Below, in pieces: positions 1 through 64,000 of a stretch of 64,000 nucleotides of DNA (its first letter is position 1; each line of letters opens with the position of its first letter). Made by a program: the position numbers and the translations under genes. This DNA is from Armatimonadota bacterium. Lineage in GTDB: Bacteria; Sysuimicrobiota; Sysuimicrobiia; Sysuimicrobiales; Sysuimicrobiaceae. Where the stretch lies: positions 124,001-188,000 of the forward strand of contig JANXCW010000002.1 of the NCBI GenBank assembly GCA_025059775.1. The letters are read 5' to 3'. Under the pieces are notes generated by a model. The model made no database searches and was not told the DNA's origin. It worked only from the letters and a program-made list of their open reading frames with translations.

Positions 1-515
1 AGACCGCGGAGCTGGCGGTGCAGGCGGCCCTCACGGGCCATCTCGTGTTCAGCACCCTCCACACCAACGACGCGGCCAGCGCCTTTACGCGCCTGCTGGA
101 CATGGGCATCGAGCCGTACCTGGTGGCCTCCTCCGTCATCGGGGTGATGGCGCAGCGGCTGGCCCGGAAGATCTGCTCCCGGTGTAAGGAGGCCTACCGG
201 GCTCCCGGGGAAGCCATCCGCCGTTTGAGCGAGGACCTGGCGGAGGTGGAGGAGGAGGTGGTCCTGTACCGGGGAGCGGGCTGTGAGGCATGCCGCCACA
301 CGGGGTACAAGGGGCGGGTGGGGGTGTTCGAGCTATTGGTGGTGAGTGACCGGATCCGGTCCCTGGTCCTGACCCGTGCTCCTTCCACGGAGGTCCGGGA
401 GGCGGCCCGCGCAGAGGGCATGCGCGCCATGCGGGAAGACGGCCTCCAGAAGGTGCTGGAGGGGCTCAGCACCGTGGAGGAGATCCTCCGGGTGGTGTAC
501 AGCACGGAGGTGTAG
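1..515 (+). CDS. PilB/GspE-family secretion ATPase, C-terminal part
   Basis: This is the 3' end of a hexameric ATPase that powers type IV pilus extension or type II secretion at the inner face of the membrane; the 5' part lies outside the window. The reading frame is already open at base 3. Visible are the His-box region ([11 protein letters not shown]), the segment [15 protein letters not shown], and a tetracysteine zinc site made of CSRC and CEAC pairs about 40 residues apart, followed by the [12 protein letters not shown] segment, all typical of PilB/GspE C-termini. It is one of only two plus-strand genes here and converges on a roadblock gene with two bases between the stops. Pilus versus secretion cannot be decided from this fragment; pilus is more likely in a lineage that looks monoderm. 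Confidence 0.9.
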
Positions 516-517
516 GG

Positions 518-874
518 CTACAGCGCCTCGATCACAGCCGGGCGGCGCTTCCGGAGTTCCAGCCGAACCCGCCCCAGGGTGGCTGAACCGGTGGTGACCA
601 CTACCAGCATCGCCTCCCCTCCCACGGGCGCCACCACGATAACCCCTCCCTCGTACTCCAGCATCAGGCTTACCAGCTGCCCCCGCCGGAGGTCCGCGGA
701 CAGGATCTCCGAGGCCCCGAGCGCACTCGCGGTCACCGCCCCCACCGCCTCCAGATCCAGATCTTCCTCCGCGCTCACCCCTCCGATCAGGAACCCATCC
801 CTTCCCACCACCAGGGCGGCGGCCACACCGTCCACCCGGGCAAGCTCGGCCAGAATGTTGCGCAGATCCGTCAT
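518..874 (-). CDS. Roadblock/LC7-domain protein
   Basis: A 118-residue single-domain protein of the roadblock/LC7 (MglB-like) type. The pattern is an amphipathic first helix (ILAELARVDGVAAALVV), a strand pair with GRDGFLIGG, a helix, then hydrophobic strands (GGVIVVAPVGGEAMLVVVT) and a short basic C-terminal helix. Such proteins usually dimerise and act as scaffolds or GTPase-activating partners of small Ras-like GTPases, or as polarity factors. No MglA-type GTPase is in view. It lies downstream of the sigma factor gene in the same direction, 11 bases after its stop, so it is probably the last gene of that operon. Its partner is unknown. Confidence 0.7.
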   Translation of the reverse strand: MTDLRNILAELARVDGVAAALVVGRDGFLIGGVSAEEDLDLEAVGAVTASALGASEILSADLRRGQLVSLMLEYEGGVIVVAPVGGEAMLVVVTTGSATLGRVRLELRKRRPAVIEAL

Positions 875-885
875 CTTCCCCCTCC

Positions 886-1635
886 CTAGGATTTGTCCTC
901 GCTAGGCATCTCCGAGCGCACGAGCGCGCTCAGCCGATCGAGGGCCCGGTGCAGGATCCGGGAGATCCGCCGCTGGGACATCTGAAGCCACCGGGCGGTC
1001 TCCGTCTCCGTCAGGTCCAGGTAGAACAGGGCATAGATCACCTTCCGCTCCACTTCCCGCAGCCGCTCCAGGGCTGCCAGTACCGTGATGCGATCCTCGA
1101 TGGGCAGCTGGAAGCTCTCGTACCACTGATGGCGTAGGGAGGCCCGCAACCGCTGGATCTCCTCCGGCTCCAGGGGAATCGGCGTTCGCATGGCCCGCAG
1201 GCGCAGGATCCGATCCACCCCTTCCGGAGTCACGTTTAGACTCCGCGCCAGCTCCTCCACGGTGGGGGCCCGGCTGTGGGTGGTCCAGAAGGCGTCCACG
1301 GCCCGATCCACCTCCCGGAGCACCGCGCCCAGCCATCGGGGGAGCCGGATGAGGCGGCCGTGATCCCGAAGGTAGTGCCGAATCTCCCCGGCCACCAGGG
1401 CCGCGGCGTACGTCTTGAAAGGAACCCCTCTTTCCGGATCGTACCGATTCAGGGCCTGCAGGAGCCCCAGGTATCCCACCTGCACCAGGTCCTCCAAGGG
1501 CTCCCCTTGCCCGCGGAACTGGGACGCGATGCGGCGCACCATGGGCCCGAACCACGCGCTCAGCCGGGCCTGGACCATGGGATCCCGGGACCGCAGGTAC
1601 TCCCGCAGCAGCGCCTCGACCTCTTCCTCCTTCAT
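886..1635 (-). CDS. SigB/SigF/SigG-like alternative sigma factor
   Basis: A 249-residue sigma-70 family protein that would direct RNA polymerase to a special promoter set. Region 2 is clear (about residues 25-95, with EDLVQVGYLGLLQALNRYD and FKTYAAALVAGEIRHYLRDH). Region 3 follows (PTVEELARSLNVTPEGVDRIL), and a C-terminal region 4 carries the helix-turn-helix ETARWLQMSQRRISRILHRA. Region 1 is absent, as in the SigB/F/G group. I chose the ATG at 1635, which forms an ATGA overlap with the upstream PATAN-like gene; a longer frame exists, but its extra residues lie wholly inside that gene. The overlap implies translational coupling and a shared regulatory role. No RsbW-type anti-sigma kinase is nearby. 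Confidence 0.85.
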   Translation of the reverse strand: MKEEEVEALLREYLRSRDPMVQARLSAWFGPMVRRIASQFRGQGEPLEDLVQVGYLGLLQALNRYDPERGVPFKTYAAALVAGEIRHYLRDHGRLIRLPRWLGAVLREVDRAVDAFWTTHSRAPTVEELARSLNVTPEGVDRILRLRAMRTPIPLEPEEIQRLRASLRHQWYESFQLPIEDRITVLAALERLREVERKVIYALFYLDLTETETARWLQMSQRRISRILHRALDRLSALVRSEMPSEDKS

Positions 1636-2456
1636 GCCCCCGTCCGCTTGCGCCGGATGAACCGGTACACCCACTTCCGCCGCTGGAGCTGGAGCAAGAT
1701 TCGTTCCACCTCGTTCGGGGGCTCGGCCAATTCCTGAGCCAATCGGTGGAGATCCCGGGTTCCGTCCAGGTGTTCGAGGATCCGCACCGCCAGGGGGCCC
1801 AGGGCCTCCAAGACCTGTGCGGGGGGAAGGCCAGGAGCCGCGATGAACACCTCATCTCCCCGGAAGGAGGTCCACGTGCGGCCGCTCTCCTCGGAAGCTT
1901 GCCAGACGTCTATTTCCGCGGGCAGATGCGCGATCTCGGAGATCAGCCCGGCCTGGTCCCGCTCGCTCGTCGCCTCCCGGTCGTAGTACAGGGCCTGGGA
2001 AGCGGGAAGGAGCAGAAACACCCACCACCCTGTCCCTCGTACCGTCACCACCCCCCGGAATCCCTCCTGCAGGAGGCGATCCCGCAGGGAGGCCAGCCGG
2101 ATGAACTCCGTGGAGAGGTCCCGGTGGATGAGGCGGGCCTCCGCCACCCGTCGGAGGATGGAGACCACGGACGGAGGGAGTTCTCCCACCTCCGCTTCCG
2201 CGCTTCCCTCCTCCAGAAGCCGGAGGATCTTCCGGGTGGCCTCCTGCCCCTGCACCAGGGTGCTTCCCCCCTCGAACAGAGCCGAGGAGGAATCCCCCGC
2301 CTCCACCGGGAGGGCCGCCTCCCAATCCGGTCCCCGCAGGCGCACCACTCCGTGGAAGGCTTGTGCGCGCAGGGTCGCGAGCAGCTCCTGCAGCTCCAGG
2401 GCCGACGGAAGGAGCCGCCGTTCCACCGTCCGGCCCGCGGGGATTCGCTCCAGCAT
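1632..2456 (-). CDS. Tandem PATAN/DUF4388-like protein with C-terminal winged-helix-like segment
   Basis: A 274-residue cytoplasmic protein without signal peptide. Two similar modules are visible. The first (about residues 20-60) has ELLATLRAQAFHGVVRLRG followed by an acidic strand ending ALFEG. The second (about 120-165) has LRDRLLQEGFRGVVTVRG followed by a strand ending QALYYDR. This resembles the PATAN/DUF4388 fold found in two-component and gliding/pilus signalling proteins, which is a family-level guess. The C-terminus (LGPLAVRILEHLDGTRDLHRLAQELAEPPNEVERILLQLQRRKWVYR) looks like a winged helix. Because it is translationally coupled to the sigma factor, a role as its regulator or cofactor is plausible but unproven. 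Confidence 0.5.
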   Translation of the reverse strand: MLERIPAGRTVERRLLPSALELQELLATLRAQAFHGVVRLRGPDWEAALPVEAGDSSSALFEGGSTLVQGQEATRKILRLLEEGSAEAEVGELPPSVVSILRRVAEARLIHRDLSTEFIRLASLRDRLLQEGFRGVVTVRGTGWWVFLLLPASQALYYDREATSERDQAGLISEIAHLPAEIDVWQASEESGRTWTSFRGDEVFIAAPGLPPAQVLEALGPLAVRILEHLDGTRDLHRLAQELAEPPNEVERILLQLQRRKWVYRFIRRKRTGA

Positions 2457-2459
2457 GGT

Positions 2460-3239
2460 TCACCCTTCCGCCCGCAGGGTGGTCTTGTGCCAGATTCCCC
2501 CGGTCGCCACGAGGGCGAACCCCGCCATCTCCAGGAGGTTGCCGGGGTGTCCCTCGAACCAGGTCCCGTAGAACACCGCGTTCACCAGCCACATGAGGCC
2601 CACCGCGAGACACAACATCCCACCGGAGAAGAGGACCCAGGCATAACCCCACATCCCTCCCAGGAAGGCGACCGCGGGCGCAAGGCCGAGGGGCACGAGG
2701 AGGACGGCAAGGAATGTAAAGAGGAGGCCCAGAAGATCCCGCGCCGTCAGCGGGCTGTGGCTCAGCACGGGCCGGAGAAAGGCAGCGCTCCCCAGGGCGA
2801 GCACCGCAAATCCCACCACGGCCAGGAAAGCGAGCTGCGACCCCCTCAGCAGACCCAGTTCCCGGATCCTCCGCACCTCCTCCCCCACCGCAGCCAGGAC
2901 CACGAGGAAAAACGCCCCGGTGAACGCATCGACCTCGGGGGTCGGCCCTCCCGTCCCCCGGTAGTGATGGAAGGCAAAGGCCGCGCGTCCCAGGGTCCAG
3001 AGAAGGAAGGCGCCACTAAGCCCCAGCCAGACCCGCCGTTCCCGCTCCTGGGGGCGGTAGGCCCGGGCGACCCCGAGGGCCGAGAGGGCTGCGAGAAAAG
3101 GAAACAGCACGAGGGCCACGTGGACCCGAAGGGCCTGCCATTCCCGGGCCGCGGTTCCCACGGGACGCTCCAGCACGGCCCACGCGGCGAGCAGGAACAG
3201 GACCGCGATGGCTGCCGCCAGGGAGTAGAACCGACGCAT
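2460..3239 (-). CDS. Polytopic membrane protein of unknown function (about 7 TM)
   Basis: A 259-residue protein built almost entirely of hydrophobic segments: about seven predicted membrane helices, starting near residues 4-24, 40-60 and 73-90 and continuing to 215-250. Charged loops lie between them (RAYRPQERERR, HHYRGTGG). No catalytic motif, metal site or transporter signature is recognisable, and I do not recognise the family. The arrangement of seven helices resembles 7TM sensor modules, but no intracellular output domain is attached. It lies between two PATAN/DUF4388-like genes with gaps of 3 and 6 bases, so it probably belongs to the same signalling operon and could be its membrane sensor. 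Confidence 0.5.
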   Translation of the reverse strand: MRRFYSLAAAIAVLFLLAAWAVLERPVGTAAREWQALRVHVALVLFPFLAALSALGVARAYRPQERERRVWLGLSGAFLLWTLGRAAFAFHHYRGTGGPTPEVDAFTGAFFLVVLAAVGEEVRRIRELGLLRGSQLAFLAVVGFAVLALGSAAFLRPVLSHSPLTARDLLGLLFTFLAVLLVPLGLAPAVAFLGGMWGYAWVLFSGGMLCLAVGLMWLVNAVFYGTWFEGHPGNLLEMAGFALVATGGIWHKTTLRAEG

Positions 3240-3245
3240 GGCCCC

Positions 3246-4034
3246 TCAGGATCCCATGAGCTGCCCGAGTAGATCCACTTCGGCCACTCCCAGCTCCCGG
3301 AGCAGGCCCTGCGCCGTCCGTACCAGGAACGCCTGGCCGGCCACTTTCCGGACGATCTCCGCGCAGCGTGCGACCGCAGCCTTCAGGACCTGAACCTCCA
3401 CGGGGCCCTGCAGCCGGCCCTCCACAAAGACCCCTCCGCAGCCCGCGAGAACCGCCTGGATCTCCCTCTCCAGCTGGCGGGCTGGGCCGGGGCCCACAAG
3501 CCTCTGATAGCGCTGGTATAAGCCTTCCAGCATCTTCGTCCAGACACGGACATCTTCCGCATCCGGGCCGGGAGTGGGCTCGGGCAAAGGTGGCTCGGCT
3601 TCGGAAGCCTCCACCTCCGGCGCTCTCCGTTCGAGCTGCGGGGAGGCTTCTGGTACAGGTTCCGAAGGCACCGGCTGGGATTCGATCCACGCCTCGGGAA
3701 AGAGCTCTTCCGGGAGGGGATGCACGGAGATGACGCCGTCCGGGTGTTCCGCCTCCCGAGCGAGGAGGGCTGTAGCCTGCTCCGGATCCGTGTGCGCTCC
3801 CAAGGGCGTCCGGGCATAGCGAACCGTACCCCGGAACACAAGCAGGTAATAGGCCCCCTGTGGCCACCGGACCGCCACCACCCCACTGAAGGACCGGTGC
3901 CGCAGAAACCGCAACAGGCCTTCCAGGTCCGTGTACGCAGTGGCGAGATCGCGGTAGAGGGGCGGGGCCTCCAATCCCTCGACCAAGAGGTTCCCCAGCT
4001 GTTCTTCCCCCTGCCGTACATCGTCGGAGATCAT
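3246..4034 (-). CDS. PATAN/DUF4388-like protein with acidic linker
   Basis: A 262-residue cytoplasmic protein. Near the N-terminus it carries one module like those of the protein at 1632-2456 (LEGLLRFLRHRSFSGVVAVR, then AYYLLVFRGTVRYARTPLG). A Pro/Glu-rich linker of about 50 residues follows, then a helical C-terminal domain (KMLEGLYQRYQRLVGP ... FLVRTAQGLLRELGVAEVDLL) that I cannot place. I start it at the ATG 4034, which is preceded by GAGAGGGG; the longer frame would run into the neighbouring solute-binding protein gene. The paralogy with 1632-2456 suggests that both bind the same partner. Function is unknown; signalling in the sigma/roadblock block is an inference from position. Confidence 0.5.
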   Translation of the reverse strand: MISDDVRQGEEQLGNLLVEGLEAPPLYRDLATAYTDLEGLLRFLRHRSFSGVVAVRWPQGAYYLLVFRGTVRYARTPLGAHTDPEQATALLAREAEHPDGVISVHPLPEELFPEAWIESQPVPSEPVPEASPQLERRAPEVEASEAEPPLPEPTPGPDAEDVRVWTKMLEGLYQRYQRLVGPGPARQLEREIQAVLAGCGGVFVEGRLQGPVEVQVLKAAVARCAEIVRKVAGQAFLVRTAQGLLRELGVAEVDLLGQLMGS

Positions 4035-4059
4035 GGCCCCCTCTCCCGGACCCCGGAGT

Positions 4060-5049
4060 CTACCGGATCCCCCGCTCTCGGTAGTACCGCAGGGCTCCCG
4101 CATGCATGGGGATGGGCATTCCCTGACGAGCCGTCTCCGGTCGGATGTCCCGTCCCCGGGCGTGGGCCTGATGAAGGACCGCCACGTTCTCCCACAGGGC
4201 CCTGGTGAGCTCGTAGACGAGGTCTTCGGGCAGATCCGCCCGGGTGATGAGCATGGCCATCACGGCCGCGGTGGGAACCGCTTCCGCATGTCCCCGGTAT
4301 GTGTTGGGGGGAATGGTCTGCGGCGTGTAGTACGGGTAACGCTCTCGGAGGCGGGCCAGGACCGGGGCGGGGATGGGGAGGATCCGGATGTCGCGGACCG
4401 CGGCGATGTCCTGGACCGCCGCGGTGGGGATTCCCGCGGTGAGGAAGGCGGCATCGATCACCCCGTCCTTCAACTGATCCGCGGCCTCCGCGAAGCTCAG
4501 GAACTCCGCGGTCACGGTTTTCACCAGCCCGTGGATGTGGCGGGTCTGGGCATACCCGATGTCGTAGGCCCGGAGGATCTGGCGGGCATTCACCTCTGTC
4601 CCGCTGCCCGGAGCCCCGACGGCTACCCGCTTTCCCGCCAGATCCTCGATGGAGCGGATTCCCTTGCCCTGCAGGGTGACCACTTGGATGGTCTCCGGGT
4701 ACAGCATGGCCAATCCCCGCAGGCGCGTTTGCGGGTCCCGGCTGAACATCTCAATGCCGTTGTAGGCGTAGTACACGATGTCGTTCTGGGCGAAGGCCAC
4801 CTCCACGTCTCCCCGGCTGATGAGCCGGATGTTGGCCACGGAGGCCCCCGTCGCCTGCGCCGTGGCCTGAACCCCTGGAACCCGCTCTGTCCACATGCGT
4901 GCCAGGGCGCTCCCGAGGGGAAAGTACACGCCGGCGGTCCCACCCGTGGCGATGTTCAGCAACCGGCGGGGCTGCGCACCTGCCCCTGTTATGCCGAGGA
5001 CTGCGCTGAAAACCAGCACCATGACGAACCGGATTCCGCGCAAGGGCAT
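4060..5049 (-). CDS. TAXI-family TRAP transporter solute-binding protein
   Basis: A 329-residue periplasmic/extracellular binding protein of the TAXI group. After a cleavable signal (IRFVMVLVFSAVLGITGAGA) comes the family start LLNIATGGTAGVYFPLGSALA, then AFAQNDIVYYAYNG, GAPGSGTEVNARQIL and LKDGVIDAAFLTAGIPTAAV. Such proteins deliver small carboxylates (glutamate in known cases) to a TRAP permease. The ATG at 5049 is chosen because AAAGGGGGG stands just before it and it gives a proper signal peptide; a GTG at 5109 overlapping the upstream gene is the alternative. No TRAP permease (fused 4TM-12TM) gene is adjacent, so the protein is an orphan here. It may feed a transporter elsewhere or act as a ligand sensor. 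Confidence 0.88.
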   Translation of the reverse strand: MPLRGIRFVMVLVFSAVLGITGAGAQPRRLLNIATGGTAGVYFPLGSALARMWTERVPGVQATAQATGASVANIRLISRGDVEVAFAQNDIVYYAYNGIEMFSRDPQTRLRGLAMLYPETIQVVTLQGKGIRSIEDLAGKRVAVGAPGSGTEVNARQILRAYDIGYAQTRHIHGLVKTVTAEFLSFAEAADQLKDGVIDAAFLTAGIPTAAVQDIAAVRDIRILPIPAPVLARLRERYPYYTPQTIPPNTYRGHAEAVPTAAVMAMLITRADLPEDLVYELTRALWENVAVLHQAHARGRDIRPETARQGMPIPMHAGALRYYRERGIR

Positions 5050-5105
5050 CCCCCCTTTGGCCTCACGGGTCTTCCATACCACATCCCCAAATCCCCAACC
5101 GGATC

Positions 5106-6242
5106 TCACGGCACCACCATAAACCGGGAACCCTCTACCCGCAGGACCATGGCCTCCCGGGCCGCATTCCCGGACTGGTCGAAGCGGAGCGTGCCCGTGA
5201 CCCCCGGGTAGTCCCGTACGTGGGCCAGGGCATCGCGGACCCTACTTCGGTCAAGCGGGCCCGTAGGCGGGATCCGGACCTGCTTGAGGGCGAAGGCGAG
5301 CACCTTGACCGCGTCGTACGCCTGCGCGGCGAAGGCATCCGGGTTTACGCCATACTTCTCCCGATAGGCCCGCACGAAACTCCGCACCGCGGGAATGGTG
5401 CTCTCCGGAAAGAAGGCGGAGGCAACCACGAGGCCTTCCGCGTTCTTCCCCAGGGCGGTTACCACCTCCGGGTTCGCAAAGGCGTCTGGAGAGAGCACCG
5501 GGAGTTTGGGGCCCGTCTCCACGACCTGGGCGAGGAAGACCCTCCCCTCGTCCGGGTAGCCCGCGAAGAGCACCGCCTGCGCGTTCTCCGACCGGATGGC
5601 CTGAAGGAAGGGACGGAAATCCCGGGTGCCGTCCTGGAACCTCCGCTGTCCCGTCACCGAGCCTCCTCCCGGGCCCAGGAAAGCCTCCACGAAGGAATTG
5701 GCCACGGAGGAGCCATACTCGGTGGTGTCGTGCAGGACGGCCACCCGTCGGAGCCCGCTGCGGCGGGCGAAGGCGGCCAGGGCCCGCCCCTGAAGGGCCG
5801 CGGGCAGAGCGGTGCGGAAGAAGAAGTTTCCCGCAAAGGGAATCTCGCCCGTGGCGCCGGGGCTGATCAGGGGGACCTGGGCACGGATGGCGGCGGGAGA
5901 GAGGGCGATGGCCACGGTGTCCGTGAATCCCCCGATGACCGCGGCGATCCGGGGCGATGCCGCCGCCTCCGCGAAGAGCGCCCCCGCCCGCTCGAAGGAG
6001 CCGTGGTCATCCGAGATGCGAAGTTCTATCCGGATCCGGCCCTCCGCGTTGACCTCCTCCACGGCGAGCGCCGCCCCGCGTTGGGCGCTCAAGGCCGCCT
6101 CCGCCACCCCGCTGGTGAGGGGGAGGATGGCGGCGACCTCCACCCCCGCGGGGCCTTGGGCGCCCTGGCAGGCGAGCAGCAACCCCACCAGGGGAATCCA
6201 GAGGAAGAGGAAGCGGGAGGTTGCCCGTGGGATGGCCATCAC
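5106..6242 (-). CDS. Lipoprotein branched-chain amino acid-type ABC substrate-binding protein (LivK-like)
   Basis: A 378-residue periplasmic-binding protein of fold type I. A lipoprotein signal ends in LVGLLLAC, with the lipid-bearing cysteine near residue 25. The mature part shows VAAILPLTSGVAEAALSAQRGAALAVEEVN, IGGFTDTVAIALSPAA, GYPDEGRVFLAQ and AQAYDAVKVLAFALKQ, the usual features of Leu/Ile/Val-type receptors for amino acids, amides or aromatic compounds. The start is GTG 6242, overlapping the upstream stop, or the next codon, ATG 6239. No permease or ATPase lies next to it; the liv permease set is 46 kb away. Like the adjacent TAXI protein it is an orphan receptor in a signalling block. 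Confidence 0.85.
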   Translation of the reverse strand: MMAIPRATSRFLFLWIPLVGLLLACQGAQGPAGVEVAAILPLTSGVAEAALSAQRGAALAVEEVNAEGRIRIELRISDDHGSFERAGALFAEAAASPRIAAVIGGFTDTVAIALSPAAIRAQVPLISPGATGEIPFAGNFFFRTALPAALQGRALAAFARRSGLRRVAVLHDTTEYGSSVANSFVEAFLGPGGGSVTGQRRFQDGTRDFRPFLQAIRSENAQAVLFAGYPDEGRVFLAQVVETGPKLPVLSPDAFANPEVVTALGKNAEGLVVASAFFPESTIPAVRSFVRAYREKYGVNPDAFAAQAYDAVKVLAFALKQVRIPPTGPLDRSRVRDALAHVRDYPGVTGTLRFDQSGNAAREAMVLRVEGSRFMVVP

Positions 6243-7129
6243 GGCGCTCCGTCCAGGATGCGGCGGTACAGGGAGAGCACGTTATAGACGTACCACTGGG
6301 TCTCGCTGTACGGGGGGATTCCTCCGTGGAAGGCCACCGCACCCCGGCCCGCGTTGTACGCGGCCAGGGCCAGCGGAAGGTTGTGGTACCCATAGCGCTC
6401 CAGATGGCCCCGCAGAACCCGTACCGTTCCGTACACGTTCTCCACCGGATCGAACGGACGCAGGACCCCCACCGCGCGAGCGGTTTCCGGCATCAGCTGC
6501 CCTAATCCCAGAGCCCCCGCCCGGGAGACGGCCCTGGGATTGAAGCCCGACTCCACCGCGATCACGGCGGCCACCAGGCGGGGATCCACGTTGAAGCCGC
6601 GGGCATACCCTACAAGGGCCGTCCCGATGCGAAGGGCCTCCTCCGGGGAAAGACGGGGGTTGTAGCTCCGGGCCATCCAGGCATACGTGCGGGGATCCAC
6701 GGCGGCATAGCGGGATGGATCCCACGCCCGACCTGCCCGCACCCCCCAGAGGGCATACCGGACCGCCGGGCTCGCGGGGGCCAACTGGATCACCCGTTGG
6801 AAAAGGCCCTGCGCCCCCCTGTGGTCTCCCAAGGCCGCACGGGCGTAGCCGAGCCACAGGAGGGCCACGGGATCCCGGGGCCGCAGCCGAACCGCCCGTT
6901 CCAGGGCCCGTTGGGCCACCCGGAACCTACCCGCCTGGTAGGCACTCGCCCCGAGCCACGTCCAAGCGAGTCCGTCTCCGGGATGCCGCCGCACCACCCC
7001 GAAGAAGGCACCTACTGCATCCCCGTAGCGGCCCGCCCGGTACCAGGAAACCCCCCGGGCCCATTCGAGATCAGCGGCGTGCGCGTGCGTTGCCACTGCC
7101 CCAACCAGGAGGACGGCCACACCCCTCAT
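6239..7129 (-). CDS. Lytic transglycosylase with TPR repeats and SLT domain
   Basis: A 296-residue exported protein that would cleave peptidoglycan glycan strands. It has a short signal peptide (VAVLLVGAVATHAHAA), three to four TPR-like helical pairs (about residues 20-125, e.g. WARGVSWYRAGRYGDAVGAF and ALERAVRLRPRDPVALLWLG), then a Slt70-type catalytic domain. The latter has the catalytic glutamate in AVIAVESGFNPRAVS, then GALGLGQLMPETA, and AAYNAGRGAV near the end. The ATG at 7129 makes an ATGA overlap with the roadblock gene. Its frame is open without interruption back into the HAD phosphatase gene (see 7488-8053), which is odd, but the signal peptide and overlap strongly support 7129 as the true start. 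Confidence 0.85.
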   Translation of the reverse strand: MRGVAVLLVGAVATHAHAADLEWARGVSWYRAGRYGDAVGAFFGVVRRHPGDGLAWTWLGASAYQAGRFRVAQRALERAVRLRPRDPVALLWLGYARAALGDHRGAQGLFQRVIQLAPASPAVRYALWGVRAGRAWDPSRYAAVDPRTYAWMARSYNPRLSPEEALRIGTALVGYARGFNVDPRLVAAVIAVESGFNPRAVSRAGALGLGQLMPETARAVGVLRPFDPVENVYGTVRVLRGHLERYGYHNLPLALAAYNAGRGAVAFHGGIPPYSETQWYVYNVLSLYRRILDGAP

Positions 7130-7497
7130 GGAACGCTGGAACGGAGATGCGAGGCCACCCGATCCAGGTATTTCTTCATCAGAAGGCGAGCCTTGCCGAG
7201 GTTCCCACCCTGGCGAAGGACGATGACCAAGGCGTAATCGATCTCCACCGCGCTGACCACCAGCACCGCCTTCTCCCCCGAAATCACACAGTACTCCAAG
7301 GGGCCTCCGTTCACCTTTCGCACCAGGTAGGCACTCAATTTGGTCAGAACGCCGAGGTCCGGACCCGCACGGCCCACCGACAGGGTTCCGTCCACGGAGT
7401 GAAGATCTACGACCTCCCCGTCCAGGCGGATGACCGCCGCGCAGGCACCACCCTCCACGTTGGTCACCATCTCCCGGAGGATCTCTCTCAGCGCCAT
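7126..7497 (-). CDS. Second roadblock/LC7-like protein
   Basis: A 123-residue protein with the roadblock/LC7 pattern: first helix LREILREMVTNVEGG, strands ACAAVIRLDGEVVDLHS, a helix around LGVLTKLSAYLVRKV, then hydrophobic strands EYCVISGEKAVLVVSAVEIDYALVIVL and a C-terminal helix KARLLMKKYLDRVASHL. It probably dimerises and works as a scaffold or GTPase partner; the partner is not visible. It has GGGGAGACC before its ATG. The gene lies between the HAD phosphatase and the lytic transglycosylase genes, in a different frame from both. It is not closely similar to the roadblock protein at 518-874, so the two probably have distinct roles. Confidence 0.55.
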   Translation of the reverse strand: MALREILREMVTNVEGGACAAVIRLDGEVVDLHSVDGTLSVGRAGPDLGVLTKLSAYLVRKVNGGPLEYCVISGEKAVLVVSAVEIDYALVIVLRQGGNLGKARLLMKKYLDRVASHLRSSVP

Positions 7498-8053
7498 GGT
7501 CTCCCCGAGAGGGTTTCTTTCCTTGTTCGCCCTCCAGGGGAGGATTCCTGCCTTGCATCCCAGAGGCCATCCGACCCCGCCCCACGACCCTCTCCACCCA
7601 TCGGAGTAGGCGGGTGGTGAAGAACTCCCGGGGGTGGATGGGGTCTACCAGGATGGTGTAGAGGCCCAGGAGGTTGGCGGGAAGGATATCCGTGAACAGC
7701 TGGTCGCCGATGGCCGCGGTCTGCGGGGGAGTCGTCCCCAGGAGCCCCATGGCCCTCCGCAGGCGGATGGGGTTTGGCTTGGGGAACCCGCCCACCGCGG
7801 GAAATCCGAGCCGCTTGCAGATCCGTCGGACCCGGGAGGGAGGGGCGTTGGAGACCAGCACGACCCGGAGCCCCGTCCGGTGGAGGTCCTCTAGCCACCG
7901 CATCACCTCCTCCGGGGGGTCCTCCTCAGAGGGGGAAAGGAGGGTGTTATCTAGGTCGAGGATCAGCCCCCGGATCCCCAGGGCAGCCAGCTCCGCGGGC
8001 TCGACCTCCGTAATCCGGCGCACCACCTGCCGCGGTGTGATCCATCGGATCAC
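7488..8053 (-). CDS. YqeG-type HAD phosphatase (HAD IIIA) lacking an in-frame stop
   Basis: The HAD fold is complete in about 155 residues: motif I LILDLDNTLLS (nucleophile Asp), motif II VVLVSNAP, lysine motif FPKPNPIRLRRAM, and motif IV AAIGDQLFTDILPAN. YqeG relatives are phosphatases of about 170 residues (GEP4-like, proposed phosphatidylglycerophosphate or ribosome-related role). The start is GTG 8053, overlapping the MltG stop (GTGA). The frame has no stop at the expected end; it stays open through the roadblock gene and into the lytic transglycosylase gene, to 6239. A -1 shift near 7500-7570 would end it at the TGA 7488-7490, the end given here. Base use after about 7575 looks non-coding. 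A lost stop, a real frameshift or a base error are all possible. Confidence 0.6.
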
Positions 8054-9042
8054 CGGCCGTTCCTCGCGCGCCGAATGGCCTGAAGGTGCTCTGCGAAGGT
8101 CCGGCTGAAGAGGTGTGTCCCATCCCCTTGGGCCACGTAATAGTAGTACCCGTGGTGCTCCGGCTCCACCGCGGCCCGCAGGGCCGCCAGGCCCGGGTTG
8201 GCGATGGGGCCAGGGGGGAGTCCTTTCGTCCGGTACGTGTTGTAGGGCGAGTCCACCTCTAGATCCTGCGTGCGGACCACCGGGCGGTGCGTGCCCAGGG
8301 CGTACAGCACGGAGGCATCGATCTGAAGGGGCATTCCCGCCCGAAGCCGGTTGTAGATCACGCCCGCGATCCGTGCACGTTCCCACGGGACCCTGGCCTC
8401 ACGCTCCACCATGGAGGCCACGGTAACCACCTCGTGGGGGGAAAGCCTGAGGGGGAGAGGGCGAGCGAAAAGCGTCCGGGTAACCTCCTCGAACCGTGCC
8501 ACCAGGATCCGCACCACCTCCTCCTCCGGAAGGCCGCGGGGGAGAAGGTAGGTGTCCGGGAACAGGTAGCCTTCCAGGGAGCCCGAGCGATTCCCCCGCA
8601 TTTGGGGGATCCAGAACCGTCCGGGCTGCTGGACGAGGGCCAGGAACCGGTCCGCCCGCCCCAGCCCCGCCCGCTCGATCCGCCGGGCGATCTCCTGCGC
8701 GGTGACCCCCTCCGGGAGGGTCAACCGGTGCCGCACCACGTCCCCCATCCACATCCGACGGAGGATCTGTTCCACGCTCTCCCGCGGGGAGATCTCGTAC
8801 TCGCCCGCCCGCAGACGGTGGTGAAAGCCCAGCACACGACTGTACAGGGAAAACACCACCGCGCTGCGAACCAGCCCTCGCCGCTTCAGGATCCGGGCGA
8901 TCTCACCAGCACTCGCCCCCCCAGGAATTTCCACCCGCTGTGCGGGTCCGGTGCCCACCGGACGGCCGCCCCACCACGCGGCTCCCCCTCCACCCGCCAC
9001 CGCCAGCCCGAGGAGCAGCACCACGTGTCCGGCTCTGATCAC
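8050..9042 (-). CDS. mltG: Endolytic murein transglycosylase MltG (YceG-like)
   Basis: A 330-residue membrane-anchored enzyme that cuts nascent peptidoglycan strands and sets glycan length. One N-terminal membrane helix (VVLLLGLAVAGGGGAAWW) is followed by a LysM-like segment (VEIPGGASAGEIARILKRRG, then LRAGEYEISP). The YceG catalytic domain has LEGYLFPDTYLLPRG, the catalytic glutamate in TVASMVEREARVPWERA, NRLRAGMPLQIDASVLYALG, and SPYNTYRTKGLPPGPIANPG. Length and order match the family. Both ends overlap neighbours by four bases (DUF1292 upstream, HAD downstream). The alaS-ruvX-DUF1292-mltG order is the one common in Bacillota. Confidence 0.95.
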   Translation of the reverse strand: MIRAGHVVLLLGLAVAGGGGAAWWGGRPVGTGPAQRVEIPGGASAGEIARILKRRGLVRSAVVFSLYSRVLGFHHRLRAGEYEISPRESVEQILRRMWMGDVVRHRLTLPEGVTAQEIARRIERAGLGRADRFLALVQQPGRFWIPQMRGNRSGSLEGYLFPDTYLLPRGLPEEEVVRILVARFEEVTRTLFARPLPLRLSPHEVVTVASMVEREARVPWERARIAGVIYNRLRAGMPLQIDASVLYALGTHRPVVRTQDLEVDSPYNTYRTKGLPPGPIANPGLAALRAAVEPEHHGYYYYVAQGDGTHLFSRTFAEHLQAIRRARNGR

Positions 9043-9395
9043 TCTTCGTCTTCGTCCTCGTCCTCGAAGTCGAACTCCTCTTCCTCCTCGTCGTCGAGGG
9101 GGAAGTCCTCTTCTTCCTCCTCGGGCTCCTCCTCGTAGTCCTCGAACTCGATCTCCACGTCCTCCTCCAGGTGCTCCACCACCCGGTTGAACTCGTCCTC
9201 GTCCTCCACAGGGACGAGGGTCTGGTCGTCCTCCACGCGGAGGATGCGGGCAGGACTATGGTCCTCCTCCCCGGCGGGAGCCACCACCACGTATTCCTGC
9301 CCGTCTACCTCCACGTACTCCAACACCGTGTATTCCTGCTCGTTTCCTTCCTCATCCGTGAGGGTGATGACCTCGTATTCCTCCCGCTTCGGCAC
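9039..9395 (-). CDS. DUF1292 (YrzB-like) acidic protein
   Basis: A 118-residue protein of the DUF1292 family, normally found between ruvX and mltG in Bacillota-type genomes. The N-terminal half carries the family pattern EVITLTDEEGNEQEYTVLEY and GQEYVVVAPAGEEDHSPA, then VEDDQTLVPVEDEDEFNRVVEHL. The last 45 residues are almost all Glu/Asp with scattered Phe. Relatives usually have a shorter tail, so the acidic extension stands out. No enzymatic motif is present; the function of the family is not established. A GAAGGAGGGG sequence precedes the ATG. The tail is encoded by GAG/GAC runs that look like a simple repeat on the plus strand. Confidence 0.88.
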   Translation of the reverse strand: MPKREEYEVITLTDEEGNEQEYTVLEYVEVDGQEYVVVAPAGEEDHSPARILRVEDDQTLVPVEDEDEFNRVVEHLEEDVEIEFEDYEEEPEEEEEDFPLDDEEEEEFDFEDEDEDEE

Positions 9396-9415
9396 GGAAA
9401 TCCCCTCCTTCTTAA

Positions 9416-9844
9416 CTAGGGAGTTGCAAGGCCTGACCCGGAACGACGCAGATACCCTTCCAGGATAAGGGCGGCGGCCACCCCATCCCGCAGCTCCCGG
9501 CGGCGGGTGGGAGCGTGGCCGCGGAGCACGTGCTCCGCGGCCACGGTGGTGAGCCGCTCGTCCCAGAACACCACCGGGACCCGAGTCCGACGGGCCAGGG
9601 CTTCCCCGAACCGGCGGGCGGCCCGCGCCATCCTTCCCTCTGTCCCGTCCATGTTCCGGGGGAGCCCCACCACAACGCGGGAAACACCCAACCGCACCAC
9701 CACCTCCGCGATGGCGTCCAGGATCTCTCGGGTGCTCCGACGCGGGAGGGTCCGGAAGGGCTGTGCGATGGTTCCGGTGGGGTCACTCACCGCCAGCCCC
9801 ACCCTCCGGGCTCCGAGGTCTACAGCGAGCACCCGTCCCCTCAC
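9416..9844 (-). CDS. ruvX: Putative Holliday junction resolvase / pre-16S rRNA nuclease RuvX (YqgF)
   Basis: A 142-residue RNase H-fold nuclease that finishes the 5' end of 16S rRNA and may also cut Holliday junctions. The first strand VLAVDLGARRVGLAVSD carries the catalytic Asp; VVGLPRNMDGTEG, FWDERLTTVAAEH and RELRDGVAAALILEGYL complete the active site. The start is GTG 9844, overlapping the alaS stop (GTGA). A longer frame of 19 extra residues inside alaS lacks family similarity and is rejected. Length is normal for the family. Confidence 0.93.
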   Translation of the reverse strand: MRGRVLAVDLGARRVGLAVSDPTGTIAQPFRTLPRRSTREILDAIAEVVVRLGVSRVVVGLPRNMDGTEGRMARAARRFGEALARRTRVPVVFWDERLTTVAAEHVLRGHAPTRRRELRDGVAAALILEGYLRRSGSGLATP

Positions 9845-12537
9845 GGATCCCCTACGGGGGTGGCTTCCCGAAGGAGGCCACGGACAACTTCCGGAACCCA
9901 CCCCAGCGCCTCATCCAGCCGCGAGGGATCCCGGCCCCCAGCCTGGGCGAGTTCCGGTCGACCCCCTCCGGAACCGCCCACCCGCTCGGCCACGGGACGG
10001 ATCACCTCTGGAGCCCGCACGCGGTGCACCAAGTCCTGGGTCACCATGGCCACCAGAACCACCCGATCCGCATCCACACCTCCGAGTACGATCACCCCGC
10101 TTTGGAGGCGCTCCCGTAACCGATCCCCCACCGCCCGCAGGGCCTCGTGCGGGAGGCCATCCAGGCGGGCCACGGCCACCCGGACCCCCTCCACCTCCTG
10201 GGCGGAAGCTACGATCCGATCCAGGTCTTCGGCAACCCGCTGCCGCTGCCAAGTCTGCAGGGTCCGCTCCAGCTCTCGGACGCGCGCCTGCAGGCGCTCC
10301 ACGCGGGCCCGGAGCTCCTCCGGGGAAGCCCGTAGCTGAGCGGCCAGGTCTTCCAGAACCTCCAGTCTGCGCCGCTGCCACGCCATGGCCGCGCGGCCGC
10401 ACACCGCCTCGATGCGCCGGACTCCCGCGGCCACGCCCACCTCCTGGGTGATCCAGAAGGTCCCGATCTCCCCGGTATTCCGCACATGGGTTCCACCGCA
10501 AAGCTCCCGGCTGTAGTCCCCGATGGAGACCATGCGCACCACATCCCCGTACTTCTCTCCGAAGAGCGCCACCGCACCCCGCCGGATGGCCTCTTCGTAC
10601 GGGAGGTAGCGGACACGGACCGGGATCGCCTTCAGGATGTGCTCGTTCACCCGATCCTCGATGGCCCGCAGCTGCTCCCGGCTGAGGGGCTGAAGGTGCA
10701 GGAAATCGAACCGGAGGCGATCCGGAGCCACCAGGGAACCCGCCTGCCGGGCGTGCTCCCCGAGGATCTCCCGCAGCGCCCTGTGCAGGAGGTGCGTGGC
10801 GGTGTGGTGGCGCATGGTGTCCCTGCGTCGCTCCTCATCTACCACGGCCTCCACCCGCTGACCCATCCGTAGTGTCCCCCGGACCACCACGCCCCGGTGC
10901 GCGGTGAGGCCCTCCGTGGGCCGCTGCGTGTCCCGGACCTCGAAGTACCCGTCCCGCCACCGCAGCTGTCCCCTATCTCCCACCTGCCCTCCCGCCTCCG
11001 CGTAGAAGGGGGTCCGGTCGAGGACCACCTCCGCTTCCTCACCCTCCCGCACCTCTTGCACGGGCTTCCCGTCCCGGACGAGGGCCACCACCCGGCCCCG
11101 GGCCCGCAGCCGGCGATATCCCACGAACTCCGTCCGCACCCCTGTGCGGGACAGCCCCGCGAGTGGATGCTCCACGGCCCGGAAGGGAGCCTGGGCCCGG
11201 GCCCGTTCCCGTTGCTCCGCCATGGATAGCTCGAAACCCGCCCAATCGATCTCGAGCCCGTGCTCCCGTGCGATGTCCTGGGTCATCTCCCGGGGGAAGC
11301 CGTAGGTGTCGTAGAGGCGGAAGACCTCCTCTCCCGCGAGAATCCGCCGACCCTCGGCCTTGGCCTGGGCCAGGATCTCCTCCAGCCGCGCCATCCCCGC
11401 ATCCAGGGTCTGGGCGAACCGCTCCTCCTCGCGGGTGATCACCTCCCGGATGAACCTCCCGTGCGTCCGCAGCTCCGGGTACACCTCCCCCATCTCCCGC
11501 ACCACCACTTCCGCCACCTCCGCGAGGAAGGGGCGGTCCAAGCCCAGGGTGCGGCCGAATCGGGCCGCCCGTCGCAGAATCATGCGCAGCACGTAGTTGC
11601 GGCCCTCGTTGCCAGGCACCACCCCGTCCGCGATGAGGAAGGCTGCCGCCCGGGCGTGGTCCGCGATGACCCGGTATGCCACCAGGCGGGCCTCCCGCTC
11701 CGCGTCTGAATGCCCTACCAGTTCCTGTGTTCTCCGGATGAGGGGCAGGAAGAGATCCGTATCGTAGTTGTCCCTCCCCCCCTGCAGGACGCTCACGATG
11801 CGCTCCAGCCCCATGCCCGTATCCACATGCTTGGACGGCAGGGGCTCCAGGGTGGTAGGCCCCGTCCGGTTGTACTGGATGAACACCAGGTTCCACAGCT
11901 CCAAAAACCGCTCGCAATCCCCGTTCACCCGGCACACATGGCCCGGCACGTTCCGCTTATCGCAGAACTCCGGGCCCCGGTCGATGTGGATCTCACTGTC
12001 GGGACCGCAGGGGCCGACCTCCGCCATCTCCCAGAAGTTCTCCTTCCGGCCGAAGAAGAGAAGATGACCGGGATCGAATCCGGGCTGGCGCAGCCAGATC
12101 TCCGCGGCCTCCTCGTCCCGGGGAATCTCCCCCAGTTCGTCCTCGAAGCAGGTGGCCCACAGCCGCTCCCGGGGGATCCCCCACACCTCCGTCAGCAGCT
12201 CCCACGCCCACGCGATGGCCTCCGCCTTGTAGTAGTCCCCGAAGGACCAGTTCCCCAGCATCTCGAAGAAGGTGTGATGGTACCCGTCACGACCTACGTC
12301 CTCCAGGTCGTTGTGCTTACCCGAGACCCGCATGCACTTCTGCACGTCCACGGCCCGCCGGTAGGGACGGGTGCCCGTGCCCAGGAACACATCCTTGAAC
12401 TGCACCATGCCCGAGTTCGTGAACAGCAGGGTGGGATCTTCGGGAATCAGGGACATGCTGGGGACCCGCATATGTCCCCGCTCCTCGAAAAACCGGAGGA
12501 AGGACTCCCGGATCTCCTTGGACGTCCAACGCACCAC
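9841..12537 (-). CDS. alaS: Alanyl-tRNA synthetase
   Basis: An 898-residue class II synthetase that charges tRNA-Ala. The N-terminal catalytic core has FLRFFEERGHMRVPSMSLIP, TLLFTNSGMVQFKDVFLG and YHHTFFEMLGNWSFGDY (motif 2 region). The editing domain carries the zinc ligands HTATHLLH and RELCGGTHVRNTGEIG, and a C-terminal DHHA1-type domain ends the protein. Full length. The start is GTG 12537 (GTGGTGCG) with GAGAGGTG about ten bases upstream. A TAGTAT box at 12557-12562, overlapping the RNase G stop, could be its -10 element. There is no T-box leader: only 22 bases separate it from the upstream gene. Confidence 0.97.
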   Translation of the reverse strand: MVRWTSKEIRESFLRFFEERGHMRVPSMSLIPEDPTLLFTNSGMVQFKDVFLGTGTRPYRRAVDVQKCMRVSGKHNDLEDVGRDGYHHTFFEMLGNWSFGDYYKAEAIAWAWELLTEVWGIPRERLWATCFEDELGEIPRDEEAAEIWLRQPGFDPGHLLFFGRKENFWEMAEVGPCGPDSEIHIDRGPEFCDKRNVPGHVCRVNGDCERFLELWNLVFIQYNRTGPTTLEPLPSKHVDTGMGLERIVSVLQGGRDNYDTDLFLPLIRRTQELVGHSDAEREARLVAYRVIADHARAAAFLIADGVVPGNEGRNYVLRMILRRAARFGRTLGLDRPFLAEVAEVVVREMGEVYPELRTHGRFIREVITREEERFAQTLDAGMARLEEILAQAKAEGRRILAGEEVFRLYDTYGFPREMTQDIAREHGLEIDWAGFELSMAEQRERARAQAPFRAVEHPLAGLSRTGVRTEFVGYRRLRARGRVVALVRDGKPVQEVREGEEAEVVLDRTPFYAEAGGQVGDRGQLRWRDGYFEVRDTQRPTEGLTAHRGVVVRGTLRMGQRVEAVVDEERRRDTMRHHTATHLLHRALREILGEHARQAGSLVAPDRLRFDFLHLQPLSREQLRAIEDRVNEHILKAIPVRVRYLPYEEAIRRGAVALFGEKYGDVVRMVSIGDYSRELCGGTHVRNTGEIGTFWITQEVGVAAGVRRIEAVCGRAAMAWQRRRLEVLEDLAAQLRASPEELRARVERLQARVRELERTLQTWQRQRVAEDLDRIVASAQEVEGVRVAVARLDGLPHEALRAVGDRLRERLQSGVIVLGGVDADRVVLVAMVTQDLVHRVRAPEVIRPVAERVGGSGGGRPELAQAGGRDPSRLDEALGWVPEVVRGLLREATPVGDP

Positions 12538-12559
12538 GCGTTCACCTCTCTCCCATATA

Positions 12560-14230
12560 CTATCGCTCCCCGCGGGTCGTGGACGGGGCCCTTCGCGGGA
12601 AGAGGAGCCGCTCCAGGTGTCCCCGCAGACGGCCCCACCACCCGTTCTGGGCGGACGCGAGGGCCACCGCCCGCTCCTGCACCTCGTCCCGCTCCTCTGC
12701 CACGTCCAAGACCCGCTCCTCCACCTCTAGGCGGCGGACCTCGCCCGGTCCTGCAGGGATCCCCTCGGCCTTCAGGGGGAGGACTTCCACCTCCTCGAGG
12801 TGGATTCCCTCCCGGGCCAGGCAGTGCACCTGCCGGCCCGTGGCCTCTTCCAGGGCCCGAAGCCACGCATCCCCGTCCCGGAAGAGCTCCGCATGGACAA
12901 GCGGATGCACGTGAACCGCTACTCCGGGAGCTTGGGAGGTCCGGACCGTGCGCGGGAGATCCCGACGAATTCGGTTGGCCACCGTTCGGGGGGAGAGCAC
13001 CCGGCCCCGCCCCTCGCAGTACGGACAGGGGATGCGGAGGACGTGCTCCAGATCCTGGTGGACCCGCTTGCGGGTGAGCTCCACCAACCCCAGCTGCGTC
13101 AGGTCGATGAGGTGGGTGCGGGTCCGATCCGTCCGGATGGCCTCCTCCAGGGCCCGGAGGACCTGCCGGCGGTGCTGTTCATTCTCCATGTCGATGAAAT
13201 CCACGAGGATGATGCCCCCGATGTCCCGGAGCCGGATCTGGCGTACCACCTCCCGGGCCGCCTCCAGGTTGGTGTGGAGGATGGTGGTCTCCAGATCGAT
13301 TTTCCCTACGTACTTCCCCGTGTTCACGTCCACCACGGTGAAGGCCTCCGTCCGATCGATCACCAGATACCCCCCGGACGGAAGCCATACCTTCCGACGC
13401 AGGGCGTTCTGGATCTCCCGCTCGATCCCGAAGTGTTCGAACACAGGCTCCTCCCCCTGGTAGAGCTCCAGCCGGGAGCGCAGGTGTGGGGCGTAGGACT
13501 TCACCAGATCCATGATCTGCTCGTACTCCCGGGGGGAGTCCACCACGAACCGGCTCACCTCCTCGGTGAACAGGTCCCGCACCACGCGCCGGATGAGACG
13601 GAGGTCCTGGTACAGGAGGGCGGGCGCCCGGAGATGCCGGGCCCGTTCCAGTACCCGGTTCCAGACGCTCAGGAGATAGCGGAGATCGTTCTGCAGATCC
13701 CGCTCCGACGCCCCCTGGGCCGCAGTCCGCACGATGAGGCCCATTTTCGCGGGCCGGATGCGCTCCGCGATCTCCCGTAGCCGCCTGCGCTCCGCCTCGC
13801 TCTCGATCCTGCGGGACACCCCTACGTAGCTCACCGTGGGCATGAGGACCAGGTAGTAGGCGGGCAGGGCCACGTACGTGGTCACCCGGGCCCCTTTGGT
13901 GCCCGTAGGCTCCTTGGTGACCTGCACGATGATCTCCTGCCCCGGCCGCAACCGCTGCTGGATGGCGCCCCGGCCGATAGCATCCTCCAGTTCCTCCCCC
14001 CCGATGCGCTGTGCCCGCACGTCGCTCACGTGTAGGAAAGCGTTCCGCGCCAGTCCGATATCCACGAAGGCCGCGTCCATTCCCCGTAGGACGTTGGCCA
14101 CCCGACCCTTGTAGATGTTGCCCACCACAGGTTCGTCCCGCTCGATGAAGAGGTTCACGAGCTCCCCGTCTTCCCGTACGGCCACCCGAACCTCGAACGG
14201 CTCCACGTTCGCGAAGATCTCCCGCTTCAT
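12560..14230 (-). CDS. rng: Ribonuclease G/E family endoribonuclease
   Basis: A 556-residue endoribonuclease for rRNA maturation and mRNA decay. It has an N-terminal S1 domain (VVGNIYKGRVANVLRGMDAA, AFLHVSDV), an RNase H-like/5' sensor region, and the DNase I-like catalytic part with the two metal aspartates in FTVVDVNTGKYVG and IILVDFIDM. The zinc-link motif CPYCEGRG follows. About 130 residues come after it, with a basic C-terminal end, which is longer than a typical RNase G but lacks the long RNase E scaffold. The start is ATG 14230 in an ATGA overlap with rodA. The open frame upstream of it lies inside rodA and is not coding. Confidence 0.93.
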   Translation of the reverse strand: MKREIFANVEPFEVRVAVREDGELVNLFIERDEPVVGNIYKGRVANVLRGMDAAFVDIGLARNAFLHVSDVRAQRIGGEELEDAIGRGAIQQRLRPGQEIIVQVTKEPTGTKGARVTTYVALPAYYLVLMPTVSYVGVSRRIESEAERRRLREIAERIRPAKMGLIVRTAAQGASERDLQNDLRYLLSVWNRVLERARHLRAPALLYQDLRLIRRVVRDLFTEEVSRFVVDSPREYEQIMDLVKSYAPHLRSRLELYQGEEPVFEHFGIEREIQNALRRKVWLPSGGYLVIDRTEAFTVVDVNTGKYVGKIDLETTILHTNLEAAREVVRQIRLRDIGGIILVDFIDMENEQHRRQVLRALEEAIRTDRTRTHLIDLTQLGLVELTRKRVHQDLEHVLRIPCPYCEGRGRVLSPRTVANRIRRDLPRTVRTSQAPGVAVHVHPLVHAELFRDGDAWLRALEEATGRQVHCLAREGIHLEEVEVLPLKAEGIPAGPGEVRRLEVEERVLDVAEERDEVQERAVALASAQNGWWGRLRGHLERLLFPRRAPSTTRGER

Positions 14231-15351
14231 GGCCCACTCCAGCCTCGACGTCTCCCCAGATTGAGGAGGATCCCGGTGGCGGCTAGGTTCGCGAGCAGCG
14301 CGCTTCCCCCGTAGGAGAGGAAGGGCAGCGGGATCCCCGTGACCGGCATCACCCCCACCGTCATCCCCACGTTGACCAGGACGTGAAATCCCACCATGGC
14401 AACGATCCCCACCCCCACCAGCCTTCCGAAGGCATCCGGAGCCCGCTGGGCCGCCTGCAGCCCCCGGATCAGGTATACCCAGAAGAGCCCCAGGACTCCT
14501 ATAGCCCCCACAAATCCCAACTCCTCCCCGATCACCGCGAACACGAAGTCCGTGTGCTGCATGGGCAAAAACTGCAGGGTGTTCTGGGTTCCCTGAAAGA
14601 GACCCTTGCCCCACACCTGCCCGCTCCCGATGGCGATCTTGGACTGGATGAGGTGGTAGCCCGCCCCCAGGGGATCCAGGCTGGGGTCCAGGAACACCAG
14701 GAGCCGTTTCTGCTGATACGGCTTCAGCCACCGCCACACCACGGGCATGACGGCTAGGCCCATCCCCACCAGTCCCGCCAGGGTGCGGAGTGGGGTGCCC
14801 ACCGCGAACAGCATCCCCAGGACGATGGCGAGGAACACGAGGGTGGTGCCGAGGTCCGGCTGCAGGAACACCAGCACCAGGGCTGGAAGCACCCACAGGC
14901 ACCGGCCCATTACTGCCCCGAGTGTTCGGGGCGGTGTGGTCTGGCGGGCCAGGGCGTCCGAGAGAAGGAGGATCACGCTGAGCTTCGCAAGCTCCGAGGG
15001 TTGGAAGCTGAGAGGGCCCAACTGCAGCCAGCGCTGGGCACCGAGTCGCTCGTGGCCCGCCAGATCTACCAGCAGGAGGAGCGCCAAACTCAGTCCGTAC
15101 AGTCCTTTCGCCACACGCCGGAAGGTCTCAAGGGGCAAGGCGGCACACACGCCCAGCAGCACCATCCCCCCCGCGAGGTGCGCGAGCCGCGCGGAAAGGA
15201 GCCCGGAAGGGGATTCCGGAGAACGCGTGGCGCTCAGGATGGCCAGGGTTCCAAGGGTGCACAGCCCCAGGGCGCTCACGAGGAGCACGGGATCCATCCC
15301 CGCCACCCACCGGCGGAGGACCCCCAGGCGCGAGAGGCGTCGGCGTTTCAA
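14227..15351 (-). CDS. rodA: Rod-shape SEDS glycosyltransferase RodA
   Basis: A SEDS-family peptidoglycan polymerase with about ten membrane helices, acting with PBP2 in the elongasome. Seen are GPLSFQPSELAKLSVILLLSDALA (the central SEDS motif), FLQPDLGTTLVFLAI, WGKGLFQGTQNTLQFLPMQHTDFVFAVIGEELGF, and the C-terminal GIPLPFLSYGGSALLANLAA. I place the start at TTG 15351, which overlaps the PBP2 stop (TTGA) and gives MKRRRLSRLGVLRR; a GTG at 15396 inside the PBP2 gene is the alternative. Neither has a convincing ribosome-binding site, so the exact start is uncertain; the family call is not. Confidence 0.94.
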   Translation of the reverse strand: MKRRRLSRLGVLRRWVAGMDPVLLVSALGLCTLGTLAILSATRSPESPSGLLSARLAHLAGGMVLLGVCAALPLETFRRVAKGLYGLSLALLLLVDLAGHERLGAQRWLQLGPLSFQPSELAKLSVILLLSDALARQTTPPRTLGAVMGRCLWVLPALVLVFLQPDLGTTLVFLAIVLGMLFAVGTPLRTLAGLVGMGLAVMPVVWRWLKPYQQKRLLVFLDPSLDPLGAGYHLIQSKIAIGSGQVWGKGLFQGTQNTLQFLPMQHTDFVFAVIGEELGFVGAIGVLGLFWVYLIRGLQAAQRAPDAFGRLVGVGIVAMVGFHVLVNVGMTVGVMPVTGIPLPFLSYGGSALLANLAATGILLNLGRRRGWSGP

Positions 15352-17126
15352 GGATGGCCGGCCGTGCGATCCGTTGGTGCGTACAGCTGTTGCCACGTCT
15401 GGATCACCCGGCGTGCGATGGGAGCAGCCGCGATCCCCCCTCGAGCCCCGTGCTCCACCGACACCACCACCACGAGGCGGGGATCATCGGCCGGGGCATA
15501 CCCTGCAAACCATGCGTGCGGCCTGCCGCGGGGGGTCTCCGCGCTCCCCGTCTTCCCGGCTACGGAGAGCCCCGCCACCGCCGCGGCCCGTCCGGTTCCC
15601 TCCTCCACCACGGCCACCAGCCCTTCCCGGATCGCGGCCCAGGCCTGGGGGGAGAGGGAGAGGCGACGGCGCACTACGGGTCCACTGGTGTACAGGACCC
15701 GCCCCTCCGGGGAGAGGACGGACCGAAGGAGTCGAGGCTGCAGGACCTGCCCGCCGTTGGCTACCGCGGCCATCATCCGGGCCACCTGCAGGGGGGTGAC
15801 GAGGGTGAACCCCTGCCCGATGGCCATGTTCAGGGTATCCCCGGGGTACCACGGTTCCCCGAACACCTGCTGTTTGTACTCCAGAGTCGGAACAATTCCC
15901 TCCACCTCCCCAGGCAGATCCACCCCCGTGCGCTCCCCAAATCCAAGGGATCGGGCCATCCGGGCGAGGTGGGTGGCCCCTACCCGAAGGCCCAGCTGCC
16001 AAAACATCACGTTGCAGGACTGGGCGACCCCAGAGCGGAAGGTCACCCTTCCGTGAGCCCGCAGGTCCCGGAAAACGCGCCCCCCGAGGAGGAAGCTCCC
16101 GGAGCAGAAAAAGGTACTGCGCGCGTCCGCGGCCGAGGTGTGCAGCGCGGCGAGTCCCGTGACCACCTTGAACACGGAACCCGGCTCGTACGCCGCGGCG
16201 ATCGCACGGTTCAGGAGGGGGGTCCGCGGATCGTCCGCGATCCGCCGCCACACCTCGGGAGAGATCCCCACCGCGAACAGGTTGGGGTCGTACGAAGGCC
16301 AGCTGGCCATAGCCAGGATCTCCCCGGTTCGGGGATCCATGGCCACCACCGCCCCCGGCCGCGCGCCCAGGGCCCGCTCCGCGGCCTCCTGCAGGCGGAG
16401 ATCCAGGGTCAGCACCACGGTGTTCCCGGGTCGGCCCTCCCGCTGGCGGAGCACCCGCAGGGGACGCCCCGCGGCGTCCACTTCCACCACCTGCTCTCCG
16501 TCCTCGCCCCGCAGCAGCCGGTCGTACTGTCGTTCCACCCCTGCCTTCCCGATCAGGTCGCCCATCTCATAGCCCCACCACCGCAGATGCTGCAGTTCCG
16601 ATCCGCTGATCTCCCCCAGGTAGCCCAGGACATGGGCCGCGAGAGGGCCATGGGGATAGGACCGGAGGGGATCCGCGATCACCGCCACCCCCTGGAGATC
16701 TGTACGTCGCTCCTCCAGGGTGGTGAGGATGCGGATCCCGACATCCCGTTGGATCCGCACGAGGGCGAAGGGAGGTGCCCCACGCAGCTTCTCCCGGAGC
16801 TCCCCCGTGGGAGTCCCCAGCACCCGACTCAGAACCTCCAAGACTCCTCCGCGATCCCGGAGTGCCATAGGGAGCAAGGCCACGGAGAAGGAGGGGCGGT
16901 TGGTGACCAGGGGAGTCCCCCGGCGGTCCAGAATCAATCCCCGGGGAGCCGCCAGGCGGTTGATCCGAAGCCGGTTTCCCTGGGCCAGCTGATCGTAGTA
17001 AGCACCCTGGAGGACCTGGAGCTGCCAGAGCCGTAACCCCAGGAGCCCCAGCGCTCCCGTGAGCACGGCCGCGAGAGCGGCCATGCGGGCCGAGCCCTCG
17101 AGCTGCTCCTCACCGGGAAGTCGCAC
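15348..17126 (-). CDS. mrdA: Class B penicillin-binding protein 2 (elongation transpeptidase)
   Basis: A 592-residue membrane-anchored transpeptidase. A single N-terminal helix (LAAVLTGALGLLGLRLW) is followed by the dimerisation/anchor domain (APRGLILDRRGTPLVTN) and the penicillin-binding domain. The active site is complete: SxxK in YEPGSVFKVVTGLA, SxN in AQSCNVMFWQLG, and KTG in VAGKTGSAETPRG. The start is taken at GTG 17126, with GGGAGG seven bases upstream; this overlaps mreD by 17 bases. ATG 17084 is the alternative. It lies between mreD and rodA, the expected place in a rod-shape operon. Confidence 0.94.
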   Translation of the reverse strand: MRLPGEEQLEGSARMAALAAVLTGALGLLGLRLWQLQVLQGAYYDQLAQGNRLRINRLAAPRGLILDRRGTPLVTNRPSFSVALLPMALRDRGGVLEVLSRVLGTPTGELREKLRGAPPFALVRIQRDVGIRILTTLEERRTDLQGVAVIADPLRSYPHGPLAAHVLGYLGEISGSELQHLRWWGYEMGDLIGKAGVERQYDRLLRGEDGEQVVEVDAAGRPLRVLRQREGRPGNTVVLTLDLRLQEAAERALGARPGAVVAMDPRTGEILAMASWPSYDPNLFAVGISPEVWRRIADDPRTPLLNRAIAAAYEPGSVFKVVTGLAALHTSAADARSTFFCSGSFLLGGRVFRDLRAHGRVTFRSGVAQSCNVMFWQLGLRVGATHLARMARSLGFGERTGVDLPGEVEGIVPTLEYKQQVFGEPWYPGDTLNMAIGQGFTLVTPLQVARMMAAVANGGQVLQPRLLRSVLSPEGRVLYTSGPVVRRRLSLSPQAWAAIREGLVAVVEEGTGRAAAVAGLSVAGKTGSAETPRGRPHAWFAGYAPADDPRLVVVVSVEHGARGGIAAAPIARRVIQTWQQLYAPTDRTAGHP

Positions 17127-17613
17127 GACTGGGCCTCCCACCCTCGGATCCCCTCCGTACCGCCCAATAGACGAGCGGCGCCATCGCCGCATGGGAGAAT
17201 GCAAAGAGAAGGATCTCTCCCGGTCGCCCGCCCACCGTCGGCCACCCTACCAGGGCGCGCACTCCCCACGAGGCTAAGGTGTCGATCCCGGCGCCCCCCA
17301 GGACCGCGAGGACCTGCACTCCCACGCTCCCGGGATGGGCCACATCCCTCCACAGGCCGCTCAGGAGCCCCACCAGGACCTTCGGGCCCATCTCCAGTCC
17401 GAGGGCATGGCCGCTCAGGAGATCCTGAAGGAGTCCGCCCAGCAAGCCGGCTCCCGCACCCGCCTCCGGGCCGCGGCACAGAGCCCACGCCACCACCACA
17501 AGGAGGACGAGGTCGAGCCGAACCAAAGGGAGCCGCCGGGCGAGGACAGGCTCCACCACCACCGCCCCCACCAGGCAGACCCCTAGCCAACCCGCTTCCC
17601 GCAACCGGCCCAT
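17110..17613 (-). CDS. mreD: Rod shape-determining protein MreD
   Basis: A 167-residue integral membrane protein with about five helices, the least conserved member of the MreBCD set. Hydrophobic segments alternate with short basic loops. The region VRLDLVLLVVVAWALCRGPEAGAGAGLLGGLLQDLL carries the typical G-x-x-x-G-x-x-x-D-x-x pattern of MreD. It begins one base after the mreC stop and runs into the PBP2 gene. Identification rests mainly on position, size and topology. Confidence 0.88.
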   Translation of the reverse strand: MGRLREAGWLGVCLVGAVVVEPVLARRLPLVRLDLVLLVVVAWALCRGPEAGAGAGLLGGLLQDLLSGHALGLEMGPKVLVGLLSGLWRDVAHPGSVGVQVLAVLGGAGIDTLASWGVRALVGWPTVGGRPGEILLFAFSHAAMAPLVYWAVRRGSEGGRPSRATSR

Positions 17614-17614
17614 C

Positions 17615-18439
17615 TCACGGCTCCTGTCCGGTACCCACCAGGAGCAGGACCTCCTCGAGACGGCTCAAATCCGCGGCTGGGACCACCTCAGCCTCCAGGA
17701 AGAGGCCGCCCTTGAGGACGGAGCGGATGATCCCCACCCGCAAGCCCCGGGGGAATACTCCCCCTAGCCCTGAGGTGACGAGCACGTCTCCCGGGCGGGC
17801 CGTGGCGTCCCGGGGAAGGTACCGAAGCCGTAGCAAGGGGCCCGCCTGACCCTCCACGATGGCCGGATCACGGGTCCGCTGCACCAGGACCCCTACCGCG
17901 CTCCGGGGGTCGCTCACGAGAAGGACCCGAGAAGCGGTGGGGTAGACCTCCAGCACCCGTCCAACCAGCCCTTCCGCGGTCACCACCACGTCGTGACGCC
18001 GCACCCCGTGCCTCCCTCCACGGTTGATGAGCACGGTGGCAAACCACGTATCGGGATCTCGGGCCACCACCCGGGCCGCGAGGGTAGCGGTCGGCAGCTC
18101 CGCCCGAAGGTCCAGCAGCCGGCGCAACCGGACCACCTCGGATCGCGCCTCCTCCAGGTCTGCCAACCTGCGGCGCAGGTGCTCCACCTCCGCGCGCAGC
18201 CGCGCATTCTCCACCCGTAGCGCCCGGATCTCCGCGAGGGCACGCCACCACCGCTCCCCGGTTTCCGCGGCCTCGTCCAGGGCCCCCTGGAGGGGCGTGA
18301 GCACCGCGAGGATCGCATGCCCCAGCCAGCCCACCGCCCGGCGGTCCGGAGCGCGGAGCTGCCCGGTGAGGAGCACCAGGACGCCCGTGAGCAGAAGGAC
18401 CAGGAGGCCCGCGCGGCGCCGGGAGGGAACCCAGATCAT
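17615..18439 (-). CDS. mreC: Rod shape-determining protein MreC
   Basis: A 274-residue bitopic protein linking MreB filaments to PBP2. One N-terminal membrane helix (AGLLVLLLTGVLVLLTG) is followed by a coiled coil of about 50 residues (EIRALRVENARLRAEVEHLRRRL region) and two beta-barrel domains (AARVVARDPDTWFATVLINRG, GLVGRVLEVYPTASRVLLVSDPRSAVGVLV, LVTSGLGGVFPRGLRVG). The ATG at 18439 lies 40 bases after mreB. Size and layout are ordinary. Confidence 0.94.
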   Translation of the reverse strand: MIWVPSRRRAGLLVLLLTGVLVLLTGQLRAPDRRAVGWLGHAILAVLTPLQGALDEAAETGERWWRALAEIRALRVENARLRAEVEHLRRRLADLEEARSEVVRLRRLLDLRAELPTATLAARVVARDPDTWFATVLINRGGRHGVRRHDVVVTAEGLVGRVLEVYPTASRVLLVSDPRSAVGVLVQRTRDPAIVEGQAGPLLRLRYLPRDATARPGDVLVTSGLGGVFPRGLRVGIIRSVLKGGLFLEAEVVPAADLSRLEEVLLLVGTGQEP

Positions 18440-18479
18440 GGGGACGCTCCGCGGGGCAGGATTGCGATCCGGACCCTCC

Positions 18480-19520
18480 TCATAGCCTCTTCGTGGTGAT
18501 AAGCACCTTCTTTAGATGGTCGATCTCCTCCAGGGCACGGCCGGTGCCCAGGGCTACCGCGGAGAGGGGGTCGTCCGTGAGGGTTACGGGCATTCCCGTC
18601 TCCTGGGCCAGCAACCGATCCAACCCCCGCAGCAGAGCTCCTCCCCCCACCAGCACGATGCCCCGTTCCACGATGTCCGCGGCGAGTTCTGGAGGAGTCC
18701 GCTCCAGGGTCTGCCGCACCGCCTCCACGATGGCGGCTACAGGCTCGCTGAGGGCCTCCCGGATCTCCGCGCTGGTCATGCGCACGGTGCGGGGAAGCCC
18801 CGTGAGCAGGTCCCGACCTCGGACGTCCACTGCCTGCTCCTCCCGGAGCGGATAGGCAGACCCGACGGCAATCTTGATCTCCTCCGCGGTGCGCTCTCCG
18901 ATGAGAAGGTTGTAGGCCTTCCGGGCGTACTGGATGATGGCCTCGTCCATCTCATCCCCGCCAATGCGGATGGACTTGCTCGTCACGATGCCGCCCAGGG
19001 CGATCACCGCCACCTCTGTGGTACCGCCCCCCACATCCACGATCATGCTGCCCACGGGCTCGCTTACGGGCAACCCCGCCCCGATGGCCGCGGCCATGGG
19101 CTCCTCGATGAGGTACGCTTCCCGGGCCCCCGCCTGTAGAGTGGCATCGATCACCGCCCGCTTTTCCACCTCCGTCACCCCTGAGGGGATCCCCACGATC
19201 ACCCGCGGCTTCAGAAAGGATCGGCCCCGCAGTCCCCGGCGGATGAAGTATGCCAGCATGGCGGAGGTGGTGTCGAAATCCGCGATCACCCCGTCCCGAA
19301 GTGGCCGCACCGCCTGTACGTCCGCGGGGGTACGGCCGATCATGCGCTTGGCCTCCTCCCCCACCGCGAGCACCTGCCCATCGTCCACCCGGCGGGCGAC
19401 CACGGAGGGCTCCCGGACCACGATCCCCTCCCCTCGCACGTAGACCAGGGTGTTGGCGGTCCCTAGGTCAATCCCCATGTCCCGGGAGAGATACCGGCTG
19501 AGGAACCCGTCCCACCACAT
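18480..19520 (-). CDS. mreB: Rod shape-determining actin homologue MreB
   Basis: A 346-residue actin-like ATPase that forms membrane-associated filaments and guides side-wall synthesis. The nucleotide-binding motifs are present: [19 protein letters not shown] (phosphate 1), [18 protein letters not shown] (phosphate 2) and [18 protein letters not shown] (adenosine). The ATG 19520 has GGAGGTCGTGG upstream. The 87-base gap before radC contains a TACACT box (19582-19587) that could be a -10 element for the mre operon, but no good -35 is visible. This is probably where mreB-mreC-mreD-PBP2-rodA-rng transcription begins. Confidence 0.97.
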
Positions 19521-19607
19521 CCACGACCTCCTGGGCGGTATCGAAACTCGGTGCGCGGGCCTGCTTGGGAGTCTCTCTCTGAGTGTACGCGGTTTGGGGA
19601 AAGCGGA

Positions 19608-20288
19608 CTAGAACCCCAGGCCCCGTTCCCGCAGGCTCGTATACCGGTCGTCGCCGATCACCAGGTGATCGAGGACAGCAATGCCCAACAGCGCCCCTGC
19701 TTCCCGGAGACGCTCCGTGAGGCGGATATCCTCAGGGCTCGGCTCGGGGTTCCCGGAAGGATGGTTGTGGGCGAGGATCACCGCGTGGGCTCCCCGTCGC
19801 ACCGCTTCCCGGAATACCTCCCGGGCGCACACGGATGCCCCGTTAAGCCCTCCCCGGGCAGTCTCCACGACCCCCACCACTTCGTGCCGGGTGTTCAGGA
19901 GGAGCACGCAGAAATGCTCCTGCTCCCGACCCTCCAGCTTCATGCGTACCACCCGGGCCGCGTCCTGGGCGCAACGGATCACGGGGCGCTCTGAGGGATC
20001 CACCAGCCTTGCCCGTCTGCCCAACTCCAGGGCCGCCACCAGCACCGCAGCCTTCGCAGGGCCCATCCCCTCCACCCTGCACAGCTCCTCCACCCGGGCC
20101 CGTGAAAGCCCCTGGAGCCCTCCAAACCGCGCCAGCAGTCGATCCGCGAGCTGAAGCGCGGAGACCCCCCGGGTGCCCGTGCACAGCACCACGGCGAGGA
20201 GCTCCCGAATCCCCACTCCCTCTGGCCCCTCACTCTGGAGCCGTTCCCGGGGCCGGGCTTCGGGAGGAAGCGCACGCAGTCCCGCCAT
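19608..20288 (-). CDS. radC: RadC-family JAB/MPN domain protein
   Basis: A 226-residue protein with an N-terminal helix-hairpin-helix-like part (LQGLSRARVEELCRVEGMGPAKAAVLVAALELGRR) and a C-terminal JAB1/MPN metalloprotease-like domain. The zinc motif is complete: the upstream Glu within the HFCVLLLNTRHEVVGV region, then ILAHNHPSGNPEPSPED (HxH-x7-D). The name comes from a mis-assigned repair mutant; the real activity is unsettled. It sits just upstream of mreB, as in many Bacillota. Normal length. Confidence 0.95.
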   Translation of the reverse strand: MAGLRALPPEARPRERLQSEGPEGVGIRELLAVVLCTGTRGVSALQLADRLLARFGGLQGLSRARVEELCRVEGMGPAKAAVLVAALELGRRARLVDPSERPVIRCAQDAARVVRMKLEGREQEHFCVLLLNTRHEVVGVVETARGGLNGASVCAREVFREAVRRGAHAVILAHNHPSGNPEPSPEDIRLTERLREAGALLGIAVLDHLVIGDDRYTSLRERGLGF

Positions 20289-20334
20289 GGTCCTCCCATC
20301 CAGTGAACGCCTGAGGGACAGGGATTTCGCGGGC

Positions 20335-20595
20335 CTAAACCAAGCGCCATACCCAAAGGGCCAGGATCACTCCCAGGAGGATGGCGAGGTTCAGCCGGAG
20401 GGTGATCCCGAAGGTCAGGGAGAGGAGGGAAAGGTCCAGACGTAGGGGAGGCTCAAGCCCGATCTCCACGGTGCGGGCGAGGAAGGAAAGGCCCGGGAAG
20501 TTGCGCACGGATTCTGCCAACACCTGCCCCACAACACCCCCCAGGAGGAACACCAGGAACAGTGCCCCCCACGCCCGACGGCCCCGTCGCGCCAT
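20335..20595 (-). CDS. DUF4321 small membrane protein
   Basis: An 86-residue protein with two membrane helices (ALFLVFLLGGVVGQVLA near the N-terminus and LNLAILLGVILALWVWRLV at the end) joined by a loop with LEPPLRLDLSLLSLTFGITL. This matches DUF4321, commonly found beside radC/mreB or tatA in Bacillota-type genomes. No function is known for the family. It is nine bases downstream of the tatA stop, so the two are co-transcribed. Confidence 0.78.
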   Translation of the reverse strand: MARRGRRAWGALFLVFLLGGVVGQVLAESVRNFPGLSFLARTVEIGLEPPLRLDLSLLSLTFGITLRLNLAILLGVILALWVWRLV

Positions 20596-20604
20596 GACGT
20601 GGCA

Positions 20605-20772
20605 CTAGGTCTTGCCCTGGTCCCCCTCGTCTTCCTCCCGCATGGTCCGACGGAAGTCCCGGATCGCCCGACCCAGGGAACTGCCGATCCCCGCCAGCCG
20701 CGAAGGTCCGAAGATCAAGAGGGCGATAAGCAGGATGACGACGAGCTCGGTGGTCCCGATCCCAAAGGGCAT
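20605..20772 (-). CDS. tatA: Sec-independent translocase subunit TatA/TatE
   Basis: A 55-residue protein: MPFGIGTTELVVILLIALL, then IFGPSRLAGIGSSLGRAIRDF and an acidic tail ending DEGDQGKT. It has the short N-terminal helix, the FGP hinge and the amphipathic helix of TatA, which builds the twin-arginine translocation pore. GGAGGTG precedes the ATG at 20772. No tatC is in the window. At least one likely Tat substrate is encoded here, the Rieske protein at 29928-30599, with NRRTFLQ in its signal. Confidence 0.92.
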   Translation of the reverse strand: MPFGIGTTELVVILLIALLIFGPSRLAGIGSSLGRAIRDFRRTMREEDEGDQGKT

Positions 20773-20790
20773 CCCGCACCTCCAGGCCCA

Positions 20791-21036
20791 TTATAGCAGC
20801 CGGTCAGGTCCGCTCCCCCTCGACCGCCGCCCGCGGGCCCGGAGGACGATCAGGAGGAGCATCCCCGCCGCCAGGGCCCTCCATCGTCGGCCGACCAGGA
20901 CGCGCAGGGGGTTGCTGGCCGCGCACACGCTTCCCACCGTCGCCGACGCCTCTGCCCGCATGCGGCGCACCCGGTCGAGGATCACCGTGCGGAGGGACCG
21001 GATTCCCGAAGCGCGCTCAGCAGGTCGCGGATCCAT
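20791..21036 (-). CDS. Small basic protein with one membrane helix (unknown)
   Basis: An 81-residue protein starting at ATG 21036, preceded by GGGAGG with seven-base spacing; the first 55 bases overlap the end of the upstream holin-like gene. It is rich in Arg, has a central hydrophobic stretch (WRALAAGMLLLIVLRARG) near the C-terminus and an amphipathic N-terminal half (LRTVILDRVRRMRAEASATVG). Small proteins of this kind (DUF3618-like) often follow phage-holin-X-type membrane proteins; the resemblance is weak. No function can be assigned. Confidence 0.5.
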   Translation of the reverse strand: MDPRPAERASGIRSLRTVILDRVRRMRAEASATVGSVCAASNPLRVLVGRRWRALAAGMLLLIVLRARGRRSRGSGPDRLL

Positions 21037-21389
21037 TGAAGATCCTCCCGGAGCACCGCACGGAGTTCTACGAATCTCGCCGCGCGGAGCCGGCGGACAC
21101 CCGACCATGCGATCCCCGCCACGCCCAGCACCGCGAGGAGGAACACGGTGAGGGCCGCGGCCCACACGGGAAGCCAGAGGGCGAGGATCAGGGTCACCAC
21201 CACGGGGGCGAACAGAACCGCCCCCGCCAGCAACGCGCCCGCTACCACCAGGAGCGCTAGACCGCTCACGGCCCGCCGCAGGACCACCTGCAGCTCGGAT
21301 CGCACAAGGACCGCATGCTGCTCTGCCAACTGCGCCAGGTCGTGCAGGAGGGCCCGGACCTCGTCCTGGAAACGGTACGTCACCCTCAC
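20982..21389 (-). CDS. Holin-X/DUF1469-like membrane protein
   Basis: A 135-residue protein with two adjacent long membrane helices (VSGLALLVVAGALLAGAVLFAPVVVTLILALWLPVWAAALTVFLLAVLGVAG spans about 40-95) flanked by amphipathic ends (LLHDLAQLAEQHAVLVRSELQVVLRR and FVELRAVLREDLQWIRDLL). This is the layout of the actinobacterial Holin-X/DUF1469 group, which, despite the name, are ordinary cellular membrane proteins of unknown role. It starts at GTG 21389, overlapping the ANTAR regulator stop, so it is translationally coupled to the two-component pair. Confidence 0.65.
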   Translation of the reverse strand: MRVTYRFQDEVRALLHDLAQLAEQHAVLVRSELQVVLRRAVSGLALLVVAGALLAGAVLFAPVVVTLILALWLPVWAAALTVFLLAVLGVAGIAWSGVRRLRAARFVELRAVLREDLQWIRDLLSALRESGPSAR

Positions 21390-21967
21390 ATCACTCCGTG
21401 CGCGGTGATGATGGCGCGGGCGATCTCCACCAACTTCCGGTTCTCCTTCTGGCTCTGCACCTGCATCCGGCGGAAGGCCTCCTGCTCGCTGATGCCGAGC
21501 CGTTTCATGAGAATCCCCTTGGCCCGCTCGATGAGCTTCCGGGCCTCCAGGGCCTCCCGCAAATCCTGCACCTCGTTCTGCAGCACCCGGAATTCCTCGA
21601 ACCGTTTCCGGGCCAGCAGGATGGCGGGGAGAAGGTCCTCCTCCGTCACGGGCTTCACCAGGTAAGCGAACACCCCCGTCTCCAGGGCCCGTTCCACCAG
21701 CTCCACTTCACTGTAGGCGGTGAGGAGGACGATGGGGATGGGACGGTGTTGGAGGATCCGCTGGGCTGCGGAGATGCCGTCCAGACCCGGCATCTTGATG
21801 TCCAGAATGGCGAGGTCCGGCTCCCGCTCCTGGGCCAGCCGCACCGCCTCCTCCCCGTCCGTGGCCTCCGCCACCACCTCGAACCCCAGGGAGCGCAGCT
21901 GGGTCCGCAGGGTCATGAGGCGGATGGCCTCGTCGTCCGCGATGAGGATCCGCAACCGCTCGCTCAT
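21386..21967 (-). CDS. Response regulator with ANTAR output domain
   Basis: A 193-residue regulator. The receiver domain (1-120) has D11, D12, the phosphoacceptor Asp 56 (LAILDIKMPGLDG), the Thr in LTAYSEVE, and Lys in YLVKPVTEED. A short coiled linker leads to an ANTAR domain (about 140-190: LIERAKGILMKRLGISEQEAFRRM). ANTAR domains bind paired hexanucleotide-loop RNA hairpins and prevent transcription termination, so this protein probably regulates at the RNA level. It is joined to its kinase by an ATGA overlap. The RNA target was not found in this window. Confidence 0.93.
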   Translation of the reverse strand: MSERLRILIADDEAIRLMTLRTQLRSLGFEVVAEATDGEEAVRLAQEREPDLAILDIKMPGLDGISAAQRILQHRPIPIVLLTAYSEVELVERALETGVFAYLVKPVTEEDLLPAILLARKRFEEFRVLQNEVQDLREALEARKLIERAKGILMKRLGISEQEAFRRMQVQSQKENRKLVEIARAIITAHGVM

Positions 21968-23121
21968 CGCCAAAACCGCACCTCCACCCTCGTCCCCTTT
22001 TGGCTCTCCATCCGGAAATCTCCCCGCAGATCCCGATAGACCAGATCCCGAACGATCCGGAGCCCCAGGTGGGCATCCCGCTCCGGGTCGAACCCCGGAG
22101 GCAGCCCCCGGCCGTCGTCCTCCACGGAGACCACCACCTCCGGGCCCCGAGCGTGTAGGGTGATGCGCACGTGCCCTCCCTGGCCGTTGAAGGCGTGCTG
22201 CACCGCGTTGGTCACGAGCTCGCTCAGGACCAGGGCCAGGCTGGTGGCCTGCTTGCTGGGCAGGAGCAGGTGCTCCCCCTCCACCTGGATGGACACCTGG
22301 TGTCCGGGTCCGGAGAGGTCCTGTACGATGGTCTCCCCGATGCGCTCCGCGAGCCGGTAGATGTCCACCTCCTCGATGTGCTCCACGCTCAGCATCTGGT
22401 GTACGGCCGCAATGCTCTTCACCCGCCCCATGCTGTGGCGAAGGCTCCGACGGGCCTCCTCCGGAGCGGAGAGGGCCTCCAGGTACAGGAGATCCGCCAG
22501 GGTCTGCAGGTTGTTCTTGATGCGGTGGTGCATCTCCTGGAGCAGGGTCCGCAGCTGGCGGTTGGTCTGCTCCAGCTCCTGCTCCCGCTGCCGGATGACC
22601 CGATCCCGGGCCTCCAGGTACGCTTGTCCTACGGCCAGCATCTGCACATCCACGGCCCGGTGGATGCGTTCCATGGCGAAGAGCACGTCCGGAGGGAACG
22701 CCACCCATAGCCGCTGGCTCAGCATGGCCTGTACCTGCGCGTCCACGCTGCTCCGCAGCAGGCTCATGGCCTGGAGGATCTCCTCCAGGCTGAAGTTTGA
22801 CTGCAGCTGCTGGGCCGCCACCCGATGGGCGTGCTCGTGGACCTGCTCCCGGAGGACCCGCTTCTCCTCCTCCCCTTCCGCCCGCAGAACCCGGACCAGG
22901 AGCCGCAGGGTCTGGTTCCCCCACTCCTCCGCGAGGTCGGGGAAGCAGGCATATCGTGGGACCCGCCGATGGAGATCCTGCGTCCACCGCCGCAGGATGC
23001 CCGGATTGGCATGTTCCAGGTGGGCCGCGGTGGTGCGAACCGCAAACCGCACCATGCCCTCCCGGAGATGCCGGAAGGGCGCAGCCACCCGATGCAGGAA
23101 ACCCCTGAAGGACCACACCAT
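21964..23121 (-). CDS. Histidine kinase, HisKA_2 type, partner of the ANTAR regulator
   Basis: A 385-residue soluble kinase without membrane helices. The N-terminal half (about residues 15-135) resembles the RsbRD N-terminal sensor fold (GILRRWTQDLHRRVPRY). A coiled coil leads to the phosphoacceptor box MHHRIKNNLQTLADLL (His 199) and an HATPase_c domain with LVTNAVQHAFNGQGG and EDDGRGLPPGFDPERDAHLG. HisKA_2/ANTAR pairs typically respond to small molecules such as nitrogen sources. A TACACT box at 23132-23137 lies only ten bases before the ATG, suggesting a nearly leaderless message. The longer frame upstream overlaps the polyprenyl synthase gene and is discarded. Confidence 0.9.
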   Translation of the reverse strand: MVWSFRGFLHRVAAPFRHLREGMVRFAVRTTAAHLEHANPGILRRWTQDLHRRVPRYACFPDLAEEWGNQTLRLLVRVLRAEGEEEKRVLREQVHEHAHRVAAQQLQSNFSLEEILQAMSLLRSSVDAQVQAMLSQRLWVAFPPDVLFAMERIHRAVDVQMLAVGQAYLEARDRVIRQREQELEQTNRQLRTLLQEMHHRIKNNLQTLADLLYLEALSAPEEARRSLRHSMGRVKSIAAVHQMLSVEHIEEVDIYRLAERIGETIVQDLSGPGHQVSIQVEGEHLLLPSKQATSLALVLSELVTNAVQHAFNGQGGHVRITLHARGPEVVVSVEDDGRGLPPGFDPERDAHLGLRIVRDLVYRDLRGDFRMESQKGTRVEVRFWR

Positions 23122-23131
23122 CCCCACGGAT

Positions 23132-23137
23132 AGTGTA
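23132..23137 (-). promoter_or_regulatory. Possible -10 box before the kinase gene
   Basis: TACACT on the minus strand, with its last base ten bases before the ATG at 23121. No good -35 hexamer is seen at 16-18 bases. If used, transcription would start within a few bases of the start codon. The evidence is weak alone but matches similar placements before hemA, tgt and DUF2905. Confidence 0.3.
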
Positions 23138-23159
23138 CCAGCCGTGGGCCTGACCCCTG

Positions 23160-24128
23160 CTAGCGGTCCCGGACGAGGACGAACTCCGTGAGGCCGATGA
23201 GGCTTTCGCGCGCGGGCGCGGCTGGAAGTGCCTGGAGCGCCTCCAGGGCCCGTTCCGCGTGCCGACGAGCCGCTTCCCGGGCGTAGGCGAAGGAGCCGTA
23301 CCGCACCAGCTCCTGGCGCAATTCCTCCACGTCCCCCTCCTGGATGAGGTGCACAAGACGCGCCCGGTCGCCGTCCCGGGCGTGTCGGAGGGCGTGGATG
23401 AGGGGGAGGGTCATCTTCCCCGACCGGATGTCGCTGCCGATGGGCTTTCCCAGAGTCTTGGGATCGCTCAACAGGTCTAGGGCATCGTCCGTGATCTGGA
23501 AGGCGATCCCCCAGTGGAGGCCGAACCGGTCCAGCCGCTCTGCCACCGCGTCCTCCGCCCCCGCCAGGAGGGCTCCGCAGGCACAGGCGGAGGCGATGAG
23601 CCGCGCGGTCTTCCCCTCCACAATGCGGAAGTAGATCCCCTCCTCCGTGTGCGGGGTGTTCCCGTACCGGATCTGGAGGATCTCCGCCTGGCTCATGGAA
23701 ACCGTGGCGAGGGACATGCGGTTTGCCACCGCCGCCCGGCCGATGCGGGAGAGCAGGTGGAAGGACTTGGCGAACAGGTAATCCCCCAGCAGCACCGCCA
23801 CCTGGTTGCCCCACCGGGCGTTCGCGGTGGGCTCCCCCCGACGCAGGGGGGATTCGTCGATGATGTCGTCATGGATCAGGCTCGCCACGTGGATGAGCTC
23901 CACCGCCGCCGCCAGCGCCAGGCTCTCCGCGGGAGGCTCTCCCACGGCCCGGGCACTGAGGAAGGTGAGGGCGGGACGGAGGAGCTTGCCCCGGGTCTGG
24001 AGGACATGGGTCACCAGCTCCTGGATGAAGGGATCGTCCGCCCGCAGCTCCTCAGAGAGCAGCTGCAGGAGGGCCTCCAGGTCCTCCCGGACCGGTTGGT
24101 AAAGGGTTTCCAGAGAACGTGTGGTCAT
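23160..24128 (-). CDS. Polyprenyl diphosphate synthase (heptaprenyl/octaprenyl type)
   Basis: A 322-residue all-trans prenyl chain elongase, likely making the side chain of menaquinone. The two aspartate-rich motifs are intact: SLIHDDIIDESPLRRG (first DDxxD) and AFQITDDALDLLSDPKTLGKPIGSD (second DDxxD). TRGKLLRPALTFLSA and IVEGKTARLIASACA are also typical. Small residues before the first motif fit a long-chain product; the exact chain length cannot be read. The start is ATG 24128, overlapping the upstream cytochrome gene (ATGA), so quinone side-chain synthesis is coupled to the respiratory cluster. Confidence 0.92.
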   Translation of the reverse strand: MTTRSLETLYQPVREDLEALLQLLSEELRADDPFIQELVTHVLQTRGKLLRPALTFLSARAVGEPPAESLALAAAVELIHVASLIHDDIIDESPLRRGEPTANARWGNQVAVLLGDYLFAKSFHLLSRIGRAAVANRMSLATVSMSQAEILQIRYGNTPHTEEGIYFRIVEGKTARLIASACACGALLAGAEDAVAERLDRFGLHWGIAFQITDDALDLLSDPKTLGKPIGSDIRSGKMTLPLIHALRHARDGDRARLVHLIQEGDVEELRQELVRYGSFAYAREAARRHAERALEALQALPAAPARESLIGLTEFVLVRDR

Positions 24129-24697
24129 CGGGATGAAGGGGCTCCCAGCTGCCGGATGTACGCCACCAGCGCCCAGATCTGTTCGTCCCTGAGAGCCCCG
24201 AAGGCCGGCATCCCGCTGCGCCGGGGGGTCTCTGCCAATCCGTGCTTGATGACCCAGAAGGTGGCGCCCGGAGGCATCCGTTCCTGAAACGCGCGGGCGT
24301 GGAAGTTTATGGGCTTGGGGTTCAGGGTAGCGCCCGCGGGGCCGTCTCCCCGGCCCTCCGGACCGTGGCAGACGGCGCACAGGGTCGCGTACTGCTGCCG
24401 CGCAGACTCCAGGGCCGCGGGACTCACGGAAGGCATACGGTTGTCCCGGGCATCCGGAGGGACCACCGCGAGGATCCCCTCCACCTGCTCGCGTCCGTCC
24501 TCCACCGGACCCGCGGCGATGCCGGCCACGCCCGGGATCGTGCGGGCCACGGGCCGCACCTCCGGTGCCACAAGACCTCCCGTCACGAACAGGTAAAGGA
24601 CCGCCCAGATGGGGAGGAGGGCATAGAGCAGGAGCAGGGGTGTGGGAAGCCGCTCCCCTCGCCCCGGGCGTTCTGGCCTGGACGCTTGCTCGGCCAT
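24125..24697 (-). CDS. Membrane-anchored monoheme cytochrome c
   Basis: A 190-residue protein: one N-terminal membrane helix (about 20-42, LLLLYALLPIWAVLYLFVTGG), a linker, then a class I cytochrome c domain with the heme site CAVCH at 107-111 and the axial methionine in RRSGMPAF (M163). The domain is close to those in CcoP or alternative cytochrome units that hand electrons to an oxidase or receive them from a bc complex. It is the last gene of the respiratory cluster, seven bases after the CcoO-like gene. It would face outward, like the other c-type cytochromes here. Confidence 0.9.
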   Translation of the reverse strand: MAEQASRPERPGRGERLPTPLLLLYALLPIWAVLYLFVTGGLVAPEVRPVARTIPGVAGIAAGPVEDGREQVEGILAVVPPDARDNRMPSVSPAALESARQQYATLCAVCHGPEGRGDGPAGATLNPKPINFHARAFQERMPPGATFWVIKHGLAETPRRSGMPAFGALRDEQIWALVAYIRQLGAPSSR

Positions 24698-24704
24698 CCT
24701 TCCT

Positions 24705-25172
24705 TCACCTCAGGCTTAGAAGATACGCCACCAGGGCCTGTAGCTCCGCCTCCGAAAGGTACGCGTAGGCAGGCATACGGCTCCCCGGCGATCGCCGTCG
24801 TGGTTCCCGCAGCAGGCGTAGGAGCTCCTCCGGATCCCTGATCCGGCTCGCAACCCGCGCGAGATCCGGACCGATCCGCACCGTCCCCAGAGCCGTGGGG
24901 TTCAGGTGAGCGTAATCCCCTGCCCGGGAGACCTCCCCGAGGTCTCCGCTTCGGGCCACCACCCCGAATCTGGCCTCCGGGGTCCGCACCTGCTGGGTGT
25001 GGCACTGGGCGCACCCCTCCCGGAGGTATACCGCGTAGCCCAGCAGCTGGGCACTCGTCAGCGTCCGGGTCGCCCTTGCAGGGGGGGTGGCCGGGAGCAG
25101 CACCGTGGCCACGAATCCGGCCAGGGCCGTAACCAAACACAGTAGGGGGAGGGAAGCGGCGCGCCTCTGCAT
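24705..25172 (-). CDS. CcoO-like monoheme cytochrome c
   Basis: A 155-residue protein with an N-terminal membrane anchor (SLPLLCLVTALAGFVATVLL) and one heme c domain. GYAVYLREGCAQCHTQQVR is very close to the signature of CcoO, subunit II of cbb3 oxidases; C54, C57 and H58 bind heme and SRMPAY (M133) supplies the sixth ligand. True CcoO is about 200 residues or more, so this one is shortened. It directly follows a CcoN-family gene, as in cco operons, but that neighbour lacks catalytic ligands. The protein therefore may be an electron carrier of the bc-type complex rather than of an oxidase. Confidence 0.85.
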   Translation of the reverse strand: MQRRAASLPLLCLVTALAGFVATVLLPATPPARATRTLTSAQLLGYAVYLREGCAQCHTQQVRTPEARFGVVARSGDLGEVSRAGDYAHLNPTALGTVRIGPDLARVASRIRDPEELLRLLREPRRRSPGSRMPAYAYLSEAELQALVAYLLSLR

Positions 25173-25183
25173 CCTGAAATCCT

Positions 25184-26575
25184 CTACACCGCAAGCACCA
25201 AGTCCCGCTCCGCCGCGGGAACCTCCGCTCCGGAGTCTACGGTGAGGAAGACGTTCCAGCAGAACACCACCTGCCCGCAGGCCACGAGCCCGCAAGCCAG
25301 GGACCGGGCCACCAGATACGGAACCACCGCGTTCACACCGTGGCTGAAGGGCACGGTGCCCGTGGCCCACACCGCACCCTGCACGAGGCCCGCCGTGGAG
25401 AGGGACACCACCGCGAGAAACCACCCCACCGTCCACATCCAGAAGTGCCACCACGCAAGCCGGGGGCTCACCAGCATCCGGCCGACGGCGGCGGGGATCA
25501 CAGTGTAGGCGGCCCCCAGGGCCACGGACCCCGCGCCCGCGCCCAACAGCAGCGCTGTCCGGGCTTCGGACCATAGGGTGAGGCCCGCCACCCAGGCGGG
25601 GCCGAGCAGGGCGTTCAAGCCCGCAGCGAGGGCTCCGAAGAGGAACCCGGCGCAGCCCACGGGGAAGAAGGCCAGCCCGGGGGACTCCACGAGCCTGATC
25701 CATCGCCCTTCCAGGGCCTGCCATATCCCCGCGGCGGTGCTGGCCGCGGGGATCAGCAGGAGGAAGGTAGCCACCGCGCCCAGGGTCTGGACCCAGAAGG
25801 GAACCGGTCCCCAGATGAGCTCCGAGCCGGCACTGAAGGGGGCGAACGCCGCGGTGGTGAGGAGAACCACCAGGGCCAGGGGCGAGTTCCCCTCCCCCGG
25901 GTTCGGCCGACCGCCCACGAGGGTCAAGGCCACCGCGGAGGCTGCAGCAAACAGCCACATCCACCCCAGCCCCTGCCGCAGGAACGCCTGGCTTAAGGCG
26001 TCAACCACCCCCCAGTAGGGGTTCCCCCCCGGCGTGAAGAGCCCCTTGCCGAGCACCAGGACCACCACGAGCCAGGTCAACGCGCCCACTCCGAGCCATA
26101 CGGCGGGCTCCCCGCGTTTCCCCACCCGCACGGTCCGCACAAGACTCAACAGGACAAGAAGCGCGGCGGCAAGGCGCAGGAGGTCTGCACCCGGAGGCGC
26201 CTCCCCCCACAGCCGACCCCGGGAAGCCCCCCGCAGGAGGGCCCACTCCGCCAGGAGCTCCGCCAGGTTCCACAGCCAGAACGCCAGATTCGCCAGGCGT
26301 ACGCCCCACAGGGGCTCCCGAACCACGGATGGGACGATGGCCAGCAGGGCACCCAGCAGGAGGTTGGTGCAGAACCCGAAGATCCAGAGGTCTACCGCCG
26401 CCGCCTTCAACCGACCGTAGGAGAGCCACGAAACGCCCTCGAAGATTCCGGGGAACACCAGGTGGAGGCTTGCGGCGAGCTCGTGCAGCGCGGCCAGAGC
26501 GCCCCAGGCGGTTCCCAAGTACAGGAAGCGGCGAGAGGGACTCCAGGGTTCGTCCGGGAACATCCAGCTCAGCAT
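25184..26575 (-). CDS. CcoN-family protein lacking all heme/copper ligand histidines
   Basis: A 463-residue protein with about 12 membrane helices and clear cbb3 subunit I (CcoN) ancestry: SWLSYGRLKAAAVDLWIFGF matches the CcoN helix II region, PRLAWWHFWMWTVG matches its WHFW segment, and VVPYLVARSLACGLVACGQVVFCWNVFLTV matches its end. Only four histidines remain (31, 38, 377, 412). The low-spin heme histidine in helix II is Ala/Val (KAAAVD), the copper-site His-His region reads PFSAGSELIWG, and the GHVHSGA heme-ligand region reads LTLWSEARTA. It therefore cannot bind heme b, heme b3 or CuB in the known way. It is probably a structural or quinone-binding subunit. The ATG at 26575 lies right after the 39-residue membrane peptide. 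Confidence 0.8.
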   Translation of the reverse strand: MLSWMFPDEPWSPSRRFLYLGTAWGALAALHELAASLHLVFPGIFEGVSWLSYGRLKAAAVDLWIFGFCTNLLLGALLAIVPSVVREPLWGVRLANLAFWLWNLAELLAEWALLRGASRGRLWGEAPPGADLLRLAAALLVLLSLVRTVRVGKRGEPAVWLGVGALTWLVVVLVLGKGLFTPGGNPYWGVVDALSQAFLRQGLGWMWLFAAASAVALTLVGGRPNPGEGNSPLALVVLLTTAAFAPFSAGSELIWGPVPFWVQTLGAVATFLLLIPAASTAAGIWQALEGRWIRLVESPGLAFFPVGCAGFLFGALAAGLNALLGPAWVAGLTLWSEARTALLLGAGAGSVALGAAYTVIPAAVGRMLVSPRLAWWHFWMWTVGWFLAVVSLSTAGLVQGAVWATGTVPFSHGVNAVVPYLVARSLACGLVACGQVVFCWNVFLTVDSGAEVPAAERDLVLAV

Positions 26576-26695
26576 CTACGTCTCCGCCACCAAACCGAAG
26601 GATGCCACGAACAGCAACAGCAGGAAGAAGGCGATCCAGAAGAGGGTGTACCACAGATAGCTGCGCAGCGTCCGCGGATTGAACCGACCGATCAT
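26576..26695 (-). CDS. 39-residue single-helix membrane peptide
   Basis: MIGRFNPRTLRSYLWYTLFW, then a hydrophobic stretch IAFFLLLLFVASFGLVAET and a stop. It has a basic N-terminus and one membrane helix. It overlaps the upstream MvhD-like gene by four bases (ATGA), and its stop is adjacent to the CcoN-like start codon. Such tightly coupled peptides usually are small subunits of respiratory complexes (compare CcoQ/CcoH or CydX by size only). No sequence family is recognised. Confidence 0.65.
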   Translation of the reverse strand: MIGRFNPRTLRSYLWYTLFWIAFFLLLLFVASFGLVAET

Positions 26696-27132
26696 CGCTT
26701 CCCTCCTGCGGGGAGGAGGCTCCGGAGCTTCTCCACGAAATCCCGGACCGCGGCCACGAACGCCTCCCGATCGTGGAGGCCGTAGGCGAAGAAGGCCACC
26801 CTCTGGGGGTCTACCCGCTGGCGCTGCAGCCGCTTGCGCAGCTGGTCAATGCGACCCTCCATGATCCAGTTCCCCTCCCGGTTCAGACAGTCGCCCATGG
26901 GGCACCCGCACACGAAGGTCCCCGCGGCCCCGCTGCGCAGCGCCAGCTCCAGCCAGGCGGGCCGCACAAATCCGGAACACGGCACCGCGATGAGGGTCAC
27001 TTCCGGGCAGTCCCGCATGGTGCCGTCCGGATTCAACAGCCCATCACCGGATACCGCCCAGTCGCACAGGAACCCCACCACCCGGAGGGCACGCTCCGGT
27101 TCCGTACGGTCCGTCACCTGCGGCTGCGCCAT
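26692..27132 (-). CDS. MvhD/FrhD-type iron-sulfur electron-transfer protein
   Basis: A 146-residue soluble protein of the methyl-viologen-reducing hydrogenase delta family, which carries a [2Fe-2S] cluster and normally passes electrons to heterodisulfide-reductase-type complexes. Family features are VVGFLCDWAVSGDG (C23), LIAVPCSGFVRPAWLELALRSGAAG (C52) and the cluster motif VCGCPMGDCLNREGNW (C75, C77, C82). No hydrogenase, formate dehydrogenase or HdrA is nearby. Instead it follows a cytochrome b with a fused two-cluster ferredoxin domain by 18 bases. It probably docks to that domain and moves electrons between the membrane complex and a cytoplasmic donor or acceptor. Confidence 0.85.
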   Translation of the reverse strand: MAQPQVTDRTEPERALRVVGFLCDWAVSGDGLLNPDGTMRDCPEVTLIAVPCSGFVRPAWLELALRSGAAGTFVCGCPMGDCLNREGNWIMEGRIDQLRKRLQRQRVDPQRVAFFAYGLHDREAFVAAVRDFVEKLRSLLPAGGKR

Positions 27133-27150
27133 GGCTCCTCCTTCATCCCT

Positions 27151-28320
27151 TCATCCTGCGGGGACCGGGGCTCCCGCGGCCTGTCGGATCCGCTCCTGGA
27201 TATCCCGTTCCAGCACCCGCGGAAGCTCGAGGGCCTGGAAGGGGCACGCCCCGATGCAGATCCCGCACTCCACGCACCGGGAGTCCACCACCACCGCCAG
27301 CAGTTTCCGGTTTGCCGCGGCCCGGGTCTTCCCGGGATAGGGACTGGGCACCATGTAGATGGCGTTGTACGGGCAATCGTAGTAGCACAGCTCGCACCCC
27401 GTGCAGTTGTCCTCCACCACCACCGCAACCCCGGGGGACCGGGGGACCCGATGGGGGTCATCGGGAAGGGAGTACGGGATCCACAGGCCGTACACGAGGA
27501 GCGCCATGACCAGCAGAAATGCCCACCCCGGTGCCACCCAGCGGGCCAGCACGTAGGGCCAGAGGTAGAACCAATCCACCGCGAACCCCTCCGGCTGCGC
27601 GCCTGGGGCCGCGGGCCGGCCGCTGGTGGCTGGGAGAACCGCGGCGAGGAAGAACAGCAGCCCCACGCTGAAGAGGACCCACAGGGCCGGTGGCCACACC
27701 TTGGGGTGACGGATGCGGACGTAGTGCCACCACAAGAGGATGTACAAGGTCAGGGCGGGGCCCACGTGGAGGAAGAGGAACCGGGGGAGGGTGGTATCGC
27801 TCACCCCCGGACCGCCCAGGAACAACCGCACCAGGTGGTCCCCCACCAGGGGGACGTCCCGAAGGGCCTGGACGGTCAGGCTCGCCAGGAGCTGGCTGCG
27901 CTCGTCCCACACCAGCAGATACCCCGTAAAGCCCGCCAGCCCGCTGACGATCAGGAGGAACATCCCGGAGATCCAAGCGGAGTCCCGGGCCTTGCGGTAG
28001 CGCTCCGTGAACCAGTTCCGGAAGAGGTGCAGCAGGATGGCCACCATGAAGGCATCCGCCGCGTACCGGTGAATTCCCCGGAAGATCACCCCGTACGGCA
28101 CCTGATCCGTGAGGAACTGCACGGAGGCGTACGCACCCTCCAGGCTCGGCTCGTAGTACAGGAAGATCAGGATGCCGGAGATCACGAGAACGGTCAGGAA
28201 AAGGTTCGCGAGCCCTCCCGTGTAGTACAGGGGGTTGAAGTCCTGCGGGTAGATCCGCTGGATCCACCGGTCCAGCCGCAGGGTCCAGTCCTGCAGCTTC
28301 AGGATCGCCCTCCGGTACAC
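27151..28320 (-). CDS. Cytochrome b fused to a C-terminal 2[4Fe-4S] ferredoxin domain
   Basis: A 389-residue membrane protein. Residues 30-290 form a cytochrome b/b6-type domain with both heme pairs intact: H84/H98 in helix B (RGIHRYAADAFMVAILLHLF) and H185/H199 in helix D (FLHVGPALTLYILLWWHY). The quinol-site motif corresponding to PEWY is degenerate (VDWFYLWPY). Residues 300-365 add two CxxCxxCxxxCP motifs (CTGCELCYYDCP, C306-C316; CVECGICIGACP, C349-C359) for two [4Fe-4S] clusters on the cytoplasmic side. This fusion plus the following MvhD-like protein gives the complex an exit or entry for low-potential electrons. Starts with ATG, four bases after the next gene upstream. Confidence 0.88.
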   Translation of the reverse strand: MYRRAILKLQDWTLRLDRWIQRIYPQDFNPLYYTGGLANLFLTVLVISGILIFLYYEPSLEGAYASVQFLTDQVPYGVIFRGIHRYAADAFMVAILLHLFRNWFTERYRKARDSAWISGMFLLIVSGLAGFTGYLLVWDERSQLLASLTVQALRDVPLVGDHLVRLFLGGPGVSDTTLPRFLFLHVGPALTLYILLWWHYVRIRHPKVWPPALWVLFSVGLLFFLAAVLPATSGRPAAPGAQPEGFAVDWFYLWPYVLARWVAPGWAFLLVMALLVYGLWIPYSLPDDPHRVPRSPGVAVVVEDNCTGCELCYYDCPYNAIYMVPSPYPGKTRAAANRKLLAVVVDSRCVECGICIGACPFQALELPRVLERDIQERIRQAAGAPVPAG

Positions 28321-28324
28321 CGCC

Positions 28325-28762
28325 TCACTCCTCCCGTGCGGTCATGCTGGATCTCCGGAACAGCAGCACCAGGAAGGAGTACAGCATGAGCAGCACCCCC
28401 ATGGCCCCGGCGCTCACGAGCCGGTGATCCGTGAGTTCTCCGTACACCATGGCCCCCACAGAGGCGAGGGAGGCGAGGCTCAAGAGGGTGATGCCGCGGG
28501 CAGAGCCCCGCTGTCCCGCCCCCCGGGACAGGATGCGCTCGTAGAGCCCGATCCGACGCCGCACCCGACCCGCCCGCCGGTCCGCGGCATACATCACGAG
28601 CCCCGCACCCAGGAAAGCCCCCACCACCAGGGCACTCCAGCCCACCGCCCGGATCCAGGAACCCGGATCCGTCTGGCGGATCGCCACCCGCCACCCCGAC
28701 CACGCCTCCGGGAGGGCCAGGACCGCGGCGACGAAAGCCAGGAGGAACACGAGCCGCTGCAC
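28325..28762 (-). CDS. Four-helix membrane protein of the respiratory cluster
   Basis: A 145-residue protein starting at GTG 28762, overlapping the upstream cytochrome b stop region by three bases. Predicted helices lie near residues 3-18, 38-58, 90-108 and 115-135, with a basic loop RRAGRVRRRIGLYERILSRG between the second and third. No cofactor motif is visible. It sits between two cytochrome b genes and is probably an accessory subunit or assembly factor of the complex; the family is unknown to me. Confidence 0.6.
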   Translation of the reverse strand: MQRLVFLLAFVAAVLALPEAWSGWRVAIRQTDPGSWIRAVGWSALVVGAFLGAGLVMYAADRRAGRVRRRIGLYERILSRGAGQRGSARGITLLSLASLASVGAMVYGELTDHRLVSAGAMGVLLMLYSFLVLLFRRSSMTAREE

Positions 28763-28764
28763 CG

Positions 28765-29925
28765 CTACGCTCCCGAACTCGGTGCGGGCCGCGCCGCCAC
28801 CGCCGCCCTGGGCGCGGGCCTGGGCATGGCTGCCTCCGCGGCCCGCACCTTCCGGCGGTACCGGACCTCCAGCACAAACCCCAACGTGAGGGTGAGGGCG
28901 GTGAGGACGAGCACGATGTGGGGATCCCGACCGATCACCGCGATGTTGAACAGGATGAGGGCGGTGAAAACCAGGAAGTAGGTGAGGGCCATGATCCCCA
29001 CCACGGTGAAGAAGGGCCGCTCGCTGGGGCGCCGTCCCTTGCTGCGATCCAGGAAGGGCACCAGCATCCCATAGGCGATGAGCAGCCCCGGGCCCAGCCC
29101 CGCCCACAGAGGCGGGGTGTACTTCACGTACTGGTACAGGGCCAGGAAGTACCAGTCCGAGAGGATGGGAAGCGGCGTGCGGTTGGGGTCTGCCCGCCGC
29201 CCCATCTCCGCGGGAAAGATCCAGCTGGTGACCACCAGCATCACCAGCAGGATCACCAAAGCGGTGGGCGAGAGGTTGAAGCGCTTGCGGCGAGTGAAGA
29301 GGAAGTACAGCTCCACCAGGATGAGCAGCAGCACGGAGATCCCGAAGTGGATGGCGTAGAAACGGGTGAGGGTCCCCTGTCCCTCCGCGGGCCCGCCCAG
29401 GAACGCGAAGGCGATGGCGCTGCCGAACCGGGTCTGCCCGATGAGGGGAAGCTGATCCAGGTAGACAGCTACGGTGAGGACCACCTTCGCGGCCCAGAAG
29501 GCCCGCTGGTTCCAGATCAGCAGGTACCCCGTGAGCCCGGAGATCATGGCCAGTACCAGGGAGCCGAACAGGATCATCCAGCTGAGCTCATTGGGCCGCT
29601 TGTACTCCCCCAGGAAGTACATGCGGTAGATGCGGAGGGTGATGGCGATGATGAGCATGTCCGCGCCGTACTTGTGCATTCCGCGGATGAGCCAGCCCAA
29701 GGGGATCTCGTGCTGGATGCGGAGAATGGAGTTGTAGGCGCCGTGGGTGGTGGGCTCATACCAGATCATGAGGAGGACGCCGCTTGCGATCACCACGATC
29801 CAGGAGAAGTACACGATCTGGCCCAGCAGGTAGAGGGGATTGTCGTAGCGCTCCACGTTGGTCTCGTCGAAGAGATCCAGCTTCTGCTTGCGCTCGCTGA
29901 ACCACTCCCGCAGGCGCTCCCACAT
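28765..29925 (-). CDS. Cytochrome b of a bc complex with one heme-ligand pair missing
   Basis: A 386-residue cytochrome b with both the b6-like and subunit IV-like parts and a Pro/Ala-rich tail. Helix B reads RGMHKYGADMLIIAITLRIY: H84 is kept, but the position 14 residues on is R98. Helix D reads FYAIHFGISVLLLILVELYF: H193 is kept, but the partner position is Tyr 207. One pair (H84/H193, the high-potential-side heme in known structures) remains; the other pair is lost. The PEWY equivalent is SDWYFLALYQ. It follows the Rieske gene by two bases, as in petABC/qcrABC operons. I infer it carries a single heme b. Confidence 0.85.
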   Translation of the reverse strand: MWERLREWFSERKQKLDLFDETNVERYDNPLYLLGQIVYFSWIVVIASGVLLMIWYEPTTHGAYNSILRIQHEIPLGWLIRGMHKYGADMLIIAITLRIYRMYFLGEYKRPNELSWMILFGSLVLAMISGLTGYLLIWNQRAFWAAKVVLTVAVYLDQLPLIGQTRFGSAIAFAFLGGPAEGQGTLTRFYAIHFGISVLLLILVELYFLFTRRKRFNLSPTALVILLVMLVVTSWIFPAEMGRRADPNRTPLPILSDWYFLALYQYVKYTPPLWAGLGPGLLIAYGMLVPFLDRSKGRRPSERPFFTVVGIMALTYFLVFTALILFNIAVIGRDPHIVLVLTALTLTLGFVLEVRYRRKVRAAEAAMPRPAPRAAVAARPAPSSGA

Positions 29926-29927
29926 GG

Positions 29928-30599
29928 CTAGGCGATCCCTCCCGGCTCCACCGCGGTCACCACGATCACCTCGTTGCGGACCTCATAGACGAAGTAGCGG
30001 GGAGGCCGCGGCGCGGGTCCGGAGAGCACCCGCCCCGGGAGGTCCCGGTCCGCGGGGTCGTAGATGGAGAGATGGCACGGGCAGCCCAGCAGCCCGTGCC
30101 GGCGCTCCGGAGGAGGCATGTAGCCACCGTACCCCGCCGTGATCTCCCGCCAGTCCGGCACGTAGTTGAAGATGCAACCCAGGTGCGGACAGATGCGGGA
30201 GAAGACCACGATGTCCGTGGGTTCCTTCCCCTCCCGGTAGCCTGGGAAGCGCACCTTCCACGGGAGCTTGATGGCCACACCCGGTACCGTGAAGGCCCGC
30301 GCCTGCTCCGGGGTGTACTGGGGGTATTTCTGGGTGAACACGAAGAACTTGCTGGACCAGGGTTCTGAGAGCTCCTCCACCCGGGCAATCGGGAGCGGTT
30401 CCCCCCTCGGCAGGTCCCCTTCGATCAGATCCGGCGGAAACCTCCCCTGCGGCACGCCGAGACCAGGATCCAGATTTGGCTTGAGGTAGCGCAGGAGCGG
30501 TGCCGCGAAGGCCGCGAGGGCTCCGAGGGCGGGAATGGAGGCCACCACCTGCAGGAAGGTCCGCCGGTTGACATCCTTTGCCTTCTGCTCCTCCGCCAT
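29928..30599 (-). CDS. Rieske [2Fe-2S] protein of the bc complex
   Basis: A 223-residue protein with a twin-arginine signal anchor (DVNRRTFLQVVASIPALGAL, basic pair at 12-13) and a Rieske fold. Cluster ligands are CPHLGC (C137, H139, with C142 forming the disulfide) and CPCHLSIYD (C173, H176, with C175). A long insert with YGGYMPPPERRHG precedes the second box, as in some bacterial and archaeal Rieske proteins. ATG 30599 is chosen over GTG 30608, which would overlap its own ribosome-binding site. It would oxidise quinol at the outer site and pass electrons to the diheme cytochrome encoded just before it. Confidence 0.93.
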   Translation of the reverse strand: MAEEQKAKDVNRRTFLQVVASIPALGALAAFAAPLLRYLKPNLDPGLGVPQGRFPPDLIEGDLPRGEPLPIARVEELSEPWSSKFFVFTQKYPQYTPEQARAFTVPGVAIKLPWKVRFPGYREGKEPTDIVVFSRICPHLGCIFNYVPDWREITAGYGGYMPPPERRHGLLGCPCHLSIYDPADRDLPGRVLSGPAPRPPRYFVYEVRNEVIVVTAVEPGGIA

Positions 30600-30614
30600 G
30601 CTCCCCACTCCTCC

Positions 30615-31481
30615 TCACCGGAGATCCGCGGGCAGGTCGTACACGAAGGTCCACAGGTAATCTACCACGGCCCAGATCTCATGTGGGCGGAGCTCGTCCC
30701 GGAACGCGGGCATGAGGCGCAATCCCCGGCGTTCCACGCCCTCCGCGATGCGCTGGTAGAGCTCCGTGGGTTTCCGGTAGGCCATCCACTCCCGATCCGT
30801 GAAGATCCCGGGCCCTACGCCCCGCGCCCAGGTCCATACCAGTCCCCGGAACTCCTCCGCCCGGGGGCCTTTCCCATCCCCCAGGACCCCGTGGCACTCC
30901 GCGCACCGCTGTTGGTAGATACGCCGGCCCAGCTGCAGCTGCTGCCGGGTGGTGGTCCGGCTCCACCCCCAGAACACCACGTTCCAGATCTCCTGATCCG
31001 ATAGCCTCGGGGTCCCGCCGTCCACGGCCCCGTACGCGGGGTGCTGGAACCCAGGCATGGCGGTGTGCGGGCGGCCCCGGGCCACGGTCTCGAACATGGA
31101 GAAGGGGGTATTCAGCCGCATCTGGTCGAGGTTATGGAAATTGGCGGGCCGGGAGGGCAGAGGCTCTGCCCGGGGACGGATCCGGAAAAAGCTCAGGAAG
31201 TCGGTGTAGAGGTTCTTCTCGGGTGCGGTGAGGGTCCTCGCCATGGGCCCGTCTCCCCGGCCCTGGGGCCCGTGGCAGACCGCGCATCGGGCATCGTAGA
31301 CCCGCTTCCCCGCGTCCGCGTTGGGCTTGCGGGGCATGAAGCCCATCCGGACCACATAGCGGGGAAGGGGTTCGTACGCGGGTCCCCGGGGCCCTGCCAT
31401 CCGCACGAACGGCTGGCAGCCCACGAGCAGCACCGTGGCGAGACCGAGGAGGAGGACGCGCACAGCGACCGGTCGGTTCAT
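30615..31481 (-). CDS. Lipoprotein diheme cytochrome c
   Basis: A 288-residue protein with a lipoprotein signal (VRVLLLGLATVLLVGC, lipid cysteine 22) and two class I heme domains: CAVCH at 66-70 with M142 (HTAMPGF), and CAECH at 193-197 with M257 (LRLMPAF). It is the first gene of the respiratory transcription unit and stands in the place of cytochrome c1. It would sit on the outer face of the membrane and take electrons from the Rieske protein. The start ATG 31481 is 84 bases downstream of the inferred transcription start. Confidence 0.92.
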   Translation of the reverse strand: MNRPVAVRVLLLGLATVLLVGCQPFVRMAGPRGPAYEPLPRYVVRMGFMPRKPNADAGKRVYDARCAVCHGPQGRGDGPMARTLTAPEKNLYTDFLSFFRIRPRAEPLPSRPANFHNLDQMRLNTPFSMFETVARGRPHTAMPGFQHPAYGAVDGGTPRLSDQEIWNVVFWGWSRTTTRQQLQLGRRIYQQRCAECHGVLGDGKGPRAEEFRGLVWTWARGVGPGIFTDREWMAYRKPTELYQRIAEGVERRGLRLMPAFRDELRPHEIWAVVDYLWTFVYDLPADLR

Positions 31482-31571
31482 CGTCTCAGATTCCCGCTCT
31501 TGCCCGCGGTCTCCTTCCGGGAAGACGCAAAAGGGCAGGACCGGCGCGGCCCCGCCCTCAAGGCCACCGGC

Positions 31572-31600
31572 ATTGTCCAACCTTTCTGGGGATCCGTCAA
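31572..31600 (-). promoter_or_regulatory. Sigma-70-type promoter of the respiratory operon
   Basis: On the minus strand TTGACG (31595-31600), a 17-base spacer and GACAAT (31572-31577), five and four matches to consensus with ideal spacing. It overlaps the stop codon of ccmE and points into the 115-base gap before the diheme cytochrome gene. The remaining gap holds a G+C-rich stretch (GGGCGGGGCCGCGCCGG) that could form a hairpin in the leader. It makes the respiratory genes at 24.1-31.5 kb an independently transcribed unit. Confidence 0.6.
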
Positions 31601-31983
31601 GGCGCGTCCTCCCCTCCCTCGTACTTCGTGGGACACTTGGTGAGCAGGACCCGTGCCCGGAATACGCCCTCTGGGCTCCACGTCCCCTCCACCACCACGG
31701 GCGCTCCGTCCCTGAACAGATCCGTCACCGCTCCGCGGTAGGTCACGGGGAGCTGCGCGTTGCCCTCCGAGAGCACGAAAAACACCTGAGAATCCTCCCG
31801 ACGGATACTCCCGGGGACCACGTTCCCCGCCACCCGCACCGGGATCCCGTACGCGTCCTTCCCGCGGGCCCGCAGCTCCGAGACGGTGATGTAGTAGACC
31901 GCCGCACTCCGCACCCCGCTGTAGACGAGCCCCCCTAGGCACCCGAGGATGAGTCCCACAAGCAGGAGAGCTCGCCTCCTCAT
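31597..31983 (-). CDS. ccmE: Heme chaperone CcmE, cysteine (CxxxY) variant
   Basis: A 128-residue protein with an N-terminal anchor (ALLLVGLILGCLGGLVYSG) and the OB-fold of CcmE (YYITVSELRA, GIPVRVAGNVVPGSI, LPVTYRGAVTDLFRDGAPVVVEG). CcmE holds heme covalently before handing it to apocytochromes. In most bacteria the heme-binding residue is His in an HxxxY motif; here the position reads KCPTKYEG, i.e. Cys117-x3-Tyr121, the CxxxY type known from Desulfovibrio and archaea. It overlaps ccmD by four bases. Confidence 0.88.
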   Translation of the reverse strand: MRRRALLLVGLILGCLGGLVYSGVRSAAVYYITVSELRARGKDAYGIPVRVAGNVVPGSIRREDSQVFFVLSEGNAQLPVTYRGAVTDLFRDGAPVVVEGTWSPEGVFRARVLLTKCPTKYEGGEDAP

Positions 31984-32150
31984 GGGCGATCCTCCGCTGC
32001 CCTATACGGCTCGATCCGCTTCTCCTTCCGTAGCTCCACCTCCAGCCGGGTAATCTCCTGCTCCAGGCGCCTCGCCCGGTGGTGCAGCCACACGAGGTAC
32101 ATCACCAGGCCCACCCACACAAGCCAGTACGCCCAGAACAGGTAGACCAT
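31980..32150 (-). CDS. ccmD: CcmD-like heme-exporter small protein
   Basis: A 56-residue protein: one membrane helix (MVYLFWAYWLVWVGLVMYLV) followed by a charged coiled segment (ARRLEQEITRLEVELRKEKR). This is the layout of CcmD, which stabilises the CcmABC-CcmE complex. It sits between ccmC and ccmE in the standard order, one base after ccmC, and its stop overlaps the ccmE start. Identification is by size, topology and position. Confidence 0.8.
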   Translation of the reverse strand: MVYLFWAYWLVWVGLVMYLVWLHHRARRLEQEITRLEVELRKEKRIEPYRAAEDRP

Positions 32151-32151
32151 G

Positions 32152-32823
32152 CTATTCCTGCAACTCCATGCGCAGCGTGCGGACAGCTCCTTCCAGGACT
32201 CCGATGCGAAGGCGCAGGCGCACCAGGGCGGAGTACAGGAGAACCAGGGCGACGAACGTGATCCCCAGGGCGTGGACCATGGCGGGCTCTAGCCCCGTGG
32301 GCCGGCCTGCGGGATCCGCTCCGAGCACCACGGGGTGCACGCCACGCAGCAGGCGCACGCTCAGGAACACAAGCGGCAGGTTCAAAAAAGCCAGGATGCC
32401 CACCACCGCCGCGAAGCGGCGGACCCGGTCTCCTTCGGAGACCGCGCGGAGCACGAGATAAGCGAAATACACCAGCTGCGTCAGGAGGGTGCTGGTGAGC
32501 TGGGGCTCCCACGTCCACCACACACCCCAGGTGGGCTTCGCCCATATGGCCCCCGTGAGGATCACAAGCCCGTTGAACAGCACCCCCACCTCCGCGGATG
32601 CTCCCGCGAGTTCATCCCACCAGGCTGTACGCACCCGAAGATACTGGATCCCGCTCAGGAAGGTCACGAGGAAGGCCAGCACGGCCGCCCCCCACAGGCC
32701 GAGATGCACGTAGAAGATCCGCTGCACCTGGCCCATGATCCGTTCGGTGGGAGCGTAGAGAAAACTTCCGTACCACGCGAGGGACACCGCCCCCACCAGC
32801 GCCCCCGCCTCCAGACGCCTCAA
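32152..32823 (-). CDS. ccmC: Heme-handling protein CcmC
   Basis: A 223-residue, six-helix membrane protein of the heme-handling family. The tryptophan-rich outer loop reads KPTWGVWWTWEPQLTSTLL (WWxWE where proteobacterial CcmC has WWxWD), with the flanking conserved histidines in FYVHLGLWG and LLRGVHPVV. It binds heme and loads it onto CcmE. It overlaps the fused ccmAB gene by four bases. No ccmF, ccmG or ccmH follows in this window. Confidence 0.92.
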   Translation of the reverse strand: MRRLEAGALVGAVSLAWYGSFLYAPTERIMGQVQRIFYVHLGLWGAAVLAFLVTFLSGIQYLRVRTAWWDELAGASAEVGVLFNGLVILTGAIWAKPTWGVWWTWEPQLTSTLLTQLVYFAYLVLRAVSEGDRVRRFAAVVGILAFLNLPLVFLSVRLLRGVHPVVLGADPAGRPTGLEPAMVHALGITFVALVLLYSALVRLRLRIGVLEGAVRTLRMELQE

Positions 32824-34193
32824 GGCCCGTCCTCCACCACGGCTTCGAAAAGCAGCAGGCTCGCGGCCCCCAGGATGATAGCAAAGGCGCCCATCACCCG
32901 CAATTCGGGCCCGGCTTCACCCAAGGGCGATCCCTGCAGGACTTTTGCGGTCGCCCCCACGCTTCCGATGAGGAGGGGAAAGGCCAGGGGCACGAGCAGG
33001 AGTGGGAGCATCATCTGTCGCAGCCGGGTGTGCGCGGCCACCGCGCTGAGCAGGGTTCCCGGGAGTCCCAGACCCACACTGCCCAGCAGGAGGACCACCC
33101 CCAGGGATCCCACACGGGAGCCCAGGTCCACGTTCAGCAGCACGGCAAACCCGCCAAGGCTCAGGAGCTCCACCAGGAGCAGCCACAGGAGGGTGCTGGT
33201 AGCCTTGGCACTGAGAATGGCGGCCCGATCCACGGGGCTGACCAGCACCGCCCACCCCGCCCGCTGCTCCTGCTCCAGCTCGTACGCCCGCCCCATCCCC
33301 AAGAGGGCGGTGAAGGTGAAGGTGGTCCACAGGATCCCCGGCCCCGCGGAGGCCACCACCTGGGGATCCAGCCCCACGGCCACGCTGAAGAGCACCATGG
33401 CCACGAGGGCCATCGTCGCCATGGAGAGGAGGATCTCCCGAGCCCGGAGCTCGATCCGGAGGTCCTTCGCCACCAGCGCCCGGTAGGCGGTCCAGAATCC
33501 GGGCATGCGGCCGTGGCCCGGGGGAGGTGCGGTGGCCGGGGGACGGGCGGATTCCGTCTCCGGCACCAGGCGCCCTTCCTGCAGGCGCAGGATCCGATGG
33601 CAGAGGCCCGCCGTCTCCTGGGGACGGTGGGTGGTGAGGACCACGGCCCCCCCACCAGCGAGGTGGTCGAGCAGCACGCGGTGTAGCCAGTACGTCCCCT
33701 CCGCGTCCAGGCCCGTGAAGGGTTCGTCCAGGAGGAGAAGCGCGGGGCGGGGCAGGAGGGCCCGGACGAGGCCTGCACGCTGCTGCCAGCCCCGGGAGAG
33801 GTGCCGCACGAGCTCCCGTCGCCTCGGCCAGAGGCCGCTTGTGTGCAGGAGCTCCTCCACCCGCTGGGGGGCCGCTCCGGAGAGGGTGGCGAACAGGCGC
33901 AGGTTCTCCTCCACGGTGAGGCCCCCGTACAGGAAGCTCTCGTGCCCGACCACCCCTAATCGGGCCCGAACGGCCTGGGGCGCACGCCGCGGGTCCATGT
34001 CGAACAGCCGCAAGCGCCCCGCGTCCGGCCGCAGGAGGGTGGCGAGGATGCGCAGCAGCGTGGTCTTGCCCGAGCCGTTGGGCCCTACGATGGCCACCGC
34101 CTCCCCGGGATGCACCTTCAGGTCCACCCCCCGCAGCACCAGGTGCGCTCCCAGGACTTTACGGATCCCTTCCGCGCGGAGAACGGGAGACAC
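32820..34193 (-). CDS. CcmA-CcmB fusion, ABC-type heme exporter component
   Basis: A 457-residue fusion. Residues 1-215 are the CcmA ATPase: Walker A GPNGSGKTT (37-45), signature LSRGWQQR, Walker B ALLLLDEPFTGLD and the switch TTHRPQE. Residues 235-457 are a CcmB-type permease with six helices (LRIELRAREILLSMATMALVAM, ILWTTFTFTALLGMGRAYELEQE, LLLVPLAFPLLIGSV). The two are normally separate proteins; here a Pro-rich linker joins them, with no frame break. The fused protein would release CcmE from CcmC. The gene starts four bases after the BshC-like gene. Confidence 0.9.
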   Translation of the reverse strand: MSPVLRAEGIRKVLGAHLVLRGVDLKVHPGEAVAIVGPNGSGKTTLLRILATLLRPDAGRLRLFDMDPRRAPQAVRARLGVVGHESFLYGGLTVEENLRLFATLSGAAPQRVEELLHTSGLWPRRRELVRHLSRGWQQRAGLVRALLPRPALLLLDEPFTGLDAEGTYWLHRVLLDHLAGGGAVVLTTHRPQETAGLCHRILRLQEGRLVPETESARPPATAPPPGHGRMPGFWTAYRALVAKDLRIELRAREILLSMATMALVAMVLFSVAVGLDPQVVASAGPGILWTTFTFTALLGMGRAYELEQEQRAGWAVLVSPVDRAAILSAKATSTLLWLLLVELLSLGGFAVLLNVDLGSRVGSLGVVLLLGSVGLGLPGTLLSAVAAHTRLRQMMLPLLLVPLAFPLLIGSVGATAKVLQGSPLGEAGPELRVMGAFAIILGAASLLLFEAVVEDGP

Positions 34194-34197
34194 GGGT

Positions 34198-35763
34198 CTA
34201 GGAGGGGGAAATCAGCCGGTCCTGGAGGACCCGCCGCAGCGCTTCCCCGTCGAAGAGGAAAAAGGGGTACCCGCGATAGGTGGCCGCCGCGTACGCGGTC
34301 TCCTGCGGCTCCAACCGAGCCAGGGCCTCCCGAACCCGTTGGATCTCCTCCGCGAGCGGAGCGCTGAGCTCCTGATTGATGGCCCGGATCCGGTGGGTAA
34401 GCGCGCGGCGCTCCCGGCGGGTCAGGGAACCTTCCTGCAGTCGTCGGATAATCCCCCATTTCTCCTCCACCAGGCACTGGAGGTGGGGGTCCTGGGGTTC
34501 CAGGAACCGGTCGGGATTGTGCAGGAGTTCATACAGCCGCTGTTGGAGGCGGGCTCGCTGCGAGCCCGGATCCTCCGGGCTTGGCAGCGGCAGGTGGAAG
34601 GTGGCGGTGACCACGGCAAAGGAGGGAGGGTCCAGGGCAAACAGGTTACGGATCAGCTGGTCCGTGGCACGGTCGTAGAGGGCACCCCCGACCCCGTGGA
34701 CGAAGAGGTCCGCCACGCACACCCGCACGAACAGGGTGAGGGCCATGCCCCGCGGTCGGAAGGCTTCCTCCGCGAGGGCCTCGGGGGGCGTGTGGGGGCT
34801 GATCCGTACGAGCTCCTCTTCCGTGGAGAGGACCACCCCTCCCCTGGTCCGGCGTGCGAACACCGGCCGTCGCCTTCCCGCCCGCACGGTCCACAGGGGG
34901 AGCTCGTAGCAGCCCGACTGCCGCCGCAGGTTGGGGAACGGCTGGGCCGAAGACCGGATCCCCTCGGCCCTGCGGTGGGCCTCCAGGGCCTCGTTGTACG
35001 CGGCCCAGAAGGATTCGCAGGAATCCGCCATCCATCGAACGAACCGCAGGAACCCCCGGGTCCGGCACAGCCACGAGACGGGGAGCTCCGGGTATGCGGG
35101 AGCCGGCTCGAAGGCACGCCGGAGGCGTGCCACGAACTCCCCCAGGTTCTCGCACGCCTCCCGTTCCCGCTCGCCGAGCGCGCTCAACCGCTCCAGACCC
35201 CTGAGGAGCTCCGGACGGTCCAGGGTCGCGAGATCCTCCCCAATCGCCTCGATCCACTTCCGCCACTGCCCCTGGGTGGGCGGCGGTGTCGCCTCGAAGG
35301 GGACATCGGATGGACACCGCACGAGGACGCGGTGCACGGTTCGCAGCTCCCCGTTCCGTCGGGGCACCGCCACATCCAGCACTTCCACCGCGTCGCTGTC
35401 TACGATGAGGTTCAGGGTTCGAACTCCCGGGCACAGGTCCAGCACTAGGTTCTTCACCCAGATCCCCGGGTGATAGAAGACGGGCTGGTGGCCGGTGACC
35501 ACGAGCGGTCCCAACTCCCCCCCCGGACGAAGGCCCCACCGGCGGCCGAAATGGGCTGCGGCCATGAGGACCTCCTCCCGGACCGCCCGACGGAATGCGC
35601 CCAGGGGTTCCCCGTCGAGGAGGGCGGAGCTGCGGTTCAGATTCGCCGCGTTCTCCTCCGCCACCGCCTGCCAGCAGGGAAGGGGGGGAATACACACCAC
35701 CTCCCCAGAGCCCCGGGGAATGCCGGGTGTGGGAATCTCCGCCTGCGGACGGTCCATCCTCAC
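34198..35763 (-). CDS. Uncharacterised protein, possibly distantly BshC-like
   Basis: A 521-residue soluble protein. Landmarks are VVTGHQPVFYHPGIWVKN near residue 88, LIVDSDAVEVLDVAVPRR, an Arg/Glu-rich helical middle, RPRGMALTLFVRVCVADLFVHGVGGALYDRATDQ, and an acid/base-rich coiled end with YRGYPFFLFDGEALRR. The GHQP and GVGGALYD segments recall positions in BshC, the cysteine-adding enzyme of bacillithiol synthesis, and it is coupled to an LmbE/BshB1-type deacetylase by a GTGA overlap. But the overall pattern is closer to a little-studied family seen in other phyla, so I do not assign the reaction. Start GTG 35763 or ATG 35757. Confidence 0.45.
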   Translation of the reverse strand: MRMDRPQAEIPTPGIPRGSGEVVCIPPLPCWQAVAEENAANLNRSSALLDGEPLGAFRRAVREEVLMAAAHFGRRWGLRPGGELGPLVVTGHQPVFYHPGIWVKNLVLDLCPGVRTLNLIVDSDAVEVLDVAVPRRNGELRTVHRVLVRCPSDVPFEATPPPTQGQWRKWIEAIGEDLATLDRPELLRGLERLSALGEREREACENLGEFVARLRRAFEPAPAYPELPVSWLCRTRGFLRFVRWMADSCESFWAAYNEALEAHRRAEGIRSSAQPFPNLRRQSGCYELPLWTVRAGRRRPVFARRTRGGVVLSTEEELVRISPHTPPEALAEEAFRPRGMALTLFVRVCVADLFVHGVGGALYDRATDQLIRNLFALDPPSFAVVTATFHLPLPSPEDPGSQRARLQQRLYELLHNPDRFLEPQDPHLQCLVEEKWGIIRRLQEGSLTRRERRALTHRIRAINQELSAPLAEEIQRVREALARLEPQETAYAAATYRGYPFFLFDGEALRRVLQDRLISPS

Positions 35764-36443
35764 AGCAGGGCATCCAGGGTTCGTAGGCCCACCTCCTCCC
35801 GCATCACGAAGGGCTCCGCATACGCCACCCCCACCAGGGCGCCGAAGTAGGCGGCAGAGGTACGGAGGGGATCCAGGATCCAGAGGGTTCCCCGTTCGTC
35901 CTCGAACTGGCTGCGGTAGGCGGCCACGCTCTCCAGCTTACGCTCGAAGGTCTCCGTCACGTCCACGAGGAACGAGGGGCGCCGCACCATCCGGTAGTGG
36001 GTGGAGAAGTAGTGGATCACCCGGCGCGGGTAATAGGGCTCTCCGGGAATGTCGGACTTGGTGAGTTTGGCGTAGAACCGGGCGGCCTCCCCGAGCTGCG
36101 CCGCCTGGACGTGGTCTGGATGCGCATCCTCCCAGTACGGTACGAACAGCAATTCCGGCCGCACCTCCCGGATCACCGCCGCCACCTGTTTGCGGGCCTC
36201 CACGGTGTCCAGGAGGAACCGGTTGGGGAGATCCAGAAGGATGCGGCGTACTCCTAGGATGTCCGCGGCCACCGCCGCCTCCCGGAGCCGCCGCTCAGGC
36301 GTGCCCCGGGGCGTGGGCTCACCGTTGGTGAGGTCGCAGACCACCACCGTCCACCCCTGGCGAACCAGGAGGGCCACGGTTCCCCCCATCCCGATCTCCG
36401 CGTCGTCCGGGTGCGGGCTCAGCACCAGGGCCCGGCGGTTCAT
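35760..36443 (-). CDS. LmbE/PIG-L family deacetylase (BshB1-like)
   Basis: A 227-residue zinc-dependent N-deacetylase. Metal and catalytic motifs are clear: LVLSPHPDDAEIGMGGTVALL (HPDD) and WEDAHPDHVQAAQL (HPDH). LDLPNRFL and RRVIHYFSTHYRMVRRPSFLVDVTETFERK are typical of BshB1, which removes acetyl from GlcNAc-malate in bacillithiol synthesis. The start ATG 36443 overlaps the upstream glycosyltransferase stop (ATGA). No BshA glycosyltransferase is adjacent, so the substrate may be GlcNAc-malate or another GlcNAc conjugate made by the neighbouring enzyme. Confidence 0.8.
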   Translation of the reverse strand: MNRRALVLSPHPDDAEIGMGGTVALLVRQGWTVVVCDLTNGEPTPRGTPERRLREAAVAADILGVRRILLDLPNRFLLDTVEARKQVAAVIREVRPELLFVPYWEDAHPDHVQAAQLGEAARFYAKLTKSDIPGEPYYPRRVIHYFSTHYRMVRRPSFLVDVTETFERKLESVAAYRSQFEDERGTLWILDPLRTSAAYFGALVGVAYAEPFVMREEVGLRTLDALL

Positions 36444-37183
36444 CTCCTGCGCTCCTCTCCCGCGCAGACCGCGGATTCTACCCGGTGCAGCCACCGCTGC
36501 ACGGCGCGGTGCAGCACCTCCCGGTAGTACCGCAGCCGCACCTCCGGGTCCTCGAGCCCCCCCAAAAACCGGCGCGCGGGATTCCTGTAGATCCGGCCGA
36601 TGGGGATCTCCCGGACCCGCAGCCCCAACGCCGCGGCCTGCACCCAGATCTGCAGGGGCATCCCGTAGGAGGGCTCGTCCAGTTCCAGTTTCCGGATGGC
36701 CTCCGCCCGGTACGCCTTAAACCCGCAGAAGGCATCCGTAATCCCAAGCCCCGTGAGCCGGTTCACCTCCTCTGTGATCTCCCGGTTGATGCGCCGCCGA
36801 TCCGGCGGCGGATCCTGACCCCGGGAGGAGCCGGGAAGGTAGCGGCTCCCGGAGACGATGTCCACCCCCTCCAGGGCGCTCACCAGATCCGGAATAAGAT
36901 AGGGCTCATGCTGCTCGTCGCAGTCCATGGTCACCACCACGTCGCAGCCGTGCTCCAGGGCGTAGTGGAACCCTGTGATGAGGGAGGCCCCGTATCCGCG
37001 GTTTTCCGCATGGCGGATCACCCGCACCTCCGGGAACCGGGCCAGGATCCCCGGGGAGCCATCCGTGCTTCCGTCGTCCACCACCAGGATGTCCGCGGCG
37101 GGCGCATACTCCCGCACCGCCCGCAGTACCCCCTCCAGGGTCTGCTCCTCATTGTACAAGGGCATGACGATGAGGACCCTCAT
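36440..37183 (-). CDS. Family 2 glycosyltransferase (polyprenyl-phosphate mannosyltransferase-like)
   Basis: A 247-residue soluble GT-A enzyme. Seen are VLIVMPLYNEEQTLEGVL, ILVVDDGSTDGSPGI, HAENRGYGASLITGF and the metal site region VVTMDCDEQHEP, all as in DPM1/GtrB-type transferases that charge polyprenyl phosphate with a sugar. No C-terminal membrane helices are present. It stands between hemL and the deacetylase gene with four-base overlaps on both sides. Its link with the deacetylase hints at a modified GlcNAc product, but this is inferred from position. Confidence 0.85.
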   Translation of the reverse strand: MRVLIVMPLYNEEQTLEGVLRAVREYAPAADILVVDDGSTDGSPGILARFPEVRVIRHAENRGYGASLITGFHYALEHGCDVVVTMDCDEQHEPYLIPDLVSALEGVDIVSGSRYLPGSSRGQDPPPDRRRINREITEEVNRLTGLGITDAFCGFKAYRAEAIRKLELDEPSYGMPLQIWVQAAALGLRVREIPIGRIYRNPARRFLGGLEDPEVRLRYYREVLHRAVQRWLHRVESAVCAGEERRR

Positions 37184-38466
37184 CGCAGCTCCCGCAGGGC
37201 CTCGTAGGCTGCCTGGACCGTGCGCTCAATCTCCTCCGGCCCGTGGGCCAGGGAGACGAACATGGCCTCGAACTGGCTGGGGGGCAGATAGACCCCCCGG
37301 CGCAGCATCCCCCAGAAGAACTGCGCGTATCGGACCACGTCCGCCCTCCGGGCGCTCTCGTAGTCCCGCACGGGCTGTTCCGAGAAGAACAGGGTCAGCA
37401 TGCTCCCCACCCGGTTCAGCTGCACGGGTACGCCCGCGATCCGGGCCGCGTCCAGGAGCCCTCGCTCCAGCTGCGCGCTCACCTCTTCCAACCGTCCGTA
37501 AGTGCCGGGCTGCCGCAGCCGCTCCAGGGTCGCCAGCCCCGCCCGCACCGCCACGGGGTTACCGGAAAGCGTGCCCGCCTGGTACACGGGGCCCGCGGGG
37601 GCCACAAGCGACATCGCATCCCGACGCCCCCCGTAGGCCGCGAGCGGAAACCCCCCGCCGATCACCTTTCCTAGACAGGTGAGGTCCGGCCGGATGCCGA
37701 GAACCGCCTGGGCTCCCCCCCACCCCACCCGGAATCCCGTGATGACCTCGTCGAAGACCAGCAGGGCCCCGTATGCTGCGGTGAGGTCCCGCAGGACCTC
37801 CAGGAACGCGCGGTCCGCGGGTACCACGCCCATGTTGCCCGCCACGGGTTCCACCACCACCGCGGCGATCTCCGGCCCGAACCGCGCAAAGGCCTCCTCC
37901 ACGGCCTTTTCGTCGTTGTACGGGAGGGAGAGGGTGTGCTGAACCGCGGCCGCGGGAACGCCGGGACTGTCCGGGAGCTCCAGGGTGACCACCCCGCTTC
38001 CGGCCCGCACGAGGAGCGCATCCGCGTGCCCGTGGTAACCGCCGTCGAACTTCACGATGCGGTCGCGACCCGTGGCGGCCCGGGCAACCCGCAAGGCGCT
38101 CATCACCGCCTCCGTACCGCTACTGACCAACCGCACCATCTCCAGGGAGGGAACGGCCTCGCACAATACTTCCGCGAAGGCCACCTCATACGGGGTACAG
38201 GCGCCGAAGGAACTCCCGCCCTCCACGGCCTCCACCGCGGCCCGCACCACCTCCGGATCCGCATGTCCGCAGATGAGGGCTCCCCAGCTCCCCACGTAGT
38301 CCACGTACCGGTTCCCGTCCACGTCCTCCACGTAGGCTCCCGCTCCCCGCACGAGGAAGGACGGAGTTCCCCCCACCGCCCGAAAGGCCCGTACCGGGCT
38401 GTTCACACCCCCCGGCATGAGGGCCTGGGCACGTGCGTAGAGCTGCTGGGAACCACCCTGCCTCAT
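37180..38466 (-). CDS. hemL: Glutamate-1-semialdehyde 2,1-aminomutase
   Basis: A 428-residue PLP enzyme that turns glutamate-1-semialdehyde into 5-aminolevulinate, the second step of the C5 heme pathway. Typical parts are ALMPGGVNSPVRAFRAVGG, VDYVGSWGALICGHADP, SGTEAVMSALRVARAATGR, GGYHGHADALLV and the PLP lysine in LTCLGKVIGGGFPLAAYGG. The start ATG 38466 overlaps hemB (ATGA); the longer open frame lies in hemB and is not used. Full length. Confidence 0.96.
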   Translation of the reverse strand: MRQGGSQQLYARAQALMPGGVNSPVRAFRAVGGTPSFLVRGAGAYVEDVDGNRYVDYVGSWGALICGHADPEVVRAAVEAVEGGSSFGACTPYEVAFAEVLCEAVPSLEMVRLVSSGTEAVMSALRVARAATGRDRIVKFDGGYHGHADALLVRAGSGVVTLELPDSPGVPAAAVQHTLSLPYNDEKAVEEAFARFGPEIAAVVVEPVAGNMGVVPADRAFLEVLRDLTAAYGALLVFDEVITGFRVGWGGAQAVLGIRPDLTCLGKVIGGGFPLAAYGGRRDAMSLVAPAGPVYQAGTLSGNPVAVRAGLATLERLRQPGTYGRLEEVSAQLERGLLDAARIAGVPVQLNRVGSMLTLFFSEQPVRDYESARRADVVRYAQFFWGMLRRGVYLPPSQFEAMFVSLAHGPEEIERTVQAAYEALRELR

Positions 38467-39446
38467 GCCCGCAGCTTTCGGGCGGCCTCCTTCGCGAAGT
38501 ACGTGAGGATCACGTCCGCCCCCGCTCGCCGGATGGCGAGCAGGGTCTCCCACATGGCCAGCTCCAGATCCACCCATTCCCTCTGGGCCGCCGCCCAGAT
38601 CACGGCGTACTCCCCGCTCACCTGATAGGCTGCGGTGGGAAGCCCGAAGTGCTCCTTCACCGCCCGGATCACGTCGAGGTAGGGGAGCGCGGGCTTGACC
38701 ATCACCACGTCCGCACCCTCCTCGACGTCCCGGGCTACCTCCCGCAGGGCTTCCCGTACGTTAGGGGGATCCATCTGGTAGCTTCTCCGGTCCCCGAACC
38801 GCGGGGCGCTCTCCGCGGCCTCCCGGAACGGACCATAGAAGCAGCTGGCGTACTTCGCCGCGTACGCCAGGATTCCCACGTCCTGGAAGCCCGCTTGGTC
38901 CAGGCTGCGGCGGATCGCCTGGACCTGTCCGTCCATCATGCCGGAGGGTGCTACGAGGTCCGCGCCCGCCTCCGCCTGCGCCACCGCGATGCGGCCGTAA
39001 ACCTCCAGGGTGGCCTCATTGTCCACGGGCCCCTCCGGTCCGGCCAGGACCCCGCAGTGGCCGTGGTCTGTGTACTCGCATAGGCACAGGTCCGCGATGA
39101 GGACTACCTGGTCCCCGAACTCCGCCCGCAGCTTCCGCAGGGCTCGCTGGACGATCCCCTCCGGGTGGTAGGCCTCGCTCCCCGTGGGATCCTTTCGGGC
39201 GGGAATCCCGAAGAGGATTACCGCCCGAACCCCTGCTTCCAGCAGTTCTGCCACCTCCCGCACGAGGCTCGGTACGGTGTGCTGGTAGTGGCCCGGAAGG
39301 GAGGAAATCTCCGCGGGGTACGGGAGATTCTCCTTGACGAAGAGGGGGGCCACCAGCTGCTCAGCCCGCAGGGCGTGCTCGGCCACCAGCTGCCGCAGGG
39401 CCTCCGTGCGGCGCAACCGCCTTCCCCGGTGGACCGGGAATCCCAT
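38463..39446 (-). CDS. hemB: Porphobilinogen synthase (5-aminolevulinate dehydratase)
   Basis: A 327-residue enzyme that joins two 5-aminolevulinates to porphobilinogen. The cysteine-rich zinc site DLCLCEYTDHGHCG marks the zinc-dependent type. The two Schiff-base lysines are in YAAKYASCFYGPF and VMVKPALPYLDVI. RRSYQMDPPN and YQVSGEYAVI are also family-typical. ATG 39446 is preferred to GTG 39464, since the upstream hemD stop lies at 39448-39450. It is coupled to hemL downstream. Confidence 0.96.
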   Translation of the reverse strand: MGFPVHRGRRLRRTEALRQLVAEHALRAEQLVAPLFVKENLPYPAEISSLPGHYQHTVPSLVREVAELLEAGVRAVILFGIPARKDPTGSEAYHPEGIVQRALRKLRAEFGDQVVLIADLCLCEYTDHGHCGVLAGPEGPVDNEATLEVYGRIAVAQAEAGADLVAPSGMMDGQVQAIRRSLDQAGFQDVGILAYAAKYASCFYGPFREAAESAPRFGDRRSYQMDPPNVREALREVARDVEEGADVVMVKPALPYLDVIRAVKEHFGLPTAAYQVSGEYAVIWAAAQREWVDLELAMWETLLAIRRAGADVILTYFAKEAARKLRA

Positions 39447-39447
39447 C

Positions 39448-40215
39448 CTACCGCCCCCCCTCAAGGAGCGATTGCAGGATCTGTACCATCCCCTCGGAAG
39501 TGTACACCTCCGCCACCCCGTCCACCCGGATCCCCAGCTCCCTCGCCGCCTGTGCCGTCACGGGGCCGATGCACACCACCCGGGTTTCCTCCGGAAGACG
39601 TCCTTCCAGCAAGGATACCAGGGCTCTGGCCGCGGAGGGGCTCGTGAGCGTCACCGCATCCACCCCTTCCTGGATCGCCCTCCGCAGCCGGGGAGCCTCC
39701 TCCCAGGCCGTCTCCACCCGGTAGGCGGCCACCACCGCCACCTCTGCGCCCCGTTCCCGCAGTCCTTGGGGCAGCACGTCCCGGGCCCCCTCCGCCCGGG
39801 GGATCAGGATCCGCACGCCCCGCAGTTCGTAGGCGGCAAACGCTTCCACCAGACCCTCCGCCCGGTACTCGGAGGGCTGGAGCACGGGAGGGACACCCAG
39901 CCGTGCCAGCAGGCGGGCGGTGGCAGGGCCGATGGCGGCGGTGTGCACGCCCCGTAGGGCCTCTACAGGAATCCCCAGGTCGCGAAGCCGGCGCTCTACG
40001 GCCCGTACTCCGTTCTGGCTCGTGAACACCACCCAGGCGTAGCTCTCGAGCCGTCGCAGGGCCTGGTCCAGGGGAGCGTAGGAGACGGGAGGGAGGATTC
40101 GAAGGAGGGGGACGTGCACCACCTCCACCCCCAGCCTCCCCAGGTGCTCCGCCAGCTCTGAGCCCTGGAGCGCGGGACGCGTGACTAGGACGCGAGGGTG
40201 GGCACGAGCCCGCAC
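39448..40215 (-). CDS. hemD: Uroporphyrinogen-III synthase
   Basis: A 255-residue two-lobed enzyme that cyclises hydroxymethylbilane with ring-D inversion. The sequence has VLVTRPALQGSELAEHLGRLG at the start, AWVVFTSQNGVRAVERRL, AAIGPATARLLARLG, VRILIPRAEGARDVLPQGL, DAVTLTSPSAARALVSLL and VVCIGPVTAQAARELG. These are the few conserved spots of this variable family. The start is GTG 40215, with GGAGG just upstream, giving a 31-base overlap with hemC. The much longer open frame before it lies inside hemC. Confidence 0.92.
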   Translation of the reverse strand: MRARAHPRVLVTRPALQGSELAEHLGRLGVEVVHVPLLRILPPVSYAPLDQALRRLESYAWVVFTSQNGVRAVERRLRDLGIPVEALRGVHTAAIGPATARLLARLGVPPVLQPSEYRAEGLVEAFAAYELRGVRILIPRAEGARDVLPQGLRERGAEVAVVAAYRVETAWEEAPRLRRAIQEGVDAVTLTSPSAARALVSLLEGRLPEETRVVCIGPVTAQAARELGIRVDGVAEVYTSEGMVQILQSLLEGGR

Positions 40216-41090
40216 ACGGCCTCCGCGGCCTGCCGCCCGATTTCCTCCGCGCACACCATGGGCCCCGCGCGCTCCACGCGCACCACACGGCTCCCATCGG
40301 GGGCCGCCACAAGGCCCCTGAGCCGTAGGGTGCTCGCGCCCGCGTCGCAGGTGGCCAGCGCCGCGGCCGGGACGACGCATCCACCTCCCAATCCCCGGAG
40401 GAAGGCCCGCTCCGCGCTCACCGCCGCGCGGGTCAGGGGATCGTCGAGGACTTCCACGAGCGATCGCATCCTTATGTCCTCCTCCCGCACCTGGAGGGCA
40501 AGGGCTCCCTGGCCCGGGGCTGGGAGCATCACCTCCGGATCCAGGCGCTCCGTGATCTCCTGCTCCCACCCGCCCCGGACCAATCCCGCGGCGGCCAGGA
40601 TGGCCGCGTCCACCACGCCTGAGCGCACCTTCCGGATCCGGGTATCCACGTTGCCACGGAGCGGCACCACCTCCAGGTCCTTCCGGTAGGCCCGGAGTTG
40701 CGCCGCCCGCCGGGGGCTGCTGGTGCCCACCCGGGCCCCATAGGGAAGGTGTGCGAGGGAAGGAGCGTTGGCCACAAGCGCATCCCGGGGATCCTCCCGG
40801 GGCGGAATGGCGGCGAGGGCAAGGCCCGGGGTAGGGGTGGTGGGGAGATCCTTGAGGCTGTGCACCGCGAGATCGATGGAGCCCTCCTGCAGCGCCCGCT
40901 CCAGCTCTGCCACGAACAGCCCTGGGCGCGATGCCGGAGAGAGGGGTCCCGCCCACCGGTCGCCGTGCGTCTGGATCACCACTACCTCGAACCGGATTCC
41001 AGGGTGCAGGCGGCGCAGGACAGCTAGGACCGCCTCCGTCTGCCGACGGCTGAGCGCGCTTCCCCGGGTTCCCACGCGGACGGTGCTCAA
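40185..41090 (-). CDS. hemC: Hydroxymethylbilane synthase (porphobilinogen deaminase)
   Basis: A 301-residue enzyme that polymerises four porphobilinogens on a dipyrromethane cofactor. Motifs: VRVGTRGSALSRRQTEAVL, DLAVHSLKDLPT, GTSSPRRAAQLRAYR, LRGNVDTRIRKV, LPAPGQGALALQ and the cofactor cysteine in LRGLGGGCVVPAAALA. The start is TTG 41090, overlapping the hemA stop (TTGA); there is no better candidate. Complete in length. Confidence 0.95.
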   Translation of the reverse strand: MSTVRVGTRGSALSRRQTEAVLAVLRRLHPGIRFEVVVIQTHGDRWAGPLSPASRPGLFVAELERALQEGSIDLAVHSLKDLPTTPTPGLALAAIPPREDPRDALVANAPSLAHLPYGARVGTSSPRRAAQLRAYRKDLEVVPLRGNVDTRIRKVRSGVVDAAILAAAGLVRGGWEQEITERLDPEVMLPAPGQGALALQVREEDIRMRSLVEVLDDPLTRAAVSAERAFLRGLGGGCVVPAAALATCDAGASTLRLRGLVAAPDGSRVVRVERAGPMVCAEEIGRQAAEAVCGLVPTLAS

Positions 41091-42358
41091 GAGCTCGCCA
41101 CGTCCTCCAGATCCAGCAGGGCCCGGGCTGCATCCACCAGTGCGGGATCCCGCTCCGTAGCCATCGCCTTCAGGCGCACGATGGAGCGGTGCAGCAGCCG
41201 GTTGATGGCAGTCCGGAGCGCCTGACGCACCGCCTCCTGATGCCCTACCGGAAGGTGCGCCAGCTGGGGGCGGAGCCGGGCCCACTCCTCCTCCAAAACG
41301 GCCTCCGCCCGGTGGCGGAGGGCCCGGATGAGGGGCACCACGTCCAGGGAACGGTACCAAGCCTCGAACTTCCCCGTCTCCTCCGCCAGGATGGCCTCCG
41401 CCCGCTCCACGTCCCCTCTCCGCTCCTGGAGCACCCGCTGCCCCGCGGCCTGCAGGTCGTCGATGTCCACGAGGTGCACGCCGGGGAGGAGGCGCACCGC
41501 GGGATCCACGTCCCGTGGGACCGCGATGTCCAGGATCAACAGGGACGTGGTGCGCTTTTGCATCACCTCCGCCACCAGGGACGCCTCGACCACCACGTGC
41601 GGGGCGCCCGTGGAGGTCACGAGGATGTCGGCTCGCTGGAGGGCAGAACCCAGCTCATCGAACCGCACGGTTCGTGCCCCGAAGGCTGCGGCCAGGGCCT
41701 CCGCGTGCTCCAGGGTGCGGCTGCAGACCACCACCGCGGTGCACCCCGCCTCCACCAGGTTGCGCACCAAAAGGCGCGCCATCTCCCCGCTTCCCAGGAC
41801 GAGCACCTGCCGCCCCCGGAGCTCCCCGCACACCTCCCGGGCCACCGCGAGCGCGGCGCCGGGCACGGACACCGCACCCCGGCCGATCCCCGTCTCCCGC
41901 CGCACCCTCCGGCCCGCGGCGATGGCCTGCCGGAAGAGTCGGCTCAGCACGGGGCCGATCCCGCCTCCCTCCTGGGCCTGATGGAAGGCTTCCCGCACCT
42001 GGCCGAGGATCTGTGCTTCCCCCACGATCATGGAATCCAACCCTCCCGCCACCCGGAAGAGGTGACGGGCTGCTTCCACCCCGCGGTAGACGTATACGTA
42101 GGGTGCGAAGACCTCCTGGGGGACTCCGTGGTAGGCGGACCAGAAGGCCAGCACGGACTCCGGGCCCGCTCCCCCTTCCACCGCGACCACGTAGGCCTCC
42201 GTACGGTTGCAGGTGGAGAGCAGGGCAGCCTCCTGGATGCCCTTCCGCTGGCGCAGGAGGGCGACCGCGGAGGCGAGCTTTGTGGGCAGGCACACCACCC
42301 GCTCCCGCACCTCCACGGGGGCCGTGTGGTGGCTGAGTCCCACCGCGAGGAGATCCAT
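41087..42358 (-). CDS. hemA: Glutamyl-tRNA reductase
   Basis: A 423-residue NADPH enzyme that commits glutamyl-tRNA to tetrapyrrole synthesis. It begins MDLLAVGLSHHTAPVEVRE; the catalytic cysteine is in ALLSTCNRTEAYVV, followed by VAGGLDSMIVGEAQILGQVREAF, the nucleotide-binding VLVLGSGEMARLLVRNL, and LLILDIAVPRDVDP. ATG 42358 is chosen because an upstream in-frame ATG (42376) lies inside the -10 box of a strong promoter, so it cannot be on the message. The gene heads the hemACDBL operon. Confidence 0.95.
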   Translation of the reverse strand: MDLLAVGLSHHTAPVEVRERVVCLPTKLASAVALLRQRKGIQEAALLSTCNRTEAYVVAVEGGAGPESVLAFWSAYHGVPQEVFAPYVYVYRGVEAARHLFRVAGGLDSMIVGEAQILGQVREAFHQAQEGGGIGPVLSRLFRQAIAAGRRVRRETGIGRGAVSVPGAALAVAREVCGELRGRQVLVLGSGEMARLLVRNLVEAGCTAVVVCSRTLEHAEALAAAFGARTVRFDELGSALQRADILVTSTGAPHVVVEASLVAEVMQKRTTSLLILDIAVPRDVDPAVRLLPGVHLVDIDDLQAAGQRVLQERRGDVERAEAILAEETGKFEAWYRSLDVVPLIRALRHRAEAVLEEEWARLRPQLAHLPVGHQEAVRQALRTAINRLLHRSIVRLKAMATERDPALVDAARALLDLEDVASS

Positions 42359-42371
42359 GGCTCCAGGTGCG

Positions 42372-42400
42372 AGCATAGCCCGGAGAGATCGGACCGTCAA
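42372..42400 (-). promoter_or_regulatory. Sigma-70-type promoter of the hemACDBL operon
   Basis: On the minus strand TTGACG (42395-42400), exactly 17 bases, then TATGCT (42372-42377), five and four matches to consensus. The expected start of transcription near 42365 is only about seven bases before the hemA ATG at 42358, so the leader is nearly absent, although GGAG is squeezed in front of the ATG. It lies in the 45-base gap after the HD-domain gene and fixes the hemA start. Confidence 0.65.
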
Positions 42401-42403
42401 ACG

Positions 42404-43120
42404 CTAGAGCAGTTTGACTCCGTTGATCTGGAGCTTAAACTGGCAGCCCAGGAACTCCGCGGCCCGGCGGCAGAGGATCATGCGGGAGAGGAAGATCTCG
42501 AAGTACTCCATCACCGGGGCCGCCTCCGTGTTGATGACGAGCTCCAGGGTGATCTCCCGGTTCTTTTCGTCCACCCGCAAAAAGGAGTGCTCCACCGCGT
42601 AGTTCACCCGGTCGTGGATGTCGAAGGTGGTGGGATCCGGATTACGCACCCGGGTGCGGTGCACATCGGACTTGTCCGCCAGGATCACCGCGGCCCCCAC
42701 ATTGCTCACGGGCTGCCCGTGGGACTCCTCGTGGTTACCGATGGCGCTCATCACCACCGCCCGCTCCTCCGGTCCCATCCCCAACCGGGCGAGGATGCGG
42801 TCTGCCAGCATCGCCCCGACCTGCTCGTGGTTCTGGCGGCTCACGAGGTTCCCGATGTCGTGGAGGTAACCTGCGATGGCGGCCAGCTCCGCATCCCGCT
42901 CCGGATGCCCCAGCCGCTTGAGGATGTTGTAGGCTATGCGGGCGGTGAGGTTCGCGTGCCGGAAGCCATGCTCCGTGTATCCCAGGACCCCCAGGGCTTC
43001 GTTGGCCTTGCCCACGTACGCCTCCACCTCCGGGTCCGCCTTCACCGCTTCCAGGGTGACCCGGGAGGGGAAAGCCACAGGGGCCTGCTGGTCCCGGGGA
43101 CGCTCCACGGGTTCACGCAT
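42404..43120 (-). CDS. HD-domain metal-dependent phosphohydrolase
   Basis: A 238-residue soluble protein with an HD phosphohydrolase domain: HGFRHANLTARIAYNILKRLG (first His), AAIAGYLHDIGNLVSRQNHEQVGA (HD pair) and VVMSAIGNHEESHG (later His). The C-terminal part has VILADKSDVHRTRVR, then a beta-rich end (REITLELVINTEAAPVMEYFE). It is a class of uncharacterised hydrolases of nucleotides or signalling molecules, found in several Bacillota-like lineages. The start ATG 43120 overlaps the glutamate dehydrogenase stop by eight bases, hinting at a linked role, but the substrate is unknown. Confidence 0.8.
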   Translation of the reverse strand: MREPVERPRDQQAPVAFPSRVTLEAVKADPEVEAYVGKANEALGVLGYTEHGFRHANLTARIAYNILKRLGHPERDAELAAIAGYLHDIGNLVSRQNHEQVGAMLADRILARLGMGPEERAVVMSAIGNHEESHGQPVSNVGAAVILADKSDVHRTRVRNPDPTTFDIHDRVNYAVEHSFLRVDEKNREITLELVINTEAAPVMEYFEIFLSRMILCRRAAEFLGCQFKLQINGVKLL

Positions 43121-44384
43121 ACAGCCCGCGCAGCCGGCGGGCCTCCACGATGCGCTCCACCCCAAGACAGTACGCCGCGGTCCGCAGATCTACCCCGAAC
43201 CGCTCCGCGGTGGTGAGCACAGCCTGGAAGGCGCGCATCATGAACAGCTCCAGCCGGGCCCGGACCTCCTCCTCCGGCCAGAAGTATCCGTACCGATCCT
43301 GTACCCACTCAAAGTAGCTCACCACCACCCCACCACCGTTTGCCAGCAGATCCGGGACGATCAAGACCCCTCGGCGCCGCAGGATCTCGTCCGCCTCCGG
43401 GGTGGTGGGCTCGTTCGCCCCCTCCACGATCACGGAGGCCCGGATGCGCTCTGCGTTCTCCGCGGTGATCTGGTGCTCAATGGCGGCCGGGATCAAAAGG
43501 TCGCAGGGGAGCTCCAACAGCTCCCGGTTGGAGACGGTGCGGGCTCCTGGGTAACCCACCACGCTGCCCGTGTTGCGGGCATATTCCTTCACCTGCCGCG
43601 GGACCAACCCTTCCGGATGATAGATCCCGCCCCGCACGTCGCTCACCGCCACCACCCGGGCACCCGCCTCCTCGTGCAGGAGCCGAGCCGCGTGGTAGCC
43701 CACATTCCCGAATCCCTGGACCACCACCCGGGCTCCCTCCAGCCGCAGGCCGCGGTGGGCACAGGCCTCCCGTGCCACCACCAGGACCCCACGGCCCGCG
43801 GCCTCCTCGCGCCCCCGGGAGCCCCCCAGGGGGATGGGTTTTCCGGTCACGGTGCCAGGCTCCAGGTAGCCCCGCTTCATGCAGATGGTGTCCATCACCC
43901 AGGCCATGACCTGGGGATTGGTGCCCACGTCCGGAGCCGGGATGTCCTTGTCTGGCCCGATGATGTCGAAGATCTCCGCGGTGTACCGGCGGGTAAGGCG
44001 CTCCAGCTCCCGGTGGCTCAAGCGGGTGGGATCGCACGCCACCCCGCCCTTTCCACCTCCGAAGGGCACATCCACCACCGCGCACTTCAGGGACATGAGG
44101 GCCGCGAGGGCCATCATCTCCTCCAGGGTGACGTTGGGGTGGTAGCGCAACCCGCCCTTGCAGGGACCTCGGGCGGTGTCGTACTGCACCCGGTAGCCCA
44201 CAAACACCTCCACCCGCCCGTCGTCCATCTCCACAGGGAGGGAGACGATGACGCACCGGCGTGGATGCTTGATGGGCTTGGTGGTGGACTCATCATAGCC
44301 CAACAGGTGGGCGGCCCGGTCAATCCATCGACAGACGGCCTCGAAGGGATTCTCCGGCTTCTGGGCTCGGATCGCCAGCCCCAT
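43113..44384 (-). CDS. Glutamate dehydrogenase (Glu/Leu/Phe/Val family)
   Basis: A 423-residue NAD(P)-dependent enzyme that interconverts glutamate and 2-oxoglutarate plus ammonia. Motifs: ARGPCKGGLRYHPNVTLEEM (substrate Lys), VVDVPFGGGKGGVACDP, DKDIPAPDVGTNPQVMAW and the Rossmann fold VVVQGFGNVGYHAARLL, with ILIP-type CDLLIPAAIEHQI. Close to the catabolic GdhA/RocG type in length. A glutamate supply beside glutamyl-tRNA reductase (two genes on) makes metabolic sense, though hemA has its own promoter. Confidence 0.95.
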   Translation of the reverse strand: MGLAIRAQKPENPFEAVCRWIDRAAHLLGYDESTTKPIKHPRRCVIVSLPVEMDDGRVEVFVGYRVQYDTARGPCKGGLRYHPNVTLEEMMALAALMSLKCAVVDVPFGGGKGGVACDPTRLSHRELERLTRRYTAEIFDIIGPDKDIPAPDVGTNPQVMAWVMDTICMKRGYLEPGTVTGKPIPLGGSRGREEAAGRGVLVVAREACAHRGLRLEGARVVVQGFGNVGYHAARLLHEEAGARVVAVSDVRGGIYHPEGLVPRQVKEYARNTGSVVGYPGARTVSNRELLELPCDLLIPAAIEHQITAENAERIRASVIVEGANEPTTPEADEILRRRGVLIVPDLLANGGGVVVSYFEWVQDRYGYFWPEEEVRARLELFMMRAFQAVLTTAERFGVDLRTAAYCLGVERIVEARRLRGLYA

Positions 44385-44387
44385 CCC

Positions 44388-44726
44388 TCACCCCCTGCGT
44401 TCTCCCGCCCGCTCCCGCTCCTTGTCCTGGGCCTCCGATCTACGGCCGCGTACGGCTCCCACCGCGGAGCGATCCGCCCGGACCCGCACGTTGGGTGCAA
44501 GCTCCAGGGTGATCTCGTCCCCGTGGACATCCACGATGGTCCCGTGCAATCCCCCCACCGTGACCACGCGGTCCCCTTTCTTGAGCTTGGCCAACATCTC
44601 CCGCCGGCGCCTCTGCTGCTGCTGTTGGGGCCGGATGAGGAGGAGGTAGAAGACCACCAGGAGCAGCGCCCAGAGGATCAGGGTATAGAGGACATTCGGC
44701 TGGCCCTGCGGGGCCTGCAGAAACAT
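44388..44726 (-). CDS. yajC: Preprotein translocase subunit YajC
   Basis: A 112-residue protein with one N-terminal membrane helix (VLYTLILWALLLVVFYLLLIRPQ) followed by the YajC signature (QQRRRREMLAKLKKGDRVVTVGGLHGTIVDV) and ITLELAPNVRVRADRSAVG. YajC associates with SecDF in protein export. A strong ribosome-binding site (GGGAGGGAGT) precedes ATG 44726; the longer frame has none. No secD/secF follows here; instead the glutamate dehydrogenase gene lies three bases downstream. Confidence 0.94.
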   Translation of the reverse strand: MFLQAPQGQPNVLYTLILWALLLVVFYLLLIRPQQQQQRRRREMLAKLKKGDRVVTVGGLHGTIVDVHGDEITLELAPNVRVRADRSAVGAVRGRRSEAQDKERERAGERRG

Positions 44727-44772
44727 ACTCCCTCCCTTGTGCCCGACCTTCCTCCACCATGGTACCACCCTC

Positions 44773-45900
44773 CTACCACCGGGTTGCGTATTGGGCCAGG
44801 ACCCGCTCCCGCCACGCGGAGAAGGTCCCTTCCAGGATGGCCCTCCGGGCCTCCTCCACCCACCGTAGGAGGAAGGCTACGTTGTGGTAGGTGGCCAGGA
44901 TGGGGCCCAGCAGCTCGCCCGACTTGAAGAGGTGGCGCACGTAGGCGCGGGTGTGCCGCGCACACACCCGGCAGGTACACTCCGGATCCAAGGGCCTGAG
45001 ATCCGTGCAGAAAGGGCTGTTGCGGAGGTTCACCCGGCCCTTCCGGGTGAACACCACCCCCGTGCGGCCCACCCGGGTGGGGAGTACGCAGTCGAAGAGA
45101 TCCACACCCCGCGCGATGGCCTCCACGATGCCCGGCGGAGAACCTACCCCCATGAGGTAGCGGGGACGCTCCGGGGGCAGGTGCCGGATGGTGCACTCCA
45201 GGATCTCGTACGTCACGGAGAGAGGCTCGCCCACGGAGAGCCCGCCGATGGCGTATCCCGGCAGATCGAGGCGCACCGCGTGAGCGGCGGCCTGGGCCCG
45301 CAGGGAGGGACTGAAAGCACCCTGGAGGATGCCGAAGAGGGCCTGATCCGTGCGGCGTCTGGCAGCCAGCGAGCGCTCCAGCCAGTGCATGGTGCGGTGC
45401 AGCGCTTCCCTCGCCTCTCCCTCGTCCACGGGATATCCACTGCACACGTCCAGGGGCGTGATGATGTCGGAGCCCAGAACTTCCTGGATCTCCACCACCC
45501 GCTCGGGGGTGAGCTCATGCAGGCTTCCGTCAATCGGGGAGCGGAACACCACCCCCCGGTCCGTCACCCGCCGCAGGTGCGCCAGGCTCAACACCTGGAA
45601 TCCGCCGCTGTCCGTGAGGATGGGGCCGCCCCAACCCATGAAGGCATGAAGACCCCCCGCCTGTGCGATGAGCTCCGGTCCGGGCCGGAGGTACAGGTGG
45701 AAGGTGTTCGCGAGCAACAGGTCCGCCCCGAGGGAGCAAAGATCCCATACGGTCATGCCCCGCACCGCGGCGTTCGTGGCCACGGGCGCAAAACAGGGTG
45801 TACGGATGGGGCCATGAGGAGTATACAGAACCCCGGCCCGCGCCGCGCCGTCCTGCGCGAGGATCTCAAACCGGAACGGTTGAGCCCGGAGAAGGTGCAC
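44773..45900 (-). CDS. tgt: tRNA-guanine transglycosylase
   Basis: A 375-residue enzyme that swaps guanine 34 for preQ1 in Asp, Asn, His and Tyr tRNAs. It shows LYTPHGPIRTPCFAPVATNA, GPILTDSGGFQVLSLA (catalytic Asp), LDVCSGYPVD, IGGLSVGEP, PRYLMGVGSPPGIVEAI, VLPTRVGRTGVVFT and the zinc ligands CTCRVC with a later His in LATYHNVAFLL. The start GTG 45900 is chosen because a TATACT box sits ten bases before it and the family N-terminus is short. It is separated from yajC by 46 bases. Confidence 0.93.
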   Translation of the reverse strand: MHLLRAQPFRFEILAQDGAARAGVLYTPHGPIRTPCFAPVATNAAVRGMTVWDLCSLGADLLLANTFHLYLRPGPELIAQAGGLHAFMGWGGPILTDSGGFQVLSLAHLRRVTDRGVVFRSPIDGSLHELTPERVVEIQEVLGSDIITPLDVCSGYPVDEGEAREALHRTMHWLERSLAARRRTDQALFGILQGAFSPSLRAQAAAHAVRLDLPGYAIGGLSVGEPLSVTYEILECTIRHLPPERPRYLMGVGSPPGIVEAIARGVDLFDCVLPTRVGRTGVVFTRKGRVNLRNSPFCTDLRPLDPECTCRVCARHTRAYVRHLFKSGELLGPILATYHNVAFLLRWVEEARRAILEGTFSAWRERVLAQYATRW

Positions 45901-45910
45901 GCCGCGCAGG

Positions 45911-45927
45911 AGTATACCGCGTATAAT
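45911..45927. promoter_or_regulatory. Divergent -10 boxes between tgt and the plus-strand gene
   Basis: The 59-base divergent gap has TATACT on the minus strand (45911-45916), ten bases before the tgt start, and a perfect TATAAT on the plus strand (45922-45927), 32 bases before the plus-strand ATG at 45960. Neither has a good -35 at standard spacing. The two boxes are separated by only five bases, so the two promoters would exclude each other. Confidence 0.4.
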
Positions 45928-45959
45928 GACGGGCGGGGAGCGCAACCAAGGAGGGTCCC

Positions 45960-46532
45960 ATGGCAGAGGAGGAACGCAGGCCCCGTACGCCACCCCAGGA
46001 CGACGAGGCCGCGGCCCGCCGCCGGCAGCTCATCGAGGAGGCGAAGGCCCGGTGGGCGGCCAAGAAGGCCGCCGCGGAGGGCCAGACGGCTCCCAGACCT
46101 CAGGTGGAGCCGGGCCGGGAGGAACGCGCGACCGCGACCAAAGCCCGGACAGAGACCGCCCGGGCCCCGCGGGCACAGCCAACCCCGACGCCCACGGTCG
46201 AGGTGTTCGTGGCGAGCCAGAACCCGAGTGCCTCTCCCCTCCTGCCCCCGCAGAACCCCGCGCTTCGGGCCTTTGGCACCATCAACCAGGCCATCGAGAT
46301 CGAGGCGGATCCCACCGAGGAGCAAAACCTCCGCAAGCTCCTGGGAGGTCTTGGGGCCTACCCGAACCCGCTGCGGCAAAACCGCTTCCAGCTGGACTAC
46401 CGGTACTGGAGGGAGGCAAAAAAGCGGCTGGAGGCCGCGGGGTACAAGATCGAGCAGAGGGACTTTATGGGCCGGCCCCTGGACGAGTGGGATCCCCTGA
46501 CCCGCGGGTGGGTGCGTGCCCGGCTGGATTGA
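45960..46532 (+). CDS. Unknown plus-strand protein with disordered N-terminal half
   Basis: A 190-residue protein with AAGGAGG seven bases before its ATG and a TATAAT box upstream. Residues 1-75 are charged and Ala/Arg/Glu-rich with a likely helix (ARRRQLIEEAKARWAAKKAA), then Thr/Pro-rich. Residues 100-190 look folded: FGTINQAIEIEADPTEEQNL, LGAYPNPLRQNRFQLDYRYW, LEAAGYKIEQRDFMGRPLDE and WDPLTRGWVRARLD. I recognise no family. It is the only plus-strand gene in the last 63 kb, wedged between two queuosine genes, and its stop is directly adjacent to the queA stop. Confidence 0.75.
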   Translation: MAEEERRPRTPPQDDEAAARRRQLIEEAKARWAAKKAAAEGQTAPRPQVEPGREERATATKARTETARAPRAQPTPTPTVEVFVASQNPSASPLLPPQNPALRAFGTINQAIEIEADPTEEQNLRKLLGGLGAYPNPLRQNRFQLDYRYWREAKKRLEAAGYKIEQRDFMGRPLDEWDPLTRGWVRARLD

Positions 46533-47555
46533 CTACAGGAGGAGCATGGCGTCCCCGAAGCTCCCGAACCGGTAACCCTCCCCCAGAGCCACCCGGTAGG
46601 CTTCCAACACCCGCTCCCGCCCCGCGAACGCGCTCACGAGCACAAGGGGCGTACTGCGGGGCAGGTGGAAGTTGGTGATGAGGGCGTTCACCACCCGGAA
46701 CCGGTAGCCGGGGTAGATGTAGAGCTCCGTCCAGCCGGCTCCCGCCCGAACTGTGCCGTCCGGTTGGGCGGCGGTCTCCAGAGTCCGCACCACCGTCGTG
46801 CCCACCGCCACCACCCGGTTCCCCCGCGCCCGCACCGCCGCGATGGCCTCCGCGGTTCCGAGGGGGATCTCGTAGGGCTCTGTGTCCATGCGATGGCGGG
46901 TGGGATCCGGCGTGGTGATGAGCCGAAAGGTCCCTGGGCCCACGTGCAGGGTCACGAAGGCATGCGGAATCCCGCGGGCAGAGAGGCGCTCCAGCAACTC
47001 CGGGGTGAAGTGCAACCCCGCGGTAGGCGCCGCCACGGCTCCCGGGGAGCGTGCGTAGACCGTTTGGTACGCCTCCGGATCCCGGGGGCGCTCCCGGATG
47101 TAGGGCGGAAGCGGCACCTCCCCCCACCTCTGGATGGCTTCCTCCGCGGAGACGTCTCCTTCGAGGCCGATGCGCCACGTGCCGTCCTCGCGTCGCTCTA
47201 GGAGCTCTGCCCGCAGGTGCCCCTCCGCGAGGACGATCCGGGTTCCTTTCCGGGCCCGACGGGTCCGCACCAAGGCCCGCCACCGCTCCCCTTCCTCCCG
47301 CCACACCAGCAGCACCTCCGCCCGCCCGCCCGTGCCCTCCTTCTCACCCCGCAGGCGGGCAGGGATCACCCGGGTGTCGTTGAGCACCAGGAGATCCCCG
47401 GGAGCCAGGAGCTCCGGGAGGTCCCGGAAGATCCGGTGCTCGATCGTGCCGGTGCGCCGGTCCAGGACCAGAAGCCGCGCCGCATCTCGGGGCTCTGCGG
47501 GTTGCTGAGCGATCCGGTCCGGTGGGAGCTCGTAGTCGAAGTCGCTCAGGCGCAT
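46533..47555 (-). CDS. queA: S-adenosylmethionine:tRNA ribosyltransferase-isomerase
   Basis: A 340-residue enzyme that builds epoxyqueuosine on preQ1-modified tRNA. It starts MRLSDFDYELPPDRIAQQPA; other marks are LLVLNDTRVIPARL, PLPPYIRERP, YQTVYARSPGAVAAPTAGLHFT, VTLHVGPGTFRLI, TELYIYPGYRFRVVNALITNFHLPRSTPLVLVSAF and the last GYRFGSFGDAMLL. ATG 47555 has GAGGGG just upstream, four bases after the SpoIID-like gene. Its stop abuts that of the plus-strand gene, so there is no room for a terminator between them. Confidence 0.95.
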   Translation of the reverse strand: MRLSDFDYELPPDRIAQQPAEPRDAARLLVLDRRTGTIEHRIFRDLPELLAPGDLLVLNDTRVIPARLRGEKEGTGGRAEVLLVWREEGERWRALVRTRRARKGTRIVLAEGHLRAELLERREDGTWRIGLEGDVSAEEAIQRWGEVPLPPYIRERPRDPEAYQTVYARSPGAVAAPTAGLHFTPELLERLSARGIPHAFVTLHVGPGTFRLITTPDPTRHRMDTEPYEIPLGTAEAIAAVRARGNRVVAVGTTVVRTLETAAQPDGTVRAGAGWTELYIYPGYRFRVVNALITNFHLPRSTPLVLVSAFAGRERVLEAYRVALGEGYRFGSFGDAMLLL

Positions 47556-47559
47556 CCCC

Positions 47560-48717
47560 TCAGCGCGAAAGGAGCTCCACGCCCCGATAGTAGTGGCGGA
47601 GGATGCGGTCGAAGGAAGCGCCCGCAAGGGCCATCCCCCGGGCGCCCCACTGGGAGAGCCCCACGCCGTGCCCCCACCCGCTTCCCTCGAAGATGGCGTT
47701 TTGGCCCTCCACGCGTACCGAGAACCGGGTGCTGAGCAGTACGTTGGGCCCGAGGAGGGATCGGAGGCGGGTTCCCACCAGCTCCACGCCTTCGGAACCC
47801 GCGAGGATGCGGAGCGCAAGCGCCCGTCCGGATTCCGTGGTGCGCAGGATCTCGATCCCGGTGATCCCCTGCACCGGGACGCCGCCAGCACGCAGTCGAT
47901 CCTCCAGGTGGGCGAGCGGTACCACCACCGTCCACCGCTGGTAGGGACTGCCCGCCACGTACGGGTCCTCCACGCTGCGCAGGTATGGGTAGGCCACTCC
48001 CCACACGTGCTCGCTCGCCTCCGTCTGCCCTCCGGAGTCCGCGTGGTAGACCGCATGGATGGGTTTCCCCTCGTGCAGGAGGACGACTCCCCGGGTGGCA
48101 TCCACCGCGGCGTTCGTCCGGGGGTCCTCGAAGGTGGCCCCGCCGTAGAGCTGCACTTCCGTGGTATCCCGCACGTCAAACCCCTCCCGCCGGAAGCGCC
48201 CCAGGCTCGCGAGGGCCAGGGTCCGGGCGGCCACCGCCTGGGCCTTCAGGGCCTCCGGAGGCCAGGCAGGGTCTACCTCCAGCCGGAGCACCCCATAGAG
48301 ATAGCTCTCGAGGTCCACCTCGTTGACCACCACGAGCGTCCGACCCACGCGGCGGAGCTCCACCACCCCCCGATAGGCCCGCTGCCGTTCCACCAGACGG
48401 ATGGGGATCCCTGTCTGGGTTCTTACCCGGAGGACGTCCCCGTAGGTACGGCCCGCCCCCTCAATTCCCTCGGGCACCGCTCGGAAGACCCACGGTCCAG
48501 GCCCCAGGTACTCGATCCGATCCAGGGCGACGTCTAACACCTCGAGGGTCGCCTCCGCGGCCAGGGTTGCCTGCGCCTGCCCCAGAAGAATCCCTACCCG
48601 GATCAGGGTCTGGGGCTGGCCGAGAAGGAGGGAGGGTGTAGTCAGCACCACCAGGCCACCTACCAGCCCCATCAAGCGCCCGAAGGGGATCCGGAGGGCC
48701 GGCACCGATGCGGGCAT
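47560..48717 (-). CDS. SpoIID/LytB-domain protein
   Basis: A 385-residue exported protein with an N-terminal hydrophobic signal (LMGLVGGLVVLTTPSLLLG) and a SpoIID/LytB domain: VDLESYLYGVLRLEVDPAWPPEALKAQAVAARTLALAS, HADSGGQTEASEHVWGVAYPYLRSVED and the last motif GSGWGHGVGLSQWGARGMALAG. SpoIID is a lytic transglycosylase acting on denuded glycan; in non-sporulating bacteria such proteins are general wall enzymes. No other sporulation gene is seen here. It overlaps neither neighbour and starts one base after DUF2905. Confidence 0.9.
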   Translation of the reverse strand: MPASVPALRIPFGRLMGLVGGLVVLTTPSLLLGQPQTLIRVGILLGQAQATLAAEATLEVLDVALDRIEYLGPGPWVFRAVPEGIEGAGRTYGDVLRVRTQTGIPIRLVERQRAYRGVVELRRVGRTLVVVNEVDLESYLYGVLRLEVDPAWPPEALKAQAVAARTLALASLGRFRREGFDVRDTTEVQLYGGATFEDPRTNAAVDATRGVVLLHEGKPIHAVYHADSGGQTEASEHVWGVAYPYLRSVEDPYVAGSPYQRWTVVVPLAHLEDRLRAGGVPVQGITGIEILRTTESGRALALRILAGSEGVELVGTRLRSLLGPNVLLSTRFSVRVEGQNAIFEGSGWGHGVGLSQWGARGMALAGASFDRILRHYYRGVELLSR

Positions 48718-48718
48718 C

Positions 48719-48937
48719 TCAGCGGCGGGCCCAGAAGAGGAGGTTCAGGAGGAGGGTCAGGAGCAGGCTTACCACGAGGCTCGTGACCAGGGGGAAATAG
48801 AACGTGAAGCCATCCCGCCGGATGAGGATGTCCCCTGGCAGGCGGGGGGGAGCCAGGCGCGGGAGGAGCGTCAGAGCAAGCCCTACCGCCACCAGCGCAA
48901 GACCGAAGATCACCAGCGACCGCCCCAGTTCCGTCAT
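48719..48937 (-). CDS. DUF2905 small membrane protein
   Basis: A 72-residue protein with two membrane helices (LVIFGLALVAVGLALTLL and PLVTSLVVSLLLTLLLNLLF) and the loop PRLPGDILIRRDGFTFYFP, which is the DUF2905 signature. The family commonly sits beside ruvAB, queA and tgt. No function is known. The start ATG 48937 is only nine bases after a TATAAT box, so it has no room for a standard ribosome-binding site and is probably leaderless. Confidence 0.9.
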   Translation of the reverse strand: MTELGRSLVIFGLALVAVGLALTLLPRLAPPRLPGDILIRRDGFTFYFPLVTSLVVSLLLTLLLNLLFWARR

Positions 48938-48946
48938 CCCGGAAGG

Positions 48947-48952
48947 ATTATA
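48947..48952 (-). promoter_or_regulatory. TATAAT box just before DUF2905
   Basis: A perfect -10 hexamer on the minus strand, nine bases before the ATG at 48937, in the 47-base gap after the GAF-PAS-GGDEF-EAL gene. The -35 region (TCCATC or close by) is poor. The position implies transcription starting at or next to the start codon of the DUF2905-spoIID-queA unit. Confidence 0.45.
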
Positions 48953-48984
48953 CCGCGACAGCCCGGCGGGATGGACAGAACGAT

Positions 48985-51669
48985 TCAGGTGGAGACCAGC
49001 GTCCGCCGACGATGGGACCAGGCCCGGAGCCTAGAGGGCCCGGGCTGCGGTGGGAAGGGGACGGGTTTGGACAGGTGGTAGCCCTGCGCGCAGTCCAACC
49101 CGAGCGCCCGCACCACCCGCAGGGTTTCCGCATCCTCCACGCACTCCGCCACCACCAGGCACCCCAGCCTATGTCCCAGCTCCACCATGGCGTGGACCAG
49201 GTGGCGGTCCCGCGGATCGCTCCGCAGGGCCCGGATAAAGCTCCCGTCCACCTTCAGGACATCCACCTCCAGGGAGCGCAGGTGGGCGATGGAGGAATAG
49301 CCCACGCCGAAGTCGTCTAGGGCCACCCCGCAGCCCTCCTGCTTGAGGGCCCGGATCCACCGCACGGCCTGCGGAAGGTCGGACACCGCGGTGGTCTCCG
49401 TAATCTCCACCACGAGCCGCCTCGCCTGCCGCGGTTGCGCTCGCAGCAACCGCACCGCCTGCTGCAACGCCGCTTCCTCCGCCAGGGTCCGGGCGGAGAA
49501 GTTCACGTGGATCCGGAAGGGGAACCGTCTCAACCACTCCAGGGCCCTGCGCAGCACCCACAGGTCCATCTCCACCACCAGCCCCGTGCGCTCCGCCGCG
49601 GGCAGGAACTCCCCGGGCAGGATCACCTCCTCCCCCTCGACCAAGCGGAGCAGGAGTTCCCACCGGCCGGAGCGATCCGTCCGAAGGTCCCAAATGGGCT
49701 GCCCCATCAGGAGGAATCCGCTTCGGTCGAGGGCCCGCCGCAGGCGGTCCTCCCAGCGGTCCACGATGCGGAGACCGACCGAGGGGCAGGAAAGCCGAAC
49801 CCCGCCCTGGAGCTTGGACTCGTGCAACGCGGCCTCCGCGGCGGCGAGGAGGGTCTCGCCATCGGTCTTCTCCCGGCCGGAGACCGCCACCCCGCAGCTC
49901 ACGGAGAGCTGCAGGGAACGGCCCTCCACGGTGAGGGGTGCTTCCCGCAGCCTCCGCACCAGCCGCTCCGCTGCTCTCCGGGCCTGGCGCGTGTCCACGG
50001 GAAAGAGCAGGATTCCGAACTCATCCCCGCCTACCCGTGCGAGGAGGTCGCCCGCCCGCAGGGACGCCCGGAGGGAGCGGGCCACGGCCTGGAGGGCCTG
50101 ATCCGCGGCCCGCTGCCCGACCCGCTCGTTCACCTCCTGAAAGCGGTCCAGGTCCAGGAGCACCACCGCACACCCAGCTCTCCCCTCCGCCCTCGCCAGC
50201 ACCCGATCCAGCTCCTCCTGAAACCGGCGCCGGTTCACCAGTCCCGTCAGCGGGTCGTGACCCCAGAGAAAGGCCAACTGCTCCTCGAGGGCCCTGCGCC
50301 GGGTGATGTCCACCACGCTTCCCTCGTAGTACGCGGGCCGACCCTCAGGGCCCGGCACGGCCTGAGCCGACCCCAGAACCCAGATGCGCTCGCCATCCGA
50401 CCGGACCCACTGGACCTCAAACCCTTCCACCCTGCCGTTCCGGCGGAGGGCTTCCTGCCATCGCCGGTAGTCCCGAGGGTGGGCGTAGACGGCTCTGATG
50501 TCCCGCGCCAGGAGGGCCTCGGGTGTGGGGTAGCCCAGAAGTGCCGCGAGCGCGCGGTTTGCCCGCAGCAGCCGGCCCTCAGGGGTAGAACGGTACAGAC
50601 CTACCGGAACCCGCTCGAAGAGGTCCCGAAAGGCCTGGGACTCCAGGATCCGTTCCGCGGCCACGGCCACCATCCAGCCCAGGAAGTCTGCCGCGCGGAG
50701 GTGGGAGGGCTTGAGCTGCCGGGGGGAACGGAAGTCCACCACCAAGGCCCCGGTGACCTGCCCGCCCGCGGCCAGCGGAATGAGAAGGACGGATCGCACC
50801 CCAGCTTCCCGGGCTGATTCCGACACCCGAAAGGGAAGGGTCGGATCACCGAGATCCTGCACGAAGTACGGGGCACCCCGGTGCGCAACCCAGGCCACAC
50901 AGTCGTCCTCGGGGGGATCCAGGGGAACGCTGGCCCGGTACGCGCGCAGGCCACCTTCATGCCTCTCCGCCACAAGCTGCAGGAAGCTCCGGGAGGGATC
51001 CGTGACGAACAGGTGGAGTCCGTCCGGGGCCAGAAGCCGGTGTAGAACGGGCTCCGCCGCCTCCAAAAGCGCCTCCCAGGACTTCGCCTCCAATAGCCTC
51101 CGGGCGAGCCCCGCGGCCTCCTCCAGCTCCTCCTCCACCACCTGCCGCTCGATGGCCACCCCCAGCAGACGGCTGGTGAGCATCAGGGCGGAGATCTCCT
51201 CCGGGCTCCACCTGCGGGCTCGACGGCACTCGTCGAACCCCAGAAACCCCCACCACCGCCCCTCCGCGAAGATGGGTACTGCCACGATGGAGACGATCTC
51301 CTGCGATTCCAGGACCGCCCGCTCCGCAGGCGGGAAATCCCGCACCAAGCCGAAAACCGCCTCTCCCCGGGACATCCGTTCCACCCACCGCGCGAATCCA
51401 CCCTCGATCCACGGGAAGTTCTGCAGCTCCGGGTTCGCGATCTGGGGCGTGATGTCCGGTGCCACCCACTCGTACCGCTGGCTCGTGCACAGCTCCCCAC
51501 CCGGCCCCGGGTGATTCTCGAATACGTAGACGCGGCTGACCTCCGTGGCCCTCCCGAGGATCGCTAGTACCTCGCTCACGGCCCGATCCCACGGCCGACA
51601 CAGGAGCAACCGCTCCGCCACCTGCACCGCGGCCCGCAGGATTCCCTCCGCGCGTGGGCCCCGCCTCAT
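48985..51669 (-). CDS. GAF-GAF-PAS-GGDEF-EAL c-di-GMP signalling protein
   Basis: A soluble protein of about 894 residues. Two GAF-like domains (about 5-165 and 185-330) are followed by PAS (335-450, EGRLLRANRALAALLGYPTPE), GGDEF (455-620, ARVGGDEFGILLFPV, intact) and EAL (630-885). In the EAL domain the signature is ELL in GQPIWDLR...WELLLRL, but the metal and catalytic positions are present (VNFSARTL, VVEITETTAV, LDDFGVGYSSIAHL, VLKVDGSFI, VAECVED). It could make or break c-di-GMP depending on input. The start is taken at ATG 51669; TTG 51690, overlapping the upstream gene, is possible. Confidence 0.9.
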   Translation of the reverse strand: MRRGPRAEGILRAAVQVAERLLLCRPWDRAVSEVLAILGRATEVSRVYVFENHPGPGGELCTSQRYEWVAPDITPQIANPELQNFPWIEGGFARWVERMSRGEAVFGLVRDFPPAERAVLESQEIVSIVAVPIFAEGRWWGFLGFDECRRARRWSPEEISALMLTSRLLGVAIERQVVEEELEEAAGLARRLLEAKSWEALLEAAEPVLHRLLAPDGLHLFVTDPSRSFLQLVAERHEGGLRAYRASVPLDPPEDDCVAWVAHRGAPYFVQDLGDPTLPFRVSESAREAGVRSVLLIPLAAGGQVTGALVVDFRSPRQLKPSHLRAADFLGWMVAVAAERILESQAFRDLFERVPVGLYRSTPEGRLLRANRALAALLGYPTPEALLARDIRAVYAHPRDYRRWQEALRRNGRVEGFEVQWVRSDGERIWVLGSAQAVPGPEGRPAYYEGSVVDITRRRALEEQLAFLWGHDPLTGLVNRRRFQEELDRVLARAEGRAGCAVVLLDLDRFQEVNERVGQRAADQALQAVARSLRASLRAGDLLARVGGDEFGILLFPVDTRQARRAAERLVRRLREAPLTVEGRSLQLSVSCGVAVSGREKTDGETLLAAAEAALHESKLQGGVRLSCPSVGLRIVDRWEDRLRRALDRSGFLLMGQPIWDLRTDRSGRWELLLRLVEGEEVILPGEFLPAAERTGLVVEMDLWVLRRALEWLRRFPFRIHVNFSARTLAEEAALQQAVRLLRAQPRQARRLVVEITETTAVSDLPQAVRWIRALKQEGCGVALDDFGVGYSSIAHLRSLEVDVLKVDGSFIRALRSDPRDRHLVHAMVELGHRLGCLVVAECVEDAETLRVVRALGLDCAQGYHLSKPVPFPPQPGPSRLRAWSHRRRTLVST

Positions 51670-51679
51670 CCCGGGGACG

Positions 51680-52828
51680 TCAGTAAGCAAGCGCTATGCC
51701 ATCTCCGGGGGGCGACCCGCACGGATCCTCCGCGGCGCCTGCCAGCTCCACCCGGTCCCCGCCCAGACTCTTGGCCCGGTACAGGGCCTGGTCCGCCCGG
51801 CTCAGCAACTCCTGCGCCGTACTCCCATCCCGGGGAAAGCCTGCGGCCCCCACGCTCAGGGTGACCCCCCCGGAGAACTCCCCACCCGCCAGGCGGAGGG
51901 AGGCCACCGCGTTCCGGATCCGTTCCAGGACCCGGAGGGCATCCTGAGGGGAGATGTCCACCAGCACCACGGCGAACTCGTCGCCCCCGTAGCGGGCCAC
52001 GAGGTCGCCCCTGCGCACCGATGCCCGCATGGCCGCGGCCGCCAGCCGAAGCACCTCGTCTCCGGCCAGGTGCCCGTGTGTGTCGTTGTAGTATTTGAAG
52101 CCGTCCAGATCCATCATGGCCACCACGAGGGGCTTTCCGCTCCTCCGGGCGCGCTTCACCTCCAGGGCCAGCTGCTCCTCGAGATACCGACGGTTGAAGG
52201 CATCCGTGAGGGGATCCCGGAGGGCCATCTCCGCCAGGCGCCGGTTTACCTCTCGCAACTGCTCCGTCAGCTCCCGCACCTCCCGCCGCCGGGCCCGCAC
52301 CCGTTCGGAGACGAGGGCGAGGATCCACGCGGAAACCCCCACGTTGAGCACGGGGAGGAGCTCCCGGATGACCGTGGTCTCGGGCAAGCGGGTCGCCCAC
52401 GCCAGATACAGCCCGCCCATGGCAGCGGTAAGCCCCACCGCGGGGAGGAATCGCACGTACCCAGAGGCCATGGCGAGGGCCGCAAGCCACCCGTGGATGA
52501 GGAGCCACCGGGCCGCGGGAGCGAGGAGCATCTGCGCGTTGAGGAGGAGGACGGTGAAGGCAAGGGGGATGTACACCCAGTGGGGATCCCAGGGAAAGAG
52601 CACCCGATGGAGGCCCGTACGGGCCAGGCCGTAGAGGATCGCGGTACCCCCACCTCCCAACGCCGCCACGCCCAGCAGGGCGAGATCCGAGAAGGAGGCC
52701 AAACCCGCGTGCCGGACCAGGAGGAGGATCAAGAAGCCCGAGAGGTGCCCGAGTCCCGAGAAGGCGATCTGCCGGGCCTGGATCCGCCGGCGCCACAGCT
52801 CCTCGTCCTGCTCCCCCCGCACTTCCAC
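51680..52828 (-). CDS. Membrane diguanylate cyclase (GGDEF)
   Basis: A 382-residue protein with about six membrane helices (residues 22-165), a short coiled coil (RARRREVRELTEQLREVNRRL) and a GGDEF domain: DPLTDAFNRRYLEEQL, MMDLDGFKYYND, and RYGGDEFAVVLVD. The inhibitory I-site RxxD (RRGD) lies five residues ahead of GGDEF, so product feedback is expected. It should make c-di-GMP. The start GTG 52828 has GGAGGG five bases upstream. It overlaps no gene but is close to the next c-di-GMP enzyme, which probably shares its transcript. Confidence 0.93.
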   Translation of the reverse strand: MEVRGEQDEELWRRRIQARQIAFSGLGHLSGFLILLLVRHAGLASFSDLALLGVAALGGGGTAILYGLARTGLHRVLFPWDPHWVYIPLAFTVLLLNAQMLLAPAARWLLIHGWLAALAMASGYVRFLPAVGLTAAMGGLYLAWATRLPETTVIRELLPVLNVGVSAWILALVSERVRARRREVRELTEQLREVNRRLAEMALRDPLTDAFNRRYLEEQLALEVKRARRSGKPLVVAMMDLDGFKYYNDTHGHLAGDEVLRLAAAAMRASVRRGDLVARYGGDEFAVVLVDISPQDALRVLERIRNAVASLRLAGGEFSGGVTLSVGAAGFPRDGSTAQELLSRADQALYRAKSLGGDRVELAGAAEDPCGSPPGDGIALAY

Positions 52829-52881
52829 GGCATCCCTCCGGAGGCCTGGTAGGCAAGGAACATGCCACAGCCCCGCAGAGG

Positions 52882-53574
52882 CTAAACGCCCAGGTAGCGC
52901 TGCCGCACGTCCTGCGCCTCCCGGAGCTGTGCGGGGGTTCCCTCAAACACCACGGTCCCCTTGCTCATCACGTACACGAAGTCCGCCACCCGGAGAGCGA
53001 GGGGGAGGTTCTGCTCCACCAGCAGGATGGACAGACCCTCCGCCTTGAGAGCCTGGAGCGTCCGCCCCAGCTCCTGCACCAGCCTCGGAGCCAGTCCCTC
53101 GGAGGGCTCATCCATGAGGAGGAGGAAGGGATTGGTCATCAGGGCCCGCCCGATGGCCAGCATCTGCTGCTCCCCGCCGCTCAACCGGTTCCCGCGCAGG
53201 CGTCGGCGCTCCCACAGCTGCGGAAACAAGCCGTACACGCGCTCCAGCGTCCAGCCGCGCTCCGTCCCGTGCGCCGCCACCCGGAGGTTCTCCTCCACCG
53301 TCAGGGAGGGGAAGATCCGGCGTCCCTGGGGGACCAAGCCGATGCCCTTCCGGACGATCTCATGGGAGGGCTTTTGGGTTATGTCCTCTCCCCGGAACCG
53401 GATGCGCCCTCTCCGGGGGGACGTGAACCCCATGAGGCTCCGGATGAGGGTGGTCTTCCCCACCCCGTTGCGTCCCAGGATGGCCACCGTCTGTCCTTCC
53501 CCCACCCGCAGGCTCAGTCCCTGCAGGACGTAGCTCTCCCCGTAATAGGTGTGGATGTCCTCCACCGCCAGCAC
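52882..53574 (-). CDS. livF: Branched-chain amino acid-type ABC transporter ATPase LivF
   Basis: A 230-residue ATPase of the HAAT import family. LAVEDIHTYYGESYVLQGLSL, Walker A GRNGVGKTT, signature LSGGEQQMLAIGRAL, Walker B FLLLMDEPSEGLAP and the switch VEQNLPLALRVAD are present. KGIGLVPQGRRIFPSLTVEENL is the hallmark of LivF rather than LivG. It starts at GTG 53574, four bases after livG. It is the last gene of the liv operon. Confidence 0.94.
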   Translation of the reverse strand: MLAVEDIHTYYGESYVLQGLSLRVGEGQTVAILGRNGVGKTTLIRSLMGFTSPRRGRIRFRGEDITQKPSHEIVRKGIGLVPQGRRIFPSLTVEENLRVAAHGTERGWTLERVYGLFPQLWERRRLRGNRLSGGEQQMLAIGRALMTNPFLLLMDEPSEGLAPRLVQELGRTLQALKAEGLSILLVEQNLPLALRVADFVYVMSKGTVVFEGTPAQLREAQDVRQRYLGV

Positions 53575-53578
53575 TCCC

Positions 53579-54349
53579 TCACCCCTCCCTGCCCAGGTAG
53601 ATGGCCTGTACTTCCGGGTTCCTCCGGATCTCCTCCACGGTACCCTCCGCGAGGATTCTGCCGAGGTGCATGACCGTGATGCGCTGGGCGATGGTGAACG
53701 CCACGTCCATGTCGTGCTCGATGAGGAGCACGGTCATGGCAGGATCCAAAGACCGCAGGAGTTCCACCATCCGTTGGGTCTCCGCAGGCGACAGGCCCGC
53801 GGTGGGTTCATCCAGCAGGAGCAACCGGGGGTTTGCCGCGAGGGCAAGCACCACCTCCAGCTCCCGCTGTTCCCCGTAGGACAGGCTTGCCGCCGGCCAG
53901 TCCCGTTTCTCCCACAGCCCGAAGGTCTCCAGCAACTCCTGGGCCCTCCTCCGGGGTTCCTGGTGGGAGAGGGCGGGCCGGAACGGATCGTACTGCTCGC
54001 GCCGCAGGCCCCACAGGGCCAGGAGCACGTTCTCCAGGACGGTCAGTTTCAAGAAGACGTTCGTCACCTGGTAGGTGCGCCCGATCCCCAGGGCGGTGCG
54101 GCGATACGGGGGGAGATGCGTGATCTCCTTCCCGTGCCACAGGATCCGGCCATGGGTGGCTCGCACCTCCCCGCTCAGGAGGTGAAAGAGGGTGGTCTTG
54201 CCCGCCCCATTGGGCCCGATGATCACCCGGCGCTCCCCCTCTTCTACCTGCAGGTTCACCCCATCCACCGCCCGCACCCCTCCGTAGGCCTTGGAGAGCC
54301 CCTCCGTCCGCAGGACGATCTGGCCCACGCCCGTCCCAACCTCCCTCAT
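53579..54349 (-). CDS. livG: Branched-chain amino acid-type ABC transporter ATPase LivG
   Basis: A 256-residue ATPase. LRTEGLSKAYGGVRAVDGVNL, Walker A GPNGAGKTT, IGRTYQVTNVFLKLTVLENV (the LivG form of the Q-loop region), signature LSYGEQRELEVVLALA, Walker B LLLLDEPTAGLSP and VLLIEHDMDVAF, plus the LivG-type C-terminal tail (TVEEIRRNPEVQAIYLG). The start ATG 54349 overlaps livM by four bases; the longer open frame upstream lies within livM. Confidence 0.94.
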   Translation of the reverse strand: MREVGTGVGQIVLRTEGLSKAYGGVRAVDGVNLQVEEGERRVIIGPNGAGKTTLFHLLSGEVRATHGRILWHGKEITHLPPYRRTALGIGRTYQVTNVFLKLTVLENVLLALWGLRREQYDPFRPALSHQEPRRRAQELLETFGLWEKRDWPAASLSYGEQRELEVVLALAANPRLLLLDEPTAGLSPAETQRMVELLRSLDPAMTVLLIEHDMDVAFTIAQRITVMHLGRILAEGTVEEIRRNPEVQAIYLGREG

Positions 54350-55344
54350 TGGCTTCCTTTCTGGCCGATCTCCAGGGGCGCGGGGCCCTTCCACGCCTCC
54401 CGCTGCCTGCGCCTCGCCCACGCGGCCGCGAGGGGCGGGTAGAGGCCTGCGGGGGCGTACCGCACGAGGAGGATGTACGCGATGCCCAAAAGGGCACCCC
54501 AGTACTGGGTATAGGCACTGATCCAGTGCTTCACCACCGTGACCACCAAGGCCCCTACCGCGGGCCCCACGAACGTCCCAGCCCCTCCCACGAGCACCAT
54601 CACCAGCCCCTCCGCGGAGGTGAGAACGTGCAGCTCCGTGGGGCCCACGAAGCCGTTGTGGTAGGCGAGGAGGGCCCCTGCCATCCCGGCCAGGGCACCA
54701 CTGCCCACCAGGGCCAGGAACTTGTGCAGCTGCGTGTGGTACCCCAGGGTCCGCATCCGGGGCTCGTTTTCCCGGATGCCCTGGAGCACGAGCCCGAAGC
54801 TGGACTGTCCCACCCGACGTAGGAGGATCAGGCAACCCAGACAGACCAAAAAAAGAAGGTAGTACTCCGCAATCCCTCCCCCCACGGGCCCCAGGACCTC
54901 CCCAAGCCGGAGAACTCCCGTAAGCCCGTCGTCGCCTCCGGTAAGGGACCGCCACTTCACCGCGCCTCCCCACAGCATCATGGAGATGGCGAGGAACGTC
55001 ATCAGGGAGGTAATCCCCCGGGTCCGGAGGATGGCGGGCCCGACGAGCGCCGCCAGGATCCCTCCGGCAAGCATCCCGGCCAGCGTCCCGAGGAGCATGT
55101 TCTGCATCCCGAAGCGGGCGCCCAGCAGGCCCGCGGTGTACGCACCGATTCCCAGGAATGCGGCGTGACCCAGGGACTCGATCCCCGCGTACCCGTGGAT
55201 CAGGTCCAGGCTCATGGCGAACACCGCATACAGAAACGTGAGGCTCAGCAGCGTCCGCTGGTACTCGGAGAGCATCCAGGGAAGGAGCAGGAAAACCAGG
55301 ACCGCGGCAAGGCCTACCAGCCGGGAGGGAACGACCCGATCCAT
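54346..55344 (-). CDS. livM: Branched-chain amino acid-type ABC transporter permease LivM
   Basis: A 332-residue membrane protein with eight to nine helices. YAVFAMSLDLIHGYAGIESLGHAAFLGIGAYTAGLL is the classical LivM N-terminal motif, and IRENEPRMRTLGYHTQLHKFLALVGSGALAGMAGALLAYHNGFV the EAA-type coupling loop. With LivH it forms the import channel. It lies 13 bases after livH. Confidence 0.93.
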   Translation of the reverse strand: MDRVVPSRLVGLAAVLVFLLLPWMLSEYQRTLLSLTFLYAVFAMSLDLIHGYAGIESLGHAAFLGIGAYTAGLLGARFGMQNMLLGTLAGMLAGGILAALVGPAILRTRGITSLMTFLAISMMLWGGAVKWRSLTGGDDGLTGVLRLGEVLGPVGGGIAEYYLLFLVCLGCLILLRRVGQSSFGLVLQGIRENEPRMRTLGYHTQLHKFLALVGSGALAGMAGALLAYHNGFVGPTELHVLTSAEGLVMVLVGGAGTFVGPAVGALVVTVVKHWISAYTQYWGALLGIAYILLVRYAPAGLYPPLAAAWARRRQREAWKGPAPLEIGQKGSQ

Positions 55345-55357
55345 GGGGCCCCGGAAC

Positions 55358-56230
55358 TTACCGCTCCACCAGCCCGCCCGGCCGCAGCATCAGGGCCGCC
55401 ACCATGACCGCGAACAGGCTGAAGATGGAGATCTCGGGCCAGCTCCCGGTCAGGACCGTGTCCAGCACGCCAACCAGGAGTGCGGCGAGGTACGTCCCCA
55501 GCACGCTCCCCACCCCACCCACCACCACCACGACCAGGGCGGACACCAGCATCTCCAGATCCAGTCCGGGGCCGACCCCGGTGATGATCCCTCCGAGGAT
55601 CCCTCCCAGGCCCGCGAGACCCGAAGCCATCCCGAACACCCAGCGTTTGATCCGCACCACATCAATCCCCAGCCCCCGGGCCATCTCCTCGTCGTCCACC
55701 GCGGCCCGAACCAGGGCACCCCAGTGCGTGCGCTCCACCACCCACCAGAGGATCCCCGCGATCCCCACGCCGAGAGCCACGAGGATCAACCGGTAGACCG
55801 GCACCGTGATCCCGCCCAGCCAAACCGCCCCCTGCGCCCAGGTAGGCGCCGCCACAAGGGTAGGAATCCCCCCCCACACGAACCGGAAGACATCCGCCGC
55901 CACGAACAGGACCCCCACGGTGAGCAACACCTGGGCGAACAGGGTCCTCGCCCAGGGTTGCCGCAGCAGTTCGAAGATCGCAAACCCGGCCCCGATGCTT
56001 GCCAGGAGCCCGCATACGGCTCCCGCTCCCCAGCTCCCCAGGGCCCGGGCTGCACTCACCGCCACGTATCCTCCCAGGAGGTAGAGGGATCCGTGGGCGA
56101 GGTTGGCGATGCGGAGCACGCCGATCCCCACGCTCAGGCCCACCGCCACCAGGAAGAGGACGGTACCGTGGACGAGTCCGTTGAGCGCCTGCAGCCCGTA
56201 GGCGGAGATCACCGCCTCCACCACTGCCAC
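55358..56230 (-). CDS. livH: Branched-chain amino acid-type ABC transporter permease LivH
   Basis: A 290-residue permease with seven to eight helices. LQALNGLVHGTVLFLVAVGLSVGIGVLRIANLAHGSLYLLGGYVA is the family start, and ARGLGIDVVRIKRWVFGMASGLAGLGGILGG the coupling loop; VLGTYLAALLVGVLDTVLTG near the end is also typical. The GTG at 56230 overlaps the binding-protein gene by 22 bases; GTG codons at 56224 or 56221 are alternatives. Confidence 0.93.
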   Translation of the reverse strand: MAVVEAVISAYGLQALNGLVHGTVLFLVAVGLSVGIGVLRIANLAHGSLYLLGGYVAVSAARALGSWGAGAVCGLLASIGAGFAIFELLRQPWARTLFAQVLLTVGVLFVAADVFRFVWGGIPTLVAAPTWAQGAVWLGGITVPVYRLILVALGVGIAGILWWVVERTHWGALVRAAVDDEEMARGLGIDVVRIKRWVFGMASGLAGLGGILGGIITGVGPGLDLEMLVSALVVVVVGGVGSVLGTYLAALLVGVLDTVLTGSWPEISIFSLFAVMVAALMLRPGGLVER

Positions 56231-57402
56231 ACGTCCACCTGGGCCACCTGTCCGATCCGGTCAATGGGGACGTTCAGCAGCTGGCCCTCGCGGCGCTCCA
56301 CCCGGACCACGTACTGGTCGAAGATCCTCTGGTTGTAGCGGTCCAGCCGGAGCGGGCCGGCGGGCGTGACGATCTTCGGCGCCTCCCGGCGCATCACTTG
56401 GGCGAGCTCGTCCCTCCGGCTGGTATCCCCCTGCATGGCCTGCAGGCCCGCGAGGATAAGCTTCCCGGTGGTATACCCGCTCTCCTCGTAAGAGAAAGGT
56501 AGCCGCCCGAACCGCTGCCGGAAGGCCTGTACGAATCGCCGGTTCTGCGGGGTATCGAGCAGCGGGGTGTACGGGGTGATGGCGGTGACTCCCAGCGCGG
56601 AGTCGCCGGCCTCGCTCACGTACGCTTCGTCTACCATGGGCCTTCCGCCGTACAGGGGAAGCCGCGCCTTCCATCCGAAGGCGTCGTACTGCTTCAGGAA
56701 CCGGATGGCGTCCACCCCGGCAAACCACGCGTACACCGCGTCCGCTCCCTCCAGGTTCGCGGGGGTGAGGAAGGGGGCGAAATCCACGGTGCCCACCCGC
56801 ACGAAGATCTTCCGGAGCACGCGGCCCCCTGCGGCCCGCGCGCCCGCCTCAAACGCTCCGATTCCATCGTGCCCCGCGGCCACGTCGAAGCCAATGGCCA
56901 CCAGGTTCCGGTGCCCGCGCTTGTTCACCACCCATCGTCCCAGGGGGAAGCTGTTTTGGTCGCTGGTGTCCACGAGCCGGAACATCCTGGGCGTTGCCCG
57001 CTCCGGGGTCATCAGGAGCCGGGTGGTAGCCACCGGGATGATCCAGACGACATCCCGGGTGCGCAGGTAGTCCACCAGGGCCAACGCCACATGGCTCCAC
57101 ACCGTTCCCACGAGGAAATCCACCTGCCGTTCCTCTACCAAGCGCCGGGTCTTGCTAAGTCCTACCGTGGGGCTTCCCTCATCGTCCTCCCGGAAGAGCT
57201 CGAAGGTCCTGCCCGCAACTCGGCCTCCGGCCTCTTCCAGGGCCAGCCGCAGTCCATCCTCCACCCCCCTGGACTGGACGGGCTGGCTCGCGAAGCTGAG
57301 CACAAGTCCGATCCGGACCGGAGCGGGCTGAGGATAGCCTGAGAGGGAAAGGGTCAGGAGGAGGACAACTCCAAGCGCAAGTCCGATCCACGGTCTCATC
57401 AC
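56209..57402 (-). CDS. ABC transporter substrate-binding protein, first gene of the liv operon
   Basis: A 397-residue receptor with a cleavable signal (IGLALGVVLLLTLSLSGYP, no lipobox) and a type I periplasmic-binding fold: VRIGLVLSFASQPVQSRGVEDGLRLALEEAGG, LVGTVWSHVALALVDYL, RMFRLVDTSDQNSFPLGRWVV and FSYEESGYTTGKLILAGLQA. It resembles the receptors for aromatic acids, amides or urea more than classic leucine receptors, but the ligand cannot be read. It heads a full import operon (receptor, LivH, M, G, F). GGAGGGGGTGTG precedes its ATG. A perfect TATAAT lies 40 bases upstream. Confidence 0.92.
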   Translation of the reverse strand: MMRPWIGLALGVVLLLTLSLSGYPQPAPVRIGLVLSFASQPVQSRGVEDGLRLALEEAGGRVAGRTFELFREDDEGSPTVGLSKTRRLVEERQVDFLVGTVWSHVALALVDYLRTRDVVWIIPVATTRLLMTPERATPRMFRLVDTSDQNSFPLGRWVVNKRGHRNLVAIGFDVAAGHDGIGAFEAGARAAGGRVLRKIFVRVGTVDFAPFLTPANLEGADAVYAWFAGVDAIRFLKQYDAFGWKARLPLYGGRPMVDEAYVSEAGDSALGVTAITPYTPLLDTPQNRRFVQAFRQRFGRLPFSYEESGYTTGKLILAGLQAMQGDTSRRDELAQVMRREAPKIVTPAGPLRLDRYNQRIFDQYVVRVERREGQLLNVPIDRIGQVAQVDVWQWWRR

Positions 57403-57442
57403 ACACCCCCTCCACTGAATTGCTGGGGACCGCCTCAGAAGT

Positions 57443-57471
57443 ATTATATTTTGTCACCCTCATAGGACACA
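57443..57471 (-). promoter_or_regulatory. Promoter candidate of the liv operon
   Basis: On the minus strand a perfect TATAAT (57443-57448) lies in an A/T-rich patch (AAAATATAATACTT) that stands out from the surroundings. The -35 region at 17-18 bases reads TGTGTC, a weak match, and overlaps the end of the hydrolase gene. A 40-base leader with a strong ribosome-binding site follows. Confidence 0.5.
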
Positions 57472-59142
57472 GGGCACCACCAGATACGAGTCGAACCGGC
57501 CTCCGCTCCAGATCACGTGCCGGCCCACGTTCACCGTGGCCTCGTGCCGTGCGTACGGGAGGTGCCGGGGGTAGTCCTGGATGTCCCGTCCCTGCAGGAT
57601 CAGGCGCAGTCGGTCCCCCGCTTCGAACCTGGTCCCGGAAGGCCAGATCTCGATCTCCATCGGCACCACTTCGCCCGGTCGCAGCTTCTCCTCCCGGCGG
57701 TGCGGGTGTATGGGCTGCCACTCCGTGCTGGCCACCGGATCCAGCTCCCGATGACTGGCCCGCAGCCAGCCCAGGGCCACCGGCCCATCCTCGTACTGTG
57801 CGTAGTGGATGAAGGGAACTACCCGACCCTCCCGGTCCACCTTCTGGATGCCCACGAACACGTCCATGTCCTCTCCGTCCGGGGTGCTCATCCACACCCG
57901 CAGCTTCATGTAGCCCACTACGTCCATCCGCTCCCGGAAGGTGTACTCGAGCACCACCCGCCCCAGCTCCCGTCGCAGCCGGTCGTATCCCCCGCTCGTG
58001 GCAAGATACCACTGGCTCGCCTCCTCGGAGATCGGTTCCTCCTGCAGGCGGCCCTCGGGGAGGTTCAGGTACAACCGCAGGTAACGGGTCTGCGGAACCG
58101 GCCACCCTTCAAAGGTCCGCCACACCCCCTCCATCCCTCGTTCCCGCACGAAGGCCTGCACCCGGGGCCACTGTTCCACCTCCGTACGCTCCCCCTTGAG
58201 GAACCGGTCGAAGAAGGCCGCCTGGCGCTCGAGACTCTCCCGGCGGTAGTAGTAGGCCCACTTCTTGTGTCCGTGGATCTCCAGCCACTTGGGCTCCGAC
58301 CGGATGCGCTTGAAGCCCTCCAGGGTTCCCCGGGTATGGAGCCCGTGATCGCTCCAGCTGGCGACCACATAGGCGGGAATTCGGATGGCCGCTAGATCCG
58401 GGAGCTTCGAGGCCCAGAAGGCATCAAAGAGGGGGTGCTCCAGCTCCTCCGCGAAGAGGTCCTCCACGAGCTCGAGACCGATGCCGATGCGCTGCAGGCT
58501 CCAGTAGGGCCGGAACCAGGTCTCGGGAATCCCGCCGTGCCGGGAGACCTCCCGGTAGTGGTCCGTGAACCCTTCCCACGGGTTGATGGCCGCGAGGTGC
58601 GGGGGATGCAGGGCCGCCACCTTCCACTGGATGCAGGCGAGGTAGCTCACGCCCGTCATCCCCACCTTCCCGCTGCACCAGCTCTGGCGGGCGATCCACT
58701 CGATGACGTCGTAGCAGTCCTGCGCTTCCTCCGGGGAGAGGAAGGTGGCTACTCCCTCCGAGTACCAGGTCCCCCGGGGATTCACGTTGACCACCGCGTA
58801 TCCCCGGGGGACCCAATAGGCGGGGTCCGGGCCCTCGAAGACCGCGTAGGGGGAGACGTCCTCCTCCCGAACCCCAGCCGCGGGAAAGGCCCGCACGAGG
58901 TACTGCAGGGTTCCCTCGTGCTTGCCATAGGGGCTCCAGGCAAGCAGCGCGGGAACCGGAGGACCTTCTGTGGGCCGGAAGACGTCCGCATAGATGCGCA
59001 CCCCGTCCCGTAGAGGGATGGCCACGTCCCGCTCCACCAGCATCCCCGCTTCCACCGTGCGGCTGGGCCGCGGTCCTGTAACCCCCACCTCCTCCGGACG
59101 GCACAGCGGCTTGCGGAACCGGTACGCAAAGCCCTCCGGCAT
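57460..59142 (-). CDS. CocE/NonD-family alpha/beta hydrolase (X-Pro dipeptidyl-peptidase-like)
   Basis: A 560-residue soluble hydrolase. The alpha/beta domain starts VERDVAIPLRDGVRIYADVFRP, with the nucleophile serine in VGMTGVSYLACIQWKVAALHPPHL, the acid in VVASWSDHGLHTRGTLEGF and the histidine in the EIHGHKKWAYYYRRES region. A C-terminal jelly-roll of the X-Pro peptidase type follows (LEYTFRERMDVVGYMKLRVWM, EVVPMEIEIWPSGTRFEAGDRLRLILQGRD). Relatives split esters (cocaine esterase) or acyl-amino-acid bonds. No signal peptide. GGGGAGGG precedes the ATG. It lies just upstream of the liv operon, so its product may be imported or used with that transporter's ligand; this is only a guess. Confidence 0.9.
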   Translation of the reverse strand: MPEGFAYRFRKPLCRPEEVGVTGPRPSRTVEAGMLVERDVAIPLRDGVRIYADVFRPTEGPPVPALLAWSPYGKHEGTLQYLVRAFPAAGVREEDVSPYAVFEGPDPAYWVPRGYAVVNVNPRGTWYSEGVATFLSPEEAQDCYDVIEWIARQSWCSGKVGMTGVSYLACIQWKVAALHPPHLAAINPWEGFTDHYREVSRHGGIPETWFRPYWSLQRIGIGLELVEDLFAEELEHPLFDAFWASKLPDLAAIRIPAYVVASWSDHGLHTRGTLEGFKRIRSEPKWLEIHGHKKWAYYYRRESLERQAAFFDRFLKGERTEVEQWPRVQAFVRERGMEGVWRTFEGWPVPQTRYLRLYLNLPEGRLQEEPISEEASQWYLATSGGYDRLRRELGRVVLEYTFRERMDVVGYMKLRVWMSTPDGEDMDVFVGIQKVDREGRVVPFIHYAQYEDGPVALGWLRASHRELDPVASTEWQPIHPHRREEKLRPGEVVPMEIEIWPSGTRFEAGDRLRLILQGRDIQDYPRHLPYARHEATVNVGRHVIWSGGRFDSYLVVPCVL

Positions 59143-59376
59143 CCCTCCCCTCCCCGCGGCTGCGCGGAATTACGCGATCGGAGCGTGGTGCAGAAACTTC
59201 TTCTTCGGGGGTCGCGTTTCCTGCCGCCGTCCCTGGGATCGTCCCCCGGGGACCCTGCGCCAGAGCTTCGAACCGGTGCGTCCAGTCCTGTCCGCGCCGG
59301 GTCCCGCAGAACCCCCTCAACCGTGAGGTCGCTCCCTCCTTGAGCGCCAGGGGCGGCAGCCCCGCGGTGTCCCGGT
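59143..59376 (-). other. 234-base intergenic region between SMC and the hydrolase gene
   Basis: The longest non-coding gap in the window. Just after the SMC stop is a short hairpin GGGGCTGCCGCCCC (about 59350-59363) without a T-run, so not a clear rho-independent terminator. Further on come CTCAAGGAGGGAGCGACCTC and CACCGGTTCGAAGC, which I could not assign to a known RNA. A weak minus-strand open frame begins in an ATGA overlap with the SMC stop, but its composition is not protein-like. It should hold the promoter of the hydrolase gene; no consensus -35/-10 pair is evident. Confidence 0.35.
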
Positions 59377-62300
59377 TCATCCTCCCTGGGCCGGAGAAGA
59401 TGGCAAGGCCTGCGGCCTGTGTTCCACTACCCGCACGGAGACGATGCGGGAGACCCCAGGCTCCTCCATGGTGACCCCGTAGAGGGTGTCCGCGGCCTCC
59501 ATGGTGCCCTTGTTGTGCGTGATGATGATCACCTGACTGCGCTGCGCGAGCTCCCGCAGCAGCACCGCAAGGCGCCGGGTGTTCTCGTCGTCCAGGGCTG
59601 CCTCCACCTCGTCGAAGACGCAGAAAGGGCTGGGATGCACCCGCAGGAGGGCGAAGATGAGGGCCAGGGCAGCCATGGCCCGCTCTCCGCCCGACAGGGC
59701 GCCTAGATCCCGCACCTTCTTGCCGGGCACCTGCACCCGGATCTCGATCCCCTCCTCCCCGTCCTCCTCCGCCACCCACTCCAGGGAGGCGTTCCCTCCC
59801 CCGAACAGGGATCGGAAACACTCCCCAAACGCCGCGTCCACCTCCTCCAGGGTCTGGCGAAAGCGCACGTCCAGAACCCGACCCAGCCGCTCCATCTCCT
59901 CCAGCAGGAGCGATCGGGCCCGCTCGATGTCCTCCACCTGTGCCCGCAGGCCTTCCAGGCGTGCGCAAAGGCGCGCGTGTTCCTCCATGGCCCGGAGGTT
60001 CACCGGCCCCAGGGCCTCCAGCTGCGCGCGCAGCTCCTGGGCCCGCCGCACCAGCTCCTCACGTGGGAGCTCCTGGGGGGCGGCGGCTTCTGCAGCCGGA
60101 AGGTCTATCCCGAACTCCTCCGCCACCCGCTGCGCCAGGGACCTGTACTCGGCCTCCACCTGTGCCCTGCGGAGCGCGATCCGGTGCAGGACCTCCTCGT
60201 GGCCCCGAACCTCCTCCCATGCCGCCTCGCTCGCCTCCACGAGCGCCTGCGCCTCCTCCATGGCCCGGTCCCGTTCCTGTACGCCCGCCTCGAGGTCGCC
60301 CCGAAGTGCCTCCTCCCGCGCCCGCAGCGCCTCGAGGATCCCCCGTGCCTCTGCCTGCTCCCGGAGCAGGCAGCGCGCCTCCTCCAAAAGCGCCGCCTGT
60401 TCCGCCCGCGCCGCGGCCAAATGCTCCTCCACCGACCTCCGCGCTTCCTCTCCGTGCTCCACCCGATGGTGCAGGGCTTCCCACAGCCCCTGGAGCCCCA
60501 CCAGGTGCAGGCGAACCCTCGTGTGCTCCGCCCGGGCGGCCTCCAGGGTCCGTTCCCCCTCGGACAGCCTCTCCCGGGCCGCGTGGAACGCGGTCCGTAC
60601 TCGCTCCAGCTCCGCCTCCACGGACGCGAGATCCGTGTCCACGCGCTGAAGGGCGTCCCTCGTCTCCTGTGCCTCAGATTCCACGGCTTCGAGTTCCGAT
60701 CGGAGCTCGGCCTCCGTCCGGTCCACGCGCGCCAAGTCCTCCTCCACCGCCACGAGCGCGCGGCGCACACTCGCCAACTGGATCTCCATGGCCTGAAGGG
60801 CCCGGGTGGTCTCCTGCAGCTCGGCCCTCAGGGCATCCCGTTGCTGCTCCAGCGCTCCCCGCTGCCGCCTTACCTCCTTCCAGCGGGCCAGCAGGTCCGC
60901 GAGGACACCTCGGAGCGCCTCCAGCTCCTGGGCGCGGCCCAGGGGATGGTCGGGGTTCACCCGCCGGGTGGCGAGCACCCCTTCCGGGCTCAGGACCTCG
61001 CCCGCCAACGTCACCAGACGGCCAGAGACCCCCCGGCTCCGGAGGGTGAGGGCGGTTTCCAGGTCCCGGACCACCCAGGTCTCCGCCAGGGCTACAGCGA
61101 CAAAGGGCGCCACCTGGGGGGGACAACGCAAAAGCTCCAGGGCTGGGATCGCGCCCTCCGGCGGGGAGGAGCCGTTCGGGGAAACGCAGAGGAGCTCGGG
61201 GATCAAGAACCGAGCTCCGCTCGCGCGATCCTGGAGCCACCGGAGGGCGATGCGGGCGGATTCCAGGGAGTCCGCGAGGAGCGCGAAGAGGGCAGGACCC
61301 AGGGCGGCCTCCACCGCATGCCGGTGTGGAAGCTCCACTTCCAGGAAGTCCACGAGGGCTCCCTGCACCCCCTGCAGCTCCGGGGATTCGCCCCGCGCAA
61401 GCAGGATCTCCCGGGCGGCCTGCTCGTAGCCCACCAAGCCCGCCTGCGCCTCCTCCAGGTAGCGGAGCCGCTCCAGACGGGCCGATCGGTTCATCTCCAC
61501 CTCCCGCTCCTCCGCCTGAACCCGCTCCAGTTCCGCCTCCACGCGCTGGATCCGTTCCCGGAGCATCTCCGCCCGTCCCCTCAGCACCTCTCCCTGGGCC
61601 ATGCCCTGGCCTACCTGGGCCTCCAGCGCCTCCCGCCGGGCCTGCGCGGCCCGGCGCTCCTCCTCCGCACGTGCCAGGCGTTCCTCGAGGCGCTTCCGCT
61701 GAGCGCGCAGGGCCTGGAGGCGGCTGTGGAGAGCCGCGTGCTGGGCTTGGGTCTGGGCACGGGCGTGCTCCAGCTCCACCAGGTCTGCCCGCAGCCGTTC
61801 CTCCTCCTCCCGGTGGATCCGCACCACCTCCGTGAGCGCCTCTACCTGCCTCCGGACCTCCGCCTCCGCCCTGCGGGCCGAGGCGATCTCGGCCTCCACA
61901 GCCGCCCGCTGTGTCCGGGCTTCCTCCTCGGCCTCGCGGAGGACCGCAAGCTCCCGCGCCAGGCGCGGGATCTCCACCGCAAGCTGGGAGTCCCGCTCCC
62001 TCCGGGTCCGGAGCCGCTCGGCGAGCAGCTGCAGACGGGCCTCGCATGCCCGGGCCGCCTCCACCGTGGAGAGGAGCTCCCGTTGCACGGCCTCCACCCT
62101 TACCGCCGCGGCCTCCGCGCACTGCCGCTTCTCACGGAGAGCGCCGTCCAGGGCTTGCGCCCGCCTCTCTGCCTCCGCGTACCGCTCCCGCACGGTCTCG
62201 TGCTGGGCAGCCAGACGCTGGATCTGAGCGGTCAACCGCCGGGCCGCCTCCACGTGCAAGAGCTTCTCCACCTCCCGCAGCGCCCGCTCACAGGCCCGAT

Positions 62301-62943
62301 ACCGGCTCGCGGCTTCCGCCTGGGCCGCCAGGGAAGCCCGCTGGGTCTCGAGCTCCTGCAGGAGATCCCGCAGCCGCTCCAGGTTCTCCTGAGCCTGCTG
62401 CAGCCGCCGTTCCGCCTCCTGCCGCCGGCGGTGGTAGCGGGCGATGCCCGCCGCCTCCAGCAACCACGCCCGTCGCTCCTGCGGGGAGGCTTCCAGGATG
62501 GCTTCCACCTCGCCCTGAGCGATCATGGCGTAGGAGCGGCCACCGAGCCCCGTACCGAGGAACAGGGCCTGCACGTCCCGCATCCGGCACGGGATCCGAT
62601 TGATGAAGAACTCGCTCTCGGAGGCCCGGGTGGCCCGGCGGATTACGGTGACCTCGGAGAATTCCAGGGGCAGGATCCCGCTCCCGTTGTCGAGGGTGAG
62701 CTCCACCTGGGCGATGCCATGAGGGCGGCGGGTACTGGTCCCCGCGAAGATGACGTCCTCCGTGCGGTGGGCCCGCAGGGCCCGGTGAGAGGTCTCTCCG
62801 AGCACCCATCGAATGGCGTCGAAGAGATTGCTCTTTCCGGCCCCGTTGGGGCCCACGATGGCGGTGATCCCGGGACCGAACTCCAGCTCCGTGCGGTCCG
62901 CAAAGGTTTTGAACCCCACCAGCTCCAGGCGCTTGAGGTACAT
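59377..62943 (-). CDS. smc: Chromosome segregation protein SMC
   Basis: An 1188-residue condensin ATPase of normal length. N-terminal head with Walker A VGPNGAGKSNLFDAIRWVLGE and YAMIAQGEVEAILEASPQERR; long coiled coil (about 165-505); hinge (about 510-660, GALVDFLEVELPHRHAVEAALGPAL ... ARFLIPELL); second coiled coil; C-terminal head with signature LSGGERAMAALALIFALLR and Walker B PFCVFDEVEAALDDENTRRLA. It organises and segregates the chromosome with ScpAB, which are not in view. FtsY, a frequent downstream neighbour in Bacillota, is also absent. A very long antisense frame over it is a codon-bias shadow. Confidence 0.97.
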   Translation of the reverse strand: MYLKRLELVGFKTFADRTELEFGPGITAIVGPNGAGKSNLFDAIRWVLGETSHRALRAHRTEDVIFAGTSTRRPHGIAQVELTLDNGSGILPLEFSEVTVIRRATRASESEFFINRIPCRMRDVQALFLGTGLGGRSYAMIAQGEVEAILEASPQERRAWLLEAAGIARYHRRRQEAERRLQQAQENLERLRDLLQELETQRASLAAQAEAASRYRACERALREVEKLLHVEAARRLTAQIQRLAAQHETVRERYAEAERRAQALDGALREKRQCAEAAAVRVEAVQRELLSTVEAARACEARLQLLAERLRTRRERDSQLAVEIPRLARELAVLREAEEEARTQRAAVEAEIASARRAEAEVRRQVEALTEVVRIHREEEERLRADLVELEHARAQTQAQHAALHSRLQALRAQRKRLEERLARAEEERRAAQARREALEAQVGQGMAQGEVLRGRAEMLRERIQRVEAELERVQAEEREVEMNRSARLERLRYLEEAQAGLVGYEQAAREILLARGESPELQGVQGALVDFLEVELPHRHAVEAALGPALFALLADSLESARIALRWLQDRASGARFLIPELLCVSPNGSSPPEGAIPALELLRCPPQVAPFVAVALAETWVVRDLETALTLRSRGVSGRLVTLAGEVLSPEGVLATRRVNPDHPLGRAQELEALRGVLADLLARWKEVRRQRGALEQQRDALRAELQETTRALQAMEIQLASVRRALVAVEEDLARVDRTEAELRSELEAVESEAQETRDALQRVDTDLASVEAELERVRTAFHAARERLSEGERTLEAARAEHTRVRLHLVGLQGLWEALHHRVEHGEEARRSVEEHLAAARAEQAALLEEARCLLREQAEARGILEALRAREEALRGDLEAGVQERDRAMEEAQALVEASEAAWEEVRGHEEVLHRIALRRAQVEAEYRSLAQRVAEEFGIDLPAAEAAAPQELPREELVRRAQELRAQLEALGPVNLRAMEEHARLCARLEGLRAQVEDIERARSLLLEEMERLGRVLDVRFRQTLEEVDAAFGECFRSLFGGGNASLEWVAEEDGEEGIEIRVQVPGKKVRDLGALSGGERAMAALALIFALLRVHPSPFCVFDEVEAALDDENTRRLAVLLRELAQRSQVIIITHNKGTMEAADTLYGVTMEEPGVSRIVSVRVVEHRPQALPSSPAQGG

Positions 62944-62985
62944 CCGGGCCTCCGCTAAGCCGTCAGGAGGATTGGTTTCGTCCCC

Positions 62986-64000
62986 CTACCGCCTCCCCTC
63001 CCGCACGGATCGATATAAGGCCAGCACCCGGTCCGCTTGAGCGGTCTCGGACCACTGGGTAGCCGCAGCCCGGGCCTGCTCTGCCAGTTCCCGCCGGAGA
63101 CCCGGGAGGTCTGCGAGCCGCGCCATGGCGGAGGCCAGCGCCTCCGGATCCGGATCCACCAGCAGGCCGGTCCGCCCGTGGGCCACGGTTTCACTCGTCC
63201 CCGTGGCTTCCACCGCGGCCACTGCCAATCCGCACGCCATGGCTTCCACCACCGCTAAGCCCTGGGTCTCCGTCCGGGAGGCGAACACAAAGATGTCCGA
63301 AGCTTTCATCCAGGCCAGGGCCTCCTCGTGCGGGAGAGCACCGGCAAAGGTTACCCGATCCAAGACCCCCGCCTCCCGTGCCCTGCGCTCCAGCTCCATG
63401 CGCTCGGGGCCATGGCCCACGAGGAGCAGGTGCAGGGGGCGATCCTGGCAGGCCCGCGCGAACGCCTCCAGGAGCAGGTCCAGGCTCTTCTCCCGGGCCA
63501 GCCGGCCCACGTACACGAGCAGGATCCGGTCCGGAGGGATCCCGAGCACCCGTCGGTCCGCGGGGCGGATCCGGGCGATGCCCGCGAGGTCCAGGGCGGC
63601 AGTAGGGATCACCTCGATCCGGCTCCGTACTCCCTGCGCCTGCAGGAGGTCCCGCACAGCCCGGGAAGGGGCGATGACCGCGTCACAGCGGTTGCAGAAC
63701 CGCACCACGTGGGTTCGCACCACCTGGGCGGCCACGGCCCGGGGGACCCAAGGGACATAGTGCACGTACTCCGGATAGAGGGTGTGGTGGGTGAAGACCA
63801 CGGGCACGCCCAGCGCCCGGGCGACCGCTAGCCCCAACCGACCCGCGGTGAAGGGAGAGTGCACGTGCACCACCGCCGGCCCGATGGCCCGCATCCGCCG
63901 CATCACGCCCGGCTGGAAGGGCAGGAGGATGGGGAAGTCAGGATACTGCGGGAGGCGGAAGGCTCGGAGGCGGTGTACGTCCGGCTCCGGGTCCCGGTAG
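62986..64000 (-). CDS. GT4-family glycosyltransferase, 5' end outside the window
   Basis: The frame is open to the window edge at 64000, so the N-terminus is missing. Visible are RLPQYPDFPILLPFQPGVM, VVHVHSPFTAGRLGLAVARALG, TLYPEYVHYVPWVPRAVAAQ (acceptor side), then the GT-B donor half with LLVYVGRLAREKSLDLLLEAF, LVGHGPERMELERRA and ASRTETQGLAVVEAMACGLAVAA (the EX7E motif). This resembles GT4 enzymes that mannosylate or glucosylate membrane lipids (PimB/diacylglycerol glucosyltransferase type). A BshA assignment is unlikely, since the VHSPF region differs. It ends 42 bases before smc. Confidence 0.88.
   Translation of the reverse strand, partial: YRDPEPDVHRLRAFRLPQYPDFPILLPFQPGVMRRMRAIGPAVVHVHSPFTAGRLGLAVARALGVPVVFTHHTLYPEYVHYVPWVPRAVAAQVVRTHVVRFCNRCDAVIAPSRAVRDLLQAQGVRSRIEVIPTAALDLAGIARIRPADRRVLGIPPDRILLVYVGRLAREKSLDLLLEAFARACQDRPLHLLLVGHGPERMELERRAREAGVLDRVTFAGALPHEEALAWMKASDIFVFASRTETQGLAVVEAMACGLAVAAVEATGTSETVAHGRTGLLVDPDPEALASAMARLADLPGLRRELAEQARAAATQWSETAQADRVLALYRSVREGRR

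Follow-up and report, generated by a model that had tools for sequence, protein, structure and literature searches.

Two complementary cytochromes b and a putative iron–sulfur outlet in a Rieske/cytochrome b gene cluster of Sysuimicrobiota

The stretch of DNA analyzed here (the window) is 64,000 nucleotides long and comes from a menaquinone-making member of the Sysuimicrobiota (CSP1-3; genome G000). It carries ten genes, C1 to C10, whose products include a Rieske protein and two different cytochromes b, C3 and C5. Rieske/cytochrome b complexes are otherwise known, but no published description was found of this gene set with its division between C3 and C5. The two proteins probably (at roughly 55%) form a heterodimer with divided labor, within a complex that sends electrons both to c-type cytochromes and to an iron–sulfur outlet. 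A fuller and more tentative reading, at slightly under even odds, is that this is a natural heterodimeric cytochrome b with quinol oxidation and the transmembrane exit on different polypeptides. An obligatory bL–bL step would then lead to a ferredoxin domain and an MvhD-type protein, and the complex would be a bifurcase that makes low-potential reductant during aerobic respiration and was formerly joined to a cbb3-type oxidase.

The ten genes lie on the minus strand between 31481 and 24125, all in the same direction, spaced −4 to 18 nt apart and free of internal stops (Table 1). An earlier note, made from the sequence alone, had described a single co-directional unit; all of the proteins that it named are present in this tightly packed array, and the Pfam/NCBIfam family assignments of C1–C10 agree with it. 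The diheme cytochrome c gene has both of its CxxCH motifs and a lipobox, but it starts at 31481 and not at 31580. The note had also given the unit its own promoter, which is unproven: a single sigma-70-like match was found against 0.8 expected by chance, and the ccmE gene, on the same strand, ends 115 nt upstream. At the other end, the unit runs on past C10 into a polyprenyl synthase gene that adjoins the complex genes throughout the phylum. Its product, likely involved in making the quinone side chain, is a neighbor of the complex rather than a subunit.

Table 1. Features of the C1–C10 unit and its flanks (positions in the window).
Feature	Coordinates	Strand	Evidence
C1, diheme cytochrome c lipoprotein, c1/f position	30615..31481	-	Pfam Cytochrom_C and CBB3; two CxxCH; lipobox LLVGC
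C2, Rieske [2Fe-2S] protein, twin-arginine-like signal	29928..30599	-	Pfam weak, E=0.006; motifs CPHLGC and CPCHLSIYD intact
C3, cytochrome b, Qo-type motif SDWY and bL ligands, bH ligands lost	28765..29925	-	alignment to b6 of 6rqf
C4, 145-aa small membrane protein	28325..28762	-	Pfam/NCBIfam: no match
C5, cytochrome b, four heme ligands, degenerate Qo motif, C-terminal ferredoxin domain	27151..28320	-	Fer4 Pfam hits
C6, MvhD/FlpD [2Fe-2S] protein	26692..27132	-	PF02662 E=5e-24; PDB 5odc_D E=1e-17
C7, 39-aa single-TM protein	26576..26695	-	C-terminal SFGL(V/I)AE motif
C8, CcoN-family protein without any of six His ligands	25184..26575	-	alignment with 3mk7_A
C9, CcoO/FixO-like monoheme cytochrome c	24705..25172	-	PF02433 E=4e-21
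C10, membrane-anchored monoheme cytochrome c	24125..24697	-	PF13442 E=5e-13
Polyprenyl synthase	23160..24128	-	PF00348 E=8e-72; start overlaps C10 stop by 4 nt
Weak sigma-70-like match upstream of C1	31572..31600	-	TTGACG-17-GACAAT, 9/12; 1 found vs 0.8 expected, not above chance

C3 and C5 are both homologous to cytochrome b6, with E-values of about 1e-34 and 1e-29, respectively. Each cytochrome b of the bc1 and b6f complexes has four heme histidines, and these are complete in C5 but not in C3. Residues H84, R98, H193 and E205 of C3 are invariant among 31 sequences, as is S256-D-W-Y, the Qo-type motif, although it reads ADWY in genomes G291 and G292. Both ligands of heme bH are lost. His98 is replaced by Arg in all aligned copies from both phyla in which the protein occurs, and the helix D histidine is replaced by Y, F, L or M. 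By comparison, the cytochromes b of other bacteria that were checked as the next hits are canonical: they retain the bH histidines, and nearly all of them have PEWY. Arg98 and Glu205 are suggestive of a salt bridge that may have taken the place of heme bH. With a dN/dS of 0.06 within the genus, C3 is under tighter constraint than any other protein of the unit. AlphaFold2 modeling of the C3 monomer gave a poor result (pLDDT 59), which was not used.

C5 appears to be the converse. Its H84, H98, H185 and H199 are invariant (32 sequences), while the residues at the Qo motif vary (VDWF, LDVF, LDFL). Neither protein has the PEWY/PDWY-type motif expected of each cytochrome b. The dN/dS of C5 within the genus is 0.08. 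The losses in the two proteins are thus complementary: C3 keeps the Qo-type motif and the bL ligands without those of bH, and C5 keeps the ligands of both hemes without an intact Qo motif. This complementarity, the key feature of the unit, was not seen in the earlier note. The cysteine that holds heme ci is absent from both; position 33, near Cys35 of b6, is L, I, A, T or S in C3 and Y or F in C5.

The ferredoxin domain of C5 has two 4Fe-4S motifs. Since hydropathy suggests an even number of TM helices, the domain would lie on the bH side of the membrane, together with MvhD. In the MvhD-type protein C6, the four cysteines of the MvhD/FlpD family (23, 52, 77 and 82) are all conserved. MvhD as an obligatory shuttle to HdrA was considered and rejected, since an HdrA-like match is found in only 12 of 43 genomes. 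These include all four that lack the complex, and the copy in the window genome is broken up. HdrA is missing from most complex-bearing genomes, which counts against bifurcation, as does the lack of any gene in the operon for a soluble low-potential acceptor.

The high-potential side of the complex is more conventional in sequence. The cluster ligands of C2, C137/H139/C142 and C173/H176, are invariant in 30 sequences and make up the CxHxGC and CxxH motifs of Rieske proteins. The hydrogen-bonding residues that raise the Rieske potential are also kept, Ser178 in 30/30 and Tyr180 in 29/30. Together with menaquinone (menA occurs in most of the phylum, G000 included), these residues would provide energetics favoring bifurcation. 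C1, presumably the electron acceptor from C2, is syntenic within the phylum and occurs in both operon types of the second phylum. C10 is syntenic in families f1, f3 and f7, and C9 is fused to a C10-type domain in the second phylum.

Of the small membrane proteins, C4 is a fusion of two TM proteins that are encoded by separate ORFs at the same place in most relatives. C7 is syntenic and conserved within the phylum and is also found in the second phylum. C8 has none of the six metal-ligand histidines of CcoN, as the earlier note had observed, and yet its dN/dS of 0.18 against the same genus indicates purifying selection. The same note had treated this dead CcoN as a constitutive part of the complex. 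However, most families do not have the gene, one has a partly decayed form, and the second phylum has it intact. The window protein has 0/6 ligands, that of G012 has 2/6 and that of G151 has 6/6 plus the active-site Tyr. C8 is best read as an optional, apparently non-catalytic vestige of a cbb3-type oxidase formerly included in the unit, and the series from 6/6 through 2/6 and 0/6 ligands to gene absence is an unusually clear record of the dismantling of an oxidase subunit.

The genes are linked, not scattered, in close relatives. The core, C1 to C7 (diheme c, Rieske, C3, small TM, C5, MvhD and 39-aa TM proteins), is syntenic through Sysuimicrobiota, and C3 is found in 39 of 43 genomes of the phylum. 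Genus g10 alone is without the complex, and no COX1 match was found there either. The core set recurs in a second phylum, where every module is present in the operon of G151, and conservation in two phyla excludes chance. In G291 and G292, C1, C3, C5 and C6 are consecutive; no Rieske gene was seen in that operon, which counts against bifurcation. In the phylogenetic tree, all C3 sequences fall in one clade (100/99) and all C5 sequences in another (98/94), and both clades span the two phyla. Outside Sysuimicrobiota and the phylum of G151, no C3-type cytochrome b was found among the other sampled genomes or in 400 genomes of the G243 phylum. A scan of named genomes for C5 returned Sysuimicrobiota and, beyond them, distant fusions from deltaproteobacteria with none of the remaining genes; its patterns were narrow and may have missed divergent versions.

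The earlier note had proposed a quinol-oxidizing core with a cytoplasmic iron–sulfur branch. The sequences fit this proposal, and the complementary losses in C3 and C5 strengthen it. In the mechanism suggested here, C3 would oxidize menaquinol at its Qo site. One of the two electrons would pass through the Rieske protein C2 to the diheme cytochrome C1 (with C9/C10 in units that have them) and then reach a terminal oxidase. Its partner would enter bL of C3 and, because C3 has no bH to which it could go on, cross over to C5, first to bL and from there to bH. It would then reach the ferredoxin domain, MvhD and a low-potential acceptor on the cytoplasmic side, which could be ferredoxin, flavodoxin, NAD(P)H or HdrA. 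The uphill branch would be paid for by the downhill branch to oxygen, with the iron–sulfur outlet replacing the Qi site.

The complex co-occurs with a terminal oxidase (COX1), and no other Rieske/cytochrome b pair was found in G000; both points are in keeping with this mechanism. An alternative complex III was rejected there as well, as there is one weak NrfD match with no multiheme c nearby, where two NrfD and a multiheme c are required. As the only Rieske/cytochrome b complex found in G000, co-occurring with COX1, the complex must sustain net respiration. If it is the main complex III, bifurcation would make low-potential electrons 1:1 with those bound for oxygen, and these would have to be taken up by a large sink or fed back into the quinone pool, which counts against bifurcation. 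The need to sustain respiration favors an ordinary complex III, in which electrons from Qo of C3 pass through bL, bL and bH to menaquinone at a Qi site of C5, and the ferredoxin domain and MvhD are a regulatory tap or a side entrance for reduced ferredoxin. C5 keeps the bH that could serve such a site, and G000 encodes what looks from sequence like a 2-oxoacid:ferredoxin oxidoreductase, a possible source of the ferredoxin. However, this does not account for the retention of the ferredoxin domain and MvhD in all intact operons examined and in two phyla, and the heme ci cysteine is absent from C3 and C5. Such a split Q-cycle is considered rather unlikely.

The path is reversible in principle, so that electrons from ferredoxin, via MvhD and C5, and from cytochrome c could join at C3 and reduce menaquinone, for example, during growth on reduced inorganic compounds. 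Members of the phylum have been described as possible sulfide and nitrite oxidizers (PMC11604079). However, the complex co-occurs with terminal oxidases and has a cbb3-type module in its operon, both of which suggest that electrons run forward to oxygen, and this confurcating mode is improbable. It is equally improbable that C3 and C5 are parts of different complexes that only have an operon in common, with C3 either degenerate or a one-heme homodimer. Operon linkage alone does not prove assembly, but the complementary losses are conserved in two phyla, and C3 is under the strongest constraint in the unit. Moreover, the bL electron of a homodimer lacking bH has no exit, as seen in bH-knockout controls (PMC4330944).

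Full-text literature on Rieske proteins with MvhD/FlpD and cytochrome b, on heterodimeric or single-heme cytochromes b and on complex III of CSP1-3 yielded no description of this complex. The Sysuimicrobiota paper makes no mention of Rieske or cytochrome, and the “heterodimeric cytochrome b” of a Nitrospira paper is cytochrome bd. Engineered mutants have been the basis of a debate on whether electrons cross between the bL hemes in cytochrome bc. If the heterodimer with an iron–sulfur outlet is real, nature would provide an enzyme in which, to judge from the ligands, bL–bL transfer seems to be obligatory. Alongside the Kuenenia proposal, it would be a second, independent design by which a Rieske/cytochrome b complex obtains low-potential reductant from menaquinol. 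It could also explain the supply of ferredoxin-level electrons in oxygen-respiring members of the phylum, for which CO2 fixation has been reported.

The complex shares with b6f and bc1 a homologous b6 and Rieske and cytochrome c partners, but it has two unlike cytochromes b, one lacking bH and the other the Qo motif, and no heme ci cysteine. C6 belongs to the same family as MvhD/FlpD of MvhADG-HdrABC, with the four cysteines conserved (PDB 5odc_D), but the operon has neither a hydrogenase nor HdrABC, and the expected HdrA partner is not generally present in the genome. C8 aligns over nearly its full length to CcoN of cbb3-type oxidases and C9 to CcoO, and the G151 operon has an intact CcoN, whereas the window C8 has lost all six His and the active-site Tyr. 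The deltaproteobacterial cytochrome b–ferredoxin proteins (loci L091–L107) are fusions like C5 (32–38% identity), but they are longer (about 510 aa), with no C3, Rieske or MvhD detected nearby.

A functional parallel comes from Kuenenia stuttgartiensis, where Kuste4569-4574 and Kustd1480-1485 are proposed to bifurcate menaquinol electrons to a cytoplasmic low-potential acceptor via Fe-S clusters and to a high-potential Rieske protein (PMC12954380). For these complexes, the same pattern, with both potential-raising Rieske residues kept, has been argued to make a very low bL potential possible (PMC12954380). Quinone-based bifurcation with an Fe-S outlet and a high-potential Rieske protein would thus be common to both. 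However, the Kuenenia complexes have a homodimeric b6-type cytochrome b with both hemes and cN, an NAD(P) oxidoreductase and multiheme c, and no MvhD, ferredoxin-fused b or heme split; no NAD(P) oxidoreductase subunit was found in the C1–C10 operon, only the ferredoxin domain and MvhD. An engineered Rhodobacter bc1 fusion, with G158W in one half and H212N in the other, turns over via bL–bL transfer (PMC4330944). It resembles the C3–C5 pair in having one cytochrome b without bH/Qi, a partner without Qo and bL–bL as the only link. The Rhodobacter enzyme is a point-mutated laboratory construct, whereas C3 and C5 are two naturally diverged genes, with a ferredoxin domain and MvhD on the bH side.

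The window spans positions 124001-188000 of contig C2 in a 2.35 Mb draft genome (G000). Ten successive genes in it, with intergenic gaps of -4 to 18 nt, encode a diheme cytochrome c (C1), a Rieske protein (C2), a cytochrome b (C3), a small membrane protein (C4), a cytochrome b-ferredoxin fusion (C5), an MvhD/FlpD protein (C6), a 39-aa transmembrane protein (C7), a CcoN-family protein (C8), a CcoO/FixO-like protein (C9) and a monoheme cytochrome c (C10). All ten share one strand, which bears out the co-directional unit described in the earlier note; the promoter that it assigned to the operon is not supported, as the sole promoter-like match upstream is at chance level. C1 is preceded on its own strand by ccmE, a ccmC-like gene and a ccmA-ccmB fusion, with 115 nt between C1 and the closest of them. 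A polyprenyl synthase gene overlaps C10 by 4 nt, and downstream of it an apparent histidine kinase gene is followed by one for a response regulator whose ANTAR domain is of the RNA-binding antitermination type. Elsewhere in the window, a PIG-L deacetylase gene adjoins a 521-aa ORF that lacks a Pfam match and that we take to resemble BshC, possibly forming a bacillithiol pair.

Locations of the features discussed
Feature	Location	Strand
Operon C1-C10	window 31481-24125	minus
ANTAR response regulator	window 21386-21973	
PIG-L deacetylase gene and 521-aa ORF	window 34198-36494	
HdrA2-type flavoprotein	L142:1339-4643 = G000, contig C1:99350-102636; L144:9225-12623	
G151 operon	L148	single strand
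G291 and G292 operons	L177:1-6712; L178	
Deltaproteobacterial C5-like clusters	L092, L095, L104, L107 (~6400-14700)	

Judged from its sequences, the operon is real and conserved and encodes a predicted Rieske/cytochrome b complex with a naturally divided cytochrome b, of which no description was found in the literature searched. Heme ligands were read against chloroplast-type b6 (PDB 6rqf) and in our own multiple alignments. C3 keeps the bL ligands His84 and His193 (31/31), but its position 98, a bH ligand in b6, is Arg (31/31), and at the bH position of helix D it has Y/F/L/M. The nearby Glu205 is invariant across Sysuimicrobiota, perhaps a sign that a salt bridge occupies the vacated heme site. 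The Qo site of C3 reads TPLPILSDWYFLALY, in which SDWY is invariant. C5 has all four heme-ligand His (32/32), and its stretch matching the Qo motif is variable (VDWF, LDVF, LDFL). Unlike C3, the next best cytochromes b of other bacteria keep the bH His, with PEWY in nearly all. The predicted monomer structure of C3 was a poor model.

C5 was found at high score in 37 of the 43 Sysuimicrobiota genomes and C3 in 39, three of them as fragments; the four without C3 form one genus, g10, from which a COX1 match is also absent. C5 proteins of named relatives, recorded as Armatimonadetes/ANGP1-type bins, are 56-80% identical; the phylum was assigned to Sysuimicrobiota (CSP1-3) on the strength of these names and of agreement with PMC11604079. 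Gene maps of 36 fetched regions gave the order C1 to C7 followed by polyprenyl synthase wherever the contig permits; families f1, f3 and f7 alone have C8-C10, placed after C7 and before the synthase.

Among the other bacteria sampled, the one outlier with C3 was G151, which belongs to a four-genome group in a second phylum. Its operon runs CcoN, CcoO-cytochrome c fusion, then C1 to C7. Two relatives, G291 and G292, have a row of a CcoO-c-type gene, C1, C3, C5 and C6; a Rieske gene was not found in these two operons. G291 also has a CcoN-like gene, in two frames and seemingly partly degenerate. C3 again has the Arg and C5 the four His. By maximum likelihood, all C3 sequences group in a single clade (support 100/99) and all C5, together with deltaproteobacterial fusions, in another (98/94). 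This makes the pair an old one, passed on jointly by descent or by transfer. C3-type proteins occurred in 0/400 genomes of the phylum of G243 and were not found among the other genomes of a further bacterial sample. The deltaproteobacterial C5-like proteins (about 510 aa) lie in a conserved small cluster with proteins of ~505 aa, ~275 aa (with an N-terminal signal-like segment) and ~217 aa, and in most cases one of ~730 aa with one CxxCH.

Scored against P. stutzeri CcoN, the metal ligands number 6/6 His plus Tyr in G151, 2/6 His in G012 (f3) and 0/6 in f1 and f7, and the gene is absent from the operons of the remaining families. This series marks it as a decayed, optional oxidase module: the dead oxidase subunit of the earlier note stands as to ligand loss, but not as a fixed part of the unit. 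Within the genus, C8 has a dN/dS of 0.18 (0.06 for C3), so purifying selection still acts on it, and it probably persists as a scaffold for C9 and C10.

HdrA is the usual partner of MvhD; it was matched in only 12/43 Sysuimicrobiota genomes. A giant HdrA2-type flavoprotein with a C-terminal MvhD domain adjoins 2-oxoacid:ferredoxin oxidoreductase-like genes; its gene is a single open frame in G036 and G041 and several frames in G000 (frameshifts or assembly error). Neither a second cytochrome b/Rieske pair nor an alternative complex III was found in G000, and the complex thus presumably serves aerobic respiration too. That role keeps a rival alive, a split Q-cycle in which C3-C5 would act as ordinary complex III and menaquinone would be reduced at a Qi site on C5.

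In the main reading, a divided cytochrome b that would feed low-potential carriers, an electron from the Qo site of C3 would have its sole exit via C5, whose bH, by helix count, would lie on the same side as the fused ferredoxin and MvhD. Both potential-raising Rieske residues are kept (Ser 30/30, Tyr 29/30), and MenA is encoded in the phylum; in Kuenenia, the same combination has been argued to let the potential of bL fall far enough to reduce NAD(P) (PMC12954380). Rhodobacter bc1 keeps turning over when one half has its Qo inactivated and the second half its bH, because electrons pass from one bL heme to the other (PMC4330944). By its sequences, the C3/C5 pair has the same layout as that engineered enzyme, but in its natural state.
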